From Powellomyces hirtus (taxonomy: Eukaryota; Chytridiomycota; Chytridiomycetes; Spizellomycetales; Powellomycetaceae): 64,000 nucleotides of DNA. Below, one piece after another: positions 1-64,000 of this stretch. Every line of letters begins with the position of its first letter. Within the stretch, counting starts at the first letter, position 1. Made by a program: the position numbers and the translations under genes. The stretch lies in the NCBI GenBank assembly GCA_025526995.1, contig JAHLKG010000001.1, positions 1,798,001 through 1,862,000 on the forward strand, read 5' to 3'. The notes beneath the pieces are model-generated. The model worked only from the letters and a program-made list of their open reading frames with translations. It was not told where the DNA came from and ran no database searches.

Positions 1-308
1 AGATAGTTTGCGGACCGTCGAGGAACAGAGAATATGGGGGAGGAGAATGGAGCGGGAAATGATGGGGAAGGTGCAAGTGAAGAATGAGGAGGAGATGGGC
101 GAAAGGGGGACGAGGGAGTGCAGGTTTGGCGTCACGGGCAAAGCGATGGGGTAGTCTCCATGCCAACAGTAAGTGCTGTGCACGTGAGCGCACATGATTG
201 TCTATCAATGAAGGGTTGGTCAAGAAGCGCGTCTCTCAAAGTTCTTGTTCTTTTTTGTATGTACAGTCTATACACAACGCCCTCAGGGCGTATTGTAAGG
301 AAAGATAA
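1..308. other. Left window edge, no gene recognised
   Basis: No coding region is supported here. It lies downstream of the leftmost gene, which is on the minus strand, so it probably holds that gene's 3' untranslated region and terminator. Confidence 0.5.
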
Positions 309-2533
309 TTATGAGATCTTCGTTGAGACACCCGCCCTAGTAGTAGTAGTAGTAGTAGCAGCAGCAGCAGCCGTGGTCGCGGAAGTTTTGAGGTTCGCAA
401 CCGCAGCGGCCAACAACTTTGTCGTTCGGGTGACATTATGCAGGCCAGCCATCAAAGCCTTGTCCAGCGGATGGGTTTTGGCCACGGTTCGCGCTACGGC
501 ACTCATGTTGGTTATAGCCTGTAAATGCGTGGAACCGCTGGTCAACACCCCAGCACCGACATAAATGGAACAAATGCGAAAATGGGTACCTTGATGAAAT
601 GACTCGACTCTTCAGCAACTTTCCGCTGAGCTTTGATGTCTGCTGTCGCAGGGCTGTCGAGGGGTGGCAACGCGTCCGAGATGCGTTTCGTACAGTCTTG
701 CACGTGATGCATGCTGTCCAGAAGTTCTTTTGCCAGCGCGCCGGCGGCCGCTAATGTGGGCTGCTGTTGCGTGGCTTGTTCATTCGGGTGTTCAGCAGGG
801 TTGGCAGCAACAATGTCTTGAGGAACGTTCTTGAGAAGCACCAAGATGTGGGACGCAGCCCCGGCCGCGTTTTTCGCAATGTCGCGAATCGTGGGTGGCT
901 GTGCGAGGGGAGAGGCTGGACGAGAAGCGTTGCTTTGAGTGGCGGCGTGCGTAGCTGGGAGACCTGTCAGAGTCCGTCGCGAGTCAGGTGGGGGATCGAC
1001 GAGCGTTTCGAACGTGCGCATAGCGTCGGCCAGCTCCACGTTTGCGAGGTACCAATCAGACAGTAGTGTACGCGTGATCCTCACGTCGAGGGACTGAATG
1101 AGCGGATCGGTGGAAGCGCGGATAGCGCGCACGAGTTGAGACGCAGAGTGAAGCGCGGAGGTTGCGACGGACCTCATAGCTGACGTTGTTGCTGGTGGTG
1201 TTGTAGCCGTCGTTGACAGGTCATCGGGTGTTGTGTAGTCGAAGAGACTCGAGTCCGAATGAGACGAGAAGGGTTGATGTTGGTGTTGCACGGATGAAAC
1301 CAAAGAGATGAGGGCAATGGTCGTATTGTTCAGGTCGTCCACGTTGGCGCAAATATCAACGAGGATCCGCTCGTTTCCGCCGCTCGCGTCGTTGAGTTCC
1401 ATCAGCAGTGATGATGTGGCGCTGTAGAGTTTCGACAGCGCATAGGCAAGTGACTCCATCGTTTCCGCCGACGCGTGTCTTCCATCCCTCGACCGCAAAT
1501 GCGACGCAGGGTTCTGCCGCTTGTGCCGCAGATGATTCTGGATATGCGAGCAACAGTCGTTTTTAGTTCCAGACGCCAGCGATGCATCGCTATTGAATGC
1601 GGCCGTCGGCTCATAATCGGTAAAGGTATAGCGACTGCGCGCGGAAGAAGGGGTCGCAATGGACTCGGAATATTTCAGACGGTCAGTGGCGATGCTAAGA
1701 CCCTCCCGTTTCGACTTGGAGTCCGGTGGTTCGGGGTACGGATTCTCGGCGAGCAGAAATTCCTTGAAGGTCTGCACCCACGTCTCATGCGGGACGTCCG
1801 TTGGATTCTGCAATACTTCCGGCGGGGGCCATTGCAGCGGATTGTGTTCGATTTTGAGCACTTTGAGGTGGGTCATGGAACCCACATACTGCGGGAGCTG
1901 CTGTAATCGATTCCGCGCCAAACTCAGTACTTTGAGGTTTATAAGGTTCCCAAATGACGCTGGCAATCTCTTGAGCTTGTTGCGGCTGATGTCGAGGATC
2001 TCCAGGGTGGGCAGCCGGCAGATCGACATGGGGAACTCGCGGATCTGATTGGACCGGAGGTTCAGGTATCGTAAATGAGCCAACCCCATAATCTCCATAG
2101 GAAGTGACGTTAGCAGGTTGTTGGAGAGTCCCAGCCTCTCCAACAACACCAGCTGCCCAATATCCGGGGGCAGCGCGGTCAAGTGTCGGTCCGATAGGTT
2201 CAAGCTGACAGACCCTTTGGCACGCTCTTCCTCCAAGATGGACACAATGACGTTCGTGTCGTTTATCTCGTTTGCATCCACCTCGGAAGACTTGGGTCGT
2301 GGAGTGACAGGACTGCTAGTCGCATTGATCGCTGAGGCCGGCAGTTGACACAGTGGCGACGGGTTCCGCGCCCTGTTAGTGGCATCGAGCGAAGTTGTCC
2401 GGGCGTGGACTCGGAATGGCACAGCAGACGCAGCAGCAGTAGCGATAGCAAGAGTTGGACGTGTTGGAGTGGACTCTGGTTGAGCAGAAGCGGCCCGTTC
2501 AGAGAGATGGTCGCTTTCTGTGGGAACACTCAT
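309..2533 (-). CDS. Leucine-rich-repeat protein, SOG2/RAM-pathway-like
   Basis: Two exons, complement(309..518, 590..2533), about 717 residues. The intron 519..589 (71 nt) starts GTACCC and ends TTACAG; it joins in phase 0 after ...SSHFIK to AITNMSAVARTV. Residues about 110-230 hold consecutive LRRs (for example LPPDIGQLVLLERLGLSNN and LPMEIMGLAHLRYLNLRSN). They are followed by a long region with helical stretches (ETMESLAYALSKLYSATSS, MRSVATSALHSASQLVRAI). LRRs followed by such a helical C-terminus fit fungal SOG2, a component of the RAM signalling network controlling polarity and cell separation; that assignment is inferred. The C-terminus ends in an Ala/Thr run encoded by a CTG/CTA trinucleotide tract. 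It is divergently arranged with the mannosyltransferase. Without the intron the frame stops at 542, which would truncate the last helices. A generic LRR scaffold is the alternative. Confidence 0.75.
338..370. repeat. Trinucleotide microsatellite TAG/CAG
   Basis: About six TAG units run into about five CAG units. The tract is inside the last exon of the LRR gene and encodes its Ala and Thr runs, so length changes would alter the protein without shifting frame. Confidence 0.85.
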
Positions 2534-4553
2534 TTATCGAAAGGCGTCGCATATGTATGGTATATACAATACGTTGCACATGGGCAGGGTTGATGGTCCA
2601 AAAGCAAATGCGAAAAGGATAGAGTTTCGTGCGTAGCGCAGAGTGCACTCTTGTAAAGGTCCCCCAGTATGAGGTCAGCAGGTGACGCAGAGTTCCACAA
2701 GCCTACGTTGTTCGTTGCCGCCCGTATCGACTCTACTACGAACTGTAGCTGTTATCATATGTGGAGAATGGGAACAGAACATGATAGGGGGCCAGACAGG
2801 GGAGGGGGTTCATGTGATGGTAAAGCATACTGAAGGTGGGGCGGGAACATAAAGATGAAACTACTTCGAACACGTTACGCTCATTTCTACGCCTTTCCGA
2901 GTCCAATGGTGAAAATACCTCAGGCCGGAGATATCACCTCCTATATCATCGATGTAGTCGGCCAGACCTACACATCAACGGTGATCTAGCGCCGTTTCAG
3001 ATCTCCCGCCGCGAGAAAGAATTATTGTTTGAGGTTGGGGGACGGTAGAGAGAGAGCTATTACATGATTTGGTATATAGCAGTGTTATCAATGGTGGGGC
3101 TGACTGATGGCTCTTCAAGAGTTATGCGTTGCAGGACGCTTGAGTTAAGGGAGCTGGATGGTTAGCCGGGGAATGGCGCTGTGTGGGGTGCTGCTGTTCT
3201 TCTATATACTGCTGCGATTATCCACCTGGCTAGTCTCGTCGGGGGCGGCCCGTTTCGTCGTCCTGTGGTGTATGTGTTTGTTTATCCTGCTATGCTTTTA
3301 CAGTAATGAGCCTGCGCAGACCAGTCAGTCAGGCGACAGAAAGCGGGGGCAGGTGCATTCAAGCTCTTGCTGGGTCAAAAGGATAAAGAAACGATTCTAT
3401 TCTCATTTCAGCCAAAACCGCACCTCCCAGTCAGGACCATATCATACCGCACTACATGTCCCCACCAAGCGAATACCGTATTCCATCCATGGCGTCCATC
3501 GAGAAACGGCTCGTGGGCCGTGACAAGTTGTCAAATAATGGGTTTTTGCTCTCATGCTGTTTTTTTCCAATGTTTCAAGCTGATTGTCACGGTACTTGCC
3601 TGCCCATGCCGCTTCCACCTATGTTTCTACTTTCTTGATCCAATACCCACTCGTCCCGAACGTCTGTCACAAAACAAAGACATCCACAAGCACACATCCT
3701 CAAAAAAAGACCCAACACGATGAAGCTGTCACGCACCCTATTTTTTTACTTTTAATTCTGAAACCGTTGATCTCGTTACGCTCCGACGCCCGAGGTCCGG
3801 ACCCCGTTCGCACAAGGAACTTTGAGTGTGGGATTCCGCATTTGGCAAAAGGAGCGAAGATTGAATGAAATACAAATCCCCCCCCCCCCCCTTTTTCTTC
3901 TTCTTCCAGGAGCAACAATACCGCCTTTTTCCTCGCTACACGTACTTACCCCAAAAGTACCAAACCAAATGGCAGAGGGAACCGGAGCGGAGAAGCAAAG
4001 GAGAGGAGTGGAAACTTTAGCACTACGCTTGACCAAGTCGATGACGCACAATGCAAAAAATTACATATATACCCATACCCTCTTATCTGAACCGCTGTAT
4101 CGGCGACATCGACGCCCCGTGAACAATAACATGTCACGCTGAATCATGCCATGTTCTCAATCTGGGCGGCTTTTCAGTGGCTCCGTCTAATAGCGGGGCT
4201 TTAGAGGTATGTGTTCTATTTGACACCCTGTTAGTTTTACATCCATCCCTTCCATTTCCGATTTCCGGTCCAAAAACATTCTTGCGCAAAAAGGAAAGAG
4301 CGCGGGCTTCCATTTTCACCTTTTCGTTGGCGTTACGTAAACCGCGCGCGCGCGCACACGCCTTGTGGTTGCACTTCCCGCCCTTCTAAAACCAGAGCAT
4401 GGAATGCGAGAAAAAAAGGGAAACCGTGGGAATGCCGGATTAGATGTGTGTGAACATTTGGGAGCTTATAAAGGGCGGGGGTGGTTGGGCTGTGCTTGCG
4501 ATTCTCTGGTCACCGAAACAAACCAAACAAAAACAAAACCACAAACAACACCC
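2534..4553. other. Divergent intergenic region, 2 kb, no gene supported
   Basis: It lies between the start codons of the LRR gene (minus) and the mannosyltransferase (plus), so it must contain both promoters. Several open frames of 60-120 codons exist (for example near 3158-3523 and 3584-3868) but they overlap one another on both strands and show no domain or splice pattern. A C-run followed by T-runs lies near 3880-3905. I see nothing else. Confidence 0.5.
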
Positions 4554-6334
4554 ATGACGATCCAAATGCGGCCGTGGCGGTCCAGCGACAGCCTATTGTC
4601 GCTCCCGACGCACACGATGACCACCACAAAGGACAAAGGGTCACTCGAATTCTGGCTCACGGAGGGGAAACGGCGCGCAAAGCGACGCGGCGGGAGGCCG
4701 GTGGGGATGGTGGTGGTGGTGGTGGTCGTGGTGATGCTCGTGCTAGTGCTGGGAGGGGGCAGGTGGGGCGGCGTGCGGGTGCGGGCGTGGATGGGGTGGA
4801 GAGCTTGCGGAAGGTACACCCAAATGCCCAGGATTGAGAATGGGAGGACAAGGACAAAAACTGATCTGAACTGCGTTTTTGCTGTTGATTGTGTGATTTA
4901 GGGAATCGGCCTCGGACTGTATCCCCCCTGCCACGCTCGCCCCCCTCCTGACCCTCGCGCAGGCCGCGATGCGCACGCCTGTCGTCGACTGGCACAACCT
5001 CGGGTCGCGGGGTCGTCTCTTCCACCAGCTCTTTAGTACGCGCTACACTCCAAGCGGGACCCCGCGTCCGCTCTGCAGCACGCAGCAGCACCACCCCACT
5101 TCTCCTCTCCTCACGGAATTTGATGCGGCGATGAGTGCGATTGAGAGTGACATGTACCCCTGGCTCCGCGGTGGGAGATTTGGCTCGGCCGTGGGGCTGG
5201 TGGCGCAGTATACCGGCAGCGGGATCGTGATGACGACGGGGAATTTCCACGCAAAGTTTGCCCTGCTCGCGATCGGCAGTATCAGGGCGTTGAACTGCAC
5301 TTTGCCCATTGAACTCTTCTATGCGGGCGACAAGGACCTGAGTGGCGCGAACCAGGCGCTGTTTACCCGTCTCCCCGCCGTCACGCTGATCGACATTTCC
5401 CCCCTGCTGCACCTGTCCGCCGCCGAACACGGATGGTCGCTCAAACCCTTTGCGATCCTCGCCTCCTCGTTCCGGCACGCCATCTTTATTGACGCGGACG
5501 TGCTGTTTCTGCGCTCGCCCGCCGAAATGCTCACCTACCAGCTCTACACAACGTCCGGCACGCTTCTCTTCCGCGACCGCACGCTGTACCCCGGGAAACA
5601 GCGATATAAGAATTTCTTCAGCGAGGTCATGGAGGGGTGGACCCCGAGCGCGTACTATGCGGACGGCCGCGTCGGCAGAGACTTGAGTCTGCATGAGGGC
5701 GAGAGCGGCGTCGTCGTGATGGATAAAGTCAGGAATTTTCATGCCCTGTTGATGGCGTGTAAGATGAATTCGGGACCGTGGAAGGAGGATATGTATATTG
5801 TCATGCACGGTAATGTCTTGTCTGTCTCTCTCGTTCTTTTTATTTGTGGTAAAATATTGTTTTTTTTTTTTTTCTAACGCCTTTTGTGTGTGCATAGGCG
5901 ACAAAGAATCCTACTGGATATCCCACGAACTTCTCTCCCACCCCTACCGGTGGGTGCCAGGCGGTGGCGGCTCGATCGGGTTTCTCGAAACGCCACCTTC
6001 AGCAGCAGCGACGGCGTCCTCCTTCCCCGCGCACAGCATCCGGATCTGCGGGCCGCTCTTCCACCCGTCCCCGTCCAATGCGCCGCTCTGGATCAACGGG
6101 GGCATTGTGATGAACAAACTGTACGACGAAGGCAAGCAGCAGATGCGGTTCACGCATTGGGCCGTGGATAGGACAATGCGGGACGTGCGGTGGGAGTGGG
6201 AGAAGGTGGATAAGCCGTTTTGTTTGTATAGGGAGGACTCGGCCCAGGGAACGGATTGGGGGAGGATTGAGGCGAGGGAAATGGGCGTGTTGGATAGGGC
6301 GTTGGAGGAGTGGGAGACGTTGAAAGAGCTGTAG
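4554..6334 (+). CDS. Alpha-mannosyltransferase, MNN1/GT71 family
   Basis: Three exons, join(4554..4813, 4902..5809, 5898..6334), about 534 residues. Intron 1 (GTACAC...TTTAG, 88 nt) joins in phase 2; intron 2 (GTAATG...CATAG, 88 nt, long T-run) joins in phase 1 between MH and GDKES. The first exon encodes basic residues (KRRAKRRGGR) followed by a Val-rich hydrophobic stretch, a type II signal anchor typical of Golgi glycosyltransferases. The catalytic part has FHAKFALLAIGSIRA, then FIDADVLFL with the DXD-type metal-binding motif, GESGVVVMDK, and WINGGIVMNK. This matches the fungal MNN1 family (GT71), which adds mannose to N- or O-glycans from GDP-mannose. The start was taken at 4554; in-frame ATGs at 4566 and 4617 are alternatives and all precede the anchor. 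Linkage specificity cannot be read. Confidence 0.85.
4708..4731. repeat. GGT microsatellite in the signal anchor
   Basis: A run of GGT/GTC units encodes the Val-rich membrane anchor of the mannosyltransferase, so the hydrophobic helix is itself built from a short tandem repeat. Confidence 0.8.
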
Positions 6335-6840
6335 ATGGACAGAGGGAGATGATGGCGGTGGTGGTGGTGGCCCTTGTCGGGGGATGTACATTTGGGATAG
6401 AAGGTTTTTTGGGGGCTTGTAATTATTATCACTGTTCTGGGAATAGAAGAAAACGCGCACATATCTGGTTGCGTTTGATCACATAATGTCAGAGATGGTC
6501 GATTGCTTTGTTGATTGAAGGGCAAATGCACGACTAGGGCGAGAGAGGGAAAGGGGCAGGGGTGGAACAGAATGAATGATCACAGCCGGCTCGTGCAATA
6601 CAACTTACATGCAAAGATAATAGAACAAGAACTACAAAGTGAGGAACAAGAAAGACTCAAACAGATGTACTACCTACACGCACGCAAAGCCACAGAGGAT
6701 CAGAGGGATGCAACAGAGCAACAGACGAGCAACAGACAGAGGGGGCGGGGGTATGGGGACAGAAGAAAGATCACACAACCAGTAGTGTATCACAGCCTAT
6801 GAGAACAAACGCCGTTGTTTCTTTTTGGTTTTTTTGGTTT
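6335..6840. other. Tail-to-tail intergenic region
   Basis: It lies between the 3' ends of the mannosyltransferase (plus) and the coiled-coil gene (minus). A short GGT run occurs near 6357-6370. No gene is supported. Confidence 0.5.
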
Positions 6841-9132
6841 TCACACAGCATCACTCTCAACAGGTCGTCCGAACGTCTGACTAGACGGCAACCTCGATCT
6901 CGGAGACCTATTGGACAAGCCATGGATGTTGGTATTGACGTGCTCTTCGCTGTTGAAAACGCTTGAGGTGCGAGGTGGAGGAGGTGTGGGAGACGCAAGA
7001 GCAGTAGGTGCGATCGTGAATTTCAGGTCGTCCCCTTCTTGGGCTTCGTCATCAGATCCGGCGCTGTCCTGGTACTGCATCAGAATCCAAAATGAAGAGA
7101 GAAAGGACGAGTTCAGTAATGGAAAGCAAAGAAACCGTGCGTAGGACCAAAAAGCGGTCAATTTACTTCGTGACCTTCGGCTGCCGGGGCGAGCGGAAGA
7201 GTCGTGGGTGGGATGTCGGTAGGAGTGGCGGCGGCGTACCAGGGTCCCTCGGCATGTGCTGGGGTATGAACTTGAGGGCTCTCAATGCTCTGAACGGAAT
7301 GCGCATGTGCGTTCTTGTTGACATAACTGGTGTCGCATCGCACCGCAGTTGGATTCTGCTCATGCTGGAAAAAGTGGTGTGAGGTTTTGAACGGCTGATG
7401 ACGACGATCCGTTGCCGTCCAACTTACCTCCTCCACGATCCCATTCAATACATTTACGACATTCTGACACTCCTCAATGCAATTAAACTCCTCGCGTCGC
7501 CACGTTTCCATCCTGTCGACAACATGTTTCATGCGTTCGCGCATATACAGCAACCGAGTCGAGTCGAGTTCTGTTTGCTCTTTCGCCTGCTGCTTTTCAG
7601 CCTGCAGGCTGGCGTTGAGGTAGTTGACAACATTGGCGCGGTCCGACAGAGCGAGGCGGTGAAATTCCATGTCCGTTTTGAGACTTGCAATCTGGGTGTC
7701 CCTCTGATACAGCAAAAACAAATCTGTCAGCAATGCCGTATCGCTGATGAGAAAGAAGGTCTTGCGAAACCAGGACTTGCCTCTTTCAGCTCAGCTTTTA
7801 GGAGCGAAATGGTATGTCTCAGCTGCGCCTGTGTCGCTTCCGCTTTCGCCTGTACAGAATTCTTCACTGCTTGGGTGTGTTGGAACTGTGCCGTGATGCG
7901 TTCCCTCGTCTCTTTCAACGTCTTCACTTCCATCTCTAGCTTCTCAATGCGATCATCGCGGTCCTGCAATTCCTGACTCATGCGATTGACCTGCAAGCCC
8001 AAGACGCTACATCTCTGTTGCACCTCGCCCGACTCTCGCTGGAACATTCTCAATTCTTCCGACATGATCTCCAGCCCGGCCTCGAGCTCGCGAATTCGTG
8101 AGCCCGTGTCAGCCGTGAGATCTTCTTTTTGCTGTTGCAGCGCCTTGGCGAGTTCCATCTTTTGGGACTTTTCAAGTGCAAACAACTCGCTTTGCCGTTT
8201 GGAGAGCTCCCGTGTTCGTTGCGCAAGTTGGGCATCGAGTGCATCGCGTTGCTCGCGAGCTTGCCAGAGTTGTTTTTGCAATGGGCCCGCCTCGTCGTCT
8301 TGCTCAGATGAGGATCCTTGCGCCTCCGCTCTATGATTACAATTGAGAGAAATTGAGAGAGGAATTAGTGGAATGAACGAAGGAGATGAGAAGGAAACAC
8401 ACCATGGACACTAACGGTGCGGCGGAACTCTCATCGATTTGAACAACGGAACTTTTGTTTTCTGGAGGGCCGAACTCTAGACCTGTGACGGTGACACTTT
8501 CACTCTCGTCCTCCTCTTGACCTGGAAAGAAAGAAAACGCGACGGTGAGGGTGGCTGTCAAACTCAAGTTGTCAGGAAACTAGAGTGCCGGGGCGGGGAT
8601 TTTCCCATGCTCTGCCCCAACACCCGCTTCCCAATAAAATTGACGAGGATTCTCAACCGCGCGTTGATCGGCGGCAGCTATCGTCCGCACGGAAATCCCA
8701 TGGTCGCAGGGTTCCGATGATATTCCCACGCTTTTGTTTACATGCGTGTTCACAGACATTTCTCGACTCACCTTCAGAACTTTCCCTCATAACCGAACTC
8801 TCGCTGTGTTCCGTCGTTGGTGTTGTCACAATGGTAGCCGGGGGATTCACAACCTCATAATCACGGTTGTTGTTGTTGTTGTTGCCGTCCTCCCGATGAT
8901 CAGGCGGACTACTGGCAGCGCCTGCCCGCGGCCGGCCTTCATCTGAACTCGAATGGATGAGAGTTCCTTCGCTGCCGTCGCTGCTCTCGTCGTCAGCAAT
9001 GGTAGTAGCGGCGGGAGATGTAGCGAATCGGGTAGTTGAGCTTGAGAAGCCGGGGGCATTGCCGGTGCGGGTACGAGAGGATTTGAGACGGCTGTTTTGG
9101 GCTCGCAGCCATTTGATGACGGCAGAGGACAT
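6841..9132 (-). CDS. Coiled-coil protein of unknown function, six exons
   Basis: Complement(6841..7074, 7167..7364, 7428..7703, 7781..8330, 8401..8521, 8772..9132), about 579 residues. The N-terminus (MSSAVIKWLRAQNSRLKSS) is followed by a Ser/Asp-rich and Asn-run region with an acidic stretch (GQEEDESESV). Exons 3-4 hold about 220 residues of heptad-patterned coiled coil (QLAQRTRELSKRQSELFALE, LEMEVKTLKETRERITAQF, LLKAELKE joined to RDTQIASLKTDMEF). The tail is acidic and Pro-rich (SAGSDDEAQEGDD). Intron 3 (7704..7780) has a GC donor (GAG|gcaagt) and intron 4 (7365..7427) is 63 nt with no in-frame stop. The border of intron 2 (about 8331..8400) is less certain, with two phase-compatible options. 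The start is the ATG at 9132, because the frame further upstream opens only on a TTG. No family was recognised; a cytoskeletal or tethering role is only a guess from the coiled coil. Confidence 0.75.
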
Positions 9133-10322
9133 TGGAGGCGAATCAGCGAGTTGAAGGGGACTCGGGCGGTGCGAAACAGACAATCAAGTATAAACTCCTG
9201 AGAAACGTAGGGGGGGAAAGGATAGAGGCGATGAACGCGGGTTCGCTCTTTCGTTTTTTGTTCGACCCGTCCTCAAGAAATCAACTTGACCGGGTGCAGT
9301 TTCCTGCGACTTCACTGACTTGGAGTCTCTTTTTTTATTTTTTTCATGCACGTCGGGCACAGTTCTGTTTAATCGAATTAAGACTGGATTGTGAGTCACT
9401 CCACGCATTCCCTCTTGATATCTACTAGATACTTTGCTACAAATGTGGAGGGAAGTGGAATTGGCAAAAGTCCCTTTGCCTTGCCTTCCCAATGACCTTA
9501 TTATAGTCCCATTATCGATAGTCTAACTAATAATACCTAGTAATGCCTTCATTCATTCGCTCCACTCGCTATGCCCTTTCTTTAATTTGTGCGCCCTGCC
9601 ACGTCATCATCCCATGTCCACCGCCGCCACGCACAAGCCCCCCCTCCCTCCCTTCTCTTGCGAGTCTTACACGAAAAAGGGAAAGCGGGGCAATCTGACA
9701 CGGACGACGGGTATTTATATTTACTATGATAGGATCGATAGTAGTAAGGCTCTCTTTTGCCAAGTATCGATAGTTGACGGTGGGTGGTCACCTCATCACA
9801 TTCCAGCACTTGTGACTGACGCGTGCGATGAGTCACACGTTGATCTTATCAAGCAAAAGGCGTGTGATTCATCCCAATCATGATGAAAATGGTGTGATGA
9901 TGATCATGATGATGACCGTTGCTTGTCGAGATAAAAATAAAATAACACAAATACGCTCTTGCCCCCGGCCTCACACACTTGTATAATACATACACAAACA
10001 CACACATAAACTACCGAGAGCGTGCCCATTTCTTCCCTTTTGCATATCATACACACCTTTGCTCTTCCCCGCCATATATATTCCATCACTCTTCTCTCTG
10101 CCCTCACCCGCCTCCCGCTAGTCCTTTTCATACTGCACAAGCAACACCAGTCGCATATCCATCTCCGATCCGGAAAGAGTCAATACAGAACATCCAGGTT
10201 GTGCAGGAAACACTTTCCAACGCGCACATTAATTCTGCAACCAGCTCGGGGCGGAGAGAAACGTTCACCCTTTATCTGTCCCGCCCTTTGATCCAATTCC
10301 ATATACCCCACACCGCCCAACC
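9133..10322. promoter_or_regulatory. Divergent promoter region with ATCGATAGT cluster
   Basis: This 1.2 kb separates the divergent starts of the coiled-coil gene and the small Ser-rich gene. The 9-mer ATCGATAGT occurs three times in the same orientation at 9514..9522, 9734..9742 and 9766..9774. TGAGTCA (a Gcn4/AP-1-type site) occurs at 9392..9398 and 9829..9835. A TATA-like stretch (CCATATATATT) lies near 10070. CA-rich repeats lie near 9970-10010. No gene is supported. Function of the motifs is inferred from their recurrence only. Confidence 0.4.
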
Positions 10323-10667
10323 ATGGCCCCACCACCGCCCACCGCTTCCAACACTGTCAGCAACCCGATCCCCATAAGCGCCACCCGCGGCCTGCCACTC
10401 GTTGATCTCAAAGACAACCTCAAGTATCTCACCCAACTGGGCACCGACCGGGGTTTCGTGTTCAACGAAGAAGTGCTTCTCAGTTCATCTTCCTCATTTT
10501 CCTCCTCCTCATCATCATCATCTTCGTCGTACTCGTCGGCTTCGTCCGATGGCAGCTCGTCGTTTGGGTACTTTGCGGGAGGCGTTTCACCCAGCCGGTT
10601 GAGGGAGTGGCGACGACGGAGCGAGACCCTCGTTGATGAGATCAGGTTGGAGGATGATAGGGTATAG
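10323..10667 (+). CDS. Small Ser-rich protein of unknown function
   Basis: A single 114-codon frame starting in a favourable context (CAACCATGGCC). It begins with a Pro-rich leader (MAPPPPTAS), continues with a probable folded segment (LPLVDLKDNLKYLTQLGTDRGFVFNEEVLL), a run of about 20 Ser residues encoded by a TCC/TCA/TCG tract, and a basic, then acidic C-terminus (SRLREWRRRSETLVDEIRLEDD). No signal peptide or membrane helix is seen and no family is recognised. The context of the ATG, the TATA-like element upstream and the non-random ends support a real gene, but it could be a short-repeat artefact. Confidence 0.5.
   Translation: MAPPPPTASNTVSNPIPISATRGLPLVDLKDNLKYLTQLGTDRGFVFNEEVLLSSSSSFSSSSSSSSSSYSSASSDGSSSFGYFAGGVSPSRLREWRRRSETLVDEIRLEDDRV
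10484..10545. repeat. TCC/TCA microsatellite
   Basis: A mixed TCC/TCA/TCG run encodes the poly-Ser segment of the small gene. Confidence 0.75.
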
Positions 10668-11419
10668 AAGGGGAGAAAGAAGGCAGGATTTCTGATCCGG
10701 TTTGCGTATCTACATATATGCGTGCGTGTGCATGACCCACGTTTCTTTCATATGAAAATTATCATTTCGTTGAAAGAGCATTTTGTGCCCTCCATTCCGG
10801 AGCTGCGCAGTGCTGCGCCACCCGTCAGCCAGGAAACTTCACCACAGGCGGAAGTTCAATGCGTTTTGAAGGCGACGTTTCTGGGTCTCGTTGAAGTTTG
10901 CGCTACGGGGAGGTCTGGACGGTCGTGTGCAATCGCTCCGCTGGCATGGCCTGCCAGGACTTGTATGCACTGTCGCCTCAGCCTTTTCTTGATGGACAAC
11001 AGGTAACTGACAAGGATCTTGTGAACATAACGGACTACGGATGGCTACTCTTTCCAGACAACAATGACCATCTCACAGGCACAGGATAAACAACCAAGAA
11101 GAGCTTTTCTGAAATATATGTATAATGATTTGCTTTGAGCCAAGGGTATGTGCAATAAATAATATCTTAAATATATGTAAAATGCTTTGCTTTGAGCTAA
11201 GGGTATGCACACTAAATAATATGTCCGTTTGAAGACTGTTCACACGTTTTTGGTATGCAGGATGTCCACTTTGAGCTGATGCAGCTCCTCAGCCTGGTTG
11301 ATGTGCTGTTTGAGGAGGGCAATTTCTCAATCACACCCAGGCAATTTTTTGATCACTTTCAGCAATCTTTTTTTGGCATGCAGCGATTTCAATGTCGCAA
11401 GACATGTTCCGTTCATTGT
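10668..11419. other. Intergenic, AT-rich, no gene supported
   Basis: Downstream of the small gene. Short frames near 10722-11089 show no family features. The only clear structure is the tandem duplication at 11112..11225. Confidence 0.45.
11112..11225. repeat. Two-copy tandem duplication, period 57
   Basis: Two adjacent 57-bp copies both start AAATATATGTA and share TTTGCTTTGAGC and AAGGGTATG blocks, with scattered differences. Confidence 0.8.
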
Positions 11420-11676
11420 TGTAATGAGGCGTGGCTCGCCAGCCTAATTCTAGACATGCGTCAAAAAGGGCTTGCGTGAGATGGATGCTAGCGTCAACAC
11501 CCAAAGGGTGCTACACTTTAGAAATGGCTACGGACGGCCATCACATGACCAGGACTGCTCCGCGCTCTAAAAGAAAAGTAGGAATATTCCGACAAGGGCG
11601 TGTTCAAGACTTAGAGATCTTACAGTAGAATTAGATAAAGGGAATTTCCGAATAGAAGACTAAACTCTGGCAATGA
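11420..11676 (+). mobile_element. Truncated, decayed LTR of the gypsy-4 family
   Basis: It starts TGTAATGAGGCGTGGCTC, as the gypsy-4 LTRs do, and follows them with many substitutions up to ...ACTCTGGCAA. The last about 20 bp are missing, where a second LTR (11677) abuts. The decay implies an old insertion. Confidence 0.8.
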
Positions 11677-11940
11677 TGTTGAGCTTGGAGTTAAGAGACA
11701 AACCTGTCAAATTGACAGCGCCTCAAAACTTCACGCCATTTCTGCTGCACATCCTATAATTCATCTAACCCCGTATGCTTAGATAGCTTGCACAGCCATT
11801 TTTTCTTCTTCTTAGCGTAGATTTTCTTTCACTCATCATTTAAATTTAACAATAACACAATACAAAGTACCATTATCATTGAGAGTGTCAAGCTAGCTTC
11901 CTTTTGTTGTACTACACCTTAATTGAACCTACGCATAACA
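11677..11940 (-). mobile_element. Solo LTR, family X (copia-type ends), copy 1
   Basis: 264 bp beginning TGTTGAGC and ending GCATAACA. It matches copies at 54819..55082 (opposite strand) and 56147..56411 (same strand), sharing AGACAAACCTGTCAAAT and TTAACAATAACACAATACAA blocks. No target duplication is seen at this copy. Confidence 0.75.
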
Positions 11941-13609
11941 TCCAGCTTCTCTGCAGGAATGACAAAAACCTCACTCGTTTTGCTTGCCAGACACTTTGTC
12001 CCATCCCGCCATGTTTCCCAGCCCAAATGTTGAAAAATTCAAACCTTTTGACTTTGAAAGTAGTGTGTGACCTCTGTCTTGCACATGAAGCAGCGGATTT
12101 GTCCAAATTGCTTTTACAAAGCTAAGGCCAACATTCTTGATTTCTCCAAACGGGAGTTGATCTTTGCTGATGTGTATTGCTGCTTCCAGAGTGGTGTAGC
12201 CAGTCTTCACCATGATATGGTCATTGGCTGCATTCAAGTTTGTAATTTTAATAATACTAGGTCCGTTGCCAGAGTCTAGTCTTCTATTCAGAAATTCTTT
12301 AAGTCCAATTCTATTGTAAGATCCCTAAGTCTCGAATACGCCCTTGTCGGAGTATTCCTACTTTTCTTCTAGACTGCAGGGCAGTTCTGATCATGTGGCA
12401 GCCATCCGTTGCCATCCCTAAAGTGTAGCACCCTTTGAAGTGCTGACGCTAGCATTCATCTCACGTGGGGCCCTTTTCCGATGCAGGTCTGGGCTTAGGC
12501 TGGCAAGCCATGCCTCATTACAGTAATGGTCATTGTTTTCTTCAGCTTGCCCGCCGTTCCCAATGCTTGCAATTAAATTTGCGTACAGGGAAGAGGGCAC
12601 TTGTTGAGGATGGTCAGTGCTGCTGAAGCAGCACATTCGGGATGTCTTCAGCAAGCTCAGCACAGTTGTGATCATCACCAACCTTCAAGATGAAGAGTTT
12701 TCCGTGGCACAATCAGTGAACTGACAAGCGTGAGCTTTGCATGATCGATACAGAAGCTCAACAACGGCGGAAAATGTGACAAAGATAATGATGACATTGT
12801 CCTGCCAAATGCAAATGAAGTCAGGAACAAATGCGTCTTTGTCATAGAGAGTCTTACGCACATTGCATAGAGTTGTTGCAAGCAGCTTCTTGGCAATGTC
12901 AGTTGCTTGGAACAGCAGTCCATTCTTTATTAGCTCTCCGCAAGGGTTCAGTTTCACCGGCTTTCCATCCTCATCAGATCATTTCTGGGCATCGGCCAGA
13001 GTTACAAGATTGGGCGGGGGTGGAAGGCTTTCAAAGTCATTCTCAATCTGCTCATTATCCTTCAAGATTTTTTCAGGAGATGTCAAATGTGTCACAAGGT
13101 TCGGACTCCCTTAGCCCGTGTTTTCTTTGTCACAAGCTGCCAACGTCAAAAGACCAGTTTTCTAGAGTTTCCAGAGTGGCCAAGTTCTCAAGCTTCCTCT
13201 GAAGCCAATCTTGCATTACCTGGACCTTACTGCACAATGAAGGAGGCAAACTTGAAGTCCATTTGTCGTATTTGCACATTGCAAAAGCATAATCACTCCC
13301 TTCAAGAACTGGCATCTTGTCCTCTCTCTTCCACTTTAAAAGCTGTTGACTTTTTTTGTGGTTGGACTTCAAGTATGTCCGCAGTACGTCTTGGAGGTCA
13401 TTGGAAAGTCCATAATGCTGTCCGACGAACACGGCAACAAGGAACTCTTTCTTTGATGTGCAGTCTGGAACCGTTCTGCAAACCAGATGGTTGAGACCAA
13501 TCCGTGGCCGAAGCCCCAAACCCACCCTGCCAATGTTCTTTGGGCTGTTACCCCCAAATACTAATTGATGGAAAACAGCTCCAGGGATGGTGTTGAATAG
13601 AAAAGACAT
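11941..13609 (-). pseudogene. Broken unrecognised gene, interrupted by a solo LTR
   Basis: On the minus strand three coding-like stretches follow each other: 13130..13609 (159 codons, including KKEFLVAVFVGQHYGLSND and MQDWLQRKLENLATLETLE), 12685..12957 (90 codons, including LFQATDIAKKLLATTLCNV) and 11971..12237 (including VKTGYTTLEAAIHISKDQL). Stops and frame changes separate them and a reversed gypsy-4-type LTR sits between the last two. I do not recognise the family. The order and common strand suggest one dead gene, possibly part of a transposon. Confidence 0.4.
12241..12522 (-). mobile_element. Solo LTR of the gypsy-4 family, reversed
   Basis: Read on the minus strand it starts TGTAATGAGGCATGGC and ends TATTAAAATTACA, matching the gypsy-4 LTR throughout with about 10-15 percent differences. 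No clear target duplication flanks it. Confidence 0.8.
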
Positions 13610-15026
13610 TGTGCATCAAAGTGAAAGTTGCAAGCATAAAGGAGTAACAAGGTGCAAGGACAAGTGGTAGTTCAAGATGAACAAGACTGTACATCCAATG
13701 CATTGTTTGGACAAACACTCCAAAAAAGACATGGACCCTTTAGATTTATTTTCTATGCATTTCAAAGACAACTGTAAATACAAAGAGTCAAAGCTTGGCG
13801 TCCTGCATAACAGACAACAAGGACTCAATGTCAAAATCAATCTAAACAAATAGATAAAGAAAGAAATGGAAATTCTCAAAAAACAAACTGTTATGCAAAA
13901 AATATAAAAATGTTGGCTTGAGCATTAGAATATTCAGCATTAGCAGCAACATTCTACCCCTCAAAGCAGTAACAAAAGATATCTAAAAATTGCAAAAGTT
14001 GGAGGCTGGCTTTCTGTATAACGGACAACAAAAAGGCAACTGTTTATAGGGCGACCTATAGAAAATAAATCTAGGGGATCTGCATCTTTCCTACAGAGGA
14101 CTTTGTTGTTGATATAAGTATACAAGATCATCTTTCTCTTTCCATAAGCAATATGCACTTCATCATTTTTGGCGACTCTGCAAGCATTTTGCCTCAGAAA
14201 ACCCATTGCATTATCTTATCACCTTTGGCTCTCATCCTCTGCTCAATCCATGGAAAAAAACACTAGTACGCCCCCTATGCTCAACACCCGCTTCCACCAA
14301 TGAGGACTCGGGGGTGACAGCTTGAGAAACGTTGGCAAGGCAGGCGTAGAGCATGGTGAGGCCCCTGCCATGTTGGCTCTACTCACGGTCCACGAGCTCA
14401 TGTGTTAAAGGTTGCTCTACAAAGACAGTTCTTGCAACTTGTCAGCCGTCAGCAAGTTATGCATCAGACAGGACGCCCGCTTCAAGAACTGGTTTAGTGC
14501 CCAGCAGCTGGCATTTGTTGAAGGAGGAAAGAAATTTCTGGCCACTGTATTTAATGTGTGGCCTAAAGCAGGTGTGCTCCCAAAAGAGGATTGATGGATA
14601 AAGAAGAGGTGGAGTGGCTTTACCCTTCACCGCTTGATGGGTCCTGCAGGGCTGGAAGAACTGAGTCGCCAACATGACGTTGCAATCGTGTTGCTATCCT
14701 CTGTGTAAGCACCGATGCTGAGCGTGCAGCTGCGGAAGCCAAAGCAGTGTAGCAAGAAGAGGAAGCGCAGAAAAAGCTGTTAGAGATCTTGGCGTTCTCA
14801 GTACTTTATTGGAAATGCAGAGGATTGGCCAAATTTGGGGACACTCTCCAATATACTTTGTAAAGGGTTTACAGAGCTCTCCTGTGATGCAGATGATGGT
14901 GTAGCCTTGTCAGATGCACTGGAGATGTATGTATGGGAAAGTACTATTATGTCTTAAGTCTTATTGGTAATGTGTTGCTTGTCAAGCGTTCTAATCAGCT
15001 TTTTCTTCAATTACATGATTACACGT
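13610..15026. other. AT-rich, decayed intergenic DNA
   Basis: No intact gene. A short plus-strand frame at 14412..14594 looks coding-like (DARFKNWFSAQQLAFVEGG) and coding-like remnants in shifting frames follow to about 14930, suggesting another dead gene. I recognise no family. Confidence 0.4.
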
Positions 15027-15530
15027 TGTTGGGATACCAAGGAGCTCCGGCCGGTCACTCAGAAACCTTTATTCCTTTGCTTCTATTCTTCTACTTTGGA
15101 CACTATCGTACTGTGCCATCCACGATTCTTTGGACGGTACATGGCTATTTTCATCACTCTGCTACCTACAAACTGTGCCACCTACACGTCTCAAGTGGCA
15201 CATGGTTCCATGATTAATCCTCTACCACCACGCGTCTTTGGTGGCACGGTCCCCACTTGGTGCCCATTGTTCTCCTTGCATTGTGACATTAGGCCCCTTG
15301 CGTTCCTTTCATTTGCACGGCTCTTTCATTTCCCATTGTTCTAGAGCCGCTGCTGTCTTCACCCATTTTACTCTTAAGCCCGGGAGCTCTTTACTCCTGC
15401 CCCTGCTCTGAGAGAGATTCATGAGAGACTTGTTATACTATCAGCAGAACACTACCTTTTGCTCTTTGTTACTTGCACCTTTAAGCTTGGCCGTCTAAGC
15501 GATTACCCTCCAGCGCACCGACTTGCAACT
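15027..15530 (+). repeat. Copia-1 5' LTR
   Basis: 504 bp starting TGTTGGGATACC and ending GACTTGCAACT. The ends are confirmed by the solo copy at 27806..28309, which has the same length and a perfect target duplication. Confidence 0.9.
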
Positions 15531-15532
15531 AG

Positions 15533-15544
15533 TTATGAGCCCTG
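15533..15544 (+). promoter_or_regulatory. Copia-1 primer-binding site, half-tRNA-iMet type
   Basis: TTATGAGCCCTG begins two bases after the 5' LTR. It is complementary to the anticodon stem-loop of eukaryotic initiator tRNA (CAGGGCTCATAA), the site used by Drosophila copia, where a cleaved 5' half of initiator tRNA primes reverse transcription. Confidence 0.75.
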
Positions 15545-15684
15545 TTCCTGGCGACCTAGCAACTTTCGCTCAGTACGCATTAAAGCACCCTACACGTGCT
15601 TTGCCTTTAGCCGCTTTCACCTTTACACTCTCCCTTCTACCTTCGATCACCCACTTCATCTACCAACCCACCTACTACTTCAAT

Positions 15685-18600
15685 ATGGCGGACACCTTAG
15701 AGGATGGAGATCAACATCTAGAAGATTGGGTCAGGGATAATCAGTATCGACTTCCTGATCCAGTGCGTCCACCTACCGTCAAGCGGGCAGATCCTTTGGA
15801 AGGACCTTCCTCTCCCAGGGGAGAACGTGCAGCCACTTTCACTGACAAGGGAAAGGCATCTGCATCTGATCCTAAACCCTCTGCACCCCTACCTGACAAA
15901 CGGCACGTCGCACATCCTGTTGGTGAACCCGAAGAAACTGACAATCCGTTGTCAGGTTCTGAGGGGGACCAGTTTGAACCAAGCAATCCCCAGGACACTG
16001 CTTCTGAGGGAGAACCTCCCCATTGGGCACTCCGCATGGCTAAGGACATCAACATCCTCAAAAAGGCTTTCAGTATCCAACGTGAAATCACTGACGGTTT
16101 TCGGGCAGCCCTCATTGAGACCCACAACTTTATTGAAACGGTCATGTCTCCTACAATGAGGGGCACTTCTCCAACTAAAGCGCCGGAGGAGGAACCTAAC
16201 CGTGCCATACAGCATGAGGGCAGCACTTATCCCTTAGCTAAGCCCATGCATTTGGCCCGTCCGCACAAACACCTTAGCGTTGTCAGCCCTACACCCTTAG
16301 CTGTACCCGCACCTATGTTTCGTGAAGAGACTACTAGACCTGCAAACCCGACGACTAGTAGCTATCTCGCCGATGTGGGTCCACCCCTGTCTACTGCAAG
16401 TCAGGATGACCCCAATGCCATCAAAGCTATGATCACTTCTCTCTACAAGAACCTGAAGAACTTCTCTAGACGCAACAACAGTGGCCAACCCGACTATCAG
16501 AGTCTCTTTGACTATATCCGTGCGTTCAACAACTATTTTTCAGTTGCCCAGCTTAGTGACGCCAACCAAGTACTTCTGCCTGTCTCTTCTCTGACTGGCG
16601 AAGCGGCTCAACGTTACCAATCCTACCAATTGGCAATGAATGCTGGCACCGAACCTTTGATTGCAACTTGGGAACAACTACAGACTTACCTCAAGAAAGC
16701 CCACTGCCCTATCGATCATCAGGACGTCATCCTTGAAAAGTTCTATAATCTTAAACAGGGGAAGCGCTCAGTGGATCAGCTTAACAAGGCATTTCTGAAT
16801 CTGCGGATCCAACTCCCTTGTCCTCTCACCTCTGAAGAAGAACGCAACTTCTACAAGAGGGCCCTTGATCCCCATTACCTTCTGTCAATCACGGCTGGCA
16901 ATACCGATCGTCAGCTTAGTCTGACCGAACTTCAAGCCACTGCCTTACGATTGGAGGCTTTAAACAAACGGATCAATCAGTCGGACTCATCATCTTCTTC
17001 AGCCCTTCAGTCTGGCAATAAGAAGAAACAGAAGTCATCTCCAGCTGCCAATACTGCACCTGTGCCGACTACCCCTTCTGTCCCAGCTCCTGCCACGGCT
17101 GAGTCTCCTAAGAAACCTTCTAAACGGGACGCTATTCCAGTCAAGGCAAATGTGACTTGTCCCTTTTGCTCTGCTACCGGCAAACACAACTATTGGGATT
17201 GCCCTAGAGCCACAGACCCCCAAAAGCAAGCCGAACGCAAAAAGCGCAAATTGGAATACCACCAGAAGCAACTGGCCTCCGCAAATGCTATGACGGCTAC
17301 TTCCTCAGGCCTTCTAGTTGCCTCTACCGCTCCCACCTTTGCCTTGGAAGATTCCGACTCTTCTAAAGCATTTAGAGCAGCCTCTAATGGCAAACTCAAA
17401 TGGGTGGTTGATTCCGGCGCCTCTGACCACATGTGCTATCAGGAATCCGCCTTCCTACACCTCAAGCCCATCACCCACACTGTGGAAGTGGCTAACGGTG
17501 TCATTGTTGACCCTACCGGCCTTGGAGACATTTCAGTGACATATCAAGGACATGGACTGATCATCCGGGACGTACTTTTTGTTCCATCCTTTCGCCACAA
17601 TCTACTCTCTGAGCCTACTTTGTCAAAGCAGGGAATCAATCTTTCTTTCAAGCCTACCCATTGTTCTATGGACCTACCAGACGGGATCTCTCTTACCATC
17701 CCCCGCACACCATCCGGTCAATTGCCCTTCACCTGCAAACTTAGAATGGCTGCACCGGCCTCCAGCTTGGCACTGGCTGTTGGAGCTCCCACTATCCTCT
17801 CTTTGGGAGACTATCTCCTTTGGCATGCTCGACTTGGTCATCCTTCCTATGACCGCTTTAAAGAGCTGGCCACCGCTTTACCTCTTCCCTTCAGTTTACC
17901 GCCTTCAGACACCATTCCTCTTTGTGCTGAATGTGCCGTCGGCAAGGGCCATAGAGTGGCCAAACCCAAAGTCAACCCCACCATCTATCCTGACGATTCC
18001 GGCCTGATCCACGTTGATCTCTTGGCCCGGTTTCAACTCCTTCTCTGTCAGGAGCTATCTATTGTCTGGTTATCCTTGACCAAGACACACGTTATTCCAA
18101 GAGCCACTTCTTAAAGGACAAGTAGGCCCATAACGTTCATACCTGCCTATTGGATTATGCTGCCCTTTACAAGACCCAACGTGGCTACCCTATCAAGCAA
18201 GCCCACGTGGATCAAGGCTCTGAATTCCTCAACGATGTAATTCAGGGTTGGAGTGCTTCCCAAGGCATCATCTGGACCACCACAGCTGCTTATTCTTCCT
18301 TCCAAAATCCGGTTGAACGTACTCATCGTACCCTTGCGGACATGGGACATACACTGCTCCCTGCAGCTCATTTCACTCTGGATTTCTGGGCTGAAGCTTG
18401 GAATATTGCAAACTATCTACGTAACCGTCTACCGGCCTGTGGATATACCAAGACACCTTTTGAAGCTTGGACCGGCATCAAACCTAAGCTGGACAATCTC
18501 AAACTCATTGGGTGCACTGCCTATGTAACCCCAGTTCCTATGAAGAACAAACTCCTTCCACGTTCATGGACTGGTGTTCTTGTTGGCTATGGCCTTTCCT

Positions 18601-20672
18601 CACCTACCTACCGTATTTGGAATCCGGCCACCTCTTGCATTGTGGAAACCCGCGACGTCTGCTTTGATGAATCTAAACTATTCTGGGATGCAGCTCTTTC
18701 CTTGGATCAACTCCAAGACTTCACAGTAGCCGACCTTCCCATTGACAATTCTACTGGAAATGACCTCCTCACGTCTGGCTCTGCCAGCAGCTCTTCTGAC
18801 GAATCTTCTTTATCTGAAGACAAGTATGAAGTGGAAAATATCATGCAGCATCGCCACCGTCGTGGCAAGCTCCAGTTCTACATCAAATGGAAAGGTTATC
18901 CGTCTTCTGACAACACTTGGGAAGATGAAGACCGGCTTGATCATTGTCATGAACTTCTCAATCAATACCTTGAGGACAATGACTTGGGCAACTCATCACG
19001 CACCCGACGCACCCATGCCTTCCAGACATCTACTGCTATGTCTGAAGCCACTCCTGTGCCTTGCGATTACAATGTACCCAATACTCTCAAGCAGGCCTTT
19101 GCTTCTCCTCACCGTGTCTCCTGGAAAGCTGCCATGCAAACCGAACTTGACTCATTGACCATTAACAACACCTGGTCAGTTGTTGACCGTCCAGCACCTC
19201 CCACCAACGTTGTGGATTCCCGCTGGGTCTTTGCACTCAAACCCAATTTGGACGGTACTATCAACAAATTCAAAGCTCGCATTGTAGCTAAGGGTTTTAC
19301 CCAACGCCATGGCCTGGACTACCAAGACACTTATGCTCCTGTTGTGGGCTGGCCGGCTCTGTGCCTCTTTCTTGCCTTATGTGCGCAGATGGGCCTAGAC
19401 GCTCATCAACTGGATGTAGTCACTGCCTATCTTAATGGGCTTATCGACTTTATCATCTACATGGAACTTCCACCTGGCCCATTACATTTTGCACACAAAG
19501 TGGCCTTACTCAACCAAAGTCTCTATGGTCTCAAACAAGCCGGTAAACTCTGGAACGATGACATCGATAGTTTCCTTACTACTGAACTTGGCTTTATGCC
19601 TTGTACCGGCAAACCTTGCCTCTACCACAAGCTGGTGGATGGACATCCTGTCTTCCTCGTTTTATATGTGGACGATATCATTGTGGCTGCCCCCCGCACT
19701 CAGCCTAACCTCCTCACGGATCTCAAGGCCAGTCTCTGCACCAAATATAAGATGACTGATGCGGGCAGGCTTTCATACATCTTGGGAATCCGGGTCACTT
19801 GACATCCTGACGGTTCTATCTCTTTGGATCAAGAACGTTACATCAAGGACTCCCTCACCCGATTTAACATGGCGGATTGCAATCCTTCTCACCTGCCCAT
19901 GGATCCCAACTTACGTTTATATGACATTGACGATGCTGGCCCTCCTATTGATGTCAAACTTTATCAGACTGCTATTGGCACTTTACTCTACGCTTCTGTC
20001 TGTACCCGCCCTGACATTGCTGCTTCAGTGGGCCTCCTAGCACGTCACGTCTCCTGTCCACGCAAAGCTCATTGGACAGCGGTTCAACGTATTCTCAAGT
20101 ATTTTCGGGGCACTTCACGTCTTGCTCTGACATACAAGGCATCCAATGCTACAGCTCTCCAATGCTATACGGATGCTGATTGGGCTTCTGATCACAATAC
20201 CCGCCATTCCACTTCCGGCTACTGTTTTCTCTTATCAGGAGCCGTCATCCATTGGCGTTCTACCAAGCAGACCTGCATTGCTCTCTCTTCTACTGAGTCT
20301 GAGTACATAGCTGCTGCTACTGCTGGGCAAGAAACTCTCTGGTTCTCACGTCTCATGGCCCAAATCCGTCCAGACCTTCCAAAGGCCCCAACTATTGTCC
20401 ATATGGACAGTGCTAGTGCACGTCTATTGGCTCACCGGGATACAAATTCCAGACCGCCAAACACATTGACATACGCTACCACGCCATTCGGGACTGGATT
20501 CATCAGGAAGAACTTATCCTACAACCAATTGCCGGCACAGACAACTTGGCTGACGTCTTCACTAAAGCCATTGGCAATCCATGATTCACAGCTTTTCGGG
20601 ATCAACTTGGACTATCTTTATTGTCTATCGCATGACTATATGGCAGTACCTACCTATCTGGGCCTTCCATAA
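15685..20672 (+). pseudogene. Copia-1 gag-pol, disrupted
   Basis: Translation probably starts at the ATG at 15685 (MADTLEDGDQHLEDW). Gag carries a zinc knuckle CPFCSATGKHNYWDC (Cys-x2-Cys-x5-His-x4-Cys, one residue longer than usual) near 17158. Protease has WVVDSGASDHM (17410). The integrase His/Cys region shows HARLGHPSYDRF and CAECAVGKGH; the core follows with VDQGSEFLN and NPVERTHRTL. A chromodomain lies at about 18815..18980. Reverse transcriptase has LYVDDIIVA near 19665, and RNase H has TDADWASDHNTRHSTSGY. Breaks: a frameshift near 18020, a TAG near 18124, a TGA at 19801 and a second frameshift near 20440. Gag and pol share one frame, as is usual in copia. Confidence 0.9.
18815..18980 (+). 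other. Chromodomain in copia-1 between integrase and RT
   Basis: The segment from DKYEVENIMQHR through LQFYIKWKGYPSSDNTWEDE has the chromodomain hallmarks: Y-V/E-V-E-x-I, aromatic FYIKWKGY, and xNTWE. These aromatic positions form the methyl-lysine cage in the family. A Ser-rich linker precedes it and the RT region follows. Confidence 0.85.
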
Positions 20673-21532
20673 CGCTCAATCGCCCTGCCAGTTGTCCCAG
20701 GCATCCCTATGACCCCCATGAATCTATCACCACCTTTACTGTTCACCGGTTCCGTTACATGGACGTTCTTAGACGAAAAAGACCAGAGAACCCTATGCCT
20801 AAGTTGCACCTTCAGTGTATACTCCGGGTATCCAAATATCCAATCTCCAATCGTTCCTTCATCTTCGACACAGTATCCTATCGTCCAGGGTTGCATATCC
20901 TTATCGGTATGATCGGAAATCTCGAAGTTCTTGGCCAGGAACAAAGGGAAAGTTGGCATGTAGATGTTCAGTGTCTGCGTCAAGCCTTTCCACTGCTCTG
21001 GATGATGAACTCTTCCCAATGTCATCACCCTCTGGGCAACCCTCTTTCCTTCTCTCTTTCGGATCTCTGCTTCATTGTCAGGAGCACAGTATTGGATCTT
21101 AAGACTATACTCTGATGTGGCCTGTGCCACAAAATTGAGTGTGTCTCCACTCCTAGCCCCGATCCCAACCATGAGGCCTTTCATGATCTTGCCCTTTCCT
21201 CTGGGCATCGGTCTGTAGCTTTCAGATGCTGCCTTAGCGTCTTCCAGCTGAGCTGCAGCAACTTCCATCGTACCGGCATCGGAACTGGCTACCAACACGG
21301 TTTCTTCTGTCTCTTCATCCTTGACAATCACCGTTTCGTTATCAGCCAGCACCAGGACCAGAGTTTCCGATTCAGCATTCTTCTTCTTAATCAGAACTCG
21401 ACTTGTGCATCCCGTTTCAATCCGTTTTGTTTCTTCACATCCGAGGGTCTCCATCTGCTTCTTGACCCCGCCTCGTTTCTTGAAACCGTTGGGCTTGGAC
21501 ATCTTGACTTGGCAGATTTTCCGATTTTCCAT
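20654..21532 (-). CDS. Antisense ORF inside copia-1, unknown protein
   Basis: A 292-codon uninterrupted frame opposite to gag-pol, lying between the end of pol and the 3' LTR and overlapping the tail of the pol frame by about 20 bp. The N-terminus is basic (NGFKKRGGVKKQ), then acidic (KDEETEETVL); the C-terminal 180 residues look globular (PEQWKGLTQTLNIYMPTFPL, EDEGTIGDWIFGYPEYTLK). No domain was recognised. It is intact although the surrounding pol carries several mutations. The ATG at 21532 is the first in the frame. It could be a captured host gene or an antisense regulator of the element. Confidence 0.6.
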   Translation of the reverse strand: MENRKICQVKMSKPNGFKKRGGVKKQMETLGCEETKRIETGCTSRVLIKKKNAESETLVLVLADNETVIVKDEETEETVLVASSDAGTMEVAAAQLEDAKAASESYRPMPRGKGKIMKGLMVGIGARSGDTLNFVAQATSEYSLKIQYCAPDNEAEIRKREGKRVAQRVMTLGRVHHPEQWKGLTQTLNIYMPTFPLFLAKNFEISDHTDKDMQPWTIGYCVEDEGTIGDWIFGYPEYTLKVQLRHRVLWSFSSKNVHVTEPVNSKGGDRFMGVIGMPGTTGRAIERYGRPR

Positions 21533-22019
21533 TTTTGACTTGGGATGGACTTCCGACTTTCTCAGGACCCTTTTGGAGGGGGCGCCAGTGCCTCTTCCTA
21601 CTTTTATATCCGGGAATCATTCTTCCATCACCTTCCATTGGCTTCCGTCACACCGTTCCATTTTTATTTCGGCAAAAGACTTAGTGAAGGTAGTCTCCTC
21701 CTGTTACAAGCTCTGGATCCAGATGCGATTTCAACTGCATCTGACACTAGTTCCGCAACCCCACTTGACACCCGGAACTGGATCTGGTTTTGCATTGCAA
21801 CAGGATGTGGGATTAAAGGACAAGTCCCCGACACCCCTGCTACCTTCAGAATTCCGAAAAATTCATCGGGCCCCTCAATTACAGCTAGCAGGAATTGAAC
21901 CTGCGGTTCCATGCCTGCGTCCCTGCGTCAGCCCAGTGCACTAAGTCTCAACCATCCCAACAACAAATTTCGTTTTTACCTTCAGAAGTTCCAATTACTT
22001 TTCCCTACCTTTGCTCCTT
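21533..22019. other. Copia-1 region upstream of the antisense ORF
   Basis: About 490 bp between the antisense start and the polypurine tract; it should contain the antisense promoter if the ORF is expressed. On the minus strand 21888..21904 forms a perfect 5-bp stem with a 7-nt TTCAATT loop, like a tRNA T-arm or B box. Confidence 0.35.
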
Positions 22020-22029
22020 GGAGGGGGCG
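22020..22029 (+). promoter_or_regulatory. Copia-1 polypurine tract
   Basis: GGAGGGGGCG abuts the 3' LTR and fits the plus-strand priming tract. Confidence 0.75.
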
Positions 22030-22524
22030 TGTTGGGATACCAAGGAGCTCTGGCCGGTCACTCAAAAGCCTTTATTCCTTTGCTTCTATTCTTCTACTTT
22101 GGACACTATTGTACTGTGCCATCCACGATTCTTTGGACGGTACATGGCTATTTTCATCACTCTGCTACCTACGAACTGTGCTATCTACACGACTTAACTG
22201 GCACACGGTTCCATGATTAATCCTCTACCACCACGCGTCTTTGGTGGCACGGTCCCCACTTGGTTCCCATTGTTCTCCTTGCATTGTGACATTAGGCCCC
22301 TTGCTTTCCTTTCATTTGCACGGCTCTTTCATTTCCCATTGTTCTAGAGCCGCTGCTGTCTTCACCCATTTTACCGCGGGCTCTTTACTCCCGCCCCTGC
22401 TCTGAGAGAGATTCATGAGAGACTTGTTATACTATTGGCAATACACTACCTTTTGCTCTTTGTTACTTGCACCTTTAAGCTTGGCCGTCTAAGCGGTTAC
22501 CCTCCAGCGCACCGACTTGCAACT
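22030..22524 (+). repeat. Copia-1 3' LTR
   Basis: 495 bp matching the 5' LTR with scattered substitutions and about 9 bp lost near 22372. It ends GACTTGCAACT. Confidence 0.9.
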
Positions 22525-22533
22525 CACTTGATC

Positions 22534-22925
22534 TGTGAGATGGCCATAAAAACATATATACAAACATATCTTTTTCGGTTAGTATAAAGCCATTCTTTAC
22601 ATCAAGACAGACACGCCTCATTAGCGATCACCATAATCGCTCATAAGCAACCCCCGGAACTACCCCGCAGTTTCAAGACTGCCAAAAGATCATCTCCACG
22701 TTACTACAGTTAGAAACATCTTTTTCTATATAAGGGGTGGGTAAAGATCTCCCTTTTTGTAACTGAAAACAATCCACATGTGCCATTGCTTTTCCCTTGA
22801 AGAAATTAAAGAATTTTACATCTTTTTTCCTTTTCCCGCTTCAGAATTGGCACTTTCTATTGTCATTCTTGCTTGCATAGGACTTCTAGTTCATTTTTCC
22901 CACCTGAAAGATCATGCACCTCACA
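22534..22925 (+). repeat. Gypsy-1 5' LTR
   Basis: 392 bp beginning TGTGAGATGGCC and ending ACCTCACA. It is related to, but clearly diverged from, the gypsy-2 LTR. A TATA-like TATATAAGGGG lies near 22727. It is followed by the primer-binding site TGGTAGCACCAC at 22926. Confidence 0.8.
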
Positions 22926-23029
22926 TGGTAGCACCACTCCCCTTCCTTTCTAACGGTACTCACTTCCTCTCTGCTTCTTTTCTTCAGTAATCTCTAGTTA
23001 CATTTACAATGGCCGCACCTGTTGCTGCC
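22926..23029 (+). pseudogene. Gypsy-1 primer site, leader and gag start
   Basis: TGGTAGCACCAC at 22926..22937 fits priming by initiator tRNA (3' end GTGGTGCTACCA). After a pyrimidine-rich leader the gag ATG at 23009 (MAAPVAA) is cut by the insertion of gypsy-2. The frame resumes at 54360 with VWALPAP. Confidence 0.75.
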
Positions 23030-23440
23030 TGTGAAATGGCCATCATGGCATATTGATACTTTACTAATTTTTGGCTAGTAAAAAGCCATATCCCAAGTTA
23101 AGGCAGACGTGCCTCAAAAGCGATTAGCAAATCGCTCATAAGCAGAACTCCCCACAAGTTTACCCCCCGGTCTCAGTACTGCGCAGCTGCACTGCCCTCC
23201 CTACACTGCCATAGAACCCCTAGATCATCTCCCCGTCCTTTACAAGTTAGCTAGAGTCATTAGAACAGAGAACCTCATATAAAAGGAAAGGAAAGTACCA
23301 CCCAGTTAGAGACATCATCATCAATACACCCATACCTACATTCAAACAACTACCTCTCTCTTTCTTCCTTCTTCCTCCTGCCCGCTCACCTTCTTTTGCT
23401 CGAAGCATAACCTCCTGCCTTAAAACATAGGCACCTCACA
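23030..23440 (+). repeat. Gypsy-2 5' LTR
   Basis: 411 bp starting TGTGAAATGGCC and ending ACCTCACA, with a TATA-like CATATAAAAGG near 23276. It contains the uninterrupted CATAGAACCCCTAG that is split by copia-2 in the other LTR. The primer site TGGTAGCACCAC follows at 23441. Confidence 0.9.
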
Positions 23441-23519
23441 TGGTAGCACCACTTTTGTCTTTCTTGTCAAAACTCACTTCCTCTCGCTCTTCTCCTTGAT
23501 TGAAACATATTGATCTACA

Positions 23520-24720
23520 ATGGCTGCACCCGGACCTGCTGTCTGGGCCTTCCCTGCCGGAGGCCCTGCTCTGCAGAACAATGATTGGCTGAGCGGGATT
23601 ACGTTGCGGACAACTCTCCTCACCAATACGAAAACGATTCCGTACTTCTCTGGCGAACACAACATGGAGCTGATTGACCTCTTTGTCACCACCAATGTCA
23701 AGGCATGCAACCACTTCATTACGGCTTATACCGACATTGCCTATAATGAGTTCAATTACTTTAACAAGTATGCCATCACGAACATGGACCCTTCAGTTGT
23801 TGCTTGGCACACTGCCATCATGAACAATCTCTGTGTTCATCCTGCCGCTCCTGCCAAAGGTGTTGCCGCCTGGTGGGCCACCCAGTTCTATCAATGCTAG
23901 ATTCCTTGCAATGTCACCAACCGTCTGCAACAAAAAATGACGGCCCTTTCACTTGGAAACTCGCTTGAAGATTACATCCGCAAACTAGAACGATATTGAC
24001 ATCTTGAGATGATTGCTTTTTGTGCCAACGGCAACGCTACCGAACAACTTTTGCTTCAGAGCAAGATGATCGACATCTTCCACGCAGGACTTCTTCATAA
24101 TCTGACTTATGGCCTTTACCTCATCCAAGCTCTTCAAAACTTCATGACGATGAGGCTTACCATTGGCCAAGCCGTCACCTGGCCCCTGGCAGTCATCTGC
24201 ATCCGAAATGCAGCGGCTTCTCCTAATCTGGTCAATGGTTATCTTACCACCCCCGCAAGAACACACGCCAAGGCCCCTGCACGATTCCATCCTTACTCAG
24301 GGATCAAACAAGCCTTCTTTTGCACGCCTTGACAAACATTTCAACAACCTGCACCAGTTACTCCTCAAAGATCAACAACGGAAACACAAACACCCAAACA
24401 ACCCACCCCGCAGACACTGAGGAAACGACCTGGTCTGCCAACGCCAATTACGACTCCAAAACGAACCCCCGCGTGCAGACCAACATTCCCAAGGACTCCA
24501 GGGACCCCAAAGACTCCAACAAAGTGGGGAAATGCAATGCTCTGTAAACAATGCGGACAAACGAACCATAAGATTCAGGATTGTTTTGTCAATTGGGACC
24601 TCAATGGCAAGACTTTTGAAGAACAAGCTACCTGTAGCAGCTATCCTGTCTGACAAATCAACCGAATCAGCCAAATCAAAACCAACCAAGAAGACCAAGA
24701 ACAGGATTTTTTGGACGGCT
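23520..24720 (+). pseudogene. Gypsy-2 gag remnants
   Basis: It starts MAAPGPAVWAFPAGG at 23520 and is interrupted by stops (23900, 24000, 24332 and more). A CCHC zinc knuckle CKQCGQTNHKIQDC is readable near 24546. The parallel fragment at 54360 shows the same start, confirming it as gag. Confidence 0.75.
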
Positions 24721-24968
24721 GGGAGTAGACATTGACACCGCTCAGCCCTATAAGGGACGTCTCATCTTTCCTGAATCCGATATTCCCTGGATGACATGCA
24801 ACCGATGTCATATGCCCCGCGTCCGAACTACTATCTCCCCAAGCCACTGGTCCGATTCCAAAGGACGCAGATCGAAGATAGCTAAGGAGTGGCTGAAATA
24901 AGCCTTACTCCACCTTACTATCACATGCATCCTGAAATGAGGATATGACCTGTCCTTGTACTTGGTAA

Positions 24969-25625
24969 GAGCATCTCCACCGGTTGACTGAAAAGCCAGA
25001 TTTTTGCGTGTTGACTTTTTGAGGGACGCGTTCGAAGCGATTTTCAACATCACCGGGACCTCAGAATTCAGCAGAAACGAAGCGATTTGGGATTCAGATG
25101 GCCTCGTTGCACAATTTGTAGCAATACGGGACCACGTTTGCTACTGCTATAGGGGAGGATGAACTTTTGAGGCCCCAACTTTCATATAGGGGATACACAA
25201 GGGTAAATTGGGTGGTGTTGCCATCTGAATGCTTTTAGGGTTACTCCTTCCCAGACCGCTGGTAAATGTGTCCAATTTAAGGCTTATGAGGTTGCACAAC
25301 TTCTAAATCTAGTGCACTCTGACATGGTTGTTTTGTGACACGTGCAGACGTGTTCTGTGTCGTGTTCTGTGTGGCACAGTACTGCAACAGTGCACACAGC
25401 GCAATTGCGCTTTGCAGGGGAGTGCACTTTCATAAATCCATGTTTAAACACCATAAACCCATGTTTGGGTGAATTTACCGACGTCTTGGAGCATTTAGGG
25501 GCTCAGCGGTTGGGGCTGCGAGCTGAAAGTGAAATGCTACAGATTCAGCGTCCAATCAAATCATGGCTGATGTCAGCAGCTATTGGGCCAACTTCTGGCT
25601 TTTCAGTCAACCGGTGGAGATGCTC
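24969..25625. mobile_element. MITE, PIF/Harbinger-like
   Basis: 657 bp with perfect 32-bp terminal inverted repeats beginning GAGCATCTCCACCGG, flanked by TAA on both sides (24966..24968 and 25626..25628). A 3-bp TAA duplication is the signature of PIF/Harbinger elements. It is too short to encode a transposase and no coding is seen, so it must have been mobilised in trans. It interrupts gypsy-2. Confidence 0.85.
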
Positions 25626-25899
25626 TAAACTCACTGCTGTATCCACAATAAGAAAAGCGGCTTAATAGTTGTCGCAATAAGAAGAAATGGGCGCAAAGTA
25701 TAAATAGTAGAGCACTTCCCGCTCCCGTTTAAGAAATATATGGTCCTTTGAACCCACACTTGGCTTCTATTCCTTGTTCTATTGATCTAAGACACTGAAA
25801 ACCTACTCATATCACAACTGACCACCCGAAAGCCCTAAGGGCAACCCTACATCTATTGGATAAGCTGATCTTCAAGCTCAATTACAGCCCGGCAAAGCC

Positions 25900-28800
25900 T
25901 TGAGTGCACCTAGTTGGGTCTTCCGAGTAAAGATGGGTACCAAACCAATCATAGCCCCCCCAAATACCGGTTGCAACACTATGGTTGTTCAAGACCGTGT
26001 TGTTGACGAACGAGAACTTGAGAAAAGACCTCTCGACCTACCCTACAATATTGATACCGCTGGTGCCGGTCAAACAATTCGAATCATATCCCTGACAACT
26101 CATTTGATTCAAATCTTCAATAACTCTTTGCAAGACTACAATTCCGTCGCCTCCTTTCATTTTGAAATCGCATCTATTGGAATTCCGCTCATTTTAGGAT
26201 TACCATTCTTTGAAGCAATTGGTACTTTCACCTGTGTTACTGTCAAGCGACCACACCACATCTTGTTTACCTTGGATGGGAAAGCTTTCAACTGTTCATT
26301 GCTCCCATCCAAGCGACACGCTCAGAATCCTGATTCATTCATTCGGAAAGCTCAAACCTTTACGATCCACGGAGCCACCAAAGGGGTCAAACGCGAACAA
26401 CAGAAACCCTTCCAGGGTATCACCGCCGTCTCATTGAAGCGATTCAACACACAACCCTGACACAAACAATATTGGGAAGCACTCGCAGTTCATATACGTC
26501 CTGGTACCAAAGAGAACAAGGCTGAGCTGATTCGCCCTGGCGTAAATTCCTCAATTCAGTTCTTTGACAATTCGAGAATACACTCTTTATAGAAACCAAT
26601 AACTTACCCCCCAATCGCGGAGAAAATAACTTTCATATTGACATCATCCCCGGATCAAAACGGTATTCCATGCCCTACGCCCCATATCACAAAATCAACT
26701 GGGCAAACTCCGATAGCAACTCGATCACCTACTTTCAAAGGGATGGATACAACACTCTAAGTCCCCTTGGGGCGCTTCAGTTGTATTTGCTGTCAAGACA
26801 ACTGGCAGGATTTGCGTTTGTTGGGATTATTGCGGATTGAATGCCGTTACCATCAAGGACCGCACTCCGCTCTCCAATCTTTGAGAAATGTGTAACCAGC
26901 TTCTCGGCGCCCGCTTCTATACGCTCATTGACTAGAAAGATGCATACCATTGATTACTTATTGCTCCAGAGGATGGTGAGAAAACAGCCATCCATACAAG
27001 ATTTGGACTCTTTGAATATGGCGTCATGCCTTTTGGGCTCTGCAACGCACCTGGCACCTTCCTGCAACTGATGAATCAAGTCCTAGGCGACCTTTATGAT
27101 ATCTGCGTCATTTGCTATCTTGACGACATCCTCATCTTCTCAGCTAACCCCGATAAGCATCGCCAAGATGTGGCAGGGGTCCTTCAGCGACTACAAGACC
27201 ATTCCCTATACGTCAACGCTGCTAAATGCCATTGGGGCCAATGCAAAATCGAGTTTTGCGGGCATCTTTTTAGTGTCAATGGCATGCATATTGCTGATGA
27301 CAAGATTGCAGCCGTTCGAGATTGGCCGACCCCGCGGACCATGCAACACATCCGGCAATTTCATGGATTAACAAACTACTTCCTTGATTACATCGAACAA
27401 TATGCCAAGATTGCCGCACCATTATCAGCCTTACAAGGCATCAAGAGTGCATTTGAGTGGACAGCTAAGGAACAGAAGGCCTTCAATTCCCTCAAGACCG
27501 CTGTCACAAGCGCTCCAGTCCTCCCAACATTCAACCCAGACCATCCAATCTACACACACACCGATTCATCTGGCTATGTCATCTCCGGATGGTTAGGACA
27601 AACTGCTAATGGAGAACAGCTCCCCAGGCCATTACCGACTCATGGAGTACGAGCTATGGATCAATTTCCCAAGCTTCGTCCGGTACTCTTCTTCTCCCAT
27701 AAAATGAATGGAGCTGAGACATGATATCCGGTACACAAGCAAGAACTTCTAGTCCTTGTGAAATTCCTTGAAACAAACCCGTTCTATCTTATCAATCGGC
27801 CCTTCAGTTGAATCTCGGTGCGCTGGAGGGTAATCGCTTAGACTGCCAAGGTTAAAGGCGCAAGTAGCAAAGAGCAAAAGGTGGTGTATTGCTGATAGTA
27901 TAACAAGTCTCTCATAAATCTCTCTCAGAGCAGGGGCGGGAGTAAAGAGCTTCCGAGCTTAAGAGTAAAATGGGTGAAGACAGCAGCGGCTCTAGAACAA
28001 TGGGAAATGAAAGAGCCGTGCAAATGAAAGGAACGCAAGAGGCCTAATGTCACAATGCAAGGAGAACAATGGGAACCAAGTGGGGACCGTGCCACCAAAG
28101 ACGCATGGTGGTAGAGGATTAATCATGGAACCATGTGCCACTTAAGACGTGTGGGTGGCACAGGTCGTAGGTAGCAGAGTGATGAAAATAGCCATGTACC
28201 GTCCAAAGAATCGTGGATAGCACAGTATGATAGTGTACAAAGTAGAAGAATAGAAGCAAAGGAATAAAGGCTTCTGAGGGACCGGCCGGAGCTCCTTGGT
28301 ATTCCAATACCTTCATTGCTCTTGTCCATCATTGATCACTTGTGCACCTACAAATGCAACCACATTTGAGTCAATGCCAAGCGGGATGGGTCAAAACACT
28401 ACAAGAATTTAACTTCTCAATCCAATATCTTCCTGGTCGATTCAATACAATTGCCAACCTGCTCTCTTGAAATCCCACATATGCACCACGGTGCATCGAA
28501 TGTCAAAAACGACTGATGGTCACAGCATACATGAACGCTAATGAGCACCCATTCCCAACTACCTTCGGATTTGAAGAATGGAAACATGAATTGCTCCAAG
28601 ATGAATATGTGCTTCATATCACCAGAGTACTTGAGAAACCAGAATATGAGCGCCCAGGTCGATATCAAAGATTCCCCATACAATCCAATGGAATTATCAC
28701 ATACAAAGGCAAGCGACTTTACGTCCCTTATACTATCCGACCACACGTCCTTTAAGAATTGCATGACAAACTTCCTAATGGCAGACATCAAAGACCCTTA

Positions 28801-30070
28801 GTCACTTACGCCAAAATGCTACATCAATATTTCTGGCCCAAGATGCAGCAGGATATTTGTTCTTTCGTACAAACGTGTGCCAAATGCTGCTTGTTTTCGC
28901 GTCCACCACGTAATGGCCTCCTGACACCACTTTCAATACCTTCTACAGTCATTCATACCCATGGATTTGATCTTTTTGAATTACCACGGCCTTGAGGAAG
29001 TTCAGACCGCCCGTTCATCATCTGCATTGTCGGCTACCAATCTAGCCGAACGCGCCTCATTTCTGCTGAAAGCACTCTCTCAACATACAAGTTAATGACC
29101 CTCATCTTAAGCCGAGTTTGGAAACATCCAGAAATACCCCTTCTCATAATATCCGACCGAGAACCCAGGTTATCAGCAGACCTCTTCTCCGCCTTTGCCA
29201 AGTTAACCGGCGTCAAACACAAGTTTGCTACGGCACAACATCAACAAACTCACGGCCAAGTAGAACGAATGAACCAATTTACCAAATTTGTTACCCAAAA
29301 ATACCTTGACTATAGTGGATCAAACTGGTGTGAATTCCTACCCCTAGCTGAATTCTGCCTCAACTCTATGCCTCAACGCCATCTTAATGGCCTTACTCCA
29401 TTCAATATCAAATTGAACTGAATGCCGCGTCCTCCAGATTGGAACATCACTCCCGAAGAACTAGTTCAGATGACACCACCAAACTGAGCTCTTGTTTGTT
29501 TGTACCAAGAACGCGCCGCAGACATCAACATCACAGTCCAACAAGCTCTTCATGATGAGCAAGATTGCTACAAACAATATTTCAACCAAGAATGTACCCC
29601 CATTGCGTTCAAAATAGACGATCTTGTTGATCTATCACAAACAACTGATGATCAACATTGACCAAATTAAACCCAACAATCTCACGCCCAAGTGGGTTGG
29701 ACCATTTACCATCTCGGCCAAAGGACTTCATCCAGATACATATCGCTTAGACCTATCCCAGACGGTCCTCAAAGTGATCTGGCCCTGTTTCCATGTCAAT
29801 ATACTCCGGAAGCACATACTCACTATGCAGCCGCTCCGAGATAAGACACTGCCACCACCAGAACCAGTCCTTATTGAAGGTGAACTTGAATATCCAGTTG
29901 AAATCATTCTTGACAAGACCGTCATCGGCCGAGGCCGCACCCACCGCTGCATGTTTCTCAATAAGTACATCAGCTGGCCCAAACCTTTGTGGCAACCAAA
30001 ACCCAACCTCAAAGATACCAAAGCATTCGAGATATGGAGAGTGAACAATCCGCCTCTTCCCCTTGGATAG
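25900..30070 (+). pseudogene. Gypsy-2 pol remnants (protease to chromodomain-like end)
   Basis: Order: protease-like segment 25900..26460 with NTGCNTMVV in place of the usual DTG; reverse transcriptase 26841..27724 with MPFGLCNAPGTFLQ and YLDDILIFS; RNase H split by a solo LTR at 27806..28309; integrase zinc region CAKCCLFSRPPRNG near 28880 and core 29095..29421 (ISDREPRLSADL, HGQVERMN); C-terminal GPFTISAKGLHPDTY to a decayed chromodomain (ELEYPVEIILDK) ending at 30070. Many stops and frame changes show it is long dead. Confidence 0.85.
27806..28309 (-). mobile_element. Solo copia-1 LTR in gypsy-2 RNase H
   Basis: 504 bp, minus orientation, with the copia-1 LTR ends. It is flanked by perfect 5-bp duplications CCTTC at 27801..27805 and 28310..28314, so it is a true insertion that later lost its interior by LTR recombination. 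Confidence 0.9.
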
Positions 30071-30339
30071 CAAACAAAGCATTAGCTCCCTGTTCACATG
30101 AATAAAGCCGCTCAGGAGCCGCTCCCTGTCCAGGCTATAAGCCGAATTTATTGAGCCCAACGGGGTTTTGACATACCAATCTACTCAACGGAGAGATTGA
30201 AGCCAGTGTAAGCCTAAGCGCTGCACCAGGAGCTGACATCATATGGAAGCTTGTCCTTTGACAAGTCAGCAGCTGACGATCGCATGGGAGCTTGATCTGC
30301 AACTCAGCAACTTCATGCCTTCTGTACTAAAGCCCAAAA

Positions 30340-30351
30340 GGCAAAAGGGGG
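30340..30351 (+). promoter_or_regulatory. Gypsy-2 polypurine tract
   Basis: GGCAAAAGGGGG directly precedes the 3' LTR start TGTGAGATGG. Confidence 0.75.
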
Positions 30352-30540
30352 TGTGAGATGGCCATCATGGCATATTTATGCTTCACTTATTTTCGGCTAG
30401 TAAAAAGCCATATCTCAAGTTAAGGCAGACACACCTCATAAGCGATTATCAAATCCCTCCTAAGCCGAACTCCCCACAAGTTTACCCCACGGTCTCAGTA
30501 CTGTGCAGCTGCACTGCCCTCGCTACTCTGCCATAGAACC
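30352..30540 (+). repeat. Gypsy-2 3' LTR, left part
   Basis: It starts TGTGAGATGGCC and is cut after CCATAGAACC by copia-2; the remainder is at 54138..54359. Confidence 0.9.
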
Positions 30541-30590
30541 TGTTGGTCTGAGAGTATCTGGGTAGATAGTTGAGGAAGCTTTCAGGGTAG
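30541..30590 (-). repeat. Copia-2 3' LTR, piece A
   Basis: 50 bp beginning TGTTGGTCTGAGAG, identical to the start of the right copy at 53881. It ends GGGTAG where gypsy-3 inserted. Confidence 0.9.
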
Positions 30591-31024
30591 TGCAAAAGGG
30601 TCCTGGTCGGGTGAGGTTATAGACGCTATATACGCTATACGGCGCCTTGAGTACTGACGTGGCTTTTCAGTGAGTTCGGCTATGTGCCGGGGTGTGCTAG
30701 TACGCCTAGTGCTAAGGGCAAGAGTAGAAGTGCTGCTCTGTATGAATACCTCTATCCTTAGTACTAGACTACACGCCTCTGCATATAGACCTAGGAGAAT
30801 TGTCCTCCAGTGTACTGCAGTAACGGGGTGTATACAACTCTGTTCTTTCTCCGGGGGGACCCTGGGGTCCACCCGTTTATATACTCATGCGTTGCCATAG
30901 CAGAGAATGCGGCACCTGCCGTCCAGTCTCTATACATCTGGTATCACGCGCGAGGGTGATACAAAACACGTGTACTAAACTAACTAACTCTACTAAAGGA
31001 CCCTTAAATACCGTCCCTTTCACA
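30591..31024 (-). repeat. Gypsy-3 3' LTR
   Basis: 434 bp. The left end reads TGCAAAAGGG instead of TGTGAAAGGG, two changes in the terminal inverted repeat; the right end CCCTTTCACA is intact. Confidence 0.9.
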
Positions 31025-31040
31025 TCCTCCCCCCTTTTTG
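31025..31040 (-). promoter_or_regulatory. Gypsy-3 polypurine tract
   Basis: On the minus strand AAAAAGGGGGGGAGGA immediately precedes the 3' LTR. Confidence 0.8.
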
Positions 31041-31110
31041 ACCTTCTTGCAACCAAGTCTCACGTCTAGTCCCGTAAGAACCTTGTCAGCCGTAGTTCTT
31101 TAGCGCAGGC

Positions 31111-32793
31111 CTAAAAACGTTTCTTTCCACGTCTAGCTCTTCCAATTGCAGGCCGCTCCGTCAATTCCATTTCCTCAGGCTCGGGCCTAGGAGGAAAGAT
31201 GGTACTCCGGTTGATTTTGCGCGTCTTGGGGACGGGCTTCGGAAGTTGCATCGAGCCATCAGCTGCCGGAGTCTGGAGGCCACCAATCGGCCCATAACGT
31301 TCGAGGTCCTTCCATTGCCTGAGGCTGTACCCGGTGTCATGGGCTTTGTAAAACGTCTCTTGCTCGGATACGACTTGAGTGTACCGTTCCTCGCGGGGCA
31401 ATTCCAACCGAGTTACTTCATGCCGCATTCGTTCGAACCGGGCGATGACTAGGTCGCCCGGACGGGTACGCACCCTAATCTCTTGGTCGGGGAGAATGAG
31501 GTCTCCACCACGCCCGGGAGTGAAGTTACCGTGGACCGCCATGATAGCCCACTTGTGGTTGTTAACATCAAAGTGGGAGCCTGATATTGCATTGAAGTTG
31601 ATCGTCATGAGGTTTCCGGGTGCGTTGGGGGTGAGCATGGCATCGCGGATTTGTTTGGGGGCATCGGCAATCCGGCATCGCCAGTTCGTACTCTGCACGT
31701 TGTCTTTGATAGCTGCCATGCGTGCGTAGAGGCCACATTGCTCGTTCGCCATCTTGGCGTGGTCCCATAGGAAGAATCCGGCTGCTGCATTGTTGGGAAT
31801 GACGGGCAAGCATGACATTGAGCCCTGCGTGACCCAGGCTCCACCGTGGAGGATGGCGCCCGTTTTAGTGTCGCGGGCATTCTTCATGGCCATTCTAGTA
31901 TCCATCATCGTCGGGTTCGTGTAGTAGAGGCTGTCATAGACGCGGGTCATGTAGTCGTCCATGTGCTTGGTTGCGCCTACTGTGGGGTCTCTAATAAGGA
32001 ACAAGAGGGGTTCTCCATCCGTGTCTTCTATCCATGCGTTGCTGTCCACTAGGTAGAATTGCGGGTACTTGCGACGCTTCATGGGTGCAATCGCCTCTTT
32101 CTCGATTTGGCGTCGTTCATCAGCGGGTGGGGGACCCAGGAATCGTATGGCTTTGGGGGCGGCTATCGTGTCAAACCAGGTCGCAAATGCAGTTGACCAT
32201 TTCGGACGGTGCATTGCCATCCAGGCGGTGTCTCTTCGTCCAGTGGGGATGATTGTGGGTGCCGGCCACAGAAGCGGTGGTGGGGGCGAGAGGGTCACTG
32301 TGCCTACTCCGCCAGCTGAGCTCGTGGTTTGAATCCCGAGTTCTCTGAGGCGGTCACATACGGGGCAAAACCACTGTATGTATTCCAGGTCCTGTTCGTC
32401 AACGTCGATATCAACGCAAATCATGTGGAACCATTTCCGGTCGCAGTTCGGGTTGTCGCATTCAATCATTGGCCCAAACAGGTCCAGGTCTTCTATCCTG
32501 TTGCAGAAACAGAATCTGTTGTTGTGCAGGAAAGCCGGTCCGGTCATGTCAATGAGATCCTGTTCCAGCGGGGTTACGCCAGTGGACGTCCTGTTTCTTT
32601 CTCGCCGGGGGAGTCGCATGGAGGGCCCTGCTTGCACCGTAGTTTCAGCTAGGCCAGGGGATATGGAGCTTAGAGATGTTCTTGCTCTGAGAGTCGCGGC
32701 CCTGAGGCTTCTTTCGGTGCTTGTGAGGTATTGTGAGCTTCGGGCAATTGCACGGCTGCCTGTGCCTCCTCGGGGGCCGGTTGGTGCTGACAT
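31111..32793 (-). CDS. PHD finger + TET/JBP-like 2OG-Fe(II) dioxygenase, retroelement cargo
   Basis: Intact 560-codon frame, same strand as pol, between pol and the 3' LTR of gypsy-3. Residues about 93-146 form a PHD-type zinc finger: CFCNR, then MIECDNPNC, WFHMICV and WFCPVC supply a C4HC3 pattern, as in methyl-histone readers. The C-terminal half (about 290-510) carries SGSHFDVNNHK (His-x-Asp iron ligands), GGDLILPDQEIRV, RPGDLVIARF, MRHEV (third ligand) and EERYTQVV (the Arg expected to bind 2-oxoglutarate). This order and spacing resemble the TET/JBP oxygenases that oxidise 5-methylcytosine or thymine and are carried by KDZ transposons in mushrooms. Substrate is inferred; a generic prolyl-hydroxylase-like oxygenase is the alternative. 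The last residues are basic (GRARRGKKRF), possibly a nuclear signal. Its openness contrasts with the damaged pol. Confidence 0.7.
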   Translation of the reverse strand: MSAPTGPRGGTGSRAIARSSQYLTSTERSLRAATLRARTSLSSISPGLAETTVQAGPSMRLPRRERNRTSTGVTPLEQDLIDMTGPAFLHNNRFCFCNRIEDLDLFGPMIECDNPNCDRKWFHMICVDIDVDEQDLEYIQWFCPVCDRLRELGIQTTSSAGGVGTVTLSPPPPLLWPAPTIIPTGRRDTAWMAMHRPKWSTAFATWFDTIAAPKAIRFLGPPPADERRQIEKEAIAPMKRRKYPQFYLVDSNAWIEDTDGEPLLFLIRDPTVGATKHMDDYMTRVYDSLYYTNPTMMDTRMAMKNARDTKTGAILHGGAWVTQGSMSCLPVIPNNAAAGFFLWDHAKMANEQCGLYARMAAIKDNVQSTNWRCRIADAPKQIRDAMLTPNAPGNLMTINFNAISGSHFDVNNHKWAIMAVHGNFTPGRGGDLILPDQEIRVRTRPGDLVIARFERMRHEVTRLELPREERYTQVVSEQETFYKAHDTGYSLRQWKDLERYGPIGGLQTPAADGSMQLPKPVPKTRKINRSTIFPPRPEPEEMELTERPAIGRARRGKKRF

Positions 32794-33201
32794 TGGTTGT
32801 TGCTAAGTTTGGTGTTGTGTGGTTGACTAGGTTGCTACGCGTACGTGTAAGCGAGTCTTCTCTTTACTGCTGGAGGTGTTTGTGTGGGCAGGCTAGAGTG
32901 ATGCTTCTCCTTTTATCATCTGACTCTTAGGTCCCGGTCTATCGGTGTTTGGTTGTTTTGTCAGGTGCAATGGTCCGGCGTGTACAGCTTTTTCGTTTAT
33001 CGCTATCTCTCAGCCGCTGTTTTGGCCGCTATCGGCATCCTCTGCGGCCCATTGTTTGTGGACGTTGGCTTCTGTTACTCTCATTTGTCGTTTGTGTCCC
33101 GGTCATCACTAGGACTGGGAATTTAGCCGCTTGTTGTGGTCTGACGTTCGGAATCCTATTTTTGTGCCGTTCCCCCTCCCCCGTTTGGAAAAATGATGCC
33201 G

Positions 33202-35643
33202 TTACCCGCGTGGCCTGCAGGCAGGAACGGGCCGTGCTACCGTCATTTCGTAGACTTGTACGGCATCGGGGGCGCGTCGTAGGTTCTCCCGTGTTTCCCA
33301 GGTGTTGTGCTTTGCCGGCCAGTATTTCCACTTGACAAGGAACTCCCGACCATCGTTGGTGTCGCGGTGGTTGACGATCTTCTCAACCTCGTAAGCGTCT
33401 TCCTCCTCAATTCCGTCAATTTCATGGTCGGAATTTTCGTCTGGGTCAATTCCCCGTCGGGTTAGTTCTTGCGAAGTTCCATATGCTTTGGGCCTGAATG
33501 GTTTGCCGGTTAGCTTGTTGGCTGTCTCTGCGAGTTTGAGTTCCTCCTTGAGTGTTTCCTGCTGTGTTAGTGAGGGGATTTCGTCGGAATCGACAGGTCG
33601 CCTTTCAGTCCAATACCGCAGTCGGCGCACGTGGGCTTGGCGTAGGATGACTTCTGTAGGGCTGAGGGTTTCCAGTAGTCTGAAGGTTGGTCCGTTGCAG
33701 GATATAATGCGGTGAGGACCGGTCCATTTGACTGCCATTTTTTCCACCGCTGTTTCGTTTTCTTTCCGAGCGGACTTGGTAAATTGGGGTACGGCGAGCC
33801 AGACTTTGTCTCCAATGTGGAAACCGTAGTCCTTCATATGGGAGACCCTGTCATACCAGGTCTTCTGTGTCTTCTGGACGCTCCTAATGTTTTCCCTTGC
33901 TAGCGCCCAGGCTTTTTGTAGTCGGAGTTGTGTCTCCGCTCTGTAGTCACGCATCTCGATGACCGTTGGTGCTTCATCCAGGTTGTCAGTGGGCGTGTTT
34001 GTTTGATGTAGTAAGTCCTTTGGTAGCCGGGGATCTCGTCCGAACATGAGGAAGAAAGGGGACTCATGTGTGGATTGGTGCATTGCCGTGCGGTAAGCAA
34101 GCAAGTTGTATGGCAATTGCGTGTCCCAATCGTCGTGTGAGTACTTGTTCACGTACGTTTGCAGCATTCTTACTAGGGTGCCATTGAACCTTTCTGTTAA
34201 GCCGTCAGCCTCTGGGTGGTACGGCGAGGTGAAGGCGGGGTGCGTCCCAAGCAAACTCAGGATTCGATGTTGCAAGTCACTGATAAAGGGTTGCCCTCTG
34301 TCAGTGACGATACTTTCTGGTATGCCGAAGCGACAGAATACATCCTCTACGAGCCATCTTGACACGCGGTTTGCTGTGATGTCGGGGACTGCAAACGCTT
34401 CGACCCATTTAGTCATGTAGTCTGTCAGTACGATGATGTAGTTGTTGCCTCTTGCTGTTGTCGGCAACTTCCCAACGATGTCTATACCGATCTTCTCCCA
34501 TGGGTCGTTGACGGCAATTGGTGTTAATGGTCCGACTCGGTTCTTTAGTAATGGTTTGTGTTCTGAGCATTCCGCACATGACTTGACGTGGTTGACGACG
34601 TCTGAGTGCCAACCTGGCCACCAATAAGACTCTTGCACTTTCTGAAGAGTTCTGTCTCTCCCTAGGTGCCCGGCTAGTAAGTCATCGTGGCATGACTCAA
34701 TCGCTTTACGTCGTAGGCCGTCTGGGACCAGTAGTTGTTGAAAGATGCGTGGTCGGAATCCTGTTTTGTCAAATCGGTGAATTCGGTAGAGTATGTCTTC
34801 AAGTAGGATAAGGCGGTGCGCTGTCTTCCTGATGTTGTCTTGCTGTTCCTTGGTACCATCGAGTGTTCCATTAACAAGGAACTGGTAGGCAGCAGCGAAG
34901 TCTTTGTCTCTTTGCTGCTGTTGCGGGATGTCATCAGCAAGCTTCTGGACTAACGGAACACTTGTCGTCAGAAACGCCTCCTTGTCTGGCTCCTCTTTGT
35001 TGTAGGATAACACTACCACCCCACTTGCGGTTTCAGTAGCGGTCTGCTCGGTTTGAGTGGAAATCGTACGGGATTTAGGTGGGTCATCATGAAGGCGCGA
35101 CAAAAAGTCCGGTGTCCTATGAGCCAGGGATTTTCCAGGTTTGTGCACCATTTTGAAGTCGTAATCGGCTAAGGCATAGCTCCAGCGGGCCCATTTCCCT
35201 GATAAGTCGCCATTCTTTCGTAGCGGCAGCAGAGGCGAGTGATCACTTTCCACCGTGAAGTCGTTGCCCCATAGGTAAGAGTCGAGGGTTTGAATAGCCC
35301 AGACGACTGCTAATCCTTCTCGTTCTGTGTTAGAGTAGCGAGTCTCGGGGTCTGTCAGGGACTTATTTAAAAATGCCATTGGAATTCTCGCATTGTCTTT
35401 AATCTTATACAGCGCTGCTCCTAGTCCTTGCTTACTTGCATCGATGGAGAGTACCATGGGTGTGTCCTTCTCTGGGAACTCCAGTATAGCTGCCTCTTTT
35501 ATTGCCGTCTTCAGTTCGTCGAAAGCGCTTTGCTCTTCAGCCGTCCATCGCCATTGGACATCTTGTTTCGTCAATTCATACAACGGTCGCGCGATGGTAC
35601 CATAGTTTTCAATGTGTTTGTGATGGAAGACGCACATACCCAA
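33202..35643 (-). CDS. Gypsy-3 RNase H - integrase - chromodomain
   Basis: 813 codons open. RNase H: LSIDASKQGLGAALY and TVESDHSPLLPL. Integrase zinc region: HDDLLAGHLGRDRT with CAECSEHK. Catalytic D-D-E: GIDIVGKLPTT, ESIVTDRGQPFIS and HPEADGLTERFNG. The C-terminus has a GPHRI-type domain and a chromodomain (DAYEVEKIVNHR ... FLVKWKYWPAKHNTWE, about 33230..33410). Integrase-linked chromodomains direct chromoviruses to heterochromatin. The frame enters from the RT part through a disruption near 35650. Confidence 0.9.
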   Translation of the reverse strand: MGMCVFHHKHIENYGTIARPLYELTKQDVQWRWTAEEQSAFDELKTAIKEAAILEFPEKDTPMVLSIDASKQGLGAALYKIKDNARIPMAFLNKSLTDPETRYSNTEREGLAVVWAIQTLDSYLWGNDFTVESDHSPLLPLRKNGDLSGKWARWSYALADYDFKMVHKPGKSLAHRTPDFLSRLHDDPPKSRTISTQTEQTATETASGVVVLSYNKEEPDKEAFLTTSVPLVQKLADDIPQQQQRDKDFAAAYQFLVNGTLDGTKEQQDNIRKTAHRLILLEDILYRIHRFDKTGFRPRIFQQLLVPDGLRRKAIESCHDDLLAGHLGRDRTLQKVQESYWWPGWHSDVVNHVKSCAECSEHKPLLKNRVGPLTPIAVNDPWEKIGIDIVGKLPTTARGNNYIIVLTDYMTKWVEAFAVPDITANRVSRWLVEDVFCRFGIPESIVTDRGQPFISDLQHRILSLLGTHPAFTSPYHPEADGLTERFNGTLVRMLQTYVNKYSHDDWDTQLPYNLLAYRTAMHQSTHESPFFLMFGRDPRLPKDLLHQTNTPTDNLDEAPTVIEMRDYRAETQLRLQKAWALARENIRSVQKTQKTWYDRVSHMKDYGFHIGDKVWLAVPQFTKSARKENETAVEKMAVKWTGPHRIISCNGPTFRLLETLSPTEVILRQAHVRRLRYWTERRPVDSDEIPSLTQQETLKEELKLAETANKLTGKPFRPKAYGTSQELTRRGIDPDENSDHEIDGIEEEDAYEVEKIVNHRDTNDGREFLVKWKYWPAKHNTWETRENLRRAPDAVQVYEMTVARPVPACRPRG

Positions 35644-35658
35644 AAAGGTTTGTACATC

Positions 35659-37382
35659 CTATACGGTTTTCGGAACGCCGATGGCTTGTATCCCGTCGAC
35701 TTTTGCTGGGTCTACTGCTACGCCGCGGCCATTGACAATCTTCCCCAGGAACTTCAATTTGCCCTGTGCAAAGTGGCATTTCTCCAGCTTAATCCTCAGT
35801 CCAGCGTCGACTATCCGTTCTAACACACGGCTTATGTGCACCAGGTGTTCCTGGAATGTGTCAGAGTATATGATGATGTCGTCCACGTAGACTAGGCAGA
35901 ATTGGTATTTCAGGCCGGCCAACACGGCATCCATAACTCGTTGAAATGTCGGAGGGGAGTTCTTCAAGCCGAAGGGAAGTTTGTTGTATTCAAATAGTGC
36001 GTGCGGCGTGCAGAATGCCGTGTAGTGTTTGTGTTCTTCCTTGATGGTGGCAAATCCCCAGCGTAGGTCCATTGTTGTGAAGTATCGTTTCCCTGCCAGG
36101 TAGTCGATAGTGGAGTCGACTCGGGGTAGCGGATACCTGTCTGGAATGGTGTGTTCGTTTAATTCTCAATAGTCGGTGACGAACCGTAGCCCTCCGCCTG
36201 GTTTCTTGACTAATGAAACCGGGGCTGCCCATGGCGATCGGGATGGTCGGATGACGTTGTCCTTCAGCATGGTGTTCACGTGGTCTCTGAGTAGTTCCTC
36301 TTTCACCATTCCAGCTCGCCTTGGGGGGTAACTGATCGCCGGGTTCCTCCCATGATGGCCATGTGGTGTTCGTATGGAATGTTTGGTTTTGCGGGGATTT
36401 TAGGGTCGAATGCTTCAGCATGGCGCATTAGTGTTTGCTTGAGCATGGCTTGTTCGGTTGGGTCGAGGTGGGGTAGTTCCAATGCTTCTAGTACTTCCTT
36501 TCCTGATGTGTGAGCCTGCTCGTAAGACTGTCCGTCTTCTGATGGGGTGGCCGGTTCGGGAAGGCTGTCGGTGGTATGTAGGCCTTTTTGTGCATCTTTT
36601 CCCCATGCAGCTAATTCTCCAATCTCTTCTTGCCCTAAACCTTCTCCTTGGCCGGTGTCTTTATACGGTCTCTTCTGGTTTGGTCGTATGGGTTTGTTGT
36701 ACCTGGTTTTGTGGGTTTCCCCCTCTGCGTTTATGATGAACACAGTTTTCCGGGTCGTCCTCTCCTTTGGGCGTGGTGGAGAGCGGCTTGTAGGTCGTGG
36801 TAGTCCTCGTTGGGGAGTTTCTGGTAGTAGGTCCTGTTGCATCAGCGAGTCGTTCAAACCGTTGGGTTCCGTAAGATGCACTTCCGGTACTTTCTCTGTG
36901 GCGAAGTCACGGTCTTCAGAGTCAACCCATCCAAGTAATTGTCCTTTCCTTAGCTTCCTTCCATGACTTGTAAGGTTGGCAACCGGGGTGAGCCATGTAC
37001 CGTCCCAGTGCGGTTTTACGAGCTGGTTGGGGCACCAAATACCATTGCTCTGCATGCTCTTACTGCCGGTGACCAGGTAGTATTCATTGGGGCTCATCTC
37101 TTGCTCAGGTCTAGCGGCGACATGCGTGACGTGGTGGGCAGGCAGATGTACTTCTTCCTCGGCAACGTATACGGGAACGCGAATGCTACCATAGTGGCGG
37201 CTCCCGTCTGTCGTGTATTGCCCAAATGCAGTTTTCATGGGTGTCTTTTTACGTGGTCCGTCTGGTTTACTTTCATATTCCAGTTGGTCGAACTCGAGGT
37301 CCAGTTTGGTTTTGTATTCCTTCAGGCCTGGTATCCCTATGAGTACTGGTCGGCCGAGGCCTGGGACAATGCTGAATCTCAT
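35659..37382 (-). pseudogene. Gypsy-3 protease tail, linker and reverse transcriptase, disrupted
   Basis: 36303..37382 continues the protease (FSIVPGLGRPVLIGIPGL) and a long Pro/Lys-rich linker. A frame change near 36330 leads into RT: RSPWAAPVSLVKKPGGG, an in-frame TGA within DYxELNEH near 36163, then LPFGLKNSPPTFQ and LVYVDDIIIYS. The RT frame stops near 35659. At least two frame changes and one stop lie between the intact flanking frames; they may be post-insertion damage. Confidence 0.85.
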
Positions 37383-39019
37383 GTTCCGTGGTTGGCTTCC
37401 ATGAACGCCAATTTCGAGGTCGAGGTAAACATGTCCGGTCGCTTTGCCAGAACCAATTCCGCTTGGAGTACCTTCAGGAAGCTGTCTGACATGCAGTTGA
37501 TGGTGGCGGCCGTGTCCGCAATTAGACCATCCATTTCGACTCCGTTGATTTTGCCATAGATCTGTGCCACCGTGAACATTGCATGTTTGAGGTCGTCTTC
37601 TGCATGGGCGGGTGTCTCATTTTCCATGTCTGCCTCGGCAACATAAGCTTCAGCTGAGGCTTGCCCTTTGTTCATTGTTTCTGCTTGTGCGGAAGCCTTC
37701 TCAACTTCCACAATCCATGTAGTTTCGTCATACCGTTTGTGCCATCCGTGCGGGCGGTGGCCGAATAATTCTCTTCGTCCATTCTCATATGCTAGTGACC
37801 GGTTGAGGAAGCTTCCCGTGACAGGAGTGTCATCTAATTCGGTATAGAATAATGAAGTCAGTGGTAGCTCATCAGTTCCTCTGAGTCGCCATGCTGCTTT
37901 GATAATTCCGTCTCTGTCTGTTGGGCATGCCCGAGGCTTCGGCGCGTCGAAACCGATCTTCTTGCTGCTTCTTGGATGTGTAACTGCTTCTGCAGCAGCA
38001 CTCTCCCCCCTTTTTGTGGTGGGTCGTGCTAGGATTGCACCGGGGGCAAATGTGGGAGAAGGTGTGCAGTTTGTGGTGAAGAACACCTCCGCGGTGTTGG
38101 CCGGGGTTGTGTCTCGAATTTCGATGATCTCATTGAAGGGGATGCGCATTCCTTGCGTTATTCCTGCGTAGCGGTCCTCAGGTGGTATGTGAGGAATGGT
38201 GCGTGGTCCATGACGGTTTTGGGACCACGCACGCTTGAGTTCAGTTATGAACCGTTGTTGAGTTTTGACTTTGCCAGATATTCGCCACGCGGCGGTGTAT
38301 GGCCATGGTGGTTTGTTGACGATGCCAGAGCCATCAGCTCGGGCACCTTGTCGGGCGAAAAGTTCACGGGAATGCTTGAGCAATTTTGGGTAGTCGACGC
38401 ACATTCCGAGCAATTGTTGATACCAGAGGGAGTTTTTCCATACCGGTGTAATGAGGGTCATGGTGGCTCTGTCGGCACTGACTTTGGCGAGAACCTGCAG
38501 TATGAGTTCCCACGGTGGGTTAGCCCAGCAATTCTCGGTACTCCAGTCATGCGTAAACGCATTTCGGCATACTGCTGAGGGGTCAGCGTATGCAATTGTG
38601 CAGTAGCGGTAGATCAGACGGTTCTGTTTTGTGGCAAACAGATCAATCGTATGGCCTTGAGGTCCTCCCCACCGTCCCATGTTGAGTTGGGCAAAAACGT
38701 CGGGATGTAATTGCCAGTCGTTTCGGTCGTAGGAGGCAATGTAAACTTCAGACATAAGGAACTTGTTCTCGGAACACGCCGTGTTTGTTTTTTCGGTTGT
38801 TAACTCAGGCGCCAGGCACTTGTTCTCCTCAGACGTCGTGTTTGGGTTTTCTACTTTTTTCGTTGTTTTGTCAGTGGTTAGTGTGTCGACAGACACAGGG
38901 TGGAGCGTGGGCGGCGTAGGAGTGTGACGGCGTTCGGGTGTCCCAATGTCGTTATTCTCGAATGCGGCATCGTTCTGAATGTCGTCTGACCATTTCGCCG
39001 CTGGACCCAGGCGGTCCAC
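37379..39019 (-). CDS. Gypsy-3 second frame: DAM-like/DIRS-type domain plus protease
   Basis: 546 codons; the frame is open a further 70 nt upstream inside the gag 3' end (in the -1 frame), so it is probably reached by frameshifting rather than from the GTG at 39019. Residues about 98-215 read WQLHPDVFAQL, IDLFATKQNRLIY, DPSAVCRNAFTHDWS, CWANPPWELILQVL and MTLITPVWKNSLWY. This is the pattern of the methyltransferase-like (DAM) domain of DIRS retrotransposons, with NPPW at the place of the N6-adenine methylase DPPY/NPPF motif. The C-terminus is the retropepsin, MDGLIADTAATINCMSDSF, with DTA in place of DTG. The DAM-like domain upstream of protease is unusual for Ty3/gypsy. Confidence 0.7.
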   Translation of the reverse strand: MDRLGPAAKWSDDIQNDAAFENNDIGTPERRHTPTPPTLHPVSVDTLTTDKTTKKVENPNTTSEENKCLAPELTTEKTNTACSENKFLMSEVYIASYDRNDWQLHPDVFAQLNMGRWGGPQGHTIDLFATKQNRLIYRYCTIAYADPSAVCRNAFTHDWSTENCWANPPWELILQVLAKVSADRATMTLITPVWKNSLWYQQLLGMCVDYPKLLKHSRELFARQGARADGSGIVNKPPWPYTAAWRISGKVKTQQRFITELKRAWSQNRHGPRTIPHIPPEDRYAGITQGMRIPFNEIIEIRDTTPANTAEVFFTTNCTPSPTFAPGAILARPTTKRGESAAAEAVTHPRSSKKIGFDAPKPRACPTDRDGIIKAAWRLRGTDELPLTSLFYTELDDTPVTGSFLNRSLAYENGRRELFGHRPHGWHKRYDETTWIVEVEKASAQAETMNKGQASAEAYVAEADMENETPAHAEDDLKHAMFTVAQIYGKINGVEMDGLIADTAATINCMSDSFLKVLQAELVLAKRPDMFTSTSKLAFMEANHGT

Positions 39020-39021
39020 TA

Positions 39022-40599
39022 GGTCCGGGGAGCAAAATCCTTCCGTGGGTGCGGGCAGCTTTGAGCGAAGTGCCCCGTATCACCGCAGTTGTAGCATTTG
39101 CCAGCGGAGTTCGTTACCCCATTCGGTTCGGCGGGAGCTGCAATCTGAGGCAGAGTAGGGGTTGTCGAAGGCTTTTGCGCTTGCAACAATTGACCCAGTA
39201 AGGCTGTCATCTGCTGCAAGGTTTCTTCCATGGACGGTTTCGGCTGTTGGTGCTGGTGGCTGTTGAGATGTGGCGGTTGCGCAGTGGCAGTGTACGGTTG
39301 AGTTTGGGGTCTGCTCCATGCTCCTCCTTGGCGCCAGGCGTCCTCCCTCCGGTATGGTTGTTCCTCGCGGCGATAGGGCTGCTGGGTCCGCCGTCTGTCC
39401 ATGAGAAACACCTCTATGTCTTCGTGTTCCTCCTGCGTTAATGCCATTGCTGACTCAACATCTTCTGCAAGGAAGATTCTTTTGCCAGGATTCTTACGGC
39501 TGGCGCTGGTTAGGCGGAGTTCCTGTTTAATCGAGGCCAATTCCTTCCCTAGGGATGCTGTCGTCTCTTGCGCGGCTGACCAGGCTGCTTCTTCGGCAAT
39601 CTTCTTGAGGTCTGATTCTTGGATGCGTCCGCGAGAAGACAAATCTCCGTCATCCATTCCTTGTTCATATCGTTCATAGACCTTGTTGACTAGGTCGTCA
39701 AACGTGACGGTAGCTTCGTCCCAGCGATTGCCCTTGACTAGGATGGACTTCATGGACGGTTTCTGATGACCTTCTAGGAAAGCGTACTTCTTTTCTTGGT
39801 CATTCAATTGCGATACTGTGGGTAGTGCTTTGTTCAAGGACCGAAGCCGAATGGCAAAAGCTCTAGATGTTTCCCGCAGTTTCTTTTTGAGCGTAAGTAC
39901 TGCCATGCGTCGGTCCATGCTTGTCTGCTTGGTGCCGAACCATGCAATGAGTGCTTTGAGGAATTCGTCAAATGTTTCGTAGCGGTCAACTTCCGAATAG
40001 AGCCAGGTGAGGGCGGTGCCAGTGAATTGCTTGTTAGAGAGGTACTTGAGAGCATCGTCCCGATTGGTAAGGTGGCCTTGGCGCACTGCCATTTCTACTT
40101 CTCCCCGCAGGCGGGAGCAGAATTCTTGTACATCCACATCTTTGCCGTCCAGTTTCTCGTTGTCCGGTTATTCTAGTGTCCAGAGGGCTTGGGAGAGATC
40201 TCTCATGAAGCTCTGGTTGTGTACGGGTTGTGCCATACTGATGGACTCGGTGTAGAAGACAAACTGCTCGTTTACGTCGTTGTTCGGGAATTCGAGGTGT
40301 CAGGCGGGTGTGTGGAAGGTTTCGGTTTCTTCCTCGTTGGTTGCGGTCTGTCTAGCGGGCGTGCTAGGAGGTTGGTTTGGCTGCTCTTGAGCCAGGAAGT
40401 CTCCGGGTGATTTGTGGTGCGTTGTCGGCCGTTCGGTGGCCAATGATCTTGCTTTGCGCTGCAATTCGGATGCGGCAGTAGGTAGGCCCTTCTTGGGCTT
40501 CCGTGGTGCTCGGTTAAGAGCGTCTGAGGTCTTAGCCTGTGTAGATGCTCGGAGGGAGCGGGTGAATGCTGAATGCTCCAGGTTGGAGTCGGGCCGCAC
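39022..40599 (-). pseudogene. Gypsy-3 gag, disrupted at the N-terminal part
   Basis: The main frame 39019..40137 encodes capsid (LTWLYSEVDRYETFDEFL, WFGTKQTSMDRRMAVLTLK) and a zinc knuckle CYNCGDTGHFAQSC. It also has a QPYRREEQPYRRED repeat. The upstream part (40300..40599, RAPRKPKKGLPTAASEL) is in another frame and a stop lies near 40170, so gag is broken in at least two places or starts at 40137. Confidence 0.75.
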
Positions 40600-40696
40600 T
40601 TGAAGCGGGATGGTGTATACGTTTCCAGAGATGTCGTCGGCTTCCTGCTATGACTTCTTCTCTTTTAACGTGTGAGTCTGCACTTCTTTCTCGGCT

Positions 40697-40705
40697 GAGC
40701 CCCCA
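40697..40705 (-). promoter_or_regulatory. Gypsy-3 primer-binding site, tRNA-Pro-like
   Basis: On the minus strand, two bases after the 5' LTR, TGGGGGCTC is complementary to ...GAGCCCCCA, the 3' end of many eukaryotic tRNA-Pro molecules. Only nine bases match clearly, so this is tentative. Confidence 0.5.
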
Positions 40706-40707
40706 AA

Positions 40708-41141
40708 TGTGAAAGGGTCCTGGTCGGGTGAGGTTATAGACGCTATATACGCTATACGGCGCCTTGAGTACCGACGTGGCTTTTCAGTGAGTTCGGCTAT
40801 GTGCCGGGGTGTGCTAGTACGCCTAGAGCTAAGGGCAAGAGTAGAAGTGCTGCTCTGTATGAATACCTTTATCCTTAGTACTAGACTACACGCCTCTGCA
40901 TATAGACCTAGGAGAATTGTCCTCCAGTGTACCGCAGTAACGGGGTGTATACAACTCTGTTCTTTCTCCGGGAGGACCCTGGGGTCCACCCGTTTATATA
41001 CTCATGCGTTGCCATAGCAGAGAATGCGGCGCCTGCCATCCAGTCTCTATACATCTGGTATCACGCGCGAGGGTGATACAAAACACGTGTACTAAACTAA
41101 CTAACTCTACTAAAGGACCCTTAAATACCGTCCCTTTCACA
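40708..41141 (-). repeat. Gypsy-3 5' LTR
   Basis: 434 bp with perfect 10-bp inverted ends TGTGAAAGGG and CCCTTTCACA. GTAG follows at 41142 as the target duplication. Confidence 0.95.
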
Positions 41142-41145
41142 GTAG

Positions 41146-41346
41146 TTGACTGGGCAAAACAACAAAGTACATCTATTGGAGAAAAAGAGAAAAGTCCCAC
41201 TGATATATTAAGTATGGAAGGAAAACTACTTATATCGGAGTTGATCACGTGGTTTGCACGTGATCGCATGGCTCATCATAGTGGCGTAGCATACGCCCTG
41301 CAATGGCGCAGTTGTAACTCGATGACAGAGTCTGTACGTGCTAACA
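41146..41346 (-). repeat. Copia-2 3' LTR, piece B
   Basis: It continues piece A after the duplicated GTAG (TTGACTGGGCAAAAC...) and ends ACGTGCTAACA. It differs from the right LTR at a handful of positions. Confidence 0.95.
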
Positions 41347-41358
41347 CCCCCACTCAGA
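41347..41358 (-). promoter_or_regulatory. Copia-2 polypurine tract
   Basis: On the minus strand TCTGAGTGGGGG precedes the 3' LTR start TGTTAGCACG. Confidence 0.65.
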
Positions 41359-41552
41359 CCTGTCAGTCTGTCAATGAGAGAGTTGCTCTATCTACTTCTT
41401 ACTACACACACCCACGCACACACCCCACACACCCCATTTATTACACTTTGAGAATATGAGGAATGGCTAGGGTATGTCTATGAGATACGCGCAAATGAGG
41501 CATAAGTTCTAACTATGTGCCAGTGTAGTTGTCAGGTTCGGGCAAGGCAAAG

Positions 41553-42152
41553 ATGACGGCGAGGAAAACGGCACCGCCGGCAACGGCTCCTGTGGCGACC
41601 ACGGCTCCGGCTGTGCCATTGGCAGTGGTGCCCTCTGCGCCAGTGGGAGGCGCACCCGCTGCGGGGTTGTCCCGAGCGGAGATTCGAACGATGTCGGCAG
41701 CGTATGCCCAACAGTTCCACCGCAAGGACCGTCAAGGGGTTCTTGAACGCCATATCGATCAAGCGAAAGACCGGGTGAAGGACCGGTGGAGGTCTGGTAC
41801 GTCTTTTGGTCACGCACGGGCGACCGGGACGCTTGACGGACTGAGATCCGTGCTAGAGGACCAGCGGAGCCGGAAGACGGCTGTGGGGAAGGGCAAGGGT
41901 AAAGCCTAGGCAAAGAAGAAGGCTGCGGACAAAAAGTCTGCAGCGGAGGTGAAGCGGATGTGGGACATCCTGGAGCGGGAGGCTCCCTATAATGATGAGG
42001 AAGAGGAGGAGGAGGAGGGGGAAGCCGAGGAGTTGGAGGGATCACCAATCTCTCCAAGCCGACGCTCACCCTCAAGCGATGAGGATGATGGAGGAGGGGC
42101 AGGTCCATCCTCCTGGGGGGGCATAGCTTTGGGTTCCGCAATTGCGGTGTAG
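41553..42152 (+). pseudogene. Antisense ORF inside copia-2, one internal stop
   Basis: A frame of about 199 codons opposite to copia-2, interrupted by one TAG at 41907..41909. It starts MTARKTAPPATAP, continues with a charged helical segment (RAEIRTMSAAYAQQFHRKD, GVLERHIDQAKDRVKDRW), a Lys-rich stretch (KGKGKA then AKKKAADKKSAAEVKRMW), an acidic Glu run and a Ser/Asp-rich tail. The composition suggests a nuclear, chromatin- or nucleic-acid-associated protein, inferred only. The opposite minus frame is also open (to 41509) but reads as low-complexity Pro-rich sequence. Position matches the antisense ORF of copia-1. Confidence 0.45.
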
Positions 42153-42176
42153 ATGCCAAGGTAAACCAGCGTTGTG

Positions 42177-42582
42177 AGTAATTCTCCTGACATTCAGCGA
42201 GTAACACTTGAGCTCGGTGTGCTTCCGTAGGCGCGCCCTCATTGCGTATTCGTTCATCAAATATATGAGTCCCATTCGTAATCTTCAGGACAGTGTCTTT
42301 ATGTTTGACAGCTGGGAAAGGCTTCGTAAAGATGTCTGCCAATTGATCGTCTGTATTGGTGTCGATGATTTCGATAATTTGCTTCGCAAATGAATCGCGT
42401 ATAGCGTGGTACCGAACCTTGATGTGTTTGGTGCATTGGTTGATAGCCTTAGACTGAATCAAGGCCCCGGCGCTCTGATTATCGACATGGAGAGGGACCG
42501 GGCAAGATTTGAAATCCGGTTGAGGTCCCAAAACTTCCGCCAAGAGTTGGCATAGCCATTTGGCTTCGTTGTGACCGGTACT
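42177..42582 (-). pseudogene. Copia-2 RNase H, 3' part
   Basis: It continues the RNase H frame cut by gypsy-4: STGHNEAKWLCQLLAEVLG, DNQSAGALIQS, KHIKVRYHAIRD and DQLADIFTKPF, all typical of copia RNase H. The frame stays open into the region antisense to the cargo ORF. Confidence 0.85.
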
Positions 42583-42587
42583 GGCAG

Positions 42588-42862
42588 TGTAATGAGGCGT
42601 GGCTCACCAGCCTAAGCCTAGACACGCGTCGGGAAGGGTCCCGCGCGAGATGGATGCTAGCGTCAGCATCCCGAAGGGTACTAGACCTCAGGGATGGCCA
42701 CGGATGGCCATCACGTGACCAGGGCCGCTCCGCGGCCTAGAAGAAAAGTAGGAATGCTCCGACGAAGGCGCATTCAAGACTTAGAGATCTTACAGTAGAA
42801 TTAGACATAGGGAATTCCCAAATAGAAGACTAGACTCTGGCAACGGACCTAGTATTATTACA
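42588..42862 (+). repeat. Gypsy-4 5' LTR
   Basis: 275 bp, TGTAATGAGG...TATTATTACA. The primer site TGGTAGCACCAC follows at 42863..42874 and fits initiator tRNA priming. Confidence 0.95.
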
Positions 42863-42890
42863 TGGTAGCACCACCCCGTAGACGACAACA

Positions 42891-44102
42891 ATGGCACGTA
42901 GCACCAGGAACAGCCCAATGGCAGTAGGAGAACCCGAAGCCGACACACCGACCGACAACCCCGTCGCAATGTTAGCTGCACAATTGGCGGAGACCCAACG
43001 CCTACTGCAGGAACAGATTGCAATGGGAGAGGCCCGCTTCGAAGCCCTTCTCTCAAGGATTCCGACCCCAGTCCAACCAGCGGTTGCAACACCGCACGTC
43101 GACATCATCCTGGCGGAAGAAAACCGCGCACGAATGCAAGCTGAGAAGGAACGCCGCGAGAACCTTCGCAAGCAGCTGACACACTTCAACGGAAAAGGGA
43201 ACAGTGAAGAAATGGTGTCAAAGGTCGACGAGTTCCTGAAGGTCCACAAGCGCTACCTTGAGGCAACCGACTTCAGGACGGACCACCGGGACGTCGACCA
43301 CATCTCGGGGTACCTCAAGGAAACCGCCGACAAATGGTGGCAAATGCTCAGAGATGCCGGCGACCAGCCCACAACATTGGAAGAATTCACGAGGATCCTC
43401 CGCATCCGCTTCTACCCCGCCAACTTACGAAACACCGCAGAAGCAAAGATGAAGCGGTTGGTTTTCACCAATAGCATATCGGAGTATATCGCCAAGTTCA
43501 ATACCCTTCGGGCCCAGATCGCGACGCTTGACGACAAGGAGCGGCTTACCCCAAGGCAAGAACGTGACTATTTCTTGACGGGATTCTCGACCAACCATGT
43601 CGGCCAGCGCATTCGGGACCACTGCTATGCCGCAATCATGAGGAATAATGGCGCCGAGATCCCGATCCCCGAGCTACAGAATGAAGCTCTACTACGCTAC
43701 AGGATTCGAGGCTATGCGGACGATGTCGCACGGGTAACCTCCGACGGGAGGAGACGTCAGTACGCTGCAGTCCAGCCGGCTCAGGTACATCGAGGGAACT
43801 ATCAAGGACGAGAAAGGGGACGCCACACCCCCTATTGCTCAGGTCGTCCCACACGCGGTATGGACAACTACCAAGGGATTTCACGCCGTGAGCGCACCAT
43901 CTACGACGAACGCCGTGAGTGCAACAAATGTTTCAACTGTGGGGGCAAGGGGCATTACGCCCGTGGGTGCCCAGCAAGTAAGGGTAAAACCGGTGAGCAT
44001 AGGACGTTCGCCGCCCCTGTAGAGATCACCGAAGGGTCCGGAGACGAGGCGGCCAGCGACGGGGGCTCAGTCAACAGCTCGGATTTTCGCCCCGGGTGCT
44101 GA
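42891..44102 (+). CDS. Gypsy-4 Gag
   Basis: 403 codons from an ATG 17 nt after the primer site. It has an N-terminal heptad region (AAQLAETQRLLQEQIAMGEA), a capsid domain (DHISGYLKETADKWWQMLRD, FTRILRIRFYPANLRN, LTPRQERDYFLTGFS) and a CCHC knuckle CFNCGGKGHYARGC near the end. It forms the virus-like particle and binds the RNA. The frame is fully intact. Its stop overlaps the -1 frame of pol, as expected for -1 frameshifting. Confidence 0.95.
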   Translation: MARSTRNSPMAVGEPEADTPTDNPVAMLAAQLAETQRLLQEQIAMGEARFEALLSRIPTPVQPAVATPHVDIILAEENRARMQAEKERRENLRKQLTHFNGKGNSEEMVSKVDEFLKVHKRYLEATDFRTDHRDVDHISGYLKETADKWWQMLRDAGDQPTTLEEFTRILRIRFYPANLRNTAEAKMKRLVFTNSISEYIAKFNTLRAQIATLDDKERLTPRQERDYFLTGFSTNHVGQRIRDHCYAAIMRNNGAEIPIPELQNEALLRYRIRGYADDVARVTSDGRRRQYAAVQPAQVHRGNYQGRERGRHTPYCSGRPTRGMDNYQGISRRERTIYDERRECNKCFNCGGKGHYARGCPASKGKTGEHRTFAAPVEITEGSGDEAASDGGSVNSSDFRPGC

Positions 44103-46438
44103 ACGCTTGCACCGTCTCAGTACCCCAACCCCGAATGCAAGACAAGATCCCCACGGACAGACCGGGACCCCGCATTCACAGGAAGACATTTGTGGTCCAC
44201 GGGAAGGTACAAGGGCACTTTGCCTGCATCCTAATCGATACCGGATGTAACACCCTGATCATCAGCGACACTTGGGCCGCCAAACACGGCCTCCGGACCT
44301 ACACCTCCCCAACTCCGCTGGAGGTCCGGTGGGGCGACAGAGCGGGAAACTACGGGGCAACAAAGATGACCTGTGGGGACCTCTTGGTGTTCACCAAGGA
44401 GAAGATCATCTACCGGGAGGATACCGTACCGTTCGTGGTCGCGCCGATCAGGGTCGATGCCATACTGGGCTTGCCATTCATATTGGGGCTGGACGTCCGA
44501 GGGCTTTTCGACCAAGGGGGCTTTCCAACGATGACGTTCTACCACGACGGCCAGACCCTCAGCCTTCGAGCCAAATCGACCAACCGCCACTGGGAAGCAC
44601 CATCCGCGTGCGCCGCCAGTCTACTCTCCCCACGAGGGGTACGGCCCCGCAGATTCCAGCCGGCGAAGCCAGCACTCAATGCAGAGGGAATCTACATGGC
44701 CAAGCAATGGAAACGCTTGATGAAGAAGGGCGAGATCACTGGAGTCTTCGAGGTACACATCGTAGATGCGATTCCAGTCGCAGAGGCTCAATTTGTACGG
44801 ACGGTCGACGCCAAGAAAAGGGCAATCTTGGAGGAACGACGCCACACCAATACTGAAGCCAAGGCGGCAGATCAAGAAGACCCGCTAGAGACGCTGGCAG
44901 CCGACCATCCACTCCGACTGACCCTAGAAAAATACGTCACGACGCTATTCACCGAGCAGTCAGGCATGCCTCCGGACCGAGGCGAGGACAATTTCACCAT
45001 TCGGCTCAAACCCGGCTCGAAGCCCGTGATGCAGCCACTCCGGCATTTGAGCCCTGACGAACTGGACGAGCTCGGCCAGCAGATGCAGCGTTTAATGGAC
45101 AAGGGTTGGATCTCACACTCTCGCAGTCCGTGGGGCGCGCCCGTCCTATTTGCCCCAAAGAAGGACGGCAGCCTACGCTGCTGCATTGACTACCGGGCAC
45201 TGAACAAGATGACTCACAAGGATGCCACGCCACTTCTGAACCTCTCGGAGCTGCGCGACAGGCTTGTCAACATGCGGGTATTCACCGCGATCGACATCCG
45301 CGACGCGTACCACTGCATCATGATCCGACCGGAAGATAGGGAGAAAACAGCGTCCCGAACACGTTTTGGACATTTCGAATACAATGTTCTACCTTTCGGC
45401 TTAACTAATGCACCTGCTACATTCCAGCGACTAACCAACAAGCTCTTGGGCGACAAGTACAACGCCTACGTGATCTCATACCTCGACGATATCCTCATAT
45501 TCAGCACCGACATGAGTTCGCACATTCAGCACGTCGACGAGGTCCTCAAGACCTTGACGGAACATCGCCTCCACGTCAAACCCAGCAAATGTCAATGGGC
45601 GGTTGACGAAGTCGAGTTCTGCGGCCACCGAGTCGGCAAGGATGGCCTAAGTATCGCCCCCTCCAAGGTGACCGCGGTCCGGGAACGACCTCGCCTGACC
45701 AACTCCCTGGAGCTCCTTAGCTTCATGGGCCTCGTCAACTATGTCAAGGAATACATCCCCGAGTATGCACAGATTGCCCTACCCCTAACGAATCTGCAAT
45801 CCGGCAACTGCCCATGGCAGTGGGGTGACAAGGAAGATCGAGCGTTCAATCGCTTAAAGGAATTATGCTCCTCGGCACCCACCCTAGCGTACTTCGACCC
45901 GGCGCTCGACACCTACTTGTTCACGGACGCATCGGGCTACGCCTACGGCGGATGGCTGGCGCAGCCGGCCAAAGGGGATTTCCCTTACCCTCACCCACTA
46001 CCAACCACCAAATCGGGCTTAGCCAACCTTCCGCAACTTCGCCCGGTGACATACTACTCCCGCAAGATGCAACCCGCCGAGACTCGATACCCCGTGCATG
46101 AACAAGAACTACTGGGATTAGTCAAGTCCATACGCGCCAACCGCCATTACCTCATCGGCCGCCCATTCCGCTTGTTTGTTGACCACAAGTCCCTGATCTA
46201 CCTCCAGGAACAACCCCACCTGTCACGTCGCCAAGCAGGCTGGGTCGAGTTCCTCCAACAGTTCGATTTCTCAGTGGAATACCTCCCCGGCACATGGAAT
46301 TCGATCGCCGACTTCCTCAGTCGCGACCCGACTTACGCCCCCAAGTGTGCGACCTGCCAGGCCAAGATCGACGTGGTCACCGCCATTGTGCAGACGGAGA
46401 AGCCCGTCCGGGACTATCCCCTTTCGAGATTGACCTAG
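44096..46438 (+). CDS. Gypsy-4 Pol: protease, RT, RNase H (truncated)
   Basis: 780 codons in the -1 frame relative to gag; the GTG at 44096 is only the first possible initiator in the window of overlap, so frameshifting is more likely. Protease ILIDTGCNTLIIS; RT RSPWGAPVLFAPKKDG, LPFGLTNAPATFQ and SYLDDILIFS; RNase H LFTDASGYAYGGWL and VDHKSLIYL, ending SIADFLSRDPTYAP. After a few more residues (CATCQAKIDVV...) the frame stops at 46438. The integrase zinc and catalytic regions are missing, so the element could integrate only with an enzyme supplied in trans. Confidence 0.92.
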   Translation: MLNACTVSVPQPRMQDKIPTDRPGPRIHRKTFVVHGKVQGHFACILIDTGCNTLIISDTWAAKHGLRTYTSPTPLEVRWGDRAGNYGATKMTCGDLLVFTKEKIIYREDTVPFVVAPIRVDAILGLPFILGLDVRGLFDQGGFPTMTFYHDGQTLSLRAKSTNRHWEAPSACAASLLSPRGVRPRRFQPAKPALNAEGIYMAKQWKRLMKKGEITGVFEVHIVDAIPVAEAQFVRTVDAKKRAILEERRHTNTEAKAADQEDPLETLAADHPLRLTLEKYVTTLFTEQSGMPPDRGEDNFTIRLKPGSKPVMQPLRHLSPDELDELGQQMQRLMDKGWISHSRSPWGAPVLFAPKKDGSLRCCIDYRALNKMTHKDATPLLNLSELRDRLVNMRVFTAIDIRDAYHCIMIRPEDREKTASRTRFGHFEYNVLPFGLTNAPATFQRLTNKLLGDKYNAYVISYLDDILIFSTDMSSHIQHVDEVLKTLTEHRLHVKPSKCQWAVDEVEFCGHRVGKDGLSIAPSKVTAVRERPRLTNSLELLSFMGLVNYVKEYIPEYAQIALPLTNLQSGNCPWQWGDKEDRAFNRLKELCSSAPTLAYFDPALDTYLFTDASGYAYGGWLAQPAKGDFPYPHPLPTTKSGLANLPQLRPVTYYSRKMQPAETRYPVHEQELLGLVKSIRANRHYLIGRPFRLFVDHKSLIYLQEQPHLSRRQAGWVEFLQQFDFSVEYLPGTWNSIADFLSRDPTYAPKCATCQAKIDVVTAIVQTEKPVRDYPLSRLT

Positions 46439-47121
46439 GCCGCGTTCCCCGGGTACCAAACCAATGGGTAGCACCTAACCCCGGAGGGATGATAAGGCAA
46501 TCGGCACGAACCGCTGTGGAGAGACGGATTAAGGAATTTGCCGACGTGAGTCGCATCGTGCAGCAACGGCTCTGAGATGCACAGGACCAGCAGGCAAAGT
46601 ACTACGACCGCAAGAAGCACACGGAAGCATACCGAGAGGGTGACAAGGTCTTACTCCATCGTGAGGGTATCGCGATTACCAGCGTCACCACAAGGAACAA
46701 AAAGCTGGCTGAGCAATGGATTGGGCCATTCACAGTACGCGGCAAGGGGCTGCATCCTGACACCTACGAGCTTGAACTACCCAAGGAGTTCACCGGATTG
46801 CACCCAGTCCTTCACGTCAGCATTCTGAGACGTTACCATGACCCGGGCGATACCCCGTACAGACAGGTCACCGCTCCGCCTGAGCCCGAGAAGGACGAAG
46901 ACGGTCAGGAGACCTACCAAGTGGATAAGATCCTAAATGCCAAATGGCACAGGAACACCGAGCAGTTCTTAGTCAAGTGGACAGGTTACGACAGCACCCA
47001 GAACACGTGGGAGCCGTATGCACACGTGAAGGGGACGACCGCGCTGGAAGAATGGCTCCGGGAGCACCCCGGAGAGGACCGTGGCCAAAGGCTAGCGGCC
47101 AGGCGACGTAAGAGAACCTAG
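46439..47121 (+). pseudogene. Gypsy-4 integrase C-terminus and chromodomain
   Basis: It resumes with FEIDLGRVPRVPNQW (the end of the integrase core region), then YYDRKKHTEAYREGDKVLL, GPFTVRGKGLHPDTYELEL, LHPVLHVSILRRYH and a chromodomain at about 46909..47070 (ETYQVDKILNAKW ... FLVKWTGYDSTQNTWE). One TGA (near 46573) and frame changes interrupt it. The preceding catalytic D-D-E part is absent. Confidence 0.85.
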
Positions 47122-47179
47122 ATAGTGAGCTGTACCGTAAATTACAAGAGAGATGCTACTGGAGGTAGAGGACATTATA

Positions 47180-47970
47180 GTGCGAGATTCCGGCATCGTT
47201 GGACGATGGCCGGAGGCTGTTGGACAGCATGCCTCGCTGGACGAGATGCCGGCATCGTTGGACGATGGCCGAAGGCTGCTGGGCAGCATACCTCACTGGG
47301 TGAGATGCCGGGATCGCTGGGCGATGAGCCGACGGCTTGCCGATGCAAGGTGACCGGCACCAGATTTGCATGGCGGCGTACCTCGAGACCTGCGGGGACC
47401 ATGGCCGTGGTACATACCTACGCGAAGGGGAAGAGAAGGGCTTCGGCCAAGATACCGGCATCGTTTGACGATGGGCCGAAGGCCGCTGGGCGGCATACCT
47501 CACTGGGTGAGAAGGGTGATGCTGGGCATCGACCGGCTGCCGATGCAAGGTGACCGGCACCAGATTTGCATGGCAGCGTACCTCGAGACCCGCGGGGACC
47601 ATGGCCGTAGTACATACCCACGCGAAGGGGAAGAGAAGGGCTTTGGCCAAGATACCGGCATCGTTTGACGATGGGCCGAAGGTCGCTGGGCAACATACCT
47701 CGCTGGGCGAGATGCCGGGATCGCTGGGTGATGAGCCGAAGACTGCAAGGCAGTAGACCTCACGATGTGAGATGCCGGCATCGTTTGACGATGGGCCGAA
47801 GGTCGCTGGGCGACATACCTTGCTGGGCGAGATGCCGGGATCGCTGGGCGATGAGCCGAAGACTGGGAGGCAGTAGACCTCACTAGGTGAGATACCGGCA
47901 TCGTTGGACGATGGCCGGGGAACCGCTGGGCGGTCTTCCCAACGGGGAAGTGTGATGCAGGGCATCTACC
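47180..47970. repeat. Tandem repeat array of about 60-bp units in gypsy-4
   Basis: At least eight units begin GAGATGCCGG(C/G)ATCG and continue TTGGACGATGGCCGAAGG or GCTGGGCGATGAGCCGAAG. A longer unit of about 190 bp, containing GCATGGC(G/A)GCGTACCTCGAG, is itself repeated (47346.. and 47549..). It lies between pol and the antisense gene. Open frames seen across it on both strands are by-products of the period. Confidence 0.85.
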
Positions 47971-48184
47971 ATGAGCACCATAGCCGGGAGGAAGCCGAGT
48001 GACATTGGACACAGCGGACGCATACGAAATGCTATAAGGCTCAAGGGAGCACAGCGATGAGAAGGCAAGTACAGCGATGAGATTGTGGTACTGAATTTGA
48101 TTATACGGGCCGAAGGCCAGGCCCCAAAGGAGCAACAGACAACAAGTGAAAGTATGTACAAGAAGGAGGGGGGGGGAGAACTAA
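47971..48184. other. Gypsy-4 spacer between repeat array and antisense gene
   Basis: About 210 bp holding no recognised feature; it should include the 3' end signals of the antisense gene. Confidence 0.4.
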
Positions 48185-48878
48185 TCAACCAATCTTGGTG
48201 AAGGAGAATTGGCACCGGTTGCCATGGCACCGGTCGCCCAACCCGCACCGGAGGGGGGTGTAATTTGCCACGTTCATCTCGCTGCGAAGTGAGCTGAGTT
48301 AGTCAGGTAAGACAGCAGCAGGCCAAAGAGTACTACTTACGCGCGGACGTGGCCCATGCAGTGGAGATGGTTGCATGGAAACATGCGGAGGTCCGCTCCG
48401 ACATGGTTGCAGCCAGCGAACTGGCACCCAGCGGGGATGGCCGCAAAGAAGAGAACCCGGCCGCAGTGGGGGGCGCCGCACGTCAACTGGCCCTGAGGGC
48501 CGTCGTTCTGGAAAGCAAAGGAACGAAGGAACCACACCGTTAGGAAGACATCAAGCCGCCTCTCAGAGAAGGGGGGGGACATACCGTGTCATCGGCCGCC
48601 GCCACAATGCAGGGCCGGCACACCAAATGGTGGCATTCCGATGTGAACATCTTGCTCTTGCGGAATTGGTTGCACTTCCAGCAAGAGGGCAAGTCGGCCG
48701 ACCTCTCGGGGGTGGACTTTTCATGGACCGAGGGGTCCTGTAGACAACAAGGGAAGACGGGGAACATGAGACGAGTTGCCACAGCCGAGGACGAGCACCG
48801 ACCCCTACTCACCCGGGCGGGCTGGGCCCGCTTGGTTGCGCCTTTTGCAAGTTGCTGGGCGGGCCGGCGCTTGCCCAT
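48185..48878 (-). CDS. Spliced antisense RING-like zinc-finger gene carried by gypsy-4
   Basis: Four exons, complement(48185..48281, 48341..48507, 48585..48737, 48813..48878), 160 residues. The three introns (75, 77 and 59 nt) have consensus donors GTGAGT, GTATGT and GTAAGT and acceptors CTACAG, TTCCAG and CGCAG; all joins keep frame. The N-terminus is basic (MGKRRPAQQLAKGATKR). Then SCWKCNQFRKSKMFTSECHH and LVCRPC give Cys-x2-Cys-x11-Cys-x-His-x2-Cys-x2-Cys, the RING spacing. Further Cys/His pairs follow (CGAPHC, FAGCNH, PCNHLHC, RCGLGDRC, CHGNRC), so several zinc ions are likely. RING proteins are usually ubiquitin E3 ligases; activity is inferred. The gene is opposite to gag-pol, between the repeat array and the 3' LTR. 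The exact family was not recognised. Confidence 0.75.
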
Positions 48879-49381
48879 GGTGGTGGTGGTGGTGTTGGGG
48901 GGGGGGGAGGAGAGTTGTTGGGGGTGTCAGCCATGGTGTGTGTGTGTGCGTATGTGTGTGTGTGTGGTGTGAGTTCGTCGAGCTACAAAGAAAAGAAGAG
49001 CGAGAGGGGGAGATTCAACGGGCAGTACCTTTTAAAGGCTCGACCTGCTTGGGAACGCTCGGAAATTCAGGTGTTAGTGTTTCATCCCCTACGGAGCGCA
49101 GCAGATGTTACTTATCGAAATCCGCATGGAGGAAGCTACTCGTGATTCATCTAGGGCCCCTGCGAAGAGAGAAATAGACTTTCCGACGATTTTGCGCACC
49201 ATGAAGGGCGGAGACTACCCGTCGGAGACTACCGCGACCCGACCCGCGCCAGGGCCGCCTCCCCAGCCTCATCTTCCCACAACCACGTCAGCATCCGTTA
49301 ACCTGCCGCCGCCCGGCTTAGGCAAGCTTCGCCTCGCTGAAGAGATTCGAGCCTAAGAGATAGTCGCGAATCTAAGGGGGG
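48879..49381. other. Gypsy-4 region upstream of the antisense gene
   Basis: It contains a GGT run (48878..48895), a G-run and a GT microsatellite (48937..48970), presumably with the antisense promoter. A plus-strand frame 49105..49356 (Pro/Thr-rich) has no recognised domain and no ATG-proximal support. The polypurine tract AAGGGGGG is at 49374..49381. Confidence 0.5.
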
Positions 49382-49656
49382 TGTAATGAGGCGTGGCTCA
49401 CCAGCCTAAGCCTAGACACGCGTCGGGAAGGGTCCCGCGCGAGATGCATGCTAGCGTCAGCATCCCGAAGGGTACTAGACCTCAGGGATGGCCACGGATG
49501 GCCATCACGTGACCAGGGCCGCTCCGCGGCCTAGAAGAAAAGTAGGAATGCTCCGACGAAGGCGCATTCAAGACTTAGAGATCTTACAGTAGAATTAGAC
49601 ATAGGGAATTCCCAAATAGAAGACTAGACTCTGGCAACGGACCTAGTATTATTACA
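49382..49656 (+). repeat. Gypsy-4 3' LTR
   Basis: 275 bp. Compared with the 5' copy the only difference I found is GAGATGCATG in place of GAGATGGATG. Confidence 0.95.
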
Positions 49657-49661
49657 GGCAG

Positions 49662-52600
49662 CTATGTACTCTGCTTCGGTCGTACTTTGGGCGGTACACT
49701 TCTGCTTGCTGCTTTTCCACAGAACAGGAAACCCATTGTAAAGGGCCAAAATACCTGTAGTGGACGTACGGTCGGTGAGTTCTCCTGCATAATCCGCATC
49801 CGTGAATACGCGTAGGCCACGCGGATCATTTCGTTCAGATGTGAACTTGAGGGCGTAATTGCGGGTACCCTTCAAATAGCGGAAAATGCGTTTAACATTG
49901 TTCCAGTCGGAGTTGGTAGGTGCGGCCACGTGGCGCGCAACGTAACCGACTGCAGTGGCGATATCCCATTGCCATGTGATGGAGGCTCAAGTGAGGACCC
50001 CCACTGCTTCCTGATACATTTTGAGATTTGTGAATGGTGTTGAATCCTCTGGTTGTTGGTTACACGCTGACACGGCGTACGGAGTGGAGACAGGATGGCA
50101 GTCGCTCATGCTGAATTGTTCAAGAGCGTCGTCGATGTACTTGACATTTGAGATTTTGAGGGTACGAACAGGAGAGTCGAAGTCAGATTTGTAGACAAGA
50201 CCAAGGTGACTGGTTACGCGACCTTGTTCCGTAAACTTGAACTTCGAATGTAACTCCATCTTGCTGTTTGCCAGAATCTCCGGATCCTTCGCTGCAATGA
50301 GCAGATCGTCAACGAAGACGAGAATAAGGACCAAGTTGTCGTTTGACGGAGGTGTACGGTCGTCTGTCGCGTACTTGAAAAAGATACACAGGCATACAGA
50401 AACCGCTTTGTAGCCAAGCTTTAACAGTGCAGTTTTCAAGGTCTCATACCAAAGAAGAGGTGATTGCTTCAGGCCGTAGAGAGCTTTCAGTAGCTTCAGG
50501 ACCCAATCGCCTTTGGGGTGATCCGGATCTTCGAATCCCTCAAACTGCTCGATATAGATATCCTTATCAATATCACTGTTAAGGAAAGCGGTGACAGCGT
50601 CCATGCTATGGATGTCCAGCCCGTGCTGGACACAATCCGCCAAGAAGAGGCGTAGCGCTGTGAATGGTAGCGTAGGTGAGTATGTATCACCAAAGTTGTG
50701 ACCAGGTTGTTGAGAGAAGCCTTGAGCCACTGCTCTGGCTTTGAACTTGTTAAAGGTGCCATTGGGATTGACCTTCGTTCGAAAGACCCATGTTGTTCCG
50801 ATCACGCGCTTGTTACGTGGGCGCTTGGTGAGCTCCCATGTACCGTTGTCGACCAGGGATTGGTACTCAATGCATGCAGCCTTAAGAAATTCCTCCTTTT
50901 GAGGGGTTTTCATCGCTTGCTTCCATGTCATGGCGTTTTCGTTGATCGTTGCTTGAGTCCGCGTGCAAGTGGCGTATGCGGCGATGGGGTCATCCCGTCG
51001 TGTGCCGATATCGTACGCGGCTACTCGATTCTCCCAGTCATCCAATGCTGTAGTATCGAGTAGTGGAAGTCGGGACTCCCAAGTAGGTTCGTGATATCCC
51101 TTCCACTTAACCAAGTACTCTTTTGTGTGCACCTTACTGCGGCACTCGTCGAGAATCGCCTCCACGGTGTATTCGACGTCATCCTCCTGACTCTCCTCAT
51201 CTAGAAGGTCAAGATGTGCTGGGTCCTGCTGATATTTGGGTTCGAGTCCCAAGTCTTCTTTGAAGATCACGTCTCGTGACACTTCGACCTTGTCGGTAAC
51301 AGGATCCCATACCAGATACCCCTTGGTACCTGAGGGTTGAGCATAGCCTACCAAGTAAGCCTTCTTTGCTCGATTCCCCATTTTATCTTTTATCTCATCC
51401 TTTGCTCGTTAGAACGGAATACGCCACGCACCCAATACGCCGAAGATGGGCAACATCCGGACGACAGCCAAACAATATTTCATGCGGCGTCTTCTTGTTG
51501 ATGCGGTTGTACGTAAGGGAATAGATGTAACCAGCCGCTACCAGTAGAGCAGGCCAGAATCTTCGGTATAGTTTCGTATCCACGAAGGAGGCCCGGACCC
51601 TGTCCAGCGCCGTGCGATGCCATCGTTCGGCAATCCCGTTTTGCTGACTTGAATAGGCCGCGGACTTTTGATGAGTGATACCATTTTTCAATAGGTACTC
51701 TAGAACCTCGCCAAAGTATTCGGTGCCTCGATCCGTACGTAGAATCTTGATTTGTCAGTCAGTCTGTTTCTCAATCCAAGCCTTGTAGATGAGAAACTTT
51801 TCGAGTATGACTGCTGAATCCTTTGAAGGAATAGGGAAAACAGTCACGTATCTGGATGTGTGTTCAATGAACTCCAGCGAATAGCTTGATCCTTTGTAAC
51901 CAGGGATGCGAAATGGTCCCTGTAGGTCTGAATGAATCAGCTCACAGATCTCCCTGGTTTCAGCATTACCAAGGGAGAATGGAAGACGAGCGGCTTTTCC
52001 CAGCATGCAGGCTTCACAATCTTTGAAGTCGCTTAGATCCCCCACTACGGACCAACCCTCCGTAACCGATGCCATCTTCTCCAGGACGTGTTTGCCAACG
52101 TGTCCAAGACGAGCATGGGCGAGTGTAGGAGAGACTTCGACCGTGCATACTTCTGAATCTGACAACAGACTTTCAGACAGTAGCGTACCTTGCAGGTAAT
52201 ACGCGTTGTTGCGGCATACGCCTTTGGGATATCTTTGCCGTCTCACGTGAAAATGACGTCTCCATTCGATTTGAAGAGCACGTCAACGCCTTGATCGTTA
52301 CATTTCGCTACCGATACGAGGTCTCGTCGTAATCCTGGCACATGCAGGACTCCGCCCAACTTGAGCGGATTCGGATAGTCGTTAACTTCTACTCGTACCG
52401 TACCTCGAACTGTAGAGGGTAGTGATGTTTTGTCAGCAAGCATAACAGCTCTGACATCACTGTACACGGTTGAGTGATCCAAGGTCGCTTTGTGAGGTGT
52501 CATGTGGTCCGTAGCGCCAGAGTCGATGGGGGGCTTCATACGGTTGTTCTTGGCGGACCCAGACATGTAATGCTTCCACAGCATTTGTGCTAACAGCACC

Positions 52601-53658
52601 ATCAGACAACTCCTTCGTCTTGTTCTTCTCCATCTCGGATTTGAACTTCTTTAACACTTCGCACTCCTGTGTTCGGTGTTTAGGGTCTCCACAGGCCCAA
52701 CAACCCGACTTTTGGGTTTGGCCTTTGTTTGATGGAGTAGATTCCTTGTCCTTCTTGCCGTTCGTTGACTTCTCCCCGTGGTTCTTGCCACCCTTTTGTT
52801 TCTTAGAGGCGTCAGTGTGTGCGGCACCTGGTCACGTATCCGTTGTGATCCCGCTAGGTTTCTTAGCCATGTTGGCGGCGATCCTGGATGCAGCGGCCTG
52901 TAAACTGTTGGTTCTTCCTGAATCAACGTCTTCAAAGTCATGCCACGTCGTAATTTCGTTCCTTTTGTTTGGTGAGAGCGACTGCCACCAAGTGTATGCC
53001 CATCCTGTGAGTTTCGTAGCCACAAAATCCACGAGAAACTCGGACGGAACCATTTCGTACTTCACAACTGTCTCAATCTTGTCAATGAACGTTCGAAGTT
53101 TGACCATATTGGATTCTCCATTGTAGGACCCAATATCTTTCAGCGTTCCATCCACGAAAGCCTTTGCACCTCGACTGTCGACGATTTTGGGCGTCACGCT
53201 GTGTACGCTCGATGTCGGTGACGTAGGGCGGCGTTCGGTTGGAGAGCGTTGGTATTCCTGTTGAGCTCCAATCTCCTGATTGTACTCTGTCCACGGTGCA
53301 GCAAACCCGTCGTTGCGAGTGGGTGATGGTGTGCGTATGCACCGTTGCGCTGTACGTACCTGAGGGTTGATCGGGATGTTTACATCCTGATCCATGCGCC
53401 ATTTCATTTGGCGCATTTCCGTTAGTTGGGCTAGAGAATTCTCAAGCCGATCTAACCTATCCATGTCCGCCCCACGCGGGCGTACATGCACGGTGTTCGC
53501 AGATTCCCCACTTGGGAATGCCGCTGGAGTACTGTAGTTGATCGTTCTGTAATCATCCGTACTGCTTGATAGGGGACGGGTATCGACCTTGCCATTGCGT
53601 CAGTCGATGTTTCGGGTACGCCCTTCCAATGCATCGTCGCCCTCGTTGGCGTCGACAC
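49662..53658 (-). pseudogene. Copia-2 gag, protease, integrase, chromodomain, RT and RNase H (5' part)
   Basis: Gag at about 52832..53658 (broken into two frames; DRLENSLAQLTEMRQ, LTGWAYTWWQSL). Zinc knuckle CWACGDPKHRTQEC near 52700; protease PPIDSGATDHM near 52530; integrase HARLGHVGKHVLEK, CEACMLGKA, HSDLQGPF, then SSQQNGIAERWHRT near 51650. Chromodomain at about 51022..51180. RT in 49987..51381 with ALYGLKQSPLLWYE and VFVDDLLIAA; RNase H TDADYAGELTDRTSTTG runs into the gypsy-4 insertion at 49661. Several stops and frame changes show it is defective. Confidence 0.9.
51022..51180 (-). other. Chromodomain in copia-2 between integrase and RT
   Basis: DVEYTVEAILDECRS, then EYLVKWKGYHEPTWES, then LDDWE. 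The motif set Y-x-VE-x-I, LVKWKGY and TWE is clear. An acidic linker (LLDEESQEDD) precedes it, as in copia-1. Confidence 0.85.
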
Positions 53659-53866
53659 TCAAAGGCGTTGGCTCTGCCAGTGTATCATTACAGGCAGAGT
53701 TCCCTCCATTGCTTGGGGATGTCCATTCACCAGGGCACTCGTGCGCTTTTCTTAGCAGCACGATCTACGGCTCGTTGTAGCGTATTGGACCCTGGGGTCC
53801 GTCGACCCGCTAGGCATCTTAACATACTACGAGTGTACCGGGGGCTCGTTTCGTTGCCTACCATTT

Positions 53867-53880
53867 CAGGGCTCATAACC
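53867..53880 (-). promoter_or_regulatory. Copia-2 primer-binding site, half-tRNA-iMet type
   Basis: On the minus strand GGTTATGAGCCCTG directly follows the 5' LTR end ...ACCAACA. It matches the complement of the initiator-tRNA anticodon stem-loop and the arrangement in Drosophila copia. Confidence 0.8.
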
Positions 53881-54132
53881 TGTTGGTCTGAGAGTATCTG
53901 GGTAGATAGTTGAGGAAGCTTTCAGGGTAGTTGACTGGGCAAAACAACAAAGTACGCTCTATTGGAGAAAAAGAGAAAAGTCCCACCGATATATTAAGTA
54001 TGGAAGGAAAACTACTTATATCGGAGTTGATCACGTGGTTTGCACGTGATCGCGTGGCTCATCATAGTGGCGTAGCATACGCCCTGCGATGGCGCAGTTG
54101 TGACTCGATGACAGAGTCTGTACGTGCTAACA
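53881..54132 (-). repeat. Copia-2 5' LTR
   Basis: 252 bp with TGTTAGCACG...AGACCAACA ends on the minus strand. It contains the uninterrupted CAGGGTAGTTGAC that gypsy-3 split in the other LTR. Confidence 0.95.
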
Positions 54133-54137
54133 GAACC

Positions 54138-54359
54138 CCTAGATCATCTCCCCGTTCTTTACAAGTTAGCTAAAGTCATTAGGCCAGAGAACCTCATATA
54201 AGAGGGAAGGAAAGTACCTCTCGGTTAGAGACATCATCATCAATACACCCATACCTACATTCAAACAACTACCTCTCTCTCTTTTCCTTCTTCCTCCTGC
54301 CCGCTCACCTTCTTTCGCTTGAAGCATAACCTCCCGCCTTGAAACATAGGCATCTCACA
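54138..54359 (+). repeat. Gypsy-2 3' LTR, right part
   Basis: It resumes with CCTAGATCATCTCC after the duplicated GAACC and ends ATCTCACA, completing the 411-bp LTR. Confidence 0.9.
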
Positions 54360-54818
54360 CTGCTGTCTGGGCCCTTCCAGCCCCCATAGGCCCAACCCTG
54401 CAGAACAATGATCAACTTGACGAATTGACTCTCTAAACTACTCTCAGCGCTAACCCTAAAACTATTCTTACTATTCCAGCAAACATGACATGGAGTTGAT
54501 CAATCTTTTCCTTACGACTCATGTCCAAGCGTGCAATCACTTTGTTGCGGTCCATACTGGCATTGCTTATAACAAGTTTACGTACTTCAATGAGTATGCT
54601 GTCACAAACATTATTGCTTCCGTTATCCTTTGGCAGACATATATCATGAATGTTTTACGTGTTATGCCTGTGGCCTCAGCTGAGGGCGTAACTGCTTAAT
54701 GGTCCAATCAGTTCTACCAATGCTTAATGTCCCAAAATGTTGCAACCTGCTTGCATCAATAAATGGCAGCTCTTTCTCTTGATCCTTCTTTATAGGCAAT
54801 GCCAGTATCGGCTGCAAC
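54360..54818 (+). pseudogene. Gypsy-1 gag remnant, continued
   Basis: It resumes gypsy-1 after the gypsy-2 insertion. The segment 54490..54699 (MELINLFLTTHVQACNHF...) aligns with gypsy-2 gag (MELIDLFVTTNVKACNHF). Stops interrupt it and the rest of gypsy-1 is not found beyond 54818. Confidence 0.75.
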
Positions 54819-55082
54819 TGTTGTGCATAGGTCCAGTTAAGGTGTAGTACAATAGAAAAAAGCTAGCTCGACGCTCTCTATGATGAGGGTACTTTGTATT
54901 GTGTTATTGTTAAGTCTGAACAGTGGGAGAAAAAGATCCATGCTACGAAGAAGAAAAAGTGGCTGTGCAAGCTATCTGAGCATATGCGGTTAGATGGATT
55001 ATAGAGTGCGCAGCGAAGGTGGCGTGGAGTCTTGGGGCGCTGTCGATTTGACAGGTTTGTCTCGCAAGTCCAAAACTTAACA
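54819..55082 (+). mobile_element. Solo LTR, family X, copy 2
   Basis: 264 bp, TGTTGTGCATAGG...ACTTAACA, the reverse complement of copies 1 and 3. The flanks GCAAC and ATAAC are not a duplication. It separates the forward and reversed gypsy-1 fragments. Confidence 0.75.
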
Positions 55083-55370
55083 ATAACAAGGTGATTGCAC
55101 ACTCAAACATTAGTCGTAATGAAAAGATTGATCAACTCCATGTCATGTTCGCTGTAGTAATAAGGAAGAGTTTTGGTATTAGGAGCAAGAGTGGTTCGGA
55201 AGATCAATACGCCAAGTCAATTGTTATTCTGAAGGTCTGAGCCGATAGGGGCTGAATGGTCCAGACGGCGATGGCAGGCGCGGCGATTGTAAGAGTAGCT
55301 GGAGATTACTGAAGAAAAGAAGCAGAGAGAAAGGGAGTACTATTAGAAAAGAACGGGAGTGGTGCTACCA
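55083..55370 (-). pseudogene. Reversed gypsy-1 gag start and primer site
   Basis: On the minus strand a primer site TGGTAGCACCAC (55359..55370) is followed by a leader and a gag start resembling 54360..54560 (CATGGAGTTGATCAATC block). It is a second gypsy-1-family copy in inverted orientation. Confidence 0.7.
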
Positions 55371-55761
55371 TGTGAGGTGCCTGAGTTTACAAGCAGAAGG
55401 AGTGAACTTGAAGTTCTATTCGGACGGAAGCAACAAGAGGAAGTTCCAATTTTGAAGTATGAAGAGAAAAGAAGATGTAGAAGTTGTTGATTTCTTAAGA
55501 GAGAGGCAATCGCATGTGTGAATTGTCTCTGGTTACAAAGAAAAGATCTTTTCCCTTCCCTTATATAGGAAAAAATTGTTTCAAATTAGAGCAAAGTGGA
55601 GATGATTTCTTGGCAGTCATGAAACTGTGGAGTAGTTCCGGAGGTCGTTTATGAGTGATTATGGTAATTGCTTATGAGGTGCGTCTGTTTTGATGTAGAA
55701 CATGGCGTTTTACTTGCCGAAAGAGATATGTTTGTATATATGCCTTTATGATCATCTCACA
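55371..55761 (-). repeat. Reversed gypsy-1-family LTR
   Basis: 391 bp; on the minus strand it starts TGTGAGATGATC and ends GCACCTCACA. It parallels the gypsy-1 LTR at 22534..22925 in length and sequence. Confidence 0.8.
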
Positions 55762-56146
55762 ACAATGTGTGGTACATAAAAATTTGCTCTGTTGGACAAC
55801 AATGCTTGGATAAATGTCCCCTATTATGTACAATGCCTGCCCTGCCATCTCCAGTAGATCAATTGTACCCCTGATCTTGACGATATCTGAGCTTTTGTTG
55901 TGCACCATAGAACGTCTCATGATTATACATACATAGCGTCACATGATTATGAAAAAGAACTTTTGAATGAGCGCAGGGTTGCGCAGAAATAAAAGGAATA
56001 TCATAGTTTGTTATGTCAGCTGCACGCAAATACTGTTCAAGGGAAGGTGGGGATAGATGCCAAACACCGAAAGCTGCGCTACTGTACAAAATGGAAAGCA
56101 GATTGGTAAAAAGTGCTGCAACCATATAATACTTTGCAACCAGCTG
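55762..56146. other. Spacer between LTR fragments
   Basis: About 385 bp with no recognised gene or repeat. Confidence 0.4.
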
Positions 56147-56411
56147 TGTTGAGTTTTGGACTTGTGAGACAAACCTGTCAAATCAACAGTGCCCCAAGAC
56201 TCCATGCCATCTCTGCTGCGCATCCTATAATCTATCGAACCACGTATACTCAGATAGCTTGCACAGCCACTTTTTCTTCTTTTTAACGTAGATCCTCTGT
56301 CACCCATCATTTAGACTTAACAATAACACAATACAAAGTACCATTGTCATAAAAAGTGTCGAGCTAGCTTCTTTCTGCTGTACTACACCTTAACCAGACC
56401 TAGGCACAACA
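56147..56411 (-). mobile_element. Solo LTR, family X, copy 3
   Basis: 265 bp, TGTTGAGTTTTGG...GGCACAACA, flanked by perfect AGCTG duplications (56142..56146 and 56412..56416). It defines the exact ends of this family. Confidence 0.85.
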
Positions 56412-56416
56412 AGCTG

Positions 56417-57184
56417 CAGCAAGATCATCTTATTCTTTTTGAAGTCTGTAAATGTCCAATACTGCAAAAGTTTTCCAAATCTCTCTTCATCCGATATCCG
56501 CGCAGAGCTCATGCATGCAACTCTTTTTGCCGGGGTGTCAGCACGCTCCCTTTCCAACCCAAGACAAGCCAATTCGATAGTGCATAGACAGGGTCACCAT
56601 AGATATGGAACTGCTTATCACCAAAGCAACTGTGTGCAGTTATCTTCTCCGAAAGTCCACTTCTGTGCAAAATTCGCGCTTCATGCCGTTTTCCCACAAA
56701 CGGCAAGTTGAGACGAACAATCAGACCATCAGGGGCTACAGTGTGACAGATGCATTGTGATATGGATGGCTGTAGCGTTGGAATGAAAGAGATGGGGTAA
56801 TGCTAGGAGAGAGCAATGGACATGCAGGCTTGATACAGCATCGATACTATTACTCGGCTGTGGGAGTGAAATGGGGAAAGTGTGGCTGATTGGAAGATGC
56901 GATAATTCGATTGTGGGGGATCCCATGAAATCAAAGAAATCAATTCCCCCCTTTGAGGCTGAAACACGGAGGGCTGGTATTACGTTGTATTCCAGTCACA
57001 CGTGACACGCAGCAGTTGTTGACTCGATCGAGTGACATTTTTCCCCCAATATCGATATGCTCATTTTAACTGTATCTCCCAAGGTATTCGTTATTACCAG
57101 ATGCGATACTCTACGTCGTCTGCGTGAGTCGTCGCTGTTTGGCTGGGACATTCCCCGCCACCTTCTCAGTCCCACCACAAAGTC
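56417..57184. other. Intergenic, upstream of the membrane-protein gene
   Basis: No gene is supported. ATATCGATATG near 57049 resembles the ATCGATAGT sites at 9.5-9.8 kb and lies about 130 bp before the next start codon. Confidence 0.45.
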
Positions 57185-58481
57185 ATGTCTGCAACTCCCA
57201 TATCGAGCAGCGCCATGCTCGCCAGCATTGCCCTGTTTGCCTATACCATGTTCCACCTTGGACGGTATGTTATACACGGCCCGCGGCTCTTGTTGCGTCC
57301 AGCACCGTGTCGTGTCGTCTTGCTTTCGCACTGACCCCCGCGTGATATGACTCCCACTTTCATTCACTCAGGCTGAAAACAGTCAAAGGCAGACTCTTGA
57401 CCCTCCTCTTTATCGGCTCGTTTGCATGCATTGGAAACTGTTATGGGCTCCTGTGGCTTCTGAACCTTGACTCGAATCCGTTGCAGCTTGTCAATGCATT
57501 TGAAACGCTCTGGTACGTTCGAGAGACGACCCTGCAGAAGCAGCACAATAAGGTCGGAGCGGAGCCGGTTGACTCGATTGCTGATTGAGCTCCTTTCTGG
57601 GCAACCATGATAGTTGGTTTCTGATGATCCAGATCTCCACATATCTGTACTGCGAACGCGTCGTCATCTTTGCTGCCCCAACAAAAATACGCTGGGTCTG
57701 GATCATTCAAGCGCTGATCCTGATCTCGCAGTTGGTCGAAGGGGTCGTCTACCAGGTGTGACAAAGGAACCTGCACACAAAAGGCGTCCCTATCAAGGCA
57801 CCCCCAAAGCTGACGCCTCCACTTTTCTCTCCCGTCTAGTACGAATCCCAAGTATCCAAAGACTTCACCGTCTTCTACAAAACCTCCATCATCACCACCA
57901 CAATCACGTGCCTCGCCGAGGTTATCCTCTACATGCTGCTTCTCCGTCTCGTTATGCAACGCTTTACGCCAGGGTCCCTAATGCACTCGATCCTCCGTCG
58001 GAAACTCCTGATTGCCATGGCCATTGTCGTTGCTTTCGACATTGCCATCTGGGCCCTCGGCATCGCCAACCAACTCGAAGCTCACCTTTTCATCAAACCC
58101 GTCGCTTACCAGTACCGCATCGGAGCAGCCCTCAGCTTTTATGGCGTCCTCGTGGATCTGTTGAAGGATGGAACCAGTGTGAGAGCAGTTCGGGACGCAG
58201 CGAGTGATGGGAGGACCACCTTGTCGGCCAACATGGCAATTTTGACGACACCGAGCATCAAGTCGTCGAGATTCACGTTGCCACATTGTCACCATCAGCA
58301 GTCGAATTCGATTGGGTCGGCCGCTGACCTCGGTCCGCTACCAACCGAACTCGCGCGGAACCATCGGCAGCAGCAGCAGCAGCCACCACTCTCCGGCATG
58401 GACGACGCCCTGGTCAACGTCAACAATACCTATAATCTGGCCCTTTATCCCACTTCCCCCTCGCGAAGGGGTAGTCGGTGA
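57185..58481 (+). CDS. Predicted seven-helix membrane protein, unknown function
   Basis: Four exons, join(57185..57264, 57372..57512, 57614..57755, 57840..58481), 334 residues. Donors are GTATGT, GTACGT and GTGTGA; acceptors CTCAG, GATAG and TCTAG; joins are in phases 2, 2 and 0. Hydrophobic segments appear in order: SAMLASIALFAYTMF, LLTLLFIGSFACIGNCYGLL, LCWFLMIQISTYLY, WVWIIQALILISQLVEGVVY, SIITTTITCLAEVILYMLLL, LLIAMAIVVAFDIAIWALGI and IGAALSFYGVLVDLL, giving about seven helices. The C-terminal about 100 residues are hydrophilic with a Gln run, probably cytoplasmic. The layout is receptor-like, but I see no GPCR-specific motif, so function is open. The third junction (TG joined to T, giving Cys) was chosen because the alternative acceptor makes a stop. 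Confidence 0.7.
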
Positions 58482-58965
58482 CCCCTGAAACTACTGCCCC
58501 ACACATCTGTCATTCCCTTGTTCGCCCAGCGTACCCGCGCGGATGTTTTCACGTACATAGTTTACATAATTTAACCACTTTCTTTAGCCACCCACCCACC
58601 CTGCTCAGCCGGCGTATCTTCACATAGCTCTATGTTTATTTTTTTGGGTCTATCTAAACACGTATGTTCTTTTTCTTGGAGCTGCGGATCTCATAGGGCG
58701 CATCTAGACTGTGTAGGTGGCAGGATGCTTGTGCGTCGATGGATGCCAGTGCGTTGAATGTAAATAATGCAGCGAGAAGGAAGAACCAGCATCCAGCAAC
58801 AAAATGTACGTTCTTCATTTAAACAACTCTAAATGTATTGTTTGTGCAGAATCGTTCGAAAGCTTGGGTCAAAAACGCGTCACGGCCACCCACAAGAAAC
58901 CAACGAAACAAGAAACAAAAACAAAAATATCTTACACTGGTTCACCATCATCCAGTCCAGACACG
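58482..58965. other. Intergenic between two head-to-tail genes
   Basis: It carries the 3' end of the membrane-protein gene and the promoter of the GST-like gene. The downstream frame is open from an earlier ATG at 58804, but those 54 residues are low-complexity and Lys/Thr-rich. Confidence 0.45.
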
Positions 58966-60210
58966 ATGCGCAACCCGGTCACCCGCCTACAAGCCCGCCT
59001 CGCACTCCACTCCCATCCACCCACCGCTCCCCCCATCATCCTCCACACCCCCGCTCACATCACATCCACCCCGCTGCTGCAAGACGATGCGCGCCGCCTG
59101 CGGTGGTGTCTCACTCTCAAGGACGCCGACTGGTACGAATGTGCAGCGGCCGCGGCCACCGACTCGGGGCCGGGACAAACCCGCGCCGCTAATGACGACT
59201 CGTGGAATGGGAGCAGCGTCCTACCCCGCTTGACTGGGCTGCGACACCACCCCCCGCGCGAGACCGCGGGTGGATGCGATTCAGTCGTGATGCAAGTCGG
59301 GCGCGATTTCTACTGGGGCGTCGCAGCCGCCACCCGCGGCATCGAACGCCGCTGTGGACACCCGACCCTCTTCCCCTCCCGCACGGGCGGCGGCGTCGGG
59401 AAAGCAGACGAAAATCTCGCATTCATGATGCGACGATGGGCAGATACGAGTCTGCGACCCGCCATGCTTCCCTTCCTCTCCTCCTCCTCACCCCCGCACC
59501 CTCATCTGAATTACGACGCACTCCACGCCCACCTCACCCACATCGAAGACCTCCTGTCCACGTCCCTCCCCGCACGGACATTTGCCGCTACAGCCGACGT
59601 GAACCCCGATCGCCGCATCACGCTGCCCGCGGGACCACCGGGCATCCCAGACGAGACGACGACGCGGACCCGCTGGCATGGCGTGTGTCCCGGTGCGCCG
59701 TACCCACATGCAGCGGATATTTTTTTGGCGTCGACGGTGCTGACGCTGCGGACCCATGTGGGGGGGTTTAGAAAGGCGTTTGGGGAGTCGTATCCGTTGA
59801 CGAGCGCGTGGGTGACCCGCGTGGGCGAGTATCTCGTCCCGCAGACGGAGGCGGTGGATGTGACGGGACTGGATTGTGTCAACGTCCTTGCGAACAACTA
59901 CACGGTCGGCGAGCTCGGCAACACCACCCCCACCGCATCACCATCATCATCATCATCATCATCTCCCGCAACAAACCACAACGACACCCGCACCATCACC
60001 CTCGCGACCGGCGAATCCTTCACGGGCACGTTTGTCTCCTCCACCCCGCACGACATCACCCTCCAGCTCGCTGTCCCCACCCACCACCCCTCATCCACCC
60101 CGCCGCCCCCGCAATCGAGCGACACGGCACACTGCTCGATTACCCTGCCCCGCGAAGACGTGGTCACCCATCACGCGGCCGTAAAGAAGGCGTTTCGCTA
60201 TGTGGAGTGA
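58966..60210 (+). CDS. Glutathione-S-transferase-fold protein
   Basis: Single exon, 414 residues from the ATG at 58966 (468 if from 58804). The N-terminal part fits a thioredoxin-like GST domain: a beta strand PPIILHTP, helix DDARRLRWCLTLKDADWYEC, the cis-Pro segment SSVLPRLTG, and a DS-containing turn (GGCDSVVMQVG). The linker HPTLFPS and the helix ENLAFMMRRWADTSLRPAML resemble the start of the GST C-terminal domain. A later region (FLASTVLTLRTHVGGFRKAF) looks like further helices. Ser runs (an ATC microsatellite near 59940) and a C-terminal TGESFTGTFV segment are additions. Catalytic competence and substrate are unknown. Strong C-richness produces long shadow frames on the other strand. Confidence 0.5.
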   Translation: MRNPVTRLQARLALHSHPPTAPPIILHTPAHITSTPLLQDDARRLRWCLTLKDADWYECAAAAATDSGPGQTRAANDDSWNGSSVLPRLTGLRHHPPRETAGGCDSVVMQVGRDFYWGVAAATRGIERRCGHPTLFPSRTGGGVGKADENLAFMMRRWADTSLRPAMLPFLSSSSPPHPHLNYDALHAHLTHIEDLLSTSLPARTFAATADVNPDRRITLPAGPPGIPDETTTRTRWHGVCPGAPYPHAADIFLASTVLTLRTHVGGFRKAFGESYPLTSAWVTRVGEYLVPQTEAVDVTGLDCVNVLANNYTVGELGNTTPTASPSSSSSSSPATNHNDTRTITLATGESFTGTFVSSTPHDITLQLAVPTHHPSSTPPPPQSSDTAHCSITLPREDVVTHHAAVKKAFRYVE

Positions 60211-61055
60211 CCGAAATTCCGTTTTGCGCAATCCTAGACTTCCCCCCCAATGGGAAGAGACGCTGGGAAACCGCCGCATTTTACACAAATAAAATAGATA
60301 TAACCGCAGGCATTCCCGACCGTTTTGTTTTTGCTTCTCGTTTTCACATGTTGTGGTTGTCTACGCCCCTCACTGTTTGCAGTTGGATGTGGACACCCCT
60401 CCCCCCCCCCCCTGCAACGGTGTTAGGGTTGCGCAGAGTTGGGAACATATTTGGTAGAGAAATAAGAAACCCACGTGCTACTGCTGCGGCTGCGTTTATA
60501 CCGGGTTGATCGAAAAAACAAGAATAAAAAAAAAAAAATAGGGCGGGTAGGCTAGCTCGCTCGCTCGCTCGACACACATATACCAAAGAAACGCAGATTT
60601 TGGGGCGGCACATAGAGTTCTGGTGTGGGTTTTTCTTTGCGCTTCTGTTGAACATGCGGGGGTTGTGGGGTTGCCGGGTTGTGAGGGGTTGTGGTGTTTT
60701 GGGCCGTCACCCCTATCCCGCGTCCATCCCAACCGGTTGATGATGCCGCCGCGCCCCCCACCACGGGACGGGGCGTTGCGTTCTGGCTTGTTCGCACACC
60801 CCATGTCGCGGAGGGGGGAGGGGTGTGCCGTTTGCATGTCTCGTCTAAATGCAGAGCGGGTAAAAAGAAAGAAACAGCGTGTATTTTTTTTTTCGTGCCA
60901 AGGTACAGGGGCATGTGGTGCGGGGGGGTGGGGGCACTTTGTTTGTCTAAACACTATAGTCGCTACATTTCAAATGGAATTCTGTCTCGCAACCTCTGTG
61001 TGTGTCGCTACATACAGAGTGTTCTACCGTTTTACTCGTTTTGACGTTGTCCGTC
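60211..61055. other. Tail-to-tail intergenic region
   Basis: It lies between the GST-like gene (plus) and the MCC gene (minus). It contains a C-run (60398..60410), an A-run (60528..60538) and a GCTC tetranucleotide run (60553..60571). No gene is supported; both terminators should be here. Confidence 0.5.
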
Positions 61056-63840
61056 TTACTCGGATTTGGGGGTGTCCTCAAAGACGACGAGGACGCGATC
61101 CTGGGGCACAACGTCGCCCTCGGCGACTCTGACGGCCTTGACGACGGCGCCGTCGGTCGGGGCTTTGACAACATGTTCCATCTTCATGGCTTCGAGGACA
61201 AGGACGGTTTGGCCTTTGCGCAGCACGTCGCCCACGCGGACCTCCAGTTTGGCGATTTTGCAGGGCATCGGCGCTTTGACGGTGGTTGCGGCGGCGGCGG
61301 CGGCTGCCGTGGTGGACGTGGTGGTGGTGGGTGCGGCAGGGAGGGTGAATGTGTGCGGTGCGTTGTTGGCGGGTCGGATTTGGATCGAGGTCGGGGTGTG
61401 GATGATGGCTGCCGCCGTGGCGATGCGACCGTCAATCTCGAGTCTCAGGTGGGTATGGATGAGGGTAGTGCCAGTGGTCGTCGTCGTCCGTGTGGTCGTC
61501 GTGCCTTCATCCACGACTCTCACGCGTTGCGGGTCCGCTGCATTCAGCGTGACGCTATACACGCCCTCCTCCGCGCCGCTTTGCCGCGCCACCTCGACCA
61601 CCACATGGGTTCCATCGTCATCCACGAGTGTCACCCGTCGCTTGGGCCCCGCATTGATTCTAAACGATGCGAGACGCGTCCACGGGTCGCTGGTAATTTT
61701 GCCGTGAGCCGTCGAGGTCGATGTCGCGATGGCTGGGGTGGTGAGCACGGCACTGAGGGCCGCAGTGGCAAAGGTGGAAAACGACGTGGCGGGCCGCGGG
61801 GGCAGCAGGTCTTTTTCGTGTTTGGGGATAAATCCCGTTTCCACGTCGGCGGCGATAAACGAGGGGTGCGCCGCGAGAGCTTTGAGGAACTCAATGTTGG
61901 TGTGCAGGCCAGAGACCTAGTGAGGAGAGGGGGAAAGACGGGGGGTGGGGGTGAGGTGAGGAGGGGGAAGGGTGGGGGGTTGTGAATGTGTGGGGGATAC
62001 GTACGTGGAAATCAGCAAGCGCGTTCCGGAGTGCTCGCAACGCTTCGTCTCTGTCCCGGCCTCCGACGACCAATTTCGAAATCATGGGGTCTGTAGTTTC
62101 ACAACAGTAAAAAAAAAAAAGAAACCGGCCCATCGCAGTCAGTCGCATCACTCCCCCGACACCCCCGCCCGCCCGCCCGCTGCCTCAGTTTTTGCATGTC
62201 CCCGCCTTACCATAGTAAACACTAACTTCATCCCCCATTCTCACTCCCGTCTCCACTCTCAACCGGTCGTGTTCTTGGGGCGTGGCAAGGTACGCGAGGG
62301 TTCCCGTATCGGGCAAAAAGTTGTTGCGCGGGTTCTCGGCGTAGATGCGGGCCTCGAACGCGTGGCCCGTGATGGCAAGCTCGTTTTGCAGTTTGGGAAG
62401 CCGGTTGCCAGAGGCGACTTGCAATTGCCATTCAACGAGGTCCGTCGAAGTGATCATTTCCGTGACTGGGTGCTCGACCTAATGGGGTGAGAGAGGAGAA
62501 ACGAAACGACAGTTTGCGTGATCAAGAAGCGTGTTTTGGTGATGGAGGTCAAGTGTATGGGATATGGTATACCTGCAACCGGGTGTTCATTTCCATGAAA
62601 TAGAACTTGTTGGTATCGGTGTCCAGGATAAACTCAACGGTACCGGCACCGACATAATTGACCGCTTTCGCCGCTGCCACCGCCTTCTCCCCCAAATCCT
62701 TTCTCAGTTCCTCGCTCAATCCCGGAGCCGGTGCCTCCTCGAGGACCTTTTGGTGTCGCCTCTGGACACTGCAATCGCGTTCGAACAAGTACACTGCGTT
62801 GCCATGGGTATCCGCAAACACCTGGACTTCCACATGGCGCGGGCGGACCAGGTACTTTTCCACGAGGACGTTATCGTCGCCAAACGACTTCATGGCTTCG
62901 CGTTTAGCCGACTCGAGCATTTGGTAGAATTCGGGTTCCGTCTCCACGATCCGCATGCCTTTACCGCCGCCGCCCTTGATGGCTTTGATCAGGACGGGGA
63001 ACCCGATGCGTTTGGCTTCCTCGAGCAGTCGCGCAGGGGTCTGGTCCGTGCCGTGGTAGCCGGGGACACAGGGGACGTTGGCATTCTCCATAATGATTTT
63101 ACTCGCGCTCTTGGATCCCATATCCACAATCGCCTGGGCAGGGGGTCCGACAAACGCCACGCCGGCATCCACAACCGCGGCCGCAAACGCCGCGTTTTCC
63201 GACAAGAAGCCGTAACCGGGGTGAATGGCCTGTGCACCCGCTTGCTTGGCGACGGAAATGATCTTGTTCATCTGGAGGTACGAGTCGGCGGACGGCGCGG
63301 GGCCGATCAGGTAGGCTTCGTCCGCGAGCGACACGTGCATGCTGTGGCGGTCGGCTTCCGAGTAGACGGCGACCGTCTTGACCCCGAGTTTTTGGGCCGT
63401 GCGCATGATCCGGCAGGCGATTTCACCGCGGTTCGCGATGAGGAGCTTGGTAAACATGGGTTTGCGGTTGCTGGTCTCGAGGGAGGTTGTTGATGTGGAA
63501 GCTAGATGGGGGGGACAAACAGGGTGCGTCAGTGCTTTATAGCTGAAAGCGTTGACTTGGCGAGTTAAGCTCCATCTGACTCTACTCCAATACATCTACC
63601 GCCTCTTTCCTTTTCCGTCACTACTCCCAAACTTGACGTTGCGAGCCCCCATTTCCGTTCCCAGGGCGGCGCACAATGGACTGTCGCGCCACTCCGCAAC
63701 CCGAGACTGCAATTGGCAAACTCACCCTCACGCCAGCGCAAGCCTCCAGCGATCGCCGCGGTCCTGCTGGTCCGCAAAAGGACCCTGTGTGGCCGAGCGG
63801 CGCCGGCCGCCGGGAACCTTCCGGCCAAAGTTGTGAACAT
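61056..63840 (-). CDS. MCCC1: 3-methylcrotonyl-CoA carboxylase alpha (biotin-containing) subunit
   Basis: Five exons, complement(61056..61916, 62005..62090, 62211..62478, 62573..63501, 63600..63840), about 794 residues. It carboxylates 3-methylcrotonyl-CoA with the beta subunit in mitochondrial leucine breakdown. Visible: biotin-carboxylase N-domain [33 protein letters not shown], the ATP-grasp glycine loop [22 protein letters not shown] joined to [26 protein letters not shown] joined to DPMISKLVV, and a C-terminal biotinyl domain with EAMKMEH (biotin on the Lys). Introns have GT-AG borders. The first exon encodes an Arg/Ala-rich presequence ([20 protein letters not shown]) but its donor is weak. 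Starting at the ATG at 63595 without that intron would also give a plausible presequence. The Ala run before the biotinyl domain is a hinge. Confidence 0.92.
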
Positions 63841-64000
63841 GACTGATATGTTTTTTAGACACGGGAAATGCAAAAGGTGCGCGAGTATGAAAAGATGCAA
63901 GGGATGCCAAGATGCCCAAGGTGTGAATGGAAACGAATGTAAATAAAAAAGTGGGGTAAACGCTCAAAAGGTCAGGTGGGAAAGACTACGGTCGTCGCTC
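63841..64000. promoter_or_regulatory. Upstream region of the MCC gene
   Basis: 160 bp to the window edge; by position it is the proximal promoter and 5' leader of the MCC gene. No specific motif is clear. Confidence 0.35.

Follow-up and report, generated by a model that had tools for sequence, protein, structure and literature searches.

The window analysed in this work, a stretch of 64,000 nucleotides of the Powellomyces hirtus contig JAHLKG010000001.1, harbors on its minus strand, from position 30591 to position 41141, one LTR retrotransposon, a 10.55-kb Ty3/gypsy chromovirus in which an additional gene occupies the env position (Table 1). In retroviruses, env lies at the position held here by the PHD-dioxygenase gene. 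The two LTRs differ by seven mismatches in 430 aligned columns (30595-31024 versus 40712-41141), and two of the four outermost bases of the 3' LTR are unlike those of the 5' LTR. From 5' to 3', the element is composed of gag, an ORF containing a Dam-like domain, a frame with no Pfam match, the RT region, an RNase H-integrase-chromodomain ORF, a spacer and an ORF of 560 codons. The CCHC, RNase H, H2C2, rve and Chromo matches lie above their Pfam cut-offs, and their order, from the gag knuckle to the chromodomain, is that of a chromovirus. In place of a DNA transposase or a Helitron replicase with matching termini, the element has LTRs, gag and integrase. No aspartic protease was matched by Pfam in the ORFs of the element; the DTAA stretch ending the ORF with the Dam-like domain was seen by eye, and we take it to be a protease-like motif.

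The first-pass annotation had placed the 560-codon ORF, intact and in sense orientation, between pol and the 3' LTR; it indeed lies between the RNase H-integrase-chromodomain ORF (33202-35643) and the 3' LTR. It had also remarked that this frame is intact while pol is damaged; this holds true for the copy in the window, where the RT stretch 35601-36400 contains two stops in the YVDD-bearing frame, but not for many other copies of the genome, in which the PHD-dioxygenase ORF itself contains stops, a sign of widespread decay within the family. Short blocks of the spacer preceding the ATG are retained in two near-identical copies (on contig C4), and it is possible that the spacer represents a leader, a promoter or a splice region.

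Table 1. Features of the LTR retrotransposon, with positions in the window (residue numbers refer to the 560-codon ORF unless another ORF is named)
Feature	Position	Strand	Basis
Target-site duplication GTAG, left copy	30587..30590	.	sequence
3' LTR, 434 bp, starting TGTGAAAGGG on the minus strand	30591..31024	-	LTR alignment
Putative polypurine tract, directly preceding the 3' LTR	31025..31039	-	sequence
PHD + TET/JBP-like dioxygenase ORF, 560 codons, open	31111..32793	-	ORF list, Pfam, alignment, dN/dS
Conserved part of predicted dioxygenase domain, residues ~286-475	31369..31938	-	alignments, profile, Foldseek; fold predicted
R470, predicted 2-oxoglutarate-binding Arg	31384..31386	-	
H458, predicted third Fe(II) ligand	31420..31422	-	
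HxD (H407 and D409), predicted Fe(II) ligands	31567..31575	-	
PHD finger, ING-like, residues 95-146	32356..32511	-	Pfam, profile and structure-database comparison
Spacer, 408 bp, from integrase-chromodomain ORF to PHD-dioxygenase ORF	32794..33201	-	
RNase H, integrase (H2C2 and core), chromodomain ORF	33202..35643	-	Pfam
RT region with YVDD, stops in that frame	35644..36302	-	read by eye
pol frame without Pfam match	36303..37382	-	ORF list, Pfam
ORF with Dam-like domain, DTAA stretch at its end	37379..39019	-	ORF list, Pfam
Dam-like domain, residues 98-201 of ORF 37379-39019	~38417-38728	-	Pfam, below cut-off
gag with CCHC zinc knuckle	39019..40137	-	Pfam
Putative primer-binding site TTTGGGGGCTCAGCC, 3' of the 5' LTR	40693..40707	-	sequence
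5' LTR, 434 bp, ending CCCTTTCACA on the minus strand	40708..41141	-	LTR alignment
Target-site duplication GTAG, right copy	41142..41145	.	sequence

The C4HC3 PHD finger read from the letters alone was confirmed by the match with Pfam PF00628 (E 1.4e-5, 25.4 bits, cut-off 24) and by the PDB search, whose nearest relatives are the fingers of ING5, ING4, YNG2 and ING3 (best E 1.4e-9); the profile of the three-protein family matches ING fingers with an E value of 1.6e-11. Judged by its sequence, the finger is of the ING type. In the window copy, M109, D113 and W121 are identical to the ING residues and F94 stands opposite a Tyr; these four positions presumably correspond to the H3K4me3 pocket of ING proteins. 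All eight zinc ligands are kept in the eight genome copies covering the finger, three of which, near-identical to each other, have a stop in place of W121, and the ligands are also invariant in two relatives from outside this genome. The finger is likely to bind H3K4-methylated histone tails.

Concerning the other half of the protein, all the letters of the motif HxD...GGDL.LP...RPGDLV...H...R that had been attributed to it are present, the HxD...H residues and the C-terminal Arg being invariant in all three family proteins. Among the genome copies with a residue at the respective position, HxD is kept in six of seven, the last His in eight of nine and the Arg in seven of eight. A joint profile of the family and of two TET-like sequences from the same genome finds Naegleria TET1 (NgTET1, E 1.2e-4), with which the His, Asp, Gly, PGD and last His columns align; the Arg aligns with L034, a member of a second TET-like family of this genome, and the hhalign comparison with L034, for which controls were run, gave an E value of 6e-5. 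The family profile without the same-genome TET-like sequences found no known TET/JBP protein. For protein P0001, the sole match outside the PHD finger is Tet_JBP (E 0.064), at 12.9 bits versus a Pfam cut-off of 34.9 that is a detection threshold and not a defining trait of TET/JBP enzymes, and the window protein has no Tet_JBP match; since the curated cut-off is not reached, we adopted the name "TET/JBP-like". Of the two Pfam matches that had been anticipated, the window protein has the PHD one, which exceeds its cut-off. When low-confidence structure models (with mean pLDDT values of 31.4 and 33.5) were used as queries, Foldseek placed NgTET1 and CcTET at ranks 1-13 of one list and TET family members at 13 of the first 16 ranks of a second one, in neither case with a significant E value. 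The best matches of the joint profile and of Foldseek, i.e., NgTET1, CcTET and CMD1, differ from the protein studied here in their N-terminal parts and share only about 11-16% identity with it over low-confidence alignments. Taken together, the profile matches and the TET-headed Foldseek lists, obtained with these low-confidence models, agree with the identity first proposed and point to a divergent TET/JBP-like dioxygenase in the C-terminal half; its eraser activity and its substrate are inferred. As a side observation, the only phage match of P0001 (Synechococcus phage ACG-2014g, 19425-19610, E 4) and the best PHROG match of the window piece (phrog_2297, 0.089) both bear the label 'DNA endonuclease', a coincidence that is probably due to chance.

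A different substrate, namely RNA or protein, is conceivable for a 2-oxoglutarate dioxygenase whose fold is predicted, all the more so as prolyl hydroxylases occur among the weaker Foldseek matches and a precedent exists in the same element superfamily: Ty3/gypsy elements of Phalaenopsis orchids, which belong to another family within the superfamily, also encode a 2-oxoglutarate dioxygenase in an additional ORF; unlike the one described here, it lacks a PHD finger and is of the AlkB family, demethylating m6A in RNA (PMC9289625). However, no AlkB-type Pfam match was obtained (E up to 1 with the protein, up to 10 with its pieces), and DNA-acting TETs come first in the joint-profile search as well as in the two Foldseek lists, so that we consider an RNA or protein substrate decidedly unlikely.

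The search of the whole genome (29.26 Mb in 60 contigs) yielded at least 41 matches to relatives of the 560-codon ORF, clustered to at least 25 places, 19 of which were examined with about 1.5 kb of flank each. An LTR lies downstream, in sense, at 15 of the 19 places and an integrase-chromodomain region upstream, in sense, at nine; seven places have both and 17 have one and/or the other, the two with neither including one with an antisense integrase. As two copies on C4 and one on C35 are 98-99% identical, even just beyond the LTR, the seven double-flanked places amount to five independent cases. Six places, four on C28 and two on C8, represent a single repeated unit whose catalytic site is altered, spaced at 6.64 kb with the exception of the last C28 interval (1.8 kb). 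These regions (C28:7.6-23.6 kb and C8:384.9-392.4 kb; L009-L014, L032) consist of repeated units of dioxygenase part and LTR, without a PHD match. The copy on C11, with 94-99% DNA identity, comprises gag, the Dam-like ORF, the RT region, RNase H-integrase, the dioxygenase part and the LTR, and has neither the PHD part nor the end of the chromodomain ORF. Hence, the ORF is not unique, its association with the element recurs at 17 of the 19 examined places, and diverged copies likewise have this gene placed after this pol and ahead of this LTR. Neither of the two tests set beforehand, one for a structural match to a double-stranded beta-helix oxygenase and one for recurrence of the ORF with the element, refuted the first-pass reading.

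The dN/dS values (Nei-Gojobori) of the window ORF versus its copies range from 0.10 to 0.30 in 16 comparisons representing 11 independent lineages, with bootstrap upper bounds all at or below 0.57, the estimates being rough for distant pairs, where dS is near or above 1. For the RNase H-integrase-chromodomain region the values are 0.13-0.18 (nine comparisons, eight of which computable). The PHD-dioxygenase ORF is under purifying selection, with a constraint similar to that of pol, as the intact frame had hinted; neutral decay of dead copies should raise dN/dS rather than lower it. Present at no fewer than 25 places and under purifying selection, the ORF is not a product of chance. It might be argued that the gene is a passenger, a captured host gene fragment without function, given the stops found in many copies and the other TET-like sequences of the host. 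This reading is already disfavoured, and we regard it as extremely unlikely, because the gene has been retained with low dN/dS even between copies so diverged that dS approaches or exceeds 1 and because related PHD-dioxygenase proteins occur on two JGI contigs. Alternatively, the PHD finger could be the selected part, steering integration or cDNA to H3K4-methylated promoters, with the dioxygenase half being secondary. The ING-like pocket residues of the window copy and the zinc ligands kept in all the copies would fit this idea, as would the PHD fingers contained in Ginger1 transposases (PMC2836005). Nevertheless, we find it very unlikely, since the catalytic residues are kept in most copies and dN/dS is equally low in those consisting of the dioxygenase half only (0.25 in L004, 0.21 in L009, 0.13 in L015 and 0.14 in L016).

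As for the methylation context of the host, its genome has 14 matches to C5 DNA methyltransferases, one of which, at C11:76-78 kb, has a BAH domain, and seven to MT-A70; chitin synthase and radial-spoke families are present as well, and they point to a zoosporic fungus as the likely host. The observed/expected CpG ratio is 0.89 in the element, 1.00 in another gypsy element, 0.58 in one copia element and 1.05-1.20 in five regions taken as host genes. Using a C4 copy as outgroup to polarise the C-to-T/G-to-A changes of the window copy and of the C11 copy, we found 24 among 396 CpG site-lineages versus 24 among 1516 other C/G site-lineages (binomial p 6e-6). The raised CpG transitions and the BAH-type C5 methyltransferase fit, without proving it, the presence of 5mC on repeats.

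On this basis, we propose as the probable reading that the element is a Ty3/gypsy chromovirus whose selected extra gene encodes an ING-type PHD finger together with a predicted TET/JBP-like Fe(II)/2-oxoglutarate dioxygenase, a protein that would oxidise 5mC on element DNA and thus counter host silencing. The protein would be expressed from the element, and its PHD finger would dock it on the H3K4-methylated chromatin of transcribed or newly integrated copies, where the dioxygenase would oxidise 5mC; the oxidised copies might then be read as unmethylated, or the mark might be lost through repair or replication, and in either case host silencing would be weakened. The integrase chromodomain and the Dam-like domain are two further parts of the element with a predicted role in chromatin or DNA modification.

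The Dam-like domain, to which the first-pass annotation had not referred, matches Pfam PF05869 below the cut-off of 28.1 (E 1.8e-5, 24.9 bits). Its dN/dS is 0.07-0.10 in three copies, with an upper bound of 0.55 in the nearest one, and the stretch therefore looks constrained. Its occurrence within a Ty3 element is not claimed as new: DIRS elements carry a Dam-like domain (PMC3783388), and a 2019 paper reports DAM domains in DIRS and DCM in both Ty3/gypsy and DIRS, later treating the DAM- and DCM-encoding elements of both clades jointly (PMC6338049). DIRS resemble our element in having this Pfam domain in a retroelement polyprotein; in DIRS, however, the domain is part of pol and the recombinase is of the tyrosine type (PMC3783388), in contrast to the location of the domain here between gag and RT, in a Ty3 element with a DDE integrase. 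One might go further and see in the element an epigenetic toolkit of its own, in which a Dam-like writer of base methylation, a TET-like rewriter guided by the PHD finger as reader of H3K4 methylation and, as another chromatin reader, the integrase chromodomain would read, write and rewrite the marks of its own copies; we advance this only tentatively and think it doubtful.

The same domain could also point to a dioxygenase that makes a new mark, alone or together with the Dam-like domain, hypermodifying bases (oxidised 5mC or methyladenine) and so protecting or labelling element DNA as phage TET/JBP systems do. In addition to the low dN/dS of the Dam-like stretch, CcTET acts on both 5mC and 6mA, phage TET enzymes serve hypermodification (PMC12730594), and the host has MT-A70 families. 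We regard this as unlikely: the NPPW motif, present in the window, is altered in two of three Dam copies, the five ORFs scanned are devoid of a glycosyltransferase or other tailoring domain, and the Gly331/Asp337 pair of CcTET for 6mA is unmatched when counted without gaps.

Returning to the 5mC-oxidising reading, the fungal elements with TET genes surveyed by Kojima (2025) are KDZ, PHISTA, ESTA, hAT7, IS3EU, EnSpm, Plavaka and Helitron, i.e., DNA transposons only, and the absence of TET from retrotransposons has been ascribed to copy number (PMC12730594). Like our element, which contains the gene in more than one of its copies, these transposons are mobile and carry a divergent TET/JBP gene for which silencing escape has been proposed; unlike them, ours is an LTR retrotransposon, and its dioxygenase is fused to a PHD finger; the term PHD is absent from the main text of that paper (PMC12730594). 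No TET-carrying retrotransposon was found among the matches listed in our literature searches, which covered mainly open-access papers. The element is thus a clear candidate for an exception to the rule that TET genes ride on DNA transposons only. If this is true, an LTR element carrying a TET gene under selection would contradict the copy-number account (PMC12730594) and would represent a testable anti-silencing device of a retrotransposon. The natural fusion of an H3K4-methyl-reader-type PHD finger with a TET-like domain might also serve as a ready model for targeted DNA demethylation. Moreover, an oxidising enzyme would thereby join the cytosine-methylation writers that retrotransposons are already known to encode (PMC5890265). 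The DNMT3 gypsy element of Klebsormidium nitens and the DNMT elements of Symbiodinium likewise carry an enzyme of DNA modification on which purifying selection acts (Ka/Ks < 0.2), but there it is a methylation writer in the pol ORF, whereas here an oxidising enzyme is encoded by a separate ORF (PMC5890265).

Some other sequences deserve mention. The second repeated TET-like ORF (L033 on C23, L034 on C6, L035 on C1 and L036 on C26) is open over 414 aa in L034 (Tet_JBP, 9.2e-4); in L033, L034 and L036 it adjoins a divergently oriented ORF without a Pfam match, and in L035 it lies 5' of a gypsy gag-like ORF. This family is perhaps a TET-carrying DNA transposon. Another TET-like sequence (L037, C3:1363 kb), distributed among several frames, is perhaps a host gene with introns. 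On C30, a 698-aa ORF (L045, 814-2907), followed by another long ORF downstream, contains both a Dam-like domain (5e-5) and a C5 cytosine methyltransferase (3.2e-36); related 736-aa frames with a C5 match lie at C13:797.8-798.6 kb and C50:20.5-21.3 kb (L039 and L040), and these methyltransferase ORFs are possibly mobile or viral genes.

Elsewhere in the window, there are two Ty1/copia-type pol ORFs (RVT_2; 18150-19802 on the plus strand and 49987-51381 on the minus strand), both with a Pfam chromodomain between the end of the integrase and RT (E 1.2e-17 and 1.9e-8). In an inverted repeat pair (22029-22524 and 27806-28310), the arms measure 346 bp (95% complementary) and 145 bp (92% complementary) and lie about 5.3-5.6 kb apart. 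Lastly, the overlapping minus-strand ORFs of repeated short peptides at 47156-48135 perhaps represent a tandem-repeat array rather than genes.
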